Virus record (IMG/VR): IMGVR_UViG_3300030380_003953
Coordinates: 1-34,927 of that record
Direction: 5' to 3' (one strand)
DNA: 34,927 nucleotides
Source: a virus
Positions within the stretch are counted from its first letter, which is position 1. Every line of letters begins with the position of its first letter. The notes beneath the pieces are model-generated. The model did no database searches. It saw nothing but the letters and a program-made list of their open reading frames with translations, and had not been told where the DNA came from. Shown one piece after another: positions 1-34,927 of the stretch. Made by a program: the position numbers and the translations under genes.

Positions 1-1
1 T

Positions 2-139
2 GAAGAGCGTATATACCCTAGACCACGATTTCAAGGTGGTTACTACCTATTAAAGGCATTCATAGAGATTTGTTTAAAGGGTAAGATGTGCCGTGATACG
101 CTAAAAAAGTACAAAATACCTCATGGATTTAATAACTAG
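2..139 (+). CDS. C-terminal fragment of an unknown phage protein (5' truncated)
   Basis: The frame is open from the window edge to a TAG at 137-139, giving 45 residues that start EERIYPRPRF and end KYKIPHGFNN. The fragment is basic and contains a short hydrophobic helix (YYLLKAFIEICL). I do not recognise it. It lies directly before the terminase genes, and the next start codon (123) lies inside its last codons, so the two were probably translated together. The true start lies outside the window. It could be a DNA-binding or regulatory protein, but nothing here proves that. Confidence 0.5.
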   Translation, partial: EERIYPRPRFQGGYYLLKAFIEICLKGKMCRDTLKKYKIPHGFNN

Positions 140-881
140 ACGGCTAAAGGTCAATAATTGGAATGATGTTACCTATTTTGTGCATACAGAACAGGAAGCA
201 ATTGAAAGACAGTTAGAGTATAGCTACTGGAAAGACGCAAAAGCTGGTGATTTATGCATTTCTGACGATGGATACGTATCAGAATGCATCCAAAGGAACA
301 AATATAAAGATGCGGAACAGATTGTAACTCCTTATGCCAGAATGTGGATTAGTGACCGAGCAAAATTAACTTATGAAAATCACCGAGATACGGGTGAATT
401 TGGTCAATGTGGTACTTTGTCATGGGAAGAGAGAGAAAGTCGCCAGACACGTGCAAAAAACGCCGTTAGTGCCTATGTGCAGATGATGATGACATCAGGA
501 AAGATAGATTGGCACAAATTAGGCGAAATATACAGGAAAGACCAAGCCAAACCAGACCTCACAGCCAAAAGATTATTTAAAACGGAGACAATTAAACGTA
601 TGGTTGATAAAAAAATACAAGAATACCTAGACGAAAGGGACATGAATCAGGGCGATGTGCTTGATATTATCTCTGAAGCTATTGAATTAGCAAAACAAAA
701 CGGAGACCCAAGCAATATGCTACGTGGTGCAGAGCAGTATATACGCATTATGGATATGTTACCTAATAAAAGTCAGGTTACAGATACTGTACAGATTGAT
801 GTAACAAAAAAGATATTAGATGAGATTGAAACTGAAGAATCTCGACAATTAAAGCTAGAAAGGACACAGGATGCCACATGA
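123..881 (+). CDS. Putative terminase small subunit
   Basis: This 252-aa protein would recognise the phage DNA and load it onto the large terminase. Residues about 38-95 contain a motif W-x-D-A-x-x-GD-x-x-x-SDDGYV, which I have seen in proteins upstream of large terminases in environmental phages (from memory). Residues about 145-215 have the small-terminase look: a LFKTETIKRMVDKKIQEYL helix followed by LDIISEAIELAKQNGD and a second amphipathic helix ending DMLPNK, matching the helical oligomerisation region of that family. The ATG at 123 lies inside the preceding gene's last codons and has no strong Shine-Dalgarno, which suggests coupled translation. Its stop overlaps the next start (ATGA at 878). 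The assignment rests on position next to the large subunit plus this helical pattern, so it is probable but not certain. Confidence 0.6.
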   Translation: MDLITRRLKVNNWNDVTYFVHTEQEAIERQLEYSYWKDAKAGDLCISDDGYVSECIQRNKYKDAEQIVTPYARMWISDRAKLTYENHRDTGEFGQCGTLSWEERESRQTRAKNAVSAYVQMMMTSGKIDWHKLGEIYRKDQAKPDLTAKRLFKTETIKRMVDKKIQEYLDERDMNQGDVLDIISEAIELAKQNGDPSNMLRGAEQYIRIMDMLPNKSQVTDTVQIDVTKKILDEIETEESRQLKLERTQDAT

Positions 882-1075
882 AACTAGAGCTAGTAAGAGA
901 AAAAGAAAGCAAAAAACCAAACCCAAAAGAAAAAAGACACGTAATAATCGAAGCAAACGCTATTGATGCTAAAAAATTAGAATCATTTATGCGTGTGATG
1001 CAGGATGTAGCTCAAGATATGGGCTTGAGAGCATATATGGACACTACAGAGTATTTAGTTGGCAAAGATTACTAA
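878..1075 (+). CDS. Small hypothetical protein between the terminase genes
   Basis: A 65-aa protein with a highly basic N-terminus (KESKKPNPKEKRH) followed by a compact predicted alpha/beta segment (HVIIEANAIDAKKLESFMRVMQD). It overlaps the upstream gene by four bases (ATGA) and the large terminase gene by one (TAATG), so it is translated as part of the packaging operon. I recognise no family. The overlaps on both sides and the normal amino-acid composition argue that it is a real gene. A DNA-packaging accessory role is only guilt by association. Confidence 0.6.
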   Translation: MKLELVREKESKKPNPKEKRHVIIEANAIDAKKLESFMRVMQDVAQDMGLRAYMDTTEYLVGKDY

Positions 1076-2559
1076 TGGATAAGAAAAATCATAAAGAAGT
1101 ACTGCGAAAGCTGAAAGACGACATGATGTTATTTGGAAAAGTGTGTATTCCCAATATGTTTTCAGCAAAATCTCCTGATTTTCATTATGATTTGACCAAA
1201 CATATTACTAATCACAACAATAAGCAGATAAATATTATCGCACCTAGAGGTCATGCTAAGTCATCTATTGTAGGCGGTATCTTACCTATGCATCATTTAT
1301 TTTTCGGTGAAGGTAAAAAATTAATTGTTTTGTGTTCGAGAACTCAAGACCACGCAGTAAAGCTATTGGGATTAATAAAAGATACGCTGGATTATAGCGA
1401 TTCTCTCAGGCAGTTGTTTGGATACTGGGGGTCTCATTCAGCGAAAAGCTGGGCAAAAACAGAAATTGAACTGAAGGATGGGTCTATGGTGCTGTGCAAA
1501 GGGACAGGTCAGCAGTTAAGAGGGATAAAAATAGGGAACCAGAGACCTACGCTCATCATCGTAGATGACCCAGAGGATGAAAACAACACCAAAACAGCCG
1601 AGGCTATGGAATCTAACCTTAGATGGCTATTACAATCGGCTGTTCCTTCAGTCGACCCACGTAAAGGTCGAATTATTGTTATTGGAACACCCCAGCATGA
1701 ACGTTGCATGGTGGAAACATTAAAAGAGATGAAAGGGTGGAAAAACTTGTCGTATAAGCCTGATATAGAAAAGGGCGTTGCTTTATGGGAGGATTGGTGG
1801 TCTATAAAGAAACTTATTCAAAAAAAGGAAGAATTAGAGTCGATTAACAGGCTTTCTGTGTTCTACAGAGAGTATATGTGCGAAATAGTAGGAGACGAAG
1901 ACCAGTTATTCAAAGCTGATGATTTTCGTTATTATAAAGGCGATGTGTGGCTAGATAGTGATAAAAATGCATATTTGGAAATGAAAGAGCCTGAGAAAAA
2001 ACAAATACCTATCAACATCTTTACTGGGGTAGACCCAGCGTCCAGTACCAAGCAAACAGCAGATTATAGCGTTATTTTTAATATTGGAGTAGACGCAGAG
2101 GGAAATAGGTACGTATTGCCGTATTATCGTAAACGAGCTACGCCCTTGAACTTAGCTGAGGCAATTGTAGACAATTTTAGAAAGTATCGTTCTCAGAAAA
2201 CAAGGATTGAAAGTGTAGGATATCAGGAAATGTTGCGAGAATACGTTATAAAACGATGTGAAGATGAAAAATTGTTTATTCCTGGTTTAAATGTGAAAGA
2301 AAACCCACGAAACTCTAAAAGTCGTAGGTTAGAAAGTTTGCAACCTATATTTGCAAGAGGTCAAGTCTATATGGATAGAGATATGCAAGATTTCATAAAC
2401 GAACTGTTATTATTCCCCAGAGGAAAGCACGATGACTTGCTTGATGGAATGTATTATGCTAATAAGGGTTCATACACGCCTCATCACGAAACAACAGACG
2501 ATAAAACCCCAGTTTTGGGTATGTCGTTGAAAAAAGCAATAGACTGGATGACCGTATAG
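1075..2559 (+). CDS. terL: Terminase large subunit (ATPase/nuclease)
   Basis: This is the DNA-packaging motor, which hydrolyses ATP to pump DNA through the portal and cuts the concatemer. The 494-aa length is typical. The ATPase half shows a Walker A loop PRGHAKSS at residues 57-64, a Walker B strand LIIVDDPED at 160-168 and a coupling motif IVIGTP at 201-206. The nuclease half has the RNase H-like pattern: D320 in TGVDPA, E379 in the RIES strand, and the acidic cluster KHDDLLD at 451-457. All catalytic residues look intact. The start overlaps the preceding stop by one base. A weak hairpin follows the stop codon and may separate packaging from capsid genes. The packaging strategy (cos, pac or terminal repeats) cannot be told from this alone. 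Confidence 0.96.
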   Translation: MDKKNHKEVLRKLKDDMMLFGKVCIPNMFSAKSPDFHYDLTKHITNHNNKQINIIAPRGHAKSSIVGGILPMHHLFFGEGKKLIVLCSRTQDHAVKLLGLIKDTLDYSDSLRQLFGYWGSHSAKSWAKTEIELKDGSMVLCKGTGQQLRGIKIGNQRPTLIIVDDPEDENNTKTAEAMESNLRWLLQSAVPSVDPRKGRIIVIGTPQHERCMVETLKEMKGWKNLSYKPDIEKGVALWEDWWSIKKLIQKKEELESINRLSVFYREYMCEIVGDEDQLFKADDFRYYKGDVWLDSDKNAYLEMKEPEKKQIPINIFTGVDPASSTKQTADYSVIFNIGVDAEGNRYVLPYYRKRATPLNLAEAIVDNFRKYRSQKTRIESVGYQEMLREYVIKRCEDEKLFIPGLNVKENPRNSKSRRLESLQPIFARGQVYMDRDMQDFINELLLFPRGKHDDLLDGMYYANKGSYTPHHETTDDKTPVLGMSLKKAIDWMTV

Positions 2560-2564
2560 CATAA

Positions 2565-2585
2565 ATGACTTGCAGAGTCGTTTTT
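2565..2585 (+). terminator. Weak terminator-like hairpin between terminase and portal genes
   Basis: In the 53-base gap after the terminase stop, ATGACT (2565-2570) can pair with AGTCGT (2576-2581) around a TGCAG loop, with one T-G wobble, followed by four more T. The stem is short and not GC-rich, so it may only attenuate transcription. No convincing sigma70-type promoter was seen in the same gap. Confidence 0.3.
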
Positions 2586-2612
2586 CTGAAATAGTAGCTT
2601 CGTTCCAATTTT

Positions 2613-4826
2613 ATGCCTATTTCCGTTCATCCAGAAGTCCAGAAGTCCGAAGACCTGCTACGAGAGTATCATGGACAGCGTGCTGATTGGGCAACTCAGG
2701 CAATGGAAGATGATGAGTTCAGGAATAGTTCCCAATGGACTCCCAATCAAGTAAAGGTGTTAAAGGGTCGTGCTCAAAGCCCGATTATTGATAATGTTGT
2801 ACACCCAGCAGTTGAGCAAGCCAAAGCACTCCTTACAGCAAACAAACCAAAATTTCAATCTACAGGAAGAGATGACAGCGATACTAAGGTAGGAAGAATT
2901 TTTTCTGATATTATGTCTTATATCTGGGACATATCTAATGGCAATACTGAGTTAAAGCAAGTTATTGATGATTATTATGTAAAAGGCTTGGGTGCTTTAT
3001 TTGCATATGTTGACCCAATGATGGATTTTGGCAGGGGTGAAGTCTGTTTTAAAGCGGTAGACCCATTTGATTTATTTATTGACCCTGCGTCTAGAGATAC
3101 ATTTTGCAGAGATGCCAGTAATATTATTATTTCAAAAATATTAACTGGTGAGCAAGTACGCAATGCGTACCCTCAAGTAACAAAAAGCAGTGGAGAAGGT
3201 GGCAGAACATTATTATCTCAAATGGTAGAAAGCTCTAATGACCTTTATCCAACAAGCGATAGGGATTCTTCTCAACTAGACCAGACAATTGGTCCAGTAA
3301 CAGACACAAGCTTAACCGATAGCCAAACGTTTCAAGTAATTGACAGATACGAAAAAGTACAATTACCATTTTGGCATTGCATAGATACAACGAATGGTAA
3401 TGAGTTTATACATGGAGATGCAGAGTATCAGGCATTTTTAGAGTCTCCAGCGTGTATTGTTACAAATTCTCAAGGAACAGAGCACGTTACGGAAAAATAT
3501 AAAGTTCAAGAATTAATAGGAATGGTGGAGCAATTAGGAAATGTCTTCCACATGATGATAGACCAACAAACTGGTCAACCTGTGCCAATGCCAGGAGAAG
3601 AGCATGAAGGTGCTGTTCCTGGTTCTACGACAAGAATCACCATCGTTTCTATAGGAGATTTAGAGGCAGAGGGAATTGTAGTTTGTAATAAGGTCTTGGT
3701 GGACAGAATAAAGCGAGTACTTTCCGTTGGTAGAGTAATGTTGGCAGTACAAATCATGGATATAGATGAATACCCCATAGTGACTCTGATGAATAGGCAT
3801 AACAGAAATCCGTATCCAATGAGTGATGTACGCTTTATCAAACCAATACAGGAATATATAAATAAGATTACTTCGCTGATTATAGCACACGCAAGTTCCT
3901 CAACGAACACGAAGCTATTGATTCCTAGAGGGTCAATGAATAGAAAGCAGTTAGAGGAGGAATGGTCTAGAGCTGGAACTGGTGTTATTGAGTATGACCC
4001 AGAGTTAGGACAGCCAATTGTCGCAGGACCTGTCCCTCTGCCAAATGAATTATATAAAAATAGAGAAGATGCGAAACAAAGTATATATCACATTCTTGGA
4101 ATACATCCATTACAAAGCGGAGACCCTTCTTCTGCTCCCAATACGTATAAAGGCACTGTGGCTATTGATGAATATGCACAACGTAGGATTAAGTCAAAAT
4201 TGGATGATATTGATGCCATGCTTAATCAAATGGGGAAGGTTATTGTACGTTTGATACAACAAACGTATACAGATGAAAAAACAATACGTTTAATGAAGCC
4301 AGATGGTGTGGTTTCTGAGGCAACAATGAATCAGCCAATGTACGATGATTATACTGGGGAAGTACTTGGAAGAATGAATGATGTAACGATTGGACAATAC
4401 GACATTATTGTCGTTAGTGGCAGTACGCTACCTTCCAATAGATGGGCAAGATTTGATTACTATATGAGCCTGTATGAAAAAGGTATTATTGACCAGCAAG
4501 AAGTATTAGAGCAAACTGAAGTAGCAGATACAGAAGGTGTTCTACAAAGAACCAGTATGATTATGCAATTACAGGAACAGGTACAAGCTCAAGAAGAAAA
4601 AATTAAAGAATTAGAAGGCGACCTACAAACAGCTCAAAGAGAATCTGTTTCAGATAGGAAGCGTGTAGAAATAGAAAAATTCAAGACCAAATTAAGTGAC
4701 TCAGCTAATCGAACACAAAAAGCTTCTCAGTTGTACGAAGCTCGTTTAGGTGATGAGCTTAACAAGGTCAAAGATGAAAATAGGGAAATAAAGTCACAAC
4801 AAATAAACCCAGTTGCTGTCGGATAG
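2613..4826 (+). CDS. Portal protein (long, P22-type)
   Basis: The portal is the dodecameric ring at the capsid vertex through which DNA is packaged and ejected. At 737 aa it matches the long P22-like/podoviral portal group rather than the roughly 450-aa siphovirus type. The N-terminus has an acidic DDEFRNSSQW patch (33-42), typical of that family. This is followed by KGLGALFAYVDP and VDPFDLFIDPAS, the central beta-rich core motif with its conserved D-P pairs. Later come KPIQEYINKITSLI, GIHPLQSGDPSSAPNTYKG and helical DEYAQRRIKSKLDDIDAML, which resemble the stem and crown helices. Residues about 649-730 form a Gln/Glu/Lys-rich coiled coil, consistent with a barrel extension. There is no clear Shine-Dalgarno before the ATG. 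Position directly after terL and before scaffold and capsid genes supports the call. Confidence 0.9.
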   Translation: MPISVHPEVQKSEDLLREYHGQRADWATQAMEDDEFRNSSQWTPNQVKVLKGRAQSPIIDNVVHPAVEQAKALLTANKPKFQSTGRDDSDTKVGRIFSDIMSYIWDISNGNTELKQVIDDYYVKGLGALFAYVDPMMDFGRGEVCFKAVDPFDLFIDPASRDTFCRDASNIIISKILTGEQVRNAYPQVTKSSGEGGRTLLSQMVESSNDLYPTSDRDSSQLDQTIGPVTDTSLTDSQTFQVIDRYEKVQLPFWHCIDTTNGNEFIHGDAEYQAFLESPACIVTNSQGTEHVTEKYKVQELIGMVEQLGNVFHMMIDQQTGQPVPMPGEEHEGAVPGSTTRITIVSIGDLEAEGIVVCNKVLVDRIKRVLSVGRVMLAVQIMDIDEYPIVTLMNRHNRNPYPMSDVRFIKPIQEYINKITSLIIAHASSSTNTKLLIPRGSMNRKQLEEEWSRAGTGVIEYDPELGQPIVAGPVPLPNELYKNREDAKQSIYHILGIHPLQSGDPSSAPNTYKGTVAIDEYAQRRIKSKLDDIDAMLNQMGKVIVRLIQQTYTDEKTIRLMKPDGVVSEATMNQPMYDDYTGEVLGRMNDVTIGQYDIIVVSGSTLPSNRWARFDYYMSLYEKGIIDQQEVLEQTEVADTEGVLQRTSMIMQLQEQVQAQEEKIKELEGDLQTAQRESVSDRKRVEIEKFKTKLSDSANRTQKASQLYEARLGDELNKVKDENREIKSQQINPVAVG

Positions 4827-4847
4827 ACAAATTGGGAAGGAGAGATA

Positions 4848-5792
4848 ATGGCTGAACTAGACGACCAAAACATTGCTGAATCAAACGACCCGTCAGTATT
4901 AGATAATGCTGTTGATTATTGGGGAGATGATACAAATGTGGAGGCAACCCAGCAGGCTGAGGCACCTGTAGAAACGCCTCAAGATACTGGTTTAGATGCT
5001 TTTGAGCATGAAGTTGCTAATCAGCAAGTAAATCAGGAAACGCCAGAGAATGCGGATAGCGAACAACAACGTTATCAGTATTGGCAATCACGGTATGACC
5101 AAAAGGCAAGTGAATTTGATGCAATGAGTCAAAAAATATCTGAGTATGAGAAGATTGCTCCAATAGCAGAGTATATTCAAGAAAACCCAGCAGTTTTGAA
5201 AAATGTAGCAAGGTCACTTTCTGGTGATAACCCTTCGGTTCCCTCGCAAGAGAAATCGCAGGAATTGCTAAAGAAACCTCAACGTCCAACCAAACCAACT
5301 AATTACGATGCAACCGAAGCATACATGGACCAGGATAGTGCTTCTTTTAAGTATCGAGCTGAACTTGATAATTATCGAGATGAAATGATTGATTATCAGG
5401 AAAAGGTAGAGGAACAAAGAATTCAGGCATTGCGTCATCAAGAGGCACAAATTCAACAAAGACAGGAAGAATACCAACAGGCACAGGCTGTCAATGGTAT
5501 GAGAAATCGTTTAATAAATGAATTTGGTTACGCTGATGATAAAGCTGAAGAATTTTTAAGCCACTATAGTTCTCCTGAATCAATTACTCTCGACAATTTA
5601 GTTCAACTTGATAGATTGAGAAACTCTCCTAGTCAGCAAGAGGTTGCTATGAAGCAGAAAGTTCAAGCAATGCAAAATCAGAAACAAAGAATGCAGGTTC
5701 CTACGCCTACTGCAATACAGTCAGGCAATGCAGAACCGAATTTTAGCGATGATGATTTATTCAACTTGGGCTTGATGGCGAATAAACGATAA
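4848..5792 (+). CDS. Capsid scaffolding protein
   Basis: This 314-aa protein would direct procapsid assembly and leave before maturation. It has an acidic, low-complexity N-terminus, a long central helix with coiled-coil character and many Gln residues (about 176-215, for example HQEAQIQQRQEEYQQAQA), and a polar C-terminal tail ending in DDDLFNLGLMANKR, where scaffolds usually dock on the shell protein. No enzymatic motif is visible, and no protease signature accompanies it. It has a strong Shine-Dalgarno (GGAAGGAG) eight or so bases before the ATG. Its place between portal and major capsid genes is the standard scaffold position. The family is too divergent to name from sequence alone. Confidence 0.8.
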   Translation: MAELDDQNIAESNDPSVLDNAVDYWGDDTNVEATQQAEAPVETPQDTGLDAFEHEVANQQVNQETPENADSEQQRYQYWQSRYDQKASEFDAMSQKISEYEKIAPIAEYIQENPAVLKNVARSLSGDNPSVPSQEKSQELLKKPQRPTKPTNYDATEAYMDQDSASFKYRAELDNYRDEMIDYQEKVEEQRIQALRHQEAQIQQRQEEYQQAQAVNGMRNRLINEFGYADDKAEEFLSHYSSPESITLDNLVQLDRLRNSPSQQEVAMKQKVQAMQNQKQRMQVPTPTAIQSGNAEPNFSDDDLFNLGLMANKR

Positions 5793-5812
5793 ATATATCT
5801 AGGAGGATATAA

Positions 5813-7117
5813 ATGGCACAATCCGACACTAAAGTCGTGGGAGCAAAGAATTTAGGCTCCTCAGGTGTCCTCTATACCGATAGAAGAGATTTTTACATTC
5901 GTCCAAATATCGTTAAGGAACTTTGGACAGATGTGACTCCTTTTACTACTGTTGTTGCTAATCAAAGCACAATATCTGGTATGGCGGACCCTACTTTCAA
6001 AATGTTTGAACACAGAAACCCTTGGGTTAAACAAAAGTTTCAAATTGATACAGTAATTGCTAATGGTGCTATGCCAGCAGATAACATTGAATCTGGTAAT
6101 GTGACTATTTCAGGAGCAGAAGGTATTGAATTAGGAGACAACATTGTAGGACTAGAGCTTGAAGTTTTTTCAAGTACTGATGTTCCAAAATTCAAGTGTG
6201 TAGTTACTACTAGAAACAATGATGGAACAATTAAGTTTAAATTACTTGAAGATAAAGGTAGTCATGCACTTGCTAATTCTGACTATGCAATGGTAATTGG
6301 TAGTGCGTTTGGCGAGGGTACAAACTCCCCAACCGCATGGAGCAATGACCTATCTGTTGTCTACAATCAGTGTCAAATTTTTAAAACACCGATTGAAGTC
6401 ACTGGTACACTTCTTGAAGCTTCTTTACGTGGCGAATCAAAAGAATTGGCTCGTCTTCGTGATATGAAATCTCAAGAGCATAAAATCCAAAAAGAAAGAG
6501 CATTCTTATTTGGTTCTAACTTGGCTGGAATCAAAGCTAGTTTTTCTGACTTAGAAGCTCTAGGCGACGCTAGTGGAAATACTTTGCGTACAACAATGGG
6601 TATTATTCCTGCTCTTAACCAACATGGTAACACTACAGGGTATGAGCAAAACGTATTTGCTTCATCTGATGTAGATACCTATGCTGAATTTGTTGATGCA
6701 ATGGAAAAGATATTCCAGTATGTACCAACATCAGGAATGAAGCGTGCATTTGTTGGAGCTGGTGCTTTAGGATACTGGTCAAAAATGGGCGGAAACGCAG
6801 GTTCATTTGCTGGAGATTCTGGATGGACAGTCAATCTTGGCGATATGAAGCGTGATGCTCTTGGTTTTAACTACAGAGTCCTTGAGACACCTCATGGAAT
6901 GTTGCAGTTAATTCCAACTCCAGTTTTACGTGGACCTTACAACAAGCATATGCTTATTGTGTCTGATGAGAACCTATTCCATGCTCAGTATAGAAGACCT
7001 CAATTTCAAGCTTCAATACAAGCTAATGACTATGATGGTGTTAAAGACCAGTATATGTCAGATGAAGGTATTGGCATAAGCCTTATTGAGTCTCACGCTT
7101 TGATGGTAACACCATAG
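5813..7117 (+). CDS. Major capsid protein (HK97 fold, SU10-like)
   Basis: This 434-aa protein is the shell subunit. The N-terminal arm leads to a region rich in F/W (TPFTTVVANQSTISG, HRNPWVKQKFQIDT) as in the SU10-like capsid family (DUF5309-type). Residues about 95-165 look like the inserted beta-rich domain of that family, ending SDYAMVIGSAFGEGTNSP. Then comes the family-like stretch QIFKTPIEVTGTLLEA (about 187-202) and a long spine helix SKELARLRDMKSQEHKIQKERAFLFG. I recall this arrangement from the family and did not compare alignments. A perfect AGGAGG lies eight bases before the ATG, fitting a protein made in large amounts. It is followed by one small gene and then a strong terminator. 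Confidence 0.92.
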   Translation: MAQSDTKVVGAKNLGSSGVLYTDRRDFYIRPNIVKELWTDVTPFTTVVANQSTISGMADPTFKMFEHRNPWVKQKFQIDTVIANGAMPADNIESGNVTISGAEGIELGDNIVGLELEVFSSTDVPKFKCVVTTRNNDGTIKFKLLEDKGSHALANSDYAMVIGSAFGEGTNSPTAWSNDLSVVYNQCQIFKTPIEVTGTLLEASLRGESKELARLRDMKSQEHKIQKERAFLFGSNLAGIKASFSDLEALGDASGNTLRTTMGIIPALNQHGNTTGYEQNVFASSDVDTYAEFVDAMEKIFQYVPTSGMKRAFVGAGALGYWSKMGGNAGSFAGDSGWTVNLGDMKRDALGFNYRVLETPHGMLQLIPTPVLRGPYNKHMLIVSDENLFHAQYRRPQFQASIQANDYDGVKDQYMSDEGIGISLIESHALMVTP

Positions 7118-7127
7118 GAGGCAGTAT

Positions 7128-7343
7128 ATGGCTAAAGTAAAAGATGGAATAGTTCATTCTCTAGCTGATGGCAAAGCCAAAGAAAACATCAAGCATATAT
7201 CTGATGCTGTTTCTGGCGATGTCGCAGTTGACTTTGAACTAAAAGATGGCAGTTCAGTAAAACTTAACTTACCAACTACAGACCCAGAAGTTGATGGTCA
7301 GCTTTGGAGTGATAGTGGTGCAGTTAAGGTTTCTGCAGGCTAA
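7128..7343 (+). CDS. Small structural-type protein with fibre-like C-terminal motif
   Basis: A 71-aa protein immediately after the capsid gene. Its Shine-Dalgarno AGGAGG is fused with the capsid stop codon, so it is co-expressed with the shell protein. The second half, ELKDGSSVKLNLPTTDPEV followed by DGQLWSDSGAVKVSAG, matches a short motif (LPTxDPxVxGQLWxxxGxVKVSxG) that I have seen at the ends of many phage structural proteins (from memory). A head decoration or minor virion role is plausible from position, but no function is established. It is the last gene before the hairpin terminator. Confidence 0.65.
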   Translation: MAKVKDGIVHSLADGKAKENIKHISDAVSGDVAVDFELKDGSSVKLNLPTTDPEVDGQLWSDSGAVKVSAG

Positions 7344-7354
7344 TAGTCAAAAAT

Positions 7355-7386
7355 GAAAAGGGGGGCTATTTGCTCCCCTTTTCCTC
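7355..7386 (+). terminator. Strong hairpin terminator after the capsid genes
   Basis: GAAAAGGGGGGC (7355-7366) pairs over 12 positions with GCTCCCCTTTTC (7372-7383), with one G-T wobble, around a TATTT loop. The 3' arm contains four T and is followed by CTC, so the U-tract is partly inside the stem. Position just after the capsid and 71-aa genes suggests a stop or attenuation of the highly expressed capsid transcript. Because the stem begins with A residues, it could also work on the opposite strand. Confidence 0.8.
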
Positions 7387-7439
7387 AAGATTAAATAATG
7401 CTATTGTAGCGGTGGTGGTGGTAGATAAAGGAGATATTG

Positions 7440-7649
7440 ATGAGTGCTAATCATAAATATCAAACTAAAGAAGTTTTAAATAAAGTTTTAAATAGTGCTG
7501 AAGACGGATTAAAAGTCGATGACATTGCAACAATAAAAGCTGATATTGCATTAATAAAAGCCGATATAGCCTCTATAAAAGCAACAACGGACAAGCTTGA
7601 CGCTTGTATTGATACTTCTGTTGATAAACTTAACGTATCGAGCAGTTAG
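7440..7649 (+). CDS. Small coiled-coil protein
   Basis: A 69-aa protein. The best start is the ATG at 7440, six bases after a good AGGAG. A TTG three bases earlier is in frame but less likely. Residues 32-50 contain three heptad units, IKADIAL, IKADIAS and IKATTDK, which predicts a short parallel coiled coil. The N-terminus contains KYQTKEVLNKVLN, an amphipathic helix. It is the first gene after the terminator, in a 96-base spacer that carries a GGT-repeat stretch but no promoter I could support. Its function is unknown. A small oligomeric virion or assembly factor is possible. Confidence 0.6.
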   Translation: MSANHKYQTKEVLNKVLNSAEDGLKVDDIATIKADIALIKADIASIKATTDKLDACIDTSVDKLNVSSS

Positions 7650-7659
7650 TAATTAATAG

Positions 7660-8343
7660 ATGGCAAATTTAAAAACCCAAATAGAAAATCTTGTAGGAAC
7701 AAAAGCTGTAACTAGCAACGCAGAAGTGTCTAGCTACAATGCAATGCTTAACAATTTCCTAAAGCAATCTTCTAGAGCTGTGTTAGACTTATTGCCAGAT
7801 GATGTTTTAATACGTGATTCAATAAAAACCACAATTGAGAATAATGGTGGTTTAGATATTACAGATAAAAAAATCGTAAAGGTATTAAGAGGTAACTATG
7901 GTTCTGTTGAAGTCCCATTAGAGTTTAAAGCTCAGGTTCAAACATCTTCTGGCAGTCTAATGGAGCCTTCTGTACGAACTCCCGTTTACTACATTGAAGG
8001 TCAAGATAGCGGTGGTGGAAAGTTATTTATTAAGCCAGACCCTTCAAACGCAAACGCAGAAAGTAAAGGTTATGTGTATCACAATTCTTTCCCTAGTCCA
8101 TCATGGGCAGATACTAGCATTTCAAATTTTCCTGATTTAGCTGAGTACGCTGTTGTTATAGGTGCTTCTATGAGGGTGTTACAACATAAAATTAATAAAA
8201 TGATACACGATGAAGAAGATATAGAGTTGTCTTCAGTAGCTCAACAAGAATTGGCAACTATTCAGTCTATGTATCAAGATGAAATTGCAAGATTAAATGG
8301 ACAGGCAGGAATTATGGCACAGCCTGTACAAGAAGGACAATAA
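7660..8343 (+). CDS. Structural protein, putative head-tail connector component
   Basis: A 227-aa protein. Visible features are VLDLLPDDVL near residue 45, KKIVKVLRG then a Val/Glu-rich strand pair, PVYYIEGQDSGGGKLFIKPDP in the centre, then SNFPDLAEYAVVIGASMRVLQHKI and a long C-terminal helix (about 185-215). From memory, this order (YYIE-x-GKLFIKPDP-...-NFP...Y...V-x-AS-x-RVLQ) is common in proteins found next to the capsid gene in marine podovirus-like genomes. Its place between capsid and tail genes suggests a connector or neck role, inferred only. There is no strong Shine-Dalgarno, and the ATG begins ten bases after the previous stop. It ends in a TAATG overlap with the next gene. Confidence 0.65.
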   Translation: MANLKTQIENLVGTKAVTSNAEVSSYNAMLNNFLKQSSRAVLDLLPDDVLIRDSIKTTIENNGGLDITDKKIVKVLRGNYGSVEVPLEFKAQVQTSSGSLMEPSVRTPVYYIEGQDSGGGKLFIKPDPSNANAESKGYVYHNSFPSPSWADTSISNFPDLAEYAVVIGASMRVLQHKINKMIHDEEDIELSSVAQQELATIQSMYQDEIARLNGQAGIMAQPVQEGQ

Positions 8344-8663
8344 TGGCACAAAGTAATTTTACATTAAGTGGTGGACCTAGTCATGGTTTTGGATTAACTC
8401 AGTCTCAATTAGTTGATTTAGTGCGTGTACATCATCCAGATATGCTTGAAGCCGAAATAAGAGTTTATTTGAATCAAGCGTTACGAGAGTTCACTAAAAA
8501 ATCAAAGATTTTAAGAGGCGTATTTCAAAAGCCTATTACTAATGGGGTTAGGTGGTACCAAATAGATGATGAAATAGTTTCAATTAACAGGGTTTATTTT
8601 GATGGAAAACTTATTGATAGATTGATAAGTATTCCAGACTCTGAAGACCTGGACGTATCATAA
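8343..8663 (+). CDS. Putative head-tail adaptor, N-terminal half
   Basis: A 106-aa protein. After a flexible start it has LTQSQLVDLVRVHHPDML, EIRVYLNQALREFTKKS and then a beta-rich part GVRWYQIDDEIVSINRVYFDGKLIDRLI. Helices for ring formation followed by a "disordered-to-ordered" WYxIPdxxxxIxxVxxdgkxI strand is the layout of phage head-tail adaptor proteins (P22 gp4/T7 gp11-like group) as I know them. It stops at 8663 in a TAATG junction, and the following gene looks like the second half of the same family. Each end is cleanly coupled to its neighbours, so the two genes may work as a two-chain adaptor. Confidence 0.6.
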   Translation: MAQSNFTLSGGPSHGFGLTQSQLVDLVRVHHPDMLEAEIRVYLNQALREFTKKSKILRGVFQKPITNGVRWYQIDDEIVSINRVYFDGKLIDRLISIPDSEDLDVS

Positions 8664-9058
8664 TGGCAAAAGTATGGTGGGTGGATAAAGATGCAATTGC
8701 TGTTGCTGATATAAGCAATGACAATCGAACACTTTCTGGACCAACTGCTGGCACATTAAGTTTACATTGCTCAAGGCATGATGCACCATTTATAAAAAAT
8801 GAAACTGGGTCATCGAATACTGAAACGCCCCCTGTAAGAATATCCATAGGAATGACTGAATCCCCTGTTATTCCAGTAGAGTACCACGAAGCTTTAACCT
8901 ATAAAGCAATTGCTCATGGATATGAGAAAAAAGGCGAGTTAAAACAAGCTGAATATTTTCATAATAAGTTTAACATAGCTTGTGCTGAAGGTAAATTGGA
9001 AGCCAACTCTCATAAAACTGAAGAAAATTCTATTATTATTCAGGGAAGAGAATTCTAA
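8663..9058 (+). CDS. Putative head-tail adaptor, C-terminal half
   Basis: A 131-aa protein starting at the ATG inside the previous stop. It begins MAKVWWVDKDAIAVADI, a beta strand that in single-chain adaptor homologues follows the strand ending the preceding gene. Further on, VIPVEYHEALTYKAIAHGYEKKGELKQAEYFHNKFNIA is the helical P-x-x-YHEAL-x-YKA-x-x-GYE...AEYF...KF signature that ends those adaptor proteins. The frame is -1 relative to the upstream gene, and the open frame extends only to 8645 before a stop. Either a natural split with coupled translation or a sequence error would explain it. No slippery heptamer is visible at the junction. Confidence 0.6.
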   Translation: MAKVWWVDKDAIAVADISNDNRTLSGPTAGTLSLHCSRHDAPFIKNETGSSNTETPPVRISIGMTESPVIPVEYHEALTYKAIAHGYEKKGELKQAEYFHNKFNIACAEGKLEANSHKTEENSIIIQGREF

Positions 9059-9300
9059 TGGCACTTAAACCCGTCCCCCCAAATCTACAAGGTGCGGATA
9101 CGGTTTGGGAAAATTATTATACAAACTGGGAATTAGCAGGCGGTTGGACTACTGGGCAGATTATGAAAAGCCTATTAACTACATCCGTTACGCTAAAGAC
9201 ATTAGGGACTTCAGTGAATACTTTACAACCAGTTGTTGCAAATGTCGGTGGACTAAAATCATTAAATAGCCCATCATCATCATTAAAAGGATTAGGCTAA
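9058..9300 (+). CDS. Small hypothetical structural-region protein
   Basis: An 80-aa protein coupled on both sides by TAATG overlaps. Trp- and Tyr-rich N-terminus (WENYYTNWELAGGW) followed by a Ser/Thr/Leu/Val-rich region (SLLTTSVTLKTLGTSVNTLQ) and a Ser/Gly-rich end (SPSSSLKGLG). I do not recognise a family. Its position between the adaptor genes and the first fibre gene suggests a small virion or fibre-attachment protein, which is inference from location only. Confidence 0.55.
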   Translation: MALKPVPPNLQGADTVWENYYTNWELAGGWTTGQIMKSLLTTSVTLKTLGTSVNTLQPVVANVGGLKSLNSPSSSLKGLG

Positions 9301-9563
9301 TGTCATCACTAAGCAATAAAACAATATCAGCTACTTATAAAGATTTATTAACAGTAACAGGCAGTAATGCCAACGAGGGTATTACTGGAACTGCAAAAAG
9401 AATATTTGATGGCGATGGTACAGGAAGTCCATTATGGATGAGTACCAATATGCTCCAAGTAGACGGAATTTTAAACTTAAAAGAATATTCATCAGCACCA
9501 AGCAATCCTACAGTTGGAGATTTGGCTTTCATAAATGATGAATTGTACATAGCCAAACAATAG
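9300..9563 (+). CDS. Small fibre-like protein
   Basis: An 87-aa protein that reads like a single fibre module. SNKTISATYKDLLTVTG leads to RIFDGDGTGSPLWMSTNML, then a beta segment LQVDGILNLKEYSS, and the C-terminal motif NPTVGDLAFINDELYIAKQ. Such DLLTVTG...IFDGDGTxSPLxxST repeats are common in phage tail fibres and stalks. Its last residues resemble those of the next gene (VPIGHMQYHANELYL), so the two may be related building blocks. It starts in a TAATG overlap and ends with a TAG fused to the next gene's AGGAG. Confidence 0.6.
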   Translation: MSSLSNKTISATYKDLLTVTGSNANEGITGTAKRIFDGDGTGSPLWMSTNMLQVDGILNLKEYSSAPSNPTVGDLAFINDELYIAKQ

Positions 9564-9572
9564 GAGAATATT

Positions 9573-10400
9573 ATGGCAACATGGAAAAAGGTACTTACAG
9601 TACAGGATATAGACACAACTAATACATTAGGTACTGATGATGCAAAAGTACCATCTCAGTTAGCAGTTAAAACATATGTAGATGCACAGGTAGATACTGC
9701 AGATGCATTAGCGGAGATGGCTGATGTAACAATCACAAGTGTAACAGACCACGAGGTATTGGCATATGACAATACTAGTAGTGAGTTTATAAATATGACT
9801 GCAAGTGAAGCAGGTTTGCAAACTGCACTTACGTTTGGTACAGCACAAGGGAATTCTTTAAAGGTTGTTTCTCCATTAAATAATGATATAGATGCAGATG
9901 ATTTTGCTGTATTTACTAATGACCACGACCAAGCAGGTGGTGGTTTAAAAGGATTAAGTGCACAAGAAGTTAGAACTGCTATATCAGCCCATCCTTCTGG
10001 CGGTGCTTCATCACTTGATTTTGATGCTAAAGATTTAACAGTTGCTGGAAATCTTACAGTTTCAGGCACTCACATTACAACTAGTACTGAGACTTTAGCA
10101 ATAGCAGATAATACATTAATATTAAATTCTGATTTAACTACTGCCACAGATGTTGATGCGGGTATTGTTGTAGAAAGAGGTAGTGGTGTTGATAACGCTA
10201 CATTTTATTGGGATGAAGGAGACGATAGATGGCGTGTTGGTACAAATGACGAAGCTGATTTATCATCAACCCCTACTTATTCAGCCGATGTGATGCAGGT
10301 TAGAATAGATGGGTCTGCAATAGATACTAGCTCTACTGAAGTCCCTATTGGGCATATGCAATACCATGCCAATGAGCTTTATTTAAGAGTAGAAGATTAA
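9573..10400 (+). CDS. Tail fibre-like structural protein
   Basis: A 275-aa protein of the trimeric fibre/spike type. It begins MATWKKVLTVQD, a start shared with the large fibre (MANWKKVVLATG), probably the particle-attachment peptide. VPSQLAVKTYVDAQVDTADAL (about 27-47) is a short coiled coil typical of fibres. DLTVAGNLTVSGTHITTSTETLAIADNTLILNSDL (about 148-185) is a canonical beta-helical fibre repeat as known from many environmental phages, and it is followed by GIVVERGSGVDNATFYWDEGDDRWRVG. No enzymatic motif is present. The AGGAG before the ATG overlaps the previous stop codon. Receptor binding is inferred from family, not shown here. Confidence 0.75.
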   Translation: MATWKKVLTVQDIDTTNTLGTDDAKVPSQLAVKTYVDAQVDTADALAEMADVTITSVTDHEVLAYDNTSSEFINMTASEAGLQTALTFGTAQGNSLKVVSPLNNDIDADDFAVFTNDHDQAGGGLKGLSAQEVRTAISAHPSGGASSLDFDAKDLTVAGNLTVSGTHITTSTETLAIADNTLILNSDLTTATDVDAGIVVERGSGVDNATFYWDEGDDRWRVGTNDEADLSSTPTYSADVMQVRIDGSAIDTSSTEVPIGHMQYHANELYLRVED

Positions 10401-10567
10401 TGTCGAAATTAGCTCCTGTAGTACAAGAGGATAAATTCAATATAAAAGAGACTGATTTCTTATTAAAACTAATGATGAGAAGTCAGTTTGATGGTGTTGA
10501 TTTGGAAGTTGCTAATTCAGTTCTTATTAAACTAACTAAATTACACAAGGCTAAACTTGAGAGTTGA
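10400..10567 (+). CDS. Small helical hypothetical protein between fibre genes
   Basis: A 55-aa open frame starting MSKLAPVVQEDKF in a TAATG overlap with the preceding fibre gene and ending with a TGA at 10565-10567. Predicted all-helical: ETDFLLKLMMRSQF then LEVANSVLIKLTKLHKAKLES. It fills most of the gap between two fibre genes. Coupled start, coding-like composition and an adjacent partner support a real gene. Small helical proteins beside fibre genes are often fibre chaperones, but there is no motif to prove that here. Confidence 0.55.
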   Translation: MSKLAPVVQEDKFNIKETDFLLKLMMRSQFDGVDLEVANSVLIKLTKLHKAKLES

Positions 10568-10712
10568 ATTATCAACAGATGACCTATCTGTAATAAAACA
10601 AGCACTTGATAATATAACGATTCAAGGGAAAGATGCTCATATACTTGCTAAGTTATTAGATAAGCTAGGGAAAGCATTTGAAAAAGCAGTAGAAAAGGAA
10701 TCTAATGGCTAA
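10557..10712 (+). CDS. Small helical hypothetical protein with a TTG start
   Basis: A 51-aa open frame (L/MRVELSTDDLSVI...) whose only reasonable start is TTG at 10557. AAGG lies at 10547-10550, six bases upstream, as expected of a ribosome-binding site. The protein is helical: DDLSVIKQALDNITIQGKDA then ILAKLLDKLGKAFEKAVEKES. It overlaps the previous small gene by 11 bases and the large fibre gene by eight. The pattern LDNITIQGKDAHxxAKLLDKL is one I associate with small phage proteins near fibre genes, without known function. The non-ATG start makes it easy to miss. Confidence 0.5.
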   Translation: MRVELSTDDLSVIKQALDNITIQGKDAHILAKLLDKLGKAFEKAVEKESNG

Positions 10713-13700
10713 CTGGAAAAAGGTAGTATTAGCTACAGGTACATCCTCTCAATACATCAAAGGTGATGGTTCATTTGCTACCGACACAGACAGTTTACCT
10801 TTAACTGGTGGTCAAATTTCTGGCAATCTTGGTATAGGCGTATCGCCTTCAAGTGATTTACATATAGAAAGTGCAAGCAGTCCAACTATAAGACTTAAAG
10901 ACACTACAAACAATGTATTGCTTCTTACTTATGCACAAAACAGTGATGCTGTGATTGGTACTTACTCAAATCATCCAATGAAGTTTTATAGCAATAGCGG
11001 TTTAACATTAACACTAGGTACTGACCAATTATCTACTTTTAGTGGAAACATAAAAATTGACCAAGGTTCTGCATCATCTAATCCAAGATTAACATTTGCA
11101 CACGACAACATTGGAACTAACCATTACATTGAAATGGATAGAAGTTCAGATTATATGAAGGTTGTGGTTAATGGAGGAATTGCAACAATAATAGACTCGA
11201 ATCAGAGTTCTACCTTTTATGGTGCAATTAACTCATCTATGAGCAGTACATCTGTTCTTGGAAATTTAAGAAACACACACGCATCTGGTTATGGATTAAA
11301 AATACAAGCAACTGATGCAAACTCAGCAAGATATATAGCAACTTTTAATGATAAGGATGACAATGTAAAGGCACAGATAAAGGGTGATGGCTCTGCTACC
11401 TTTGGTGGTAATATAGTTGTTGGCGATATTACTTTATCTGGCTCAACTATATCTGATAACAGTGCATTAACTATAAGTAGTGGTGATGATATTACTATTG
11501 ATGCTACATCTGATATAAATCTTGATGCAGATGGTGGTGATATAAGATTTAAAGACAATGGTACTAACTTTGTTACATTTAGTTCTTCAACAGGCTCTAC
11601 TTTTGCTGGTTCTGTAGACAGTGGTTCTTGGTTAAAAATAAATGGAAATAATACTTTATGGTCAGCTACTAATACTGGCACATATATACAAGCACCTGCT
11701 ACTACCCAAACAATAAACTTTAGAAGCAATGGTCTTGCTATAGGTGCAGTATATGATGCGGTTAATAAAAAACTTGGTATTGGTGGAAGCCATACACCAA
11801 GTCATACTTTACATTTATCAGCTACTGAACCATATATAAAGCTTCAAGGAACTCATACTGATGGCTTGTACTTGATTGGTACTGGCGATGGCAATCTGTA
11901 TTTCACAGATGGGTCAACAGGTGTTCCAACAATGACTATGGACGATGCTTTCGTTGGTATAGGAACTGCTAGTCCTTTACATACTCTTCATGTAGAAAAA
12001 AGTGCTAGTAGTGATTGGATAGCAAAATTTAAAAATACAGGAACTACTAATGCTTATGGCGTTCAAATAGACACAACTGCTAATACAACTGTAGGTGAAT
12101 ATTCTCTTGGAGTTTATACAGGTGCAAATCTTGGATTTTTTGTAACTAGTGATAGTAAAGCTAGTATTGGTACAAATATTCCTACTCATAGATTAACTGT
12201 AGATACTGTTGGTTCTGGAACTGATATGTGCATTGGAACATATTCTGCTGGCAAAACTGCTGGTGTATTATATACAAGTGCAGATACAAATGGGTATTTT
12301 GCTATCCAATCTTATCTATCGCAAGGTAGTACATTCGGATGTATTAATTTAAATCCTTCAGGTGGTAATGTTTCTATTGGAACAGCGTATAGTGCACCTG
12401 ACCCATTATATATCACAGATGGTGCATCACCCCATGCTGGTCAATCCCATAGGATGATACAATTAAAACGAAATGCTTTAAATGATTCTAGTAATGCAGG
12501 TGCTGATACAAGTGCATTTTGTTCTATGTTATTTAGTAATAGGTCAAATGGTTTTACAATTGGATATGGCGGTACTTCAGACAGATTTAGATTTCTTGAT
12601 GGTGGCAATGTTGAAAGATTAACTATAAAAAATGGTGGGAATGTTGGTATTGGGACAACGAATCCTAGTGCTAAGATTCACATAGATGAAGTATCTAACG
12701 CATCTTATTATATGAAATTGGGTTCATCCCAAACAGAAGATGCTTTTTTTTGGTATAATGGCAGTTCTGGAGATAACGGATATTTTGGAGGAAAAGACCA
12801 ATCTAGTGGTAATGTTAATTTTCAAATTCATTCTGACGCATCTTTTAATACTTATTTTGCATCTCAAGGTGGGAAAGTTGGGATAGGAACTGCCAGTCCT
12901 CAAAAACAATTATCTGTTTATGCTGATGGCACTGCTCCAGAAATTTGTTGGGAAATTGCAGGAAATTCAGGTGCTAGAAATTGGGCATGGAGAGCAAGTG
13001 GTGCTAATTGGGGAGATTTTCAATTAAGACAAGGTTCTTCATTGGGTGGTGTTGTAGACACTCCTAGATTAACGATTCTTGATGGTGGGAATGTTGGTAT
13101 TGGAACTACTAACCCCACTGGATATAAACTGGTAGTACAGGGCACTTCAGAAGATTTATTAAAGCTTCATAACGCTACAGATGGGTTAGACTCTTTAATA
13201 TCATTTACAAATTCTGGTGGTACTTTAGCAAGAATACAAGGCATTGATAATGGTGGATTGGGATTTGATACAGGCAATAATGCAGGTGGCATAAATACTA
13301 ATGCAATGTTTATATCTAATGATGCAAAAGTGGGTATAGGTACATTAACTCCATCAAGCTATAATGCTTTAGCAAATAATTTAGTTGTGTATGAAAACAG
13401 TAATAGTGGTATTACTATAGCAAGTAGCACAAATGGAAATGGTTCATTGTTTTTTGCAGATGGTACTACTGGTGATGAAGCTTACAAAGGTTCTATAGAG
13501 TATGCTCATTCTACTAATAAACTAATGTTTAAAGCAAATTCAGTAACGCATATGGGTATAAACCCAAATGGTGATGTTGGAATAGGAACAATTGACCCAA
13601 TAAGTTTATTAAACCTATACGAATCAAATGCATCAGCAGTTTTAACTATACAAAGAAGAGAGGTTGATGGTGCTTTAACTACTGGTGATATTATTGGTCA

Positions 13701-15483
13701 AATTGATTTTGTTGCAAACGATGATTCAGTATTTAGTGGAGCAAACACATTAAGAGCACAAATAAGAGCTAACATAGAAAGTTCAACATCTGCAACTGCT
13801 TTATACTTTGCTACTGGTAATTCAAGCACTGCGATGTCTGATAAAATGATGCTGTCTGCATCAGGTAACCTAGGTATTGGAACAACAAACCCTACATCTC
13901 CAGCAAGTGTAGGTAAGTTTTTAAATATCGCAGATACTGGTAGTGCTGGTATTGTTTTGGAAGATACAAATGCTGGTAACTGGGAAATGTATAATGCAAG
14001 TGGTTCTCTTTATTTTGAAGATAGAGGAAATACAGCTTTAGCATTAACGCTTAAAAATGACAAGTCAGCTATTTTTGGTGGTGATGTAAGTATAAAAACT
14101 GGCGGTGGTAATAATGACCCAGCAACTCTTGCCTTATGGAGTTCTGATGTAAGTATAAGTGCAAATGATACTATAGGAACTATTTTAGCACAAGGTTCTG
14201 ACTCTGGAGGTTCACCACCATATTTAGGTGGTAAGATAGAATTTAATGCAGATGCAAACTGGGATACTGGTACTCCAACTTATTATCCTACAAGGATAGA
14301 CTTTTTTACTCAAAGCAATGCTGGAGCAGATGGTTTAGCAAGTCCAAGAATGTCCATTGATTCTGCTGGTGACGTAAATGTAGCTGGGAGTGTTGATGTT
14401 TTAGGTAGCATTATTAGAAGAAATAGTTCTGGGTCAAACAATGGTATGGCAATATTAACTACTAATGGTAATCATGGCATACTTGCATTGAGAAACAGTT
14501 CTGGCTCTTATCAAACACAAATTAATAGTGGTGGTGTTTCATATATTCGAGGTGGAAATGTCGGTATTGGTACATCTTCTCCTGATTCTTTATTGAGTGT
14601 TCACAGTACGACAACTCCAGAATTAGGAATTTATTATGATTCAGGTGGTCATGCGAATGCAAGAAACTGGATGTTTAGAACAAACCATAATGAATATGGT
14701 ACTTTTAGGATTTCTTATAGTGATGATGTAGGTGGCGACCCAAGAGATAACGATGCTTTGACCATTAATTCATCTGGTTATGTGGGCATTGGCACAAGTC
14801 AGCCAGATAAAACATTACACCTTGCTAGTTCTGATAATGTACTTGCTACAATAGAAAGTACAACTACTCACGCTACTGTTAGATTAATTGACCCAGATAC
14901 AAGCAATCAAGCTACACTAACTAGGGTAGGAGACAACCTAGAGATAGTAAAAGATGGTGGGAATGTTAGTATTGGAAAAGACAACCCTGCACAAGCTCTT
15001 GATGTAGAGGGAAGCATTATATCTAGTGGCGTACTACTTGCTCCTACTTATGTAACATTTAATCACAGTTTCTATGACGACATAGGTACTACAGCCCATT
15101 ACTTACCTTGGGGCAATCTTGCTGAAGCAACAGGCAATGATTCTAGTGCTACATCGTTTCTTGTTCCAATGAGTATGACACTGAAAAAGCTATTTGTAAG
15201 AATAGAAAGTATAACAAATCTTGGTAATCACAATCTTACTGTTACGCTAATAAGAAAAGCAGATGGAGTTATAACAAATACTACAGTAGCTAGTGCTACT
15301 AAAGCTTTTGCATCTGGAAATAGTAATAAAACTGTTACATACCTTGAATCAGATTTTAGTGCCACACCTAGATTGACACAAAAACAATTAGGCTCATTAA
15401 AAATCCAATTTGGAAGCGATTATGGTAGCCAAACTGATTTTTTTGTTACTAGCGTATGGCAAATGAATAACAACACACTATAG
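10705..15483 (+). CDS. Giant tail fibre with about 14 GIGT modules
   Basis: At 1592 aa this is the largest fibre-type protein in the window. It starts MANWKKVVLATGTSSQYIKG, sharing its N-terminus with the fibre gene at 9573, so both may dock to the same site. The body consists of repeated modules of roughly 50-150 residues, each opening with (G)(N/K)(V/L)(G/S)IGT-x-x-P followed by a short Leu/Val strand (for example VGIGTTNPSAKIHI). I count about 14, with two degenerate ones near the N-terminus. Such modules build beta-rich trimeric shafts. The C-terminus (about 1445-1592) has no S74 chaperone signature. It reads as a separate beta-sandwich (YVTFNHSFYDDIG...LRVPMS-like FLVPMSMTLKKLFVRIES), a candidate receptor-binding domain. 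Codon use matches neighbours. Confidence 0.85.
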   Translation: MANWKKVVLATGTSSQYIKGDGSFATDTDSLPLTGGQISGNLGIGVSPSSDLHIESASSPTIRLKDTTNNVLLLTYAQNSDAVIGTYSNHPMKFYSNSGLTLTLGTDQLSTFSGNIKIDQGSASSNPRLTFAHDNIGTNHYIEMDRSSDYMKVVVNGGIATIIDSNQSSTFYGAINSSMSSTSVLGNLRNTHASGYGLKIQATDANSARYIATFNDKDDNVKAQIKGDGSATFGGNIVVGDITLSGSTISDNSALTISSGDDITIDATSDINLDADGGDIRFKDNGTNFVTFSSSTGSTFAGSVDSGSWLKINGNNTLWSATNTGTYIQAPATTQTINFRSNGLAIGAVYDAVNKKLGIGGSHTPSHTLHLSATEPYIKLQGTHTDGLYLIGTGDGNLYFTDGSTGVPTMTMDDAFVGIGTASPLHTLHVEKSASSDWIAKFKNTGTTNAYGVQIDTTANTTVGEYSLGVYTGANLGFFVTSDSKASIGTNIPTHRLTVDTVGSGTDMCIGTYSAGKTAGVLYTSADTNGYFAIQSYLSQGSTFGCINLNPSGGNVSIGTAYSAPDPLYITDGASPHAGQSHRMIQLKRNALNDSSNAGADTSAFCSMLFSNRSNGFTIGYGGTSDRFRFLDGGNVERLTIKNGGNVGIGTTNPSAKIHIDEVSNASYYMKLGSSQTEDAFFWYNGSSGDNGYFGGKDQSSGNVNFQIHSDASFNTYFASQGGKVGIGTASPQKQLSVYADGTAPEICWEIAGNSGARNWAWRASGANWGDFQLRQGSSLGGVVDTPRLTILDGGNVGIGTTNPTGYKLVVQGTSEDLLKLHNATDGLDSLISFTNSGGTLARIQGIDNGGLGFDTGNNAGGINTNAMFISNDAKVGIGTLTPSSYNALANNLVVYENSNSGITIASSTNGNGSLFFADGTTGDEAYKGSIEYAHSTNKLMFKANSVTHMGINPNGDVGIGTIDPISLLNLYESNASAVLTIQRREVDGALTTGDIIGQIDFVANDDSVFSGANTLRAQIRANIESSTSATALYFATGNSSTAMSDKMMLSASGNLGIGTTNPTSPASVGKFLNIADTGSAGIVLEDTNAGNWEMYNASGSLYFEDRGNTALALTLKNDKSAIFGGDVSIKTGGGNNDPATLALWSSDVSISANDTIGTILAQGSDSGGSPPYLGGKIEFNADANWDTGTPTYYPTRIDFFTQSNAGADGLASPRMSIDSAGDVNVAGSVDVLGSIIRRNSSGSNNGMAILTTNGNHGILALRNSSGSYQTQINSGGVSYIRGGNVGIGTSSPDSLLSVHSTTTPELGIYYDSGGHANARNWMFRTNHNEYGTFRISYSDDVGGDPRDNDALTINSSGYVGIGTSQPDKTLHLASSDNVLATIESTTTHATVRLIDPDTSNQATLTRVGDNLEIVKDGGNVSIGKDNPAQALDVEGSIISSGVLLAPTYVTFNHSFYDDIGTTAHYLPWGNLAEATGNDSSATSFLVPMSMTLKKLFVRIESITNLGNHNLTVTLIRKADGVITNTTVASATKAFASGNSNKTVTYLESDFSATPRLTQKQLGSLKIQFGSDYGSQTDFFVTSVWQMNNNTL
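12632..12653 (+). repeat. Fibre module direct repeat, copy 1
   Basis: A 22-base run coding for the GGNVGIG core is identical to 13082-13103, exactly 450 bases (150 codons) downstream. It is a coding repeat of the fibre shaft and could promote in-frame deletion or duplication of a module. Degenerate copies of the same core occur at about 12360 (GGNVSIG), 14553 (GGNVGIG) and 14957 (GGNVSIG). Confidence 0.8.
13082..13103 (+). repeat. Fibre module direct repeat, copy 2
   Basis: Partner of the repeat at 12632. Both sit inside a longer similar protein stretch, RLTI followed by two residues and GGNVGIGTTNP, where the DNA outside the 22 bases has already diverged. This suggests an old module duplication kept by selection on the protein. 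Confidence 0.8.
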
Positions 15484-15493
15484 GAGTAAAACC

Positions 15494-15817
15494 ATGAAAG
15501 GTTATGCACAAAAAAAGAAAGACAAGAAATGGTCTGTTGGAAAAACCAAAGAAGTGGTTTCTCCTGCAGTAACCGAAGTAAAAGATGAGAATGGTGTCGT
15601 AGTTCGTGAGGCACAAGCTGAACAATCTATAGACATTATTAAACTAAGTAAAAAACGCTATGACTCAGAAACAGGAAAAGCATTAGCAGATGTAGAAGAA
15701 AGAATGTCTGTAGAAAAATGCGATGAAGCTGTAAAAAGTCTAGATGAACAGATTGCTGAATTAACTGCACAAAAAGAAGGCTGGGTAGCCTTAAAAGCAG
15801 ATATTAAAGCACTCTAA
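15494..15817 (+). CDS. Hypothetical protein after the large fibre, candidate fibre chaperone
   Basis: A 107-aa protein with a very basic start (MKGYAQKKKDKKW), then VSPAVTEVKDENGVVVREAQ and RYDSETGKALADVEERMSVE, ending in a coiled-coil-like helix (DEAVKSLDEQIAELTAQKEGWVALKADIKAL). A short beta segment with "YDxxTGxAL" followed by a C-terminal Leu/Glu/Gln helix is seen in several phage fibre-assembly proteins, and genes in this place often serve that purpose, but no specific family match is claimed. AGGAG overlaps the fibre stop codon, so the two are co-translated. Confidence 0.55.
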   Translation: MKGYAQKKKDKKWSVGKTKEVVSPAVTEVKDENGVVVREAQAEQSIDIIKLSKKRYDSETGKALADVEERMSVEKCDEAVKSLDEQIAELTAQKEGWVALKADIKAL

Positions 15818-15835
15818 AAACAAAAGGATAACAAA

Positions 15836-16081
15836 ATGCCAGATAAAAAAGAAAAAGAAAGTCAGGTAAAGGTAGTTGTCATTAACGATGTGGAATACAA
15901 AGTAGATGACCTTACTGAACAGCAAGTGATGTTAGTAAACCATGTAGCAGACCTTGATAGGAAGCTTGCACAAAGTCAATTCAATCTTGACCAGTTGCAA
16001 GGTGGACGTGAACACTTTATGAAAAACCTAGAGGTGGAGTTGGAAGATGTCGAGGGTGTTGCTATTGCTGAATCTAGCTAA
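15836..16081 (+). CDS. Small phage protein, resembles the DUF6447 type
   Basis: An 81-aa protein with a charged N-terminus and the pattern VVVINDVEYKVDDLTEQQV, then a helix VADLDRKLAQSQFNLDQLQGGREHFMKNL. From memory, I-(N/D)-G/D-x-EY-x-x-(E/D)DLs...LDxKLaxxQ...LxxxR is the profile of the short DUF6447-type proteins that often sit beside phage tail fibre genes. Their function is not known. It has a reasonable AAAGGA before the ATG. The next gene starts 35 bases before its end. Confidence 0.6.
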   Translation: MPDKKEKESQVKVVVINDVEYKVDDLTEQQVMLVNHVADLDRKLAQSQFNLDQLQGGREHFMKNLEVELEDVEGVAIAESS

Positions 16082-16271
16082 CGTTAGTTGCAGTAGTGGT
16101 TGGTCAGTGGGTGGGTATGAACTCACCCCTGCTGACACTACAAACAATACAGTTTTTATTGAAATTATGGATACAGACTCAGTGATACACTATTACTATA
16201 ATGGTATATATGAAACAAACTGGTGTTGGATACATGAGCAGTATGAAGATGTGAAGAAGGTAAATGAGTGA
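16047..16271 (+). CDS. Small hypothetical protein overlapping the preceding gene
   Basis: A 74-aa open frame that starts inside the preceding gene (35-base overlap) with GGAAG just upstream of the ATG. The start MSRVLLLLNLANVSC is hydrophobic but too short and irregular for a confident signal peptide, and the residues before the Cys do not make a normal lipobox. The rest is acidic and aromatic (IEIMDTDSVIHYYYNGIYETNWCWIHEQYEDV), plausibly a small beta fold. The reading frame continues cleanly to an 8-base overlap with the next gene. A later non-ATG start after the overlap is also possible. Function unknown. Confidence 0.5.
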   Translation: MSRVLLLLNLANVSCSSGWSVGGYELTPADTTNNTVFIEIMDTDSVIHYYYNGIYETNWCWIHEQYEDVKKVNE

Positions 16272-16584
16272 AAAGCCAAATACCGCCAGAAGTTATCGCA
16301 CTACCATTCTTGATGATAACGCCATTGTTTCTATTAATCTTAAATGGCTTGCCCAAGGATGTGTTCTTGTCGGAGCTCTGGTCTATGGGTATTGGCAAAT
16401 TGAAAACAGGATTCAATCACTTGAAAATAAAGTTGCTAATGCAAATGAACAAATTGGGGATTTACTTAATAAGCATATCGTGGAGGAAAGGACTCAACGA
16501 GAAGAGTTGGCAGAAAAAGTGAAGTTTTACGAAAAAGAATTAAACCTAAACCCACTTAGTTGGGGTAAGAAAAAGCGGAAATAA
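16264..16584 (+). CDS. Membrane-anchored coiled-coil protein in the lysis cassette
   Basis: A 106-aa protein. Residues 28-45 (WLAQGCVLVGALVYGYW) form one transmembrane helix. Residues 46-92 (QIENRIQSLENKVANANEQIGDLL...EKVKFYEKEL) form a long coiled coil, ending in a very basic tail GKKKRK. The N-terminal segment SYRTTILDDNAIVSINLKWL is well ordered and looks conserved in type. One membrane helix plus a coiled coil next to an endolysin is compatible with an inner-membrane spanin-like or accessory holin part, yet no outer-membrane lipoprotein partner is evident. A hydrophobic reading frame at 16268-16522 lies within it and is treated as a shadow. Confidence 0.6.
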   Translation: MSEKPNTARSYRTTILDDNAIVSINLKWLAQGCVLVGALVYGYWQIENRIQSLENKVANANEQIGDLLNKHIVEERTQREELAEKVKFYEKELNLNPLSWGKKKRK

Positions 16585-16585
16585 T

Positions 16586-16903
16586 ATGGATTTTATGGCA
16601 GTATATGGCGAAGCAGGTATGATAGGCGTAGTAGGCGTTATGTTTGTTTATTTAGTCATGTCTTTAAGTAAAAAGTCTGAGGCTCAGCAAGACGCATTAG
16701 AAAGATTAAAAGTAGAAAATAGAGGGCAATCAGAAACGTTAGAAAATATGGAAGGAATGATAATAAAGCTTATTGGAAGATGGAACTCTAGTGACGACAA
16801 GCTTGATAGAAAATTTGATGCTCTTACTAAAGAAATAAATGATTTAGACAACCAGGTATCTAGGATAGATGGCTCTTTATCAAGAATAAATGGAAAACAC
16901 TAA
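16586..16903 (+). CDS. Putative holin-like membrane protein (N-terminal helix, BhlA/UviB-like layout)
   Basis: A 105-aa protein with one N-terminal transmembrane helix, about residues 8-27 (GEAGMIGVVGVMFVYLVMSL), followed by basic residues and a long charged helix with coiled-coil character (ALERLKVENRG...FDALTKEINDLDNQVSRIDGSL). This topology is that of BhlA/UviB-type small phage holins. Holins set lysis timing by opening the inner membrane. Only topology and neighbourhood support this. No experimental signature can be read. It ends TAATG into the next gene. Confidence 0.55.
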   Translation: MDFMAVYGEAGMIGVVGVMFVYLVMSLSKKSEAQQDALERLKVENRGQSETLENMEGMIIKLIGRWNSSDDKLDRKFDALTKEINDLDNQVSRIDGSLSRINGKH

Positions 16904-17133
16904 TGCCAGCATTAAATGATTTTAGAAACAAAGACTTATACGCTATGATGGTAAAGCTTGATGAAAGACAAAAGACCATATTTCAAATGCTTTATAGAGT
17001 AGAAAAACATTTAGAAAAACTTAATGGAAAAGTAGCTAATCACGATACCGCCATAACTAAACTACAAACAGTTGGGGCAGTAGCTGTAATCAGCATACCA
17101 ATAATCGTAAACATAATAATGAGGATAGTATAA
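16903..17133 (+). CDS. Putative XhlA-like lysis protein (C-terminal membrane anchor)
   Basis: A 76-aa protein in the opposite arrangement to its upstream neighbour. An N-terminal coiled coil (LDERQKTIFQMLYRVEKHLEKLNGKVANHDTAITKLQ, about 19-55) precedes a single C-terminal transmembrane helix (VGAVAVISIPIIVNIIM, about 57-73). Hemolysin XhlA-type phage proteins have exactly this layout and work with a holin and endolysin. TAATG overlaps on both sides tie it to the putative holin gene and to the next small gene. Confidence 0.6.
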   Translation: MPALNDFRNKDLYAMMVKLDERQKTIFQMLYRVEKHLEKLNGKVANHDTAITKLQTVGAVAVISIPIIVNIIMRIV

Positions 17134-17309
17134 TGTTAGCAAAGTTAATCGCAGATGATTTATTGTCAGATGAGAATGGAAAAGAAGTTATTGCTGAAAT
17201 AAATAAAGCAGTAGACATACCAATTATTTCAGAAAAGACTGAAGCAAAAATACTCGAAGCACTATGGAAAGTGATTAAAGGCGTATTACTTAAAAAGATT
17301 GGCTTATAA
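17133..17309 (+). CDS. Small hypothetical protein in the lysis cassette
   Basis: A 58-aa open frame starting MLAKLIADDLLSDENGK and ending KGVLLKKIGL, coupled by TAATG at both ends (17133 and 17309). It has an amphipathic N-terminal helix, a central IPIISEKTEAKILEALWKV stretch and a basic amphipathic C-terminus that could touch a membrane. No transmembrane helix is long enough to call. The exact coupling in a cassette with no spare bases is the main support for it. Function unknown. Confidence 0.55.
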   Translation: MLAKLIADDLLSDENGKEVIAEINKAVDIPIISEKTEAKILEALWKVIKGVLLKKIGL

Positions 17310-17707
17310 TGCCCAAGTTAGGGAAAAGAAGCAAGAAAAGGTTAGAAGGCGTTGATAAAAGATTGGTTCATGTACTTGAAGAGGTGGTTAAGTATTTTGA
17401 TATCACCGTCATTGAGGGAAAGAGAAGCCAAGAAAGACAGAATACTCTTGTTGCTGAAGGAAAGAGCAAAACGAAATTTGGCAAACACGTTGAAGGAAAA
17501 GCAGTAGATATATGTCCATATCCTATAGATTGGGATGCAAGAGACGATTTTCATTATCTAGGTGGTTGGGTATTGGCTACTGCAAATAGGTTAGGCTATA
17601 AAGTACGTTGGGGTGGAGATTGGAATGCGAGTTCGCAATTCAAAGGGCAAAGAACAACTAAGGATAATCAATTTGATGACTTAGTTCACTTTGAATTACT
17701 TGACTAA
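17309..17707 (+). CDS. Endolysin, M15-family peptidase
   Basis: This 132-aa enzyme would cleave the peptide part of peptidoglycan at the end of infection. The zinc/catalytic set of the M15 (VanY/L-alanyl-D-glutamate type) family is present: H60 and D67 in GKHVEGKAVDI, and D124 with H127 in DDLVHFEL. The usual substrate-site region IEGKRSQERQNTLVAEGKS (about 35-53) and WGGDW (101-105) are also seen. The length is that of single-domain phage endolysins. There is no signal peptide, so release depends on a holin, consistent with the upstream membrane proteins. It starts inside the TAATG of the preceding gene. Confidence 0.92.
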   Translation: MPKLGKRSKKRLEGVDKRLVHVLEEVVKYFDITVIEGKRSQERQNTLVAEGKSKTKFGKHVEGKAVDICPYPIDWDARDDFHYLGGWVLATANRLGYKVRWGGDWNASSQFKGQRTTKDNQFDDLVHFELLD

Positions 17708-17717
17708 ATGAGGAACT

Positions 17718-18479
17718 ATGAAGATAAAAGAAAGAGTTGTTGTATTTCCAGATGTACATTACCCACATCAAGACGAAAAAGCATTTAGATGTGCATTAAA
17801 CGTAATAAAAGAAATCAAGCCCACAGCGTTTTTACTGTTAGGAGATTTCGTTGAAGGAGCTTCTGTCAGTCATTGGCAATGGCGTAAAAAGAAACGCCCA
17901 CCTCTTGAGTACCAACTTCCTTTTATTGAAAAAGAAATCAAAGATGGCAATATTGGTTTGGATAGAATTGATGAAGCATTGGATAAAGTTAAATGCAGGA
18001 AAAAGCAATACGCTCAAGGAAATCATGAGCTATGGTTCGACCACTTTGTCGAAGAAAACCCATACCTTGAAGATTATGCCTCAAGAAAAGCCTTCAAATT
18101 TGACGAAAGAGGATATGAATGGCATGACTATGGTGACATCTTTAAAGTGTTCGGAAGCAAGTTACACGCATATCACGGAGGACACTTTATGGGAGTTGCC
18201 CATGCAAGAACTCACGCCTTACAAATGGGATGCAACATCATCTATGGTCATACACACGACAGCCAAAAAGCAGTCATCACCCATATTAGTGGACCGCACA
18301 TGGCGTATTCAATGGGATGTTTAGCTGATATGAAGAAAGATTTCCTTAAAGGTAGACCAACAAATTGGACTCATAATGTAGGTCTAGTAGATATTTTTAC
18401 TAATGGAAACTTTAATCTTGTAGTTCTTGATATAAATAATGGCGTTACATCCTACGGAGGGAAAATAATAAGTGCCTAA
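17718..18479 (+). CDS. Calcineurin-like metallophosphoesterase
   Basis: A 253-aa predicted metal-dependent phosphoesterase. All signature blocks are present in order: D12-x-H14 in FPDVHYPHQD, GD43 in LLLGDFVEG, GNH103E in AQGNHELW, H153 in AYHGGHF, and GH178-x-H180 in YGHTHD. The substrate cannot be read from the motifs. The family includes nucleases, nucleotide phosphatases and protein phosphatases. GAGGA precedes the ATG. Its end overlaps the start of the large tail gene by eight bases. A late-gene position between lysis and tail genes is unusual for a phage enzyme of nucleotide metabolism, but such placement is seen in environmental phages. Confidence 0.88.
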   Translation: MKIKERVVVFPDVHYPHQDEKAFRCALNVIKEIKPTAFLLLGDFVEGASVSHWQWRKKKRPPLEYQLPFIEKEIKDGNIGLDRIDEALDKVKCRKKQYAQGNHELWFDHFVEENPYLEDYASRKAFKFDERGYEWHDYGDIFKVFGSKLHAYHGGHFMGVAHARTHALQMGCNIIYGHTHDSQKAVITHISGPHMAYSMGCLADMKKDFLKGRPTNWTHNVGLVDIFTNGNFNLVVLDINNGVTSYGGKIISA

Positions 18480-21400
18480 ACAGTCAAAATCAATAAGAGA
18501 TTTTAGCGGAGGAATTGCTAAAGGCGTAGATGCGTTATCGTTAAAAGATAATCAGCTATCGGAATGTGTTAATTTCATAGCAGATAACGTAGGTAAGCTT
18601 AAAATAATACCCGATGAAAATATTGCCTGTACTAATGAATTAAACACAGAATTACCTGATGGTTATTCAAAAAATATACACTCATGGTCTGCTGATTTTA
18701 ATTTGAGTAATTCAGCACAAAGTACAAATCTTGTTGCTCCTTCAGTTACGGAAGTAAAAGTTGCAAAAAGAGCGAATATGGAATTGTACTTTACTCCTTT
18801 TCAATCAAGTAATGATAATACAGATTATCAAGATAGAGCATTAATTATTAAAGACGCAGATAGAGATGAATATATAATTGAAACTATAGTTAAAAATCCT
18901 TTTGAATTTGGATTTCAAAGTAAAGTTCCTAAGAATTCTATACAAGGCTTAAGCTTAAATGAGTTGGAAATAATGACGCATAAACATTATTTACCATCAT
19001 CAAATGAAGGGTCTGATTATAAAGACCCTACTATCCCTTGGCATTTTAAAACATTAGCTGGTGGCGATACTCGTCCTAATGGCTCAAATACAGTTAAAGC
19101 TTCTTTTGGTCCAATAGATGCTGGTGGCAATCATGGATTTACAGCTAACAGTAGCGAAGCTACAGCAATGAATACATATAATAATCCTGCGTGGTTGGAT
19201 AGCACTAAAACCTTTGAAAGCAATACAACTGTATATACAGATACTACCTCAAATAATGCAATGGGAAGAAACTTTAGATACGAAGCTAGTAATGGCAATA
19301 TTGTGTTTCCAGGAGGTCAAAGAAACGGTGGTGCGTTTAAAATAGAATCTGTTCCAAATGGTGGCACTGCAACTAATACAACAAATCCAGTTGAATTTGG
19401 CAAAACTCCTTTTAATGCCTCTGCATCTCAAGATGATGCCTATGCATATCGCATGATAATAGAGTGGGACTATTGGGGAAAAATGAATATAAAATTCCCA
19501 AATGAGCATCCAGATGGGGCAATCAACTATGCTCGAGGGAAAGGATTTAGACCTATAGGAAATGATAATTTTCCTGCTCCAAGTAAAACTATTGATGGAG
19601 TAACATATAAATATAGAGAATTAGCTCCTTTTTTTCATGGGCACACTTTTGAAAACAAAGTAACAAATCATGTTGGCTCTAATCATATGTGTGTTGAAAG
19701 TGGTGCTTTCTATTATATGTTTAATAGAGCTCCTTCTTTTGGTCAATTTAGCGAATGGACATATAATTTAAGTAATGTAAAAAGATTTGAGACAGCTACC
19801 TATGGCGTGACTATTGCTTACTATACAAATGTAGAACAAACCAGTGAAGCTTCAATAACAAGAAGTTACGATTTGCAACTTGCTGAAAATGCAATGAGTG
19901 TTAAATCTGGATTATTTTATGAACCTGATAATATTTTATCAGATGTTCCTACTGACCACCAAATTAAATTTGAAATACTCGACGATAAAGTAAGAATATT
20001 TCAAGACGTAGATACATTAAAAGCTTATGGAATAAAAAACGTTTCTGTGACAAAAACCAACATCGTAGACCTTGGTGAAAAAATTACAGATGGTCAAAGA
20101 TATCAACATTTAGTTGCAATAACGAATGAAGATTCTATGGCAACAGTCTACTCCATGGAAAACGACACATGGTTAGACTGGCAGATGGATTTTAAATTTG
20201 AAGAAACAGAATATATAGGCACAGTTAATATAAATAACGGTTCTAATAGTGGAACTTATAACAGCTTTTCAACCTTAGCTCACCCTTCAATAGTTGGAAT
20301 GCAAGTAAGGGGAACAGGGATAAAACCTGGTACTACGGTGACTGCTCAAGATACAAGTGCTACGCCTCCTACAATACAGCTAAGTAAAAATACATCATCA
20401 GCGATTTCAAATGGGACGGTTTATTATTGGGATTCTTCAATGAATGTAGATGTTTCATATGTAGACGCAGAAGGGCATTTATTTGCAAGCGACATTACAT
20501 TTAAAAGCAATAACAGACCTCAGTGGTTTGGCTATTTGGATTTAAATAAAACTTATCTAAAAACTCAATTTGATAGTGTTTCAAATAATTTCAATAACAA
20601 TACTCCTCAGGTAGAAAAAGCAAAAGGATTTAGCACAGATGCATTATGTCCTCAACCATACCGAATTAAAATTACAAATAGTCCAGCTACGGCATTAAAA
20701 GGGCAAAATACGCATATTGCTACAAAAGTAAATGGCTTATTTAAATTTAAAGATTCATCTGGTACGGATTTATCTGATGATGAGACTTTAGTAAAAAGTG
20801 CTCCTAATTCAACAAGCACATGGGCAAGTCATCCTTTAGGAATCAAAATTCAATACGATTGGATAGATGGTCAAGAAAGTGAAGTTGGTACTTTGATGGA
20901 GGGTTCTTTTCTAAAAAAAGAATTAACAGAGTTTTATTTTAGTTACATTTATGAAGGTGGGTACGTAAGTCAACCTCAGCAGTTTTATGAACATACGTAT
21001 AATGCTGGTAATAGTGGAGCAGATTCAATAAATGTTCCATTTTCTACTGCACCTAAAGCAGATTCTTGTGCATTGGGATTGCATATTGGAATAGGACCTC
21101 AATTAATTAGCGGAAAAGGAAATAACGCTAACTGGTCAGGGTTGTCAGAAAAAGATGGTGTATTAAATGCTAGGCTAAAAGGCATTGAAATATATGGTCG
21201 CTTTACAAATACAGACCCTAATAACATATATCTTTTATGTGAAATAGATTTAAACAAAGGTTGGAAGTCATTTGCTACTGGAAAATGGAAAGACTTTACA
21301 ACGTTTGGTAACGTATCGCATTACGGAACTAGTTATACAAGTTCTACTGGAGGTCCAGTAACTGACCATATTATTTATAAGGCAGTACCTACGTTTCAGA

Positions 21401-22227
21401 GTTTCTTTAATAAATATCAACTAGCGTGGGATGAGCCTATTGGATTTGAAAGTGATGGTACTGGATGGAAGACAGCTTGCGTATTTAACAGAAGAGCTTA
21501 TTATGGCAATGTCAGAATTAAAGGCAAAGATGACCAAATAAAATATTATCCTGATGGTATTTTAAAATCTGCATTAGGTAATTATGCAACTGTTGGAGAG
21601 AGTAATTTAATTGAAGCTACTGTGAACGATGGGGATGATATTGTAGCTCTACGAGTTATTGGTAATAAACTATGTCAATTTAAGAAGTATTCCTTAACCA
21701 TAATGGGTGTTAAAACGCTAGAAAATGGCGAAAATCGTGAGGAAATTGAAGAAACCCTACATCATGTCGGCTTAGAGAGTGATAATCAAATTTGCGACAC
21801 TCCTTACGGGTTATTTTGGGTTAGTAGAAGTGGAATTTATTTGTATAATGGACAAAATATTCAAACACTTACATCCAACCCCCAAGGTAGTCTTATTGAC
21901 AAAACTCAATGGGAAAATTTTTATGGAAAAAGAACCCATGTAGGATATGATGCATACTGGAATCAGGCTCATATATGCAAAGACATAATGGCAAACTCTG
22001 AAGTATTAATCTATAGCTTTAATACGGGGGCTTTTACAGAGGGTTCAGATATGTATACGGGCTCAAAAAGAACTGGTTTTGTTACAGATAGAGATGGTCA
22101 CTTGTTGTGGGCTGAAAAAGTATCTGACGGAACTAGGGGCACTGCTGTAACTCCTAATAAAACAAATAAAGTAACGGAAAAAGCAAGTGATGTGCAAACT
22201 GCACCTCCACCACCTTCGGGGAACTAA
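18472..22227 (+). CDS. Large tail protein, putative podovirus tail nozzle
   Basis: A 1251-aa protein beginning with GTG at 18472, eleven bases after GGAGG. The N-terminus SIRDFSGGIAKGVDALSLKDNQLSEC then NFIADNVGKLKI is the (I)xDFxGGI...DNQxxECxNF motif of large podoviral tail proteins. Near the C-terminus, KLCQFKKYSLTIMGV, TPYGLFWVSRSGIYLYNG (about 1107-1124) and HVGYDAYWNQAHI are blades typical of the beta-propeller part of nozzle proteins (T7 gp12/P22 gp10 class). The long middle is beta-rich with several Asn/Ser-rich loops and a low-complexity Pro-rich end (TAPPPPSGN). It would form the tube or nozzle below the adaptor. This is inferred, because the insert sequences are not family-specific. 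Confidence 0.7.
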   Translation: MPKQSKSIRDFSGGIAKGVDALSLKDNQLSECVNFIADNVGKLKIIPDENIACTNELNTELPDGYSKNIHSWSADFNLSNSAQSTNLVAPSVTEVKVAKRANMELYFTPFQSSNDNTDYQDRALIIKDADRDEYIIETIVKNPFEFGFQSKVPKNSIQGLSLNELEIMTHKHYLPSSNEGSDYKDPTIPWHFKTLAGGDTRPNGSNTVKASFGPIDAGGNHGFTANSSEATAMNTYNNPAWLDSTKTFESNTTVYTDTTSNNAMGRNFRYEASNGNIVFPGGQRNGGAFKIESVPNGGTATNTTNPVEFGKTPFNASASQDDAYAYRMIIEWDYWGKMNIKFPNEHPDGAINYARGKGFRPIGNDNFPAPSKTIDGVTYKYRELAPFFHGHTFENKVTNHVGSNHMCVESGAFYYMFNRAPSFGQFSEWTYNLSNVKRFETATYGVTIAYYTNVEQTSEASITRSYDLQLAENAMSVKSGLFYEPDNILSDVPTDHQIKFEILDDKVRIFQDVDTLKAYGIKNVSVTKTNIVDLGEKITDGQRYQHLVAITNEDSMATVYSMENDTWLDWQMDFKFEETEYIGTVNINNGSNSGTYNSFSTLAHPSIVGMQVRGTGIKPGTTVTAQDTSATPPTIQLSKNTSSAISNGTVYYWDSSMNVDVSYVDAEGHLFASDITFKSNNRPQWFGYLDLNKTYLKTQFDSVSNNFNNNTPQVEKAKGFSTDALCPQPYRIKITNSPATALKGQNTHIATKVNGLFKFKDSSGTDLSDDETLVKSAPNSTSTWASHPLGIKIQYDWIDGQESEVGTLMEGSFLKKELTEFYFSYIYEGGYVSQPQQFYEHTYNAGNSGADSINVPFSTAPKADSCALGLHIGIGPQLISGKGNNANWSGLSEKDGVLNARLKGIEIYGRFTNTDPNNIYLLCEIDLNKGWKSFATGKWKDFTTFGNVSHYGTSYTSSTGGPVTDHIIYKAVPTFQSFFNKYQLAWDEPIGFESDGTGWKTACVFNRRAYYGNVRIKGKDDQIKYYPDGILKSALGNYATVGESNLIEATVNDGDDIVALRVIGNKLCQFKKYSLTIMGVKTLENGENREEIEETLHHVGLESDNQICDTPYGLFWVSRSGIYLYNGQNIQTLTSNPQGSLIDKTQWENFYGKRTHVGYDAYWNQAHICKDIMANSEVLIYSFNTGAFTEGSDMYTGSKRTGFVTDRDGHLLWAEKVSDGTRGTAVTPNKTNKVTEKASDVQTAPPPPSGN

Positions 22228-22667
22228 TGGCAATATTACTTAAAACTACTACATCGGCTAGAAAAGATATCGCATCTGGAAAATTAATTACAAAGCATTA
22301 CGATATGGGCGATGTAAGCATTAATAAAAAATTTAATAGATGTAATATTACTTACAAGATGGAGAGTACTGGGATAACTCCTTTAAAAGTTTCATACAGA
22401 CTAGATGAGGCTGGTTCTTTTGTTGACTTTGACGCAGTAGATGACAATGCTTTTTCTGTATATGATAATGGAGCTAGGCTATGTAGGACCAATGGAAAAA
22501 TTAAAACTGCAGAATTCGATTTTGCTAAAAACAATAAATACGGTAAAGTAGTACAGATAAAGATTGCATACATTGCATCTGGTATGAGTTTCAACTCAAG
22601 TACTGACATAGATGGGTTTGAATTATCTGATATTACTTTTACTTACAGACCAATTAACAGGAATTAA
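22227..22667 (+). CDS. Tail protein, apparent C-terminal domain of the nozzle
   Basis: A 146-aa all-beta protein. KLITKHYDMGDVSINKKF followed by RCNITYKMES and a C-terminal KVVQIKIAYIASG...IDGFELSDITFTYRPINRN is the pattern that ends many single-chain tail proteins of this class (xITKxxDFGxxxxxKKxxxxxITY...LxDIxxxYRPxxRx). Here it is its own gene, joined to the larger gene by a TAATG overlap. A stoichiometric partner of the nozzle is therefore likely. No Shine-Dalgarno is needed, given re-initiation. Confidence 0.65.
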   Translation: MAILLKTTTSARKDIASGKLITKHYDMGDVSINKKFNRCNITYKMESTGITPLKVSYRLDEAGSFVDFDAVDDNAFSVYDNGARLCRTNGKIKTAEFDFAKNNKYGKVVQIKIAYIASGMSFNSSTDIDGFELSDITFTYRPINRN

Positions 22668-22668
22668 T

Positions 22669-23184
22669 ATGGCAAACAATCATTATTCAAAGCATAGTAG
22701 TAGAGCCGATATCCAAAGATATTGGGATTATCACAATAATAGGGAGAAAAATATAGCTGTTGCTTCTGATGTTGGTGGTAAAGTAGCGAACTTTATGGTT
22801 CAAGATTATTTAGACACAAAAAAGAATCCACCTAAAGTCGCTAAAAATATTGTATCAACAGCGTCAAATGTTCATCCAAAACTAAATAGTCCACAATTTG
22901 CAGGTCAACCTACTGAATCAGGACTGATGGGATTTGTAAAAAATCCTTCATGGGCTGGGTTGGAAACAGGTGTAGCAAACACATTAACAAACCCAATAAC
23001 TAATCTTGGCGGTATGGCAACTAAAGCTGGATTTGCAAAAACTGGTGGATTAATAACTGGTGCTGGTACAGCTTTAAAAGGAGCATTGACATCAATGGGA
23101 CCAGTAGGTTGGGCACTTTTGGCAGGAGGAGCTTTAATGCTTCATCAAGGCAAAGGTGGCGGAAGAAATAAAAGGAGATATTAA
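22669..23184 (+). CDS. Putative internal (ejected) virion protein with membrane-active C-terminus
   Basis: A 171-aa protein. I choose the ATG at 22669 (MANNHYSKHSSRADI), six bases after AGGA, rather than an in-frame ATG at 22612 that would overlap the previous gene by 56 bases. The C-terminal half is Gly/Ala/Thr-rich: GMATKAGFAKTGGLITGAGTALKGALTS and then PVGWALLAGGALMLHQG (about 145-161), a possible membrane helix, ending with a basic tail GKGGGRNKRRY. Small amphipathic Gly-rich proteins next to giant virion proteins are typical ejection proteins of podoviruses. This is an inference from composition and position. Confidence 0.55.
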   Translation: MANNHYSKHSSRADIQRYWDYHNNREKNIAVASDVGGKVANFMVQDYLDTKKNPPKVAKNIVSTASNVHPKLNSPQFAGQPTESGLMGFVKNPSWAGLETGVANTLTNPITNLGGMATKAGFAKTGGLITGAGTALKGALTSMGPVGWALLAGGALMLHQGKGGGRNKRRY

Positions 23185-23684
23185 TGAACCCATATGAATG
23201 GCTTGATAACAGACTTGGTGGCATTCTACCAGGAGGAGCCAAAACAAGCGGTATAGTAAGAGATATTCAAAAAGGATTTTTAGGAAAAAGCTATGATGCT
23301 CTTCTTGGAAGAAGGGGATTCTTTGGAGAATATTTAGGTGGAAGAAAAGCAGATAGGAAACGTAGAGCAATAGGTGGTATTGCAAAAGAGATAGCCAATA
23401 TAGAAAGTCGTAAAGCAGATATTTTCCCAGATGAAATGACAAACTTTAACAGAAAAACGCTAAATGATTGGAATACACTTCAAGGAAAGAATTCTGCATC
23501 ACCACTTACCATGGCAACTGACACAGGTAAAAACCAAAAATTTCAAAACATTATTAATCAAGCAATCAACAATACAAATGCTTCATTAAACAAAACAATA
23601 ACTTCAGCACAAGACAGGTTATGGGGACAAGAAGACCAGATTGCCAACTTAAAAGCTGAAACACAATCAATAAGGGATTCATAA
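23184..23684 (+). CDS. Putative internal virion protein
   Basis: A 166-aa protein starting in a TAATG overlap. N-terminus MNPYEWLDNRLGGILPGGAKTSGIVRDIQKG, then a Gly/Arg-rich strip GRRGFFGEYLGGRKADRKRR and a helical C-terminus (QKFQNIINQAINNTNASLNKTITSAQDRLWGQEDQIANLKAETQSI) with coiled-coil character. I know no family. The set of basic N-terminal segment plus helical tail, and its place between two similar proteins just before the giant gene, make an internal or ejected virion role the best guess. Confidence 0.5.
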   Translation: MNPYEWLDNRLGGILPGGAKTSGIVRDIQKGFLGKSYDALLGRRGFFGEYLGGRKADRKRRAIGGIAKEIANIESRKADIFPDEMTNFNRKTLNDWNTLQGKNSASPLTMATDTGKNQKFQNIINQAINNTNASLNKTITSAQDRLWGQEDQIANLKAETQSIRDS

Positions 23685-23685
23685 C

Positions 23686-24657
23686 ATGGATGACATAACA
23701 AGACTATTAGGCTCAATTATAAGCGGTGGCTTGGATGGATATCAACAAAATCAAAGATTAGACAAAACAATTCAAGCACAAGAAGATATAGCCTTATTAA
23801 AAGACTCTTTAAGCGTAAAAAACACACAACAATTAAATGAGAATAATAGAGAAAATGCATTATTGTCAGATTCCTTAGGGGTTAAAAACGCAATGCTAGA
23901 AGATTCTTTAGATACCGAAAGAATGATGCGAGCAGATTCTTTAGCAAATGAAAGACATGAAGATACTCAAAGATTTCAAAAAGGAAATCAAGCATTAGGT
24001 CTTATGACTGCTTTGGGTCCAGCAATGACAGATACAAAAAACCAAGAGTTAAGCAATCAAATAGCTAAGGGTGATTTTCGATATGAAAATATTCGTACTA
24101 AAGTACGAGAATTAGAAGATGCAAAAAGAGATGCTAGACAATGGACTCCTGATTTAAACAATTTAAACAGACGAACATTGCAGTTTAGAACTGAAAAATC
24201 TTTTCCATTTAGTGAAACAGATATGCTAAATGATTATACAGAAGTAAGAGACGATTTAGAATTGACGGTTTTGGAAGCTTTGAAACTGCCACCCAATGAT
24301 ATGAAAAGAGCAGGAGTCTTAAAATTTCTTAATAAGATGGTAAAAAGAGCTGGGCATACAGATTTCTTAGACGGAGATTGGGGTATATTTGGAGGCGAGG
24401 ACCCAGATGGGGCACAAGCACAAGCAATTAAAGACGAATTAGAAACGTGGCAAACATTATTAAAGGATAAAAAAAGTAGCAATTCACTTTTAGACGATAT
24501 GTATAACATTTCTCCAGAAGATAGAAAGTTTTATCAAGAATGGAGAGGGCAAAGAGGTGCACTTTCTGGTAAAAAAATAGCAAACGTCGATGCTCAACAA
24601 GCTGAAATGATGAGTGTTTTAAAAACTTTAGTTGAACAATCTAATCCTAGTAAATGA
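23686..24657 (+). CDS. Putative internal virion protein with hendecad DSL repeats
   Basis: A 323-aa, mostly helical protein. After a short hydrophobic start (TRLLGSIISGGLDGY) the residues about 30-95 carry an 11-residue repeat centred on D-S-L: at 40-42, 62-64, 73-75 and 84-86 (spacings 22, 11 and 11). Such hendecads form long right-handed coiled coils. The rest is charged and helical (RTKVRELEDAKRDARQW, KRAGVLKFLNKMVKRAGH), with an acidic, Gly-rich linker DGDWGIFGGEDPDG. No enzyme motif is visible. Its stop overlaps the giant gene's start (ATGA), so it is translated with it, compatible with a partner of the giant virion protein. Confidence 0.55.
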   Translation: MDDITRLLGSIISGGLDGYQQNQRLDKTIQAQEDIALLKDSLSVKNTQQLNENNRENALLSDSLGVKNAMLEDSLDTERMMRADSLANERHEDTQRFQKGNQALGLMTALGPAMTDTKNQELSNQIAKGDFRYENIRTKVRELEDAKRDARQWTPDLNNLNRRTLQFRTEKSFPFSETDMLNDYTEVRDDLELTVLEALKLPPNDMKRAGVLKFLNKMVKRAGHTDFLDGDWGIFGGEDPDGAQAQAIKDELETWQTLLKDKKSSNSLLDDMYNISPEDRKFYQEWRGQRGALSGKKIANVDAQQAEMMSVLKTLVEQSNPSK

Positions 24658-27600
24658 ACCCATTTCAGACTAGGGAAAAACTAAAAAGATATCGCTTTAG
24701 ACCTGAAAACTTCACTCAAGAAGAAGCAAGGGAATTAGAGCGATTTTCAAAGCTATACGGCTTTGTTCAAGAAAACCAACCACTAGAAGAAACTTCAAGC
24801 AATAAACAAAGCAATATGCTTTCCCAGTTTAGTTCTGGGTTTACAGAGGGCTTACTTGGTCCTATTGCTATGGGTGGCTGGGCTGAAGACCCTCAAGATG
24901 AATTCCAATCTATCGCCCATAGTGCAGGGCATTTATTAGGGTTTGCATTGCCTCTGGCTGGTAGTCTTGTATCGTTTGGTGGAACTGGAATAGCAAGACT
25001 AGGGTTGATGGGTAGCGGTAGAATAGCAAAGGGTATTCAAGCTACAGGTAAAACAATAGGTGGCTTTGGTCAGGCTATGAAAAAAGGTAAGTCTGTACCT
25101 TTATTTGTAGGTGATAAAGCTGTAGATGCTACAAAAAAGATTTTAGCTAACGCTGGGTTTGAAGCTGGCAAGTACCTTGAGGCTGGTGCCAAGATTGGGT
25201 TTAAAGCAAAAATGACTGATGTTGCATTTCAAGCACAGCATTTATCTGTAGCAAGTGCTGTAAGTGGAATGTGGAATGGCGAAGACGATGAAGTAGATAA
25301 TTTAATATTTGGTGCTGTAGCTGGAGGGTTTTTTGGAGGCTTAGGAAACTTTGTGCGTGTTGGTAACATGATACAACACCCTAATAAGGTAGTACGAGAA
25401 GCTGGGAAACGTAATCTTTGGGAATCGTCAAAACAATTATCAGATACTTTATATAATTATAGAGGTCAAATTCTTAGAGGTGCATTAGGTGCTGGTTTTC
25501 AAGGTGGAATGGCTACTATGCAAGGTGCACCAACTGCTACGCAACTATATGAATATGCATTAGGGGCATTTTTTGGTGCTGGTGCTCATGGAATTAGGGA
25601 AAAGAAAGCATCTGAGTTTTTTAACAGTTATGAAAAAAGAAATGAAGAAGGTGCTTTACAGAAAGATTTTGCTGAGCGAAGGAATATGCTTGAGTCAGAC
25701 GAGTTTAAAGCACTCCCTTTAGACTCTCAGCAATTAGTAAGAGAAAAATACACAAATTATATTGGAGATTTTTGGGATAGGTTCAAAGGAGAAGCCCTTC
25801 AAACAGATGATTCCTTACCTAGTGTTAAACTAGCAAGGGAAATACTAAAGCCCTACAACGAAGCATTAGAAAGAAAAGCACAAGAAGTCAGTAAGAAGAC
25901 CGAAGACTTAGAGCCGTTTGAGATTGCCCAAGTTCAAGCTGAACTAATGGAGGTAGTACCTCAGCAATACGCAAGAGATTTAAACCTAAGAGTAATATCT
26001 GAAGGGTTATTAAAAAAGATACGCAACCCTAAGGAAAAATTAGAAGATACACAGCAAGAAATAGTAGATAAACTTACTCCTGAAGAACTTTCTCAAGTCA
26101 AAGAAGGCTATATAGAGCCATTAGAGAAAAAGATTGTTGAGTATTTTGAAAATATACCTCAAGAAAAAATAGAAACAACTGCTCAGGACATACTGCGAGC
26201 AGAAGAGAATTTAATATCAGACCAACCTGAACTTGTAGTTGAGCCAGTTATTAGGCGGTTTCTTAATCAACTACAAAAAGAAACAGACATCTACGAACCT
26301 AACGATGTATTAGAACACGCAGTAAAGACTTATAATGAATTACTGCCAAAGTCAGAAAGTGGTAAACGAGACACAAGATTTATCCCCGTAAAGGGAATGG
26401 TAAAAGAATACATAATGCTTCTTCAGGATAAGTTTCCTGGCATCAGAGTCACACCAGAAATGAAAAACAGCCTTACTCAAATGTACACTAGACTATCGCA
26501 AGGCGTTATAAGACCAGTTATTAGTTACGACAAAACTACTCAGAAAAGAAAAACAATATGGGGATTTAATGTATTAAAGAGAAAAGTATCAGGTAGCGAG
26601 CCACGTTCAGCAGATGAAAAAATGTATGAAAATTTATGGGGAGATAAAGTTACAGTACGAGAATTCTCTGAATTAGTAGACAAAAAAGGCAATACCTACA
26701 TAACATTAAAGCCTTACGACAAGGTGTGGAATGACAACTTAAAAGAATGGGTCCCTGCAATGCGTAGCAATGACTGGTTAAACATAACTAAGGGACTAGA
26801 TAAAAAAGACCAGTATTTAAAAATACCTAAAAAAGATGGCGGTACTGAGCGTATATACAAGTATCACCCAAAAACAAATAGCACAGAATTAAACACTATT
26901 GTAAAAGAAGTAGTAACGAAGTCAAAAAGTAAAGCAATAACAGAAGATTTACTTAAAAAATACATTGAAAAAGACTATAAAGTTTGGCTTGAAACAATGG
27001 GGTTTGATTTAAAGCTGGAAAAAGACCTCATTGAAAATCAAGGGTTACGCAATTTATATAATAAAGCTTTTAAGTCTAATTACTTATACGAAAAAAACTG
27101 GAATTTTAAAAACGCAATTGCAAGAGTAAAACGTGAGGCACTACTTGCATCTAAGTCATTTTACGAGCAAGACAGAAAGTTTTTTAAAGACCTTACTAAC
27201 GATACTGGCAAAATAAACATTATAGCTATAGAAGCTGAAGCCAATCTACTGGGAAAGCTTAGCAGTACTGGAAAAAGAATAGGGCAATGGCTAAATGTAG
27301 AAGGTAAAAAGCCTGAAACATTCTGGACTGTAGATAAGAATGGAAAACTAATGGAACAAGCATGGGAAAGTAAGATTGATGGTTGGTTAGTAATGCATTC
27401 TGATTTATATAAAAGATTTATGGAAGCTAACGGATTTGATGGCGTTCAAATGTCTCATATGAAGCCTGCAGTAGCTGTTACAATGCCTGATGGAAGTCTG
27501 TTTTTAATAAAAGGTGGAGTACATCCAGGAAACAAGGCTTATAACGATGCAATGCCTAGTCCTAACTCTATGATAGTCGTGACTTCTGCTATCAAATCTA

Positions 27601-30600
27601 TGCCAGAAGGTGCAAAGGTATATAAAGGACAAGCTAAAAAGAATGGTAAATACGAAATAAAAGACTACGACAAACCTTCCTTAGAAATGAATGTTGAAGA
27701 CTTTAGAATAAGTTTTGGCGTATATGGAGACAAGCACTCAGCAGAACCCACTACAATTAAAAAACAAATGCATTCATTTTTTGATAGCCTAACTATGAGT
27801 AGAGATGGTTATAGAGAATTTATGGACGCAATTCATTTTGATGTAATTAATGGCTCAAAGCAAGCCAATGAGTATATGCAAACCTTAAAAGAAAACCCTG
27901 ATGCATTGCCACCAAAGGGGTTCAAGGTTACAGAATTAAGTGATAAAGATTTTATTACAGTTATAAACAACCCTAGTCACAAGCTCCACAAAGAATTAAA
28001 CCTAGAAATCTTTAAGAAAATCAAAAGGATGGAAAAGGCAGAAGAATTTGAAGGTGCTGTGTATGAAGAACTAAAAGAGTATGCTAATAATTTTGAACGA
28101 TGGTACCGAGCTACTGGTTATAATCCTGTATCTGCAATAATAAACAATAGTTTATATGAAAAGTCTGTGCATATATATCGTATGAATAAATTTACTAATC
28201 CAGAATGGAAAAACTCTGGAAGCGGATGGGTAGCTGGGGTAGACCCAGTAATGGAGGCAGTAACTGGAGGTATTAAAAAGAATGCAACCTATGAGTTTTT
28301 TGAAGATGGAAAGTTAAAGAAAAGAAAAGTGGGGCATTTTAAAGTAGGTATAAGCCATAAAGACATGAAGGTTAAATGGCTTGGTGAAGGTGAACAGATA
28401 AAACTAATCGAAGCTTGGGAGCAGTTTAAAAAAGAAAAGAATCCACACGTCAAAGCAAGAATGAGAAACAAACTCATGTTTGCTGTAATGAGGGTCCCAG
28501 CTAATGCAATATCAGGGACTAGGGCATTAATATTTGATGGATTTGTAAAAAATGACGTTGATTTATCTGATTGGGGCGTTTATATGAGAGGCAGAGACCA
28601 CTTTTACATAGATGGAGCTGACGTTGATGGCGATAAAGTGTTCTTTTATCAAGGATTACCTCAGAAATACCTTAATGATTTAGTCAAAAACGATAGTTTT
28701 TTGGAAAGGGCAAAGCAAGGTAAGAGTGTTTTCTTTGAAAATAAAGCTGAAAAAATGGATAAGTTGTTTAAAAGCGAAGTTTCTAAAGCAGATTTAGACT
28801 ACGTTAACAACAACCCATTGGCTCAATGGTCTCCTGGTGCATTACGTAAAACAGGTATAAGTGCATACACAGGAAAAAAAGGATTGGGATTAGTAGTAAA
28901 TGCTAAATCGTTTTTAAATAATGTGTTAGCTGATGTGATAACCAATAAGGGTGGTAAAATAAGATTAGGGGTTTACACAACAAGTAAAGAAACTGGTAAA
29001 AAAATACTTATAGGTGACTTAATTGGTCAAACTGACATGGCACAATTAAAATCTGAAAACGGTTATTACGTAGTAGGTACAGAGGCACATAGCAGAACAG
29101 CAGACAGTGCAAATTATTACAATATGGCAACTCCGCAAGAGATGGTAGACATTGTTACTCAAAGTGCTTTTAGGAGTTTAAAGTTTCACCCGATTGAAGA
29201 AGGAAAAATTAGAGATGGAAGACTTAGTGATTTAAAAAACACATTAGAATATGCTCATTTAAGTGAATTGAATAACAAGTTGTATGGGTATGATTTTTCA
29301 AACGATAGGGCATTTACTATAAGTGAAATACAAAATGCTGTAAAGCCATTTAAAGGCGAAGTAAAAACTATGAGTTCTATCGTTGATATTGCCCACAAAG
29401 TGGCACAAAACGAATTGAACATTGACCCACTCAGGCATTTTAACTACCAAGCATTTAGAGAAGCTATAAGAACTTTAAGCAATGAATTATTGCGAGACAA
29501 AGACGTACTAAAATACATTACTAGAAAGAACCTGAGGGTAATGCCATTGTACTACCACATAGATTATCAGGCAGTGTATAAAGCGATGTTAAAACACCCA
29601 GAGTTCACTACGAAAAATGGACTAACCTTACGAGAAGTTCCAGAAAAAGGTGCTACTAAAAAAGATAAAGAACCATATAGGGAGCTACTATGGGAAGCGT
29701 TAGAACCGCCAAATAAAGAAGGGATTTCTCCATTAGAAGAAAGACTAGGAGATATCGGTAAAGGCGTACAAAAAACATTTAATAATTTATTTTCTAACCA
29801 AAGAATGGAGATAGGTAAAGCTATATCCAGATATGATGCTAAAGTTGAAAAAGAATATAAGATAAATGACTCCTACGATATATGGAGTGCCTTACAACTC
29901 AACATAAAAGGTAAGGCATTAGATGATGCATTAAAAAACGCTGGTCACATTTCAGAGAAAGGTCAAATACCTTATGAGCGTATTAATGAAATTGCTAACA
30001 GAATAGTAAATGGTGAGCAAATAACTGGCAATAATATCGAAATGTTGGAAACTCAAAAATGGTCAAAACAGATACAAAAAGCAGTAGACGACATACAAGC
30101 TGGCAAGCAACCAAAGACCGCTTCTGAGAGCAAATTTTTAATATTAAGAGACATTATAGCAAGACAAGCTGAAGCTGTAAAGCTCAAATTTAATCATGCG
30201 TTTAAAAATGAAAATCAAAGAGTATTCGAGAACGAGCAAGAAGCCAATAAATTTATTAGAGAAAACGTAGTTGAGATAAGCAACATAGCAAAAGAATTAA
30301 AGATTAAACCTGAAGTAGCAGTTGATTATTATTACAATTACCTACTAAGCAGTTTACGTCCACAGCCAGTTCGATTAGAGGGAATTATTAGAAACCTTAA
30401 TGGTAGAATAGCAACTGCGGAAAAGAAAGGTCAAGCAGATAAAGTAGAAATACTAAAAAGGGAAAAAGAACGGGCAAGAGCTCAATACGAAAATACCAGC
30501 ACACCTCAATTTATATGGTCAGTGGATGCGATACCTGACCGAGTAAAATCACAATTTATGAAAGGGTATGCTGATACTTTCGATTTACTCAATACTGTTA

Positions 30601-33600
30601 CTACTGATAAAATATCAGGAGAACTTACAGGATATTTAGCAAAATCCAAAAAAGACACTAAGCTTGGAGAGATTGAAAGCAGTATAGATGCTGAGGTAAT
30701 TGCTGAGGTAGAAATTGATAGATTATTTAAACCAGATAAGCTAGGTGGTGTAGAAATTGCAAAAGATGCAAAAGGAAAAGCTGATGACGTGCCTAGTGAT
30801 ATACCACAAGTATTACGAGGTATTACCCAGAGTTTAAAAACATTACCCGATGGAGCTATTTTAAGATTTGAAGACCTATATACTTATATGAAATCAGTAC
30901 AAGGCGATGGTCCAACAAGTATTAAGATGGCAACTTGGGAAGACATAAGGTCATTTAATCGATTTTTAAAGGACATAGTTAACTCTACGAATCCAACTGG
31001 TAAAGTAAAAAAGATATATGACTTCCTTTTTCCAGATACAGTAGGTAAAAAACAAGCTGGGCATGACCTTGATTTGTTATTTAAAATGAAAACACCTATA
31101 CGTAATGCCAAAGATATGGGATTGGCTACTATAAAAGTGCCATTATCCTCTATGTCATTTATACAAAAAGTTGGTGGACAAATGAGAGAACTTGAAGATT
31201 CTATTAAAAACAGTATGGTAGAATCCTTATTTAATGGCATTACTGTGAAATCTGAATTGGAAGCAATACCAAATGGTATTCAAACGTTTACTGATTTATT
31301 TATGTTTGCTCAAAAGAAAATGAACTATGAACGTGCTGTAAAGCCTCAAGATGTTGAGTTTTATGGAAACGAATGGGCATCATCCTTAAAACTATGGGAC
31401 AGTAAATACAAAGGTAAAAAATTCAAGTTTACTAGAGCTGGTAAAGTAGTTGAAAAAACCTCTGAAGAAATAATTAGAGACATTCAAGAACAACAAGGAA
31501 AGTTTTTACAAGGATTTTATGAAAGCTATTTAGGAGCTGGTGTTATAGATAGGTCTGGTGAATGGAAGCGTATTGACTGGAAGCGAGTTGATGAAAATGC
31601 AGAATGGGCTAAAAACGGATTGGTAATACATGACTTTATACGTTACGATAAAAATGGACGATTTGATTTAGAAAACTTTCAGAAAAAAGTAATGGACCAC
31701 GTAGAAACATTTGGCGTTAATGCATTACATAAGATGTTAGGGAATCGAAATAATCCTTTAGGTACTGAGCTATTAAACAGGGTACAGCACGAAATAGGCT
31801 TAGAAGAGCATATACTAAGTAAGAAAATAAAGCCTAATTCAGAAGAGTCTAGAAATGTCAGACTAGAATGGAGGAAAGCTAACGAATTTTTTGGAATTGG
31901 AAGAATAGGTACGGAAGGAACAGAGGGATTTTCTACAGAATACTTCCCTCAAATGAAACATGATACAAAAAAATTAAAACCTTGGGTTCAAGAACAGCAG
32001 TTAAAGCTTAAAGAAAAATTAGAAAACTACGTTAATGACTTAACTCATGCTGGTAAAACAGTAATGGAAGACTCTTCTTATAAAATACCTAGACGATATA
32101 GGTTTAAGGAAATTGAATTAGAAGCTTTAAAAGGCAAAATGTCTGATAAGCAACTAATAGACATATGGGGCGTATCTAATGTTACTATTAAACCACATTT
32201 GATAAGCCTCAAGCTTGCAAGCCAAAATGCTGATTATCAATTGTACTTAGGGCAAAGAGTAGAAAGTGCAATGGGTCAATCAGACTATCTAGTAAACTTT
32301 TTAAACGCTGAATTCCGTAAAGGAAAAGAGCAATGGCAAGATATTAACGCTGAGTTTAGACCAGGAACTGGTAGACAAAGAGGCGATACTCATGTACCGT
32401 ATTTTAGTTACGGCTTTGAAGTTTTAGAAGCATACACTAATCAATGGGTAAGCTCCTTATTTAAAAACTTAAACGCATTAACTTTTCGTAAAGTCATAAA
32501 TAATTACGAGCAAAACAATGTCTTTGCTAAAGAAAACCCTGAAATGGGAGAAATGTGGTCTAAGGAAATGAGAAGATATGCTAGTAGCTTAATGGGGAAA
32601 CCAAATGCATTACCAACAAAGTATACTGGGTTAAGTATTGTAGAAAAAGCAAAGCTTAAGCAGAGAATAAAACAAGCACCTGATGGTCCTCAAAAAGAAT
32701 TGGACAAACGAAAATTAGAACGTGATAATAAACTTAAAAAACTATATGGAACTAAAGTAACCACATGGAATCCATTACAAAATATTGAATACAGAATGTC
32801 TGACCAAAATCTGGTTGAATACCTTGATGCCAAATCACAGCAATTAAACAAATGGGCGATTCCTGGCATTAGTAAAAAATTTCACGGTACACCAGAAGCA
32901 CCTAAGCTATTTGGAATGGATTTGCCTACTTCCGAAAAAGCAAGACACCAAGTTTTATATCAAATCCTTAATAATATAGGTGCTTACGAATCAAAACTTT
33001 CATTGATATCACTACTAGCTCATCCAAAAACATATTTAGGTAACGTAGTAGGTGGTAGCTCTAATACCATAACCAATATGGGTTTCAGGCAATTTAAAAG
33101 GGCGAGAGATGTAAAGTGGCTAGTAACTAACGTGTTTGCAGGTGCCAAGCTAAAAGACGGTACTCCAATTACCGATAGGAATACCATACATAGATGGGTA
33201 GCAGAAATTGGTGCGTTAGAATCGTTTTATATCAATGAAGCTATGATGGATAAGCGATTAGACGCTAAAAAATTGAAACCATTTTTTAAAGAAGTGTTTT
33301 CTAAAAGAGATGTTACAGATGCTACAGTAATGGACTTAGCTAAAAAATACCAAGTAACAGATTCTATATTATCTGCTGGTGGCTGGTTTATGAGAGCCTC
33401 AGAAAGAACACTTCGTACCGATGCGTTTATAGCACATTATCTAAATGCAAGAGAAGCTTTGGGACAAATAATACCTAATATGCCCTTTGACCATCCCTAC
33501 CTTACAGGAATGGCATTAAAAGGCGTTGAAGCTACGCAGTTTTTATACCATAACGTTAATAGACCAGCAGTTTCTCGCTCTACAATGGGAAAAGTGTTTA

Positions 33601-34127
33601 CAAGATTCCAACCTTTTATGTGGAATTCAATACGTTTTAGAAGAGATATTTATAAACAAGCTAAGATGTATGGGTTTAATGATAAAAAATCAATGGATAG
33701 GCTAAAAAGATTGACCATTATGGACTTATCAACCTTTGCATTAGCGAATGTATTTGTAGGTTCTCTTTTTGACAGCATACTACCACCTCCTTTATCTTAC
33801 GTACAAGATACTGCCGATTGGTTATTCGGAGATAAAGTTGAAAGGGAGAGAGCGTTTTTCAGTGCCTATCCACATCCTATATTAGCACCATTGCAGGTAG
33901 CCACAGCTCCAATACATAGATATTGGATGCCACTAATGACTGCCCTAATTAATGGAGAATGGGAACGATGGGCAAATTACTATACGTGGTCAATGATGCC
34001 ATTTGGAAGACTGGCAAGAAGTACTATTATGACATTAGAAAGACCAGAAATGACTGCTGAATTCATGTTTGGAATACCAGTACATAAATTAGGAAATATG
34101 ATAAGGAAAGATAACGATGGGTCCTAA
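24654..34127 (+). CDS. Giant virion protein with a predicted crAss-type RNA polymerase core
   Basis: A 3157-aa protein. Residues about 55-330 are Gly/Ala-rich with possible membrane segments (GHLLGFALPLAGSLVSFGG near 92-110, IFGAVAGGFFGGLGNFV near 218-234, YALGAFFGAGAHG) around SGFTEGLLGPIAMGGWAEDP, a start I associate with large ejected phage proteins. Residues about 905-985 and 1280-1490 contain motifs of two double-psi beta-barrels: D909-G910, K937-P938, K953, K981 and then R1280-x-P...SG, GF, and D1323-V-D1325-G-D1327-K-V. TGKKGLGLVVNAK (1406-1418) and SRTADSAN (1480-1487) follow. The remainder is charged and helical, with VEATQFLYHN near 2955 and a hydrophobic part near 3020-3050. It starts in an ATGA overlap and probably needs coupled translation. 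Membrane delivery and virion location are inferred. The polymerase reading is from motifs, not from an alignment. Confidence 0.8.
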   Translation: MNPFQTREKLKRYRFRPENFTQEEARELERFSKLYGFVQENQPLEETSSNKQSNMLSQFSSGFTEGLLGPIAMGGWAEDPQDEFQSIAHSAGHLLGFALPLAGSLVSFGGTGIARLGLMGSGRIAKGIQATGKTIGGFGQAMKKGKSVPLFVGDKAVDATKKILANAGFEAGKYLEAGAKIGFKAKMTDVAFQAQHLSVASAVSGMWNGEDDEVDNLIFGAVAGGFFGGLGNFVRVGNMIQHPNKVVREAGKRNLWESSKQLSDTLYNYRGQILRGALGAGFQGGMATMQGAPTATQLYEYALGAFFGAGAHGIREKKASEFFNSYEKRNEEGALQKDFAERRNMLESDEFKALPLDSQQLVREKYTNYIGDFWDRFKGEALQTDDSLPSVKLAREILKPYNEALERKAQEVSKKTEDLEPFEIAQVQAELMEVVPQQYARDLNLRVISEGLLKKIRNPKEKLEDTQQEIVDKLTPEELSQVKEGYIEPLEKKIVEYFENIPQEKIETTAQDILRAEENLISDQPELVVEPVIRRFLNQLQKETDIYEPNDVLEHAVKTYNELLPKSESGKRDTRFIPVKGMVKEYIMLLQDKFPGIRVTPEMKNSLTQMYTRLSQGVIRPVISYDKTTQKRKTIWGFNVLKRKVSGSEPRSADEKMYENLWGDKVTVREFSELVDKKGNTYITLKPYDKVWNDNLKEWVPAMRSNDWLNITKGLDKKDQYLKIPKKDGGTERIYKYHPKTNSTELNTIVKEVVTKSKSKAITEDLLKKYIEKDYKVWLETMGFDLKLEKDLIENQGLRNLYNKAFKSNYLYEKNWNFKNAIARVKREALLASKSFYEQDRKFFKDLTNDTGKINIIAIEAEANLLGKLSSTGKRIGQWLNVEGKKPETFWTVDKNGKLMEQAWESKIDGWLVMHSDLYKRFMEANGFDGVQMSHMKPAVAVTMPDGSLFLIKGGVHPGNKAYNDAMPSPNSMIVVTSAIKSMPEGAKVYKGQAKKNGKYEIKDYDKPSLEMNVEDFRISFGVYGDKHSAEPTTIKKQMHSFFDSLTMSRDGYREFMDAIHFDVINGSKQANEYMQTLKENPDALPPKGFKVTELSDKDFITVINNPSHKLHKELNLEIFKKIKRMEKAEEFEGAVYEELKEYANNFERWYRATGYNPVSAIINNSLYEKSVHIYRMNKFTNPEWKNSGSGWVAGVDPVMEAVTGGIKKNATYEFFEDGKLKKRKVGHFKVGISHKDMKVKWLGEGEQIKLIEAWEQFKKEKNPHVKARMRNKLMFAVMRVPANAISGTRALIFDGFVKNDVDLSDWGVYMRGRDHFYIDGADVDGDKVFFYQGLPQKYLNDLVKNDSFLERAKQGKSVFFENKAEKMDKLFKSEVSKADLDYVNNNPLAQWSPGALRKTGISAYTGKKGLGLVVNAKSFLNNVLADVITNKGGKIRLGVYTTSKETGKKILIGDLIGQTDMAQLKSENGYYVVGTEAHSRTADSANYYNMATPQEMVDIVTQSAFRSLKFHPIEEGKIRDGRLSDLKNTLEYAHLSELNNKLYGYDFSNDRAFTISEIQNAVKPFKGEVKTMSSIVDIAHKVAQNELNIDPLRHFNYQAFREAIRTLSNELLRDKDVLKYITRKNLRVMPLYYHIDYQAVYKAMLKHPEFTTKNGLTLREVPEKGATKKDKEPYRELLWEALEPPNKEGISPLEERLGDIGKGVQKTFNNLFSNQRMEIGKAISRYDAKVEKEYKINDSYDIWSALQLNIKGKALDDALKNAGHISEKGQIPYERINEIANRIVNGEQITGNNIEMLETQKWSKQIQKAVDDIQAGKQPKTASESKFLILRDIIARQAEAVKLKFNHAFKNENQRVFENEQEANKFIRENVVEISNIAKELKIKPEVAVDYYYNYLLSSLRPQPVRLEGIIRNLNGRIATAEKKGQADKVEILKREKERARAQYENTSTPQFIWSVDAIPDRVKSQFMKGYADTFDLLNTVTTDKISGELTGYLAKSKKDTKLGEIESSIDAEVIAEVEIDRLFKPDKLGGVEIAKDAKGKADDVPSDIPQVLRGITQSLKTLPDGAILRFEDLYTYMKSVQGDGPTSIKMATWEDIRSFNRFLKDIVNSTNPTGKVKKIYDFLFPDTVGKKQAGHDLDLLFKMKTPIRNAKDMGLATIKVPLSSMSFIQKVGGQMRELEDSIKNSMVESLFNGITVKSELEAIPNGIQTFTDLFMFAQKKMNYERAVKPQDVEFYGNEWASSLKLWDSKYKGKKFKFTRAGKVVEKTSEEIIRDIQEQQGKFLQGFYESYLGAGVIDRSGEWKRIDWKRVDENAEWAKNGLVIHDFIRYDKNGRFDLENFQKKVMDHVETFGVNALHKMLGNRNNPLGTELLNRVQHEIGLEEHILSKKIKPNSEESRNVRLEWRKANEFFGIGRIGTEGTEGFSTEYFPQMKHDTKKLKPWVQEQQLKLKEKLENYVNDLTHAGKTVMEDSSYKIPRRYRFKEIELEALKGKMSDKQLIDIWGVSNVTIKPHLISLKLASQNADYQLYLGQRVESAMGQSDYLVNFLNAEFRKGKEQWQDINAEFRPGTGRQRGDTHVPYFSYGFEVLEAYTNQWVSSLFKNLNALTFRKVINNYEQNNVFAKENPEMGEMWSKEMRRYASSLMGKPNALPTKYTGLSIVEKAKLKQRIKQAPDGPQKELDKRKLERDNKLKKLYGTKVTTWNPLQNIEYRMSDQNLVEYLDAKSQQLNKWAIPGISKKFHGTPEAPKLFGMDLPTSEKARHQVLYQILNNIGAYESKLSLISLLAHPKTYLGNVVGGSSNTITNMGFRQFKRARDVKWLVTNVFAGAKLKDGTPITDRNTIHRWVAEIGALESFYINEAMMDKRLDAKKLKPFFKEVFSKRDVTDATVMDLAKKYQVTDSILSAGGWFMRASERTLRTDAFIAHYLNAREALGQIIPNMPFDHPYLTGMALKGVEATQFLYHNVNRPAVSRSTMGKVFTRFQPFMWNSIRFRRDIYKQAKMYGFNDKKSMDRLKRLTIMDLSTFALANVFVGSLFDSILPPPLSYVQDTADWLFGDKVERERAFFSAYPHPILAPLQVATAPIHRYWMPLMTALINGEWERWANYYTWSMMPFGRLARSTIMTLERPEMTAEFMFGIPVHKLGNMIRKDNDGS
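27366..29116 (+). other. Predicted RNA polymerase catalytic region inside the giant protein
   Basis: This sub-region covers residues 905-1487. In order: KIDGWLVMHSDLY (DG at 909-910), HMKPAVAV (K937), LFLIKGGVHPG (K953) and VTSAIKSMP (K981), which resembles the beta-type barrel with its nucleotide-contacting lysines. About 300-370 residues later come RVPANAISGTRALIFDGF (R1280) and YIDGADVDGDKVFFYQG (D1323, D1325, D1327), which match the D-x-D-G-D magnesium triad of the beta'-type barrel. Downstream TGKKGLGLVVNAK and RTADSAN recall the segments following the triad in single-chain crAss-like polymerases. From memory, those have the same order. The glycine in D-G-D and the surrounding K-V-F/Y are compatible with both crAss-type and bacterial enzymes. 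Confidence 0.65.
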
Positions 34128-34927
34128 AGAAGCAAAATATTACAGAGACTTACTTGAAACAATAGGAATAAAATTTAAAAGTAAAGGAACAAGGCTTAAA
34201 GGTCCTCAGTATTATGGGATAGAAGATACTGAAATGACATCGCCTTTAAGTAATAAGGAATTTTCACGGAGAAATTTTGCATTAACTGAAGAAGGTAAAA
34301 TTATACCAGCAGGTAGTCCTGCGTTAATTCCCACAGAAGTATACCCTACGCCTAAAGGTGCTATAACAAGTATTGCCACAGATGAATTAGCTATGCGAAA
34401 TCCTTGGCTTGGATTAATTGGTGGAGCAATTATGAGCAGAGGAAAGAAGTTCTCAGATAATACACCAGATACTAGAATGTATCCAAGGTACCCTGATAAC
34501 TACGGTAAAGGATACGGTTATCAAGACACTCCTTATTTATATCCAACAAAAAGAACTCCTGATTTTGAGCCAGTAATACGGCACGATAATAGATTTCAAA
34601 TTCCAATGGCTCCTCCTAGGCAAAAAGTTGATTTAAACCCACAGCAACGAATAACTATGAATGCGTTAGAAAGGGCTGAAGGTAGAACAAGGGCTTTATG
34701 GGCTAAAGATAAACAGGTAATTTTAGATAATAATCAAAACCCAGTAGTTGTTCCACAAAGCGAACTAATGGAAAGACTCGATAGTCAGCTTAAAAATCCA
34801 TTATTTGGAAACTATCCTTGGTTTCAAGAGGGTACAGTTGACTTAGGTGGTGGCAATACAATGTATAATTTTAATCAAGTTCCTGGGTTTGGAGCATTTA
34901 GAAACGTTCAAGACAAAAAAGCAAAAA
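34117..34927 (+). CDS. Unknown late protein, 3' truncated by the window edge
   Basis: Starts at the ATG 34117 inside the last codons of the giant gene (11-base overlap), with AGGAAAG upstream, and stays open to the window end (270 residues seen). It begins MGPKEAKYYRDLLETIGIKF. A short Gly/Leu segment RNPWLGLIGGAIMSRG (about 94-109) precedes a Pro/Tyr-rich, extended region (RMYPRYPDNYGKGYGYQDT, IPMAPPRQKVDLNPQQ). No family is recognised. The tight coupling to the giant gene suggests a further virion or ejection protein, which is inferred from position alone. Confidence 0.6.
   Translation, partial: MGPKEAKYYRDLLETIGIKFKSKGTRLKGPQYYGIEDTEMTSPLSNKEFSRRNFALTEEGKIIPAGSPALIPTEVYPTPKGAITSIATDELAMRNPWLGLIGGAIMSRGKKFSDNTPDTRMYPRYPDNYGKGYGYQDTPYLYPTKRTPDFEPVIRHDNRFQIPMAPPRQKVDLNPQQRITMNALERAEGRTRALWAKDKQVILDNNQNPVVVPQSELMERLDSQLKNPLFGNYPWFQEGTVDLGGGNTMYNFNQVPGFGAFRNVQDKKAK

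Follow-up and report, generated by a model that had tools for sequence, protein, structure and literature searches.

In the stretch of phage DNA analysed here (34,927 nucleotides, positions 1 to 34,927 of the IMG/VR record IMGVR_UViG_3300030380_003953; hereafter the window), an uninterrupted open reading frame on the plus strand (24654..34127) encodes a giant protein of 3157 residues that probably carries, in its middle, a two-barrel RNA polymerase core that is made late, packed into the virion, ejected and used for early-gene transcription. The two-barrel fold and the intact active-site sequence are well supported; catalytic activity and a DNA template are inferred, while late-operon position, fusion to a giant protein and analogy with known systems point to packaging, ejection and early-gene use. 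In the proposed mechanism, residues ~615-1590 would make up an entire DNA-dependent RNA polymerase of the two-barrel superfamily in a single chain, with a beta-like barrel providing the basic residues K937, K953 and K981, a beta'-like barrel providing the metal-binding D1323, D1325 and D1327, and a bridge helix next. The giant would be synthesised alongside the late structural proteins, be incorporated into the virion and leave it by ejection together with the phage DNA, its flanking regions serving packaging and envelope passage. In the cell the polymerase would transcribe the earliest genes of the phage without having to wait for that of the host.

The window phage is podovirus-like and lies outside Crassvirales. 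Its terminase large subunit (1075..2559; phrog_38, E 2.4e-84), portal protein (2613..4826; phrog_156, E 2.6e-61) and major capsid protein (5813..7117; phrog_1328, E 5.7e-12, with tblastn matches to annotated capsid proteins) are encoded on the plus strand, as are all features given below, and the giant gene closes this co-directional structural module as its last large gene in the window. Both its late-module position and its size are thus those of a giant encoded among virion-structural genes. In phi14:2, by contrast, terminase, portal and capsid belong to PHROGs 6681, 6547 and 11589, and a metallophosphoesterase (phrog_221) is the only family common to both phages in that comparison, so the original prediction's statement that crAss-like hallmark genes are not visible holds for the window. 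The giants of CRP-810, Mel-JY34 and a Desulfofustis phage, whose capsids resemble that of the window phage, were considered and found not to be homologous to the window giant. An 11-mer search across six contigs yielded no recurrent promoter-like intergenic motif that stood out.

The giant is conserved along its whole length of ~3000 residues. Homologues of similar length are present in IMG/VR, with 19 homologous giants sharing ~31-85% identity with the window protein, and the giants of more remote relatives span 2471-3587 residues. Additional domains lie C-terminal of the catalytic loop in these remote relatives; one is DprA-like, and another is common to a giant of a crAss-like phage. In the window protein, the N-terminal ~614 residues (24654..26495) contain glycine-rich hydrophobic stretches at residues 95-113 and 216-234 (hydropathy peaks 1.43 and 1.36) and may constitute a membrane or ejection part. 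The C-terminal 1567 residues (29424..34124) are helical and may contribute to packaging or ejection; the last ~400 residues rank among the best conserved parts of the giant in the conservation profile, and the AlphaFold2 model of residues 2400-3157 is poor (pLDDT 54.6), giving no basis for assigning the possible packaging role.

Several phages offer precedents for such an arrangement. N4 gp50 is a very large ejected RNA polymerase for early genes, and its catalytic domain is of the T7 type, with a fold unrelated to the two-barrel enzymes, so that its likeness to the window giant is one of strategy. Neither the giant nor its pieces gave a T7-type RNA polymerase match in Pfam or PHROGs, and the model resembles two-barrel polymerases instead, which places the protein outside the N4 type; a PF00940 search in 13 relatives returned no match, but neither did its control, so this search carries no weight. 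Closer in enzyme type is phi14:2 gp66, a virion component that enters the host with the DNA and transcribes early genes (PMC7886860). Like the window protein, gp66 is a single-chain two-barrel RNA polymerase of a tailed phage and a very large protein encoded in the structural region; it comprises 2180 residues and is adjoined by two further large structural proteins, whereas the window core sits mid-chain in 3157 residues. A two-barrel polymerase joined to a giant virion protein is likewise found in P23-45, whose virion polymerase gp96 (PDB 8h2n) shares one chain with a giant tail protein (PMC10770324), although there the polymerase, which has no clamp, is N-terminal in the tape measure protein and the phage is a long-tailed one of Thermus, as opposed to the mid-protein position in a podovirus-like phage seen here. 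Polyvalent phage proteins, which are also giant, multidomain and probably injected, are comparable in general build; the text describing them contains neither double-psi nor YonO, and RNA polymerase comes up there as the host enzyme or in references (PMC5512222).

These precedents bear on the strongest alternative, in which the two-barrel polymerase is not packaged and is produced during infection for middle or late genes. YonO of SPbeta, a single-chain two-barrel RNA polymerase with an essential aspartate triad, serves the late genes of a temperate phage in this way (PMC5467207), and integrases occur in two relatives of the window phage. YonO is, however, a free-standing protein of ~100 kDa, whereas the window polymerase is embedded in an end-to-end conserved protein of ~3000 residues at the end of the structural module, a fusion that resembles the known virion RNA polymerases; an unpackaged enzyme is accordingly considered unlikely, and a virion-borne polymerase is preferred.

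The structural evidence for a polymerase core is provided by a confident AlphaFold2 model of residues 600-1700 (pLDDT 82, pTM 0.78), whose best matches are two-barrel polymerases. The ranges aligned by VIA-align 2 lie in model residues 1-994 and the fold matches reach ~990, which sets the predicted single-chain core at residues ~615-1590 of the giant (26496..29423), a longer stretch than the 27366-29116 first delimited. Within it, a putative beta-like double-psi barrel (residues 936-1013; 27459..27692) is suggested by the strand pattern of the model, from which K937, K953 and K981 are tentatively placed in it along with H957. A putative beta'-like double-psi barrel (residues ~1188-1360; 28215..28733) carries SGSGWVAG, RVP, GF and the catalytic loop, among them invariant motifs, and the model around the triad reads strand-helix-loop-strand-helix. 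The single 38-residue helix that follows (residues 1394-1431, containing GKKGLG; 28833..28946) is, judged by its length and its position after the catalytic barrel, a putative bridge helix.

In Foldseek searches against the PDB, QDE-1 accounted for all six matches with E < 0.001, followed by RDR2 and cellular RNA polymerases, while matches in BFVD included crAss-like phage proteins, among them the phi14:2 structural protein S0A2C3. Taken over the top Foldseek and VIA-align 2 matches, the order is QDE-1, plant RDR2, P23-45-type phage RNA polymerases, gp66 and cellular beta'. The best-scoring matches, QDE-1 and maize RDR2 (VIA-align 2 Z 15.3 and 15.1; Foldseek E 2.7e-6), are eukaryotic RNA-silencing enzymes with ~10% identity to the window core over the aligned part; next come the P23-45-type gp64 (8f72, 8f5m; Z 12.0), which is two-barrel but non-virion, then gp66 (Z 11.2) and gp96 (Z 9.6). 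With 765 residues superposed at 4.7 A, gp66 has the most aligned residues yet a lower Z than QDE-1 and RDR2, and its aspartate loop reads GSDFDIDK against GADVDGDK in the window giant. The proposed crAss type therefore stands as a functional likeness to gp66, while family membership is undemonstrated, given that QDE-1 and RDR2 lead by Z and no sequence similarity to gp66 was found. Fold match, DxDxD triad, conserved basic residues and a helix after the beta'-like barrel are all features of the two-barrel superfamily, and the assignment to multisubunit-type two-barrel RNA polymerases is borne out by the fold matches together with the deep conservation of the named motifs, including K937, K953 and K981.

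The prominence of RNA-interference polymerases among the top Z scores raises the prospect that this two-barrel polymerase uses a different template or makes a different product, as would an RNA-dependent RNA polymerase or a primase acting in phage DNA entry. This is quite improbable, considering that the phage enzymes of the same fold (gp66, gp64 and gp96) transcribe phage genes from DNA and that two fuller relatives encode DnaB/primase proteins of their own.

Conservation supports the same assignment to the two-barrel RNA polymerases. All motifs of the original prediction are present in order within residues 905-1488 of the intact reading frame (27366-29116): DG 909-910, KP 937-938, K953-GG-x-H957, SAIK 978-981, RVP 1280-1282, SG 1287-1288, GF 1296-1297, GADVDGDKV 1321-1329, GKKGLG 1407-1412 and TADSAN 1482-1487. 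Since 3.5% of shuffled proteins of the same length and composition contain a D-x-DGD string, the string alone is not decisive; at the level of sequence, it is the conservation of the motifs, unlike their mere presence, that decides the observation. Across the 19 giants, IDGADVDGD is the longest invariant run in the whole protein, RTADS (residues 1481-1485; 29094..29108), possibly a trigger-loop-like element, is the second, and MRVP is among the next; when two remote giants are added (21 in total), the top three invariant runs are DGAD, DGD and RVP. The predicted catalytic triad D1323-V-D1325-G-D1327 (28620..28634) is thus invariant in both sets, contrary to the lack of conservation in close homologues that would have spoken against the prediction, and the core is under purifying selection (dN 0.14-0.18 vs dS 1.3-1.7, two relatives). 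The lysines K937 of the KP motif (27462..27464), K953 (27510..27512) and K981 of SAIK (27594..27596) are near-invariant in the 19 giants, K953 being kept also in the remote giants G014 and G015.

A second, distant clade is related by profile-profile comparison (E 1.5e-42, 650 columns, 17% identity) and retains RVP and GF as well as the aspartate triad and each of the three lysines proposed to lie in the beta barrel. Its conserved K, K, H and K align with K937, K953, H957 and K981: K937 pairs with the lysine of NKSFIVSP, K953 with that of LLGKYMxH, and K981 with that of SAAK, which is invariant in 22 remote-clade sequences. Such retention between families of so low a profile identity makes it very improbable that the domain, although embedded in a giant of the structural module, is a degenerate polymerase kept for a structural virion role. 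The idea that an unrelated virion protein carries look-alike short motifs by chance, which the frequency of the string in shuffled proteins might suggest, is refuted by the confident two-barrel model and the motif invariance.

Searched against Pfam, PHROGs and PDB sequences, neither the whole protein nor its pieces nor any of four alignments matched a known polymerase family, which speaks against the assignment. The comparison with phi14:2 gp66 that the original prediction proposed revealed no sequence similarity either (hhalign probability < 1% and blastp not significant, against the single gp66 sequence); profile comparison with gp66 or gp96 as single sequences was not significant, and a weak alignment that hhalign gave to gp66 residues 1246-1306 was judged spurious. 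A motif-based scan recovered 217 relatives in IMG/VR, while scans of GTDB genomes found none, relying on short patterns that do not prove absence, and when the cores of six members were compared with cultured phages by tblastn, either nothing matched or only accessory inserts did. GAD[LV]DGD occurs in 80/80 remote loci, which were picked by that very pattern, and the nearest upstream open reading frames (up to three) are all co-directional with the giant gene in 60 of 62 remote loci.

Two-barrel virion RNA polymerases are known from crAss-like phages and one Thermus phage, and jumbo phages have a multisubunit version. It appears reasonably likely that the ~3,000-residue giants represent a widespread, previously unrecognised family of RNA polymerases ejected from the virion, carried by a large group of uncultured phages that are podovirus-like, in part temperate and unrelated to the crAss-like group. 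If so, phages outside that group would also begin infection with a cell-type two-barrel enzyme of their own, and a family unnamed in the profile libraries used here, from a different phage lineage and with 217 related IMG/VR contigs, would be added. The predicted core of ~980 residues offers a conserved single-chain catalytic unit for expression, and with this family the fold group, in which RNA-interference polymerases otherwise give the highest scores, gains relatives from phages. Since relatives occur on more than 200 other contigs of uncultured viruses, many viruses may bring along a transcription enzyme of their own when their DNA enters the cell. The finding suggests that environmental phages of a large group, including some temperate ones, may express their first genes independently of the host RNA polymerase.

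The 3157-residue giant protein encoded near the end of the window (24654-34127) carries a predicted RNA polymerase of the two-barrel superfamily, a conclusion that is well supported by motif conservation and predicted fold. The virus record spans 34,927 bp, almost every long ORF lies on the same strand, and it also encodes a terminase, portal, capsid, tail fibre and metallophosphoesterase (17718-18479; phrog_221, which crAss-like phage phi14:2 likewise has in its structural region). Upstream of the giant lies a 1251-residue protein (18472-22227) with no meaningful family or cultured-phage match.

Translation placed all motifs of the original prediction, in the order proposed, within residues 905-1488 of the giant. 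The D-x-DGD string by itself is weak proof, since 3.5% of shuffled proteins of equal size contain one as well. Close relatives are encoded at 8 IMG/VR loci, a total raised by alignment-guided scans of IMG/VR to about two dozen contigs. Across 19 aligned giants (about 31-85% identity to the window protein), IDGADVDGD is the longest stretch without variation anywhere in the protein, bearing out the expected conservation of D-x-DGD in close homologues; RTADS comes second, followed by MRVP, WVAG and RAFF, and the whole giant frame is under purifying selection.

Structure prediction, one of the routes of verification originally named, returned a confident model whose top PDB matches are two-barrel polymerases. 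The AlphaFold2 model of residues 600-1700, built from 19 sequences (window numbering is model numbering plus 599), reached a mean pLDDT of 82.2 and a pTM of 0.78. All six Foldseek matches in the PDB with E < 0.001 were QDE-1, followed by RDR2 and cellular RNA polymerase large subunits. VIA-align 2 gave Z scores of 15.3 for QDE-1, 15.1 and 12.8 for maize and Arabidopsis RDR2, 12.0 for the P23-45-type phage polymerase gp64, 11.2 for phi14:2 gp66 (765 aligned residues), 9.6 for P23-45 gp96, and about 9.5-10 over 160-320 residues for cellular large subunits. Around the aspartate triad, the model (in its own numbering) shows a strand (709-712), a helix (714-721), the triad loop, a strand (729-734) and a helix (738-746), the same pattern as in the cellular beta' barrel. 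A single 38-residue helix following the predicted catalytic barrel sits where a bridge helix would be expected, and is a putative one.

More remote relatives extend the family. Scanning IMG/VR DNA for DGAD-x-DGD and GAD-x-DGDK yielded giants of 3113 and 3290 residues (profile E 6.5e-15 and 2.9e-14) as well as a further, more distant clade, from which a seeded search found 217 IMG/VR contigs encoding relatives. The 80 of these that were kept were all picked via [GD]GAD[LV]DGD, and the presence of this motif in them reflects how they were chosen; R[VIL]P, followed by SG or similar, lies outside the selection pattern and stands exactly 37 residues ahead of GAD in 74 of them. Where the ORF is closed (62 loci), these proteins measure 2471-3587 residues. 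Profile-profile comparison aligned the two clades over 650 columns at 17% identity (probability 100, E 1.5e-42), pairing SHMKP with NKSF, LIKGGVH with LLGKYMxH and SAIK with SAAK; the three lysines singled out originally, together with the histidine, are thus kept across the family.

Several giants bear additional segments: an insert of about 97 residues past the catalytic loop at locus L122, sharing 42% identity with a portion of a 6.4-kaa protein from crAss-like phage cr272_1; a fused DprA-like domain at locus L143 (6663-8912, residues 674-729 of the piece; phrog_768, E 1.2e-15); and, in the giant of contig G014 (locus L117), an insert at about residues 1715-1880 with 36-49% identity to short segments of many phages, those of Pseudomonas among them.

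The original crAss/multisubunit-type reading stands as regards the two-barrel superfamily, to which the model matches point, while membership in the crAss gp66 family is not supported. In the BFVD search, the top ten hits were viral proteins that the tables leave unnamed (E down to 2.7e-30), followed by crAss-like phage proteins, one from phi14:2 included. Profiles of both clades matched no polymerase among PDB sequences, the cultured-phage collection yielded no RNA polymerase match, and two pattern scans found no relatives in GTDB genomes; the bridge to known polymerases that the model suggests is at fold level, with none found beyond it. The giant's predicted enzyme represents a new family of two-barrel RNA polymerases, a kind already known. 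Other candidates were also met: the 903-residue product of IMGVR_UViG_3300031867_000365 (ORF 3939-6647, locus L119), with R-x-P and DGADFDGD and matches to PHROGs 25339 and 8308, both of unknown function, is a candidate free-standing two-barrel polymerase outside the giant family, and a 1747-residue ORF with LQGADFDGDKIHLIF, at loci L131 and L133 on contigs of 218 kb and 155 kb, is another candidate RNA polymerase.

As originally noted, crAss-like hallmark genes are not apparent: TerL, portal and major capsid protein belong to other PHROGs than their phi14:2 counterparts, and their nearest cultured relatives are weak matches to diverse phages. The phage is classed as podovirus-like from its gene order and its lack of a recognised long-tail module. 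In two fuller relatives, genes for DnaB/primase and for annealing proteins of Sak- or Erf-like type are joined by an integrase gene a short way past the giant (G001, 12230-13126; G007, 45653-46588), which makes it probable that some members, at least, are temperate; one of the two also encodes ParB. In G007, primase and helicase parts at opposite contig ends suggest that the genome is circularly permuted and, at about 50 kb, nearly complete.

Precedents for a virion role exist. In crAss-like phages, gp66 reportedly belongs to the virion, is translocated with the DNA and is responsible for early transcription (PMC7886860); structural work on such phages has led to proposals of cargo storage and of ejection through the tail with partial unfolding (PMC10172136). 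P23-45 carries a virion polymerase as a fusion to its tape measure protein (PMC10770324). For the window phage, the position of the gene, the size of the giant and the conservation of its flanking parts over their full length, the last ~400 residues being among the best conserved, suggest packaging and a similar role, and the enzyme is likely a virion RNA polymerase. The giant would be made late, together with the structural proteins, packed in the phage head and ejected with or ahead of the DNA, whereupon its polymerase would transcribe the early genes.
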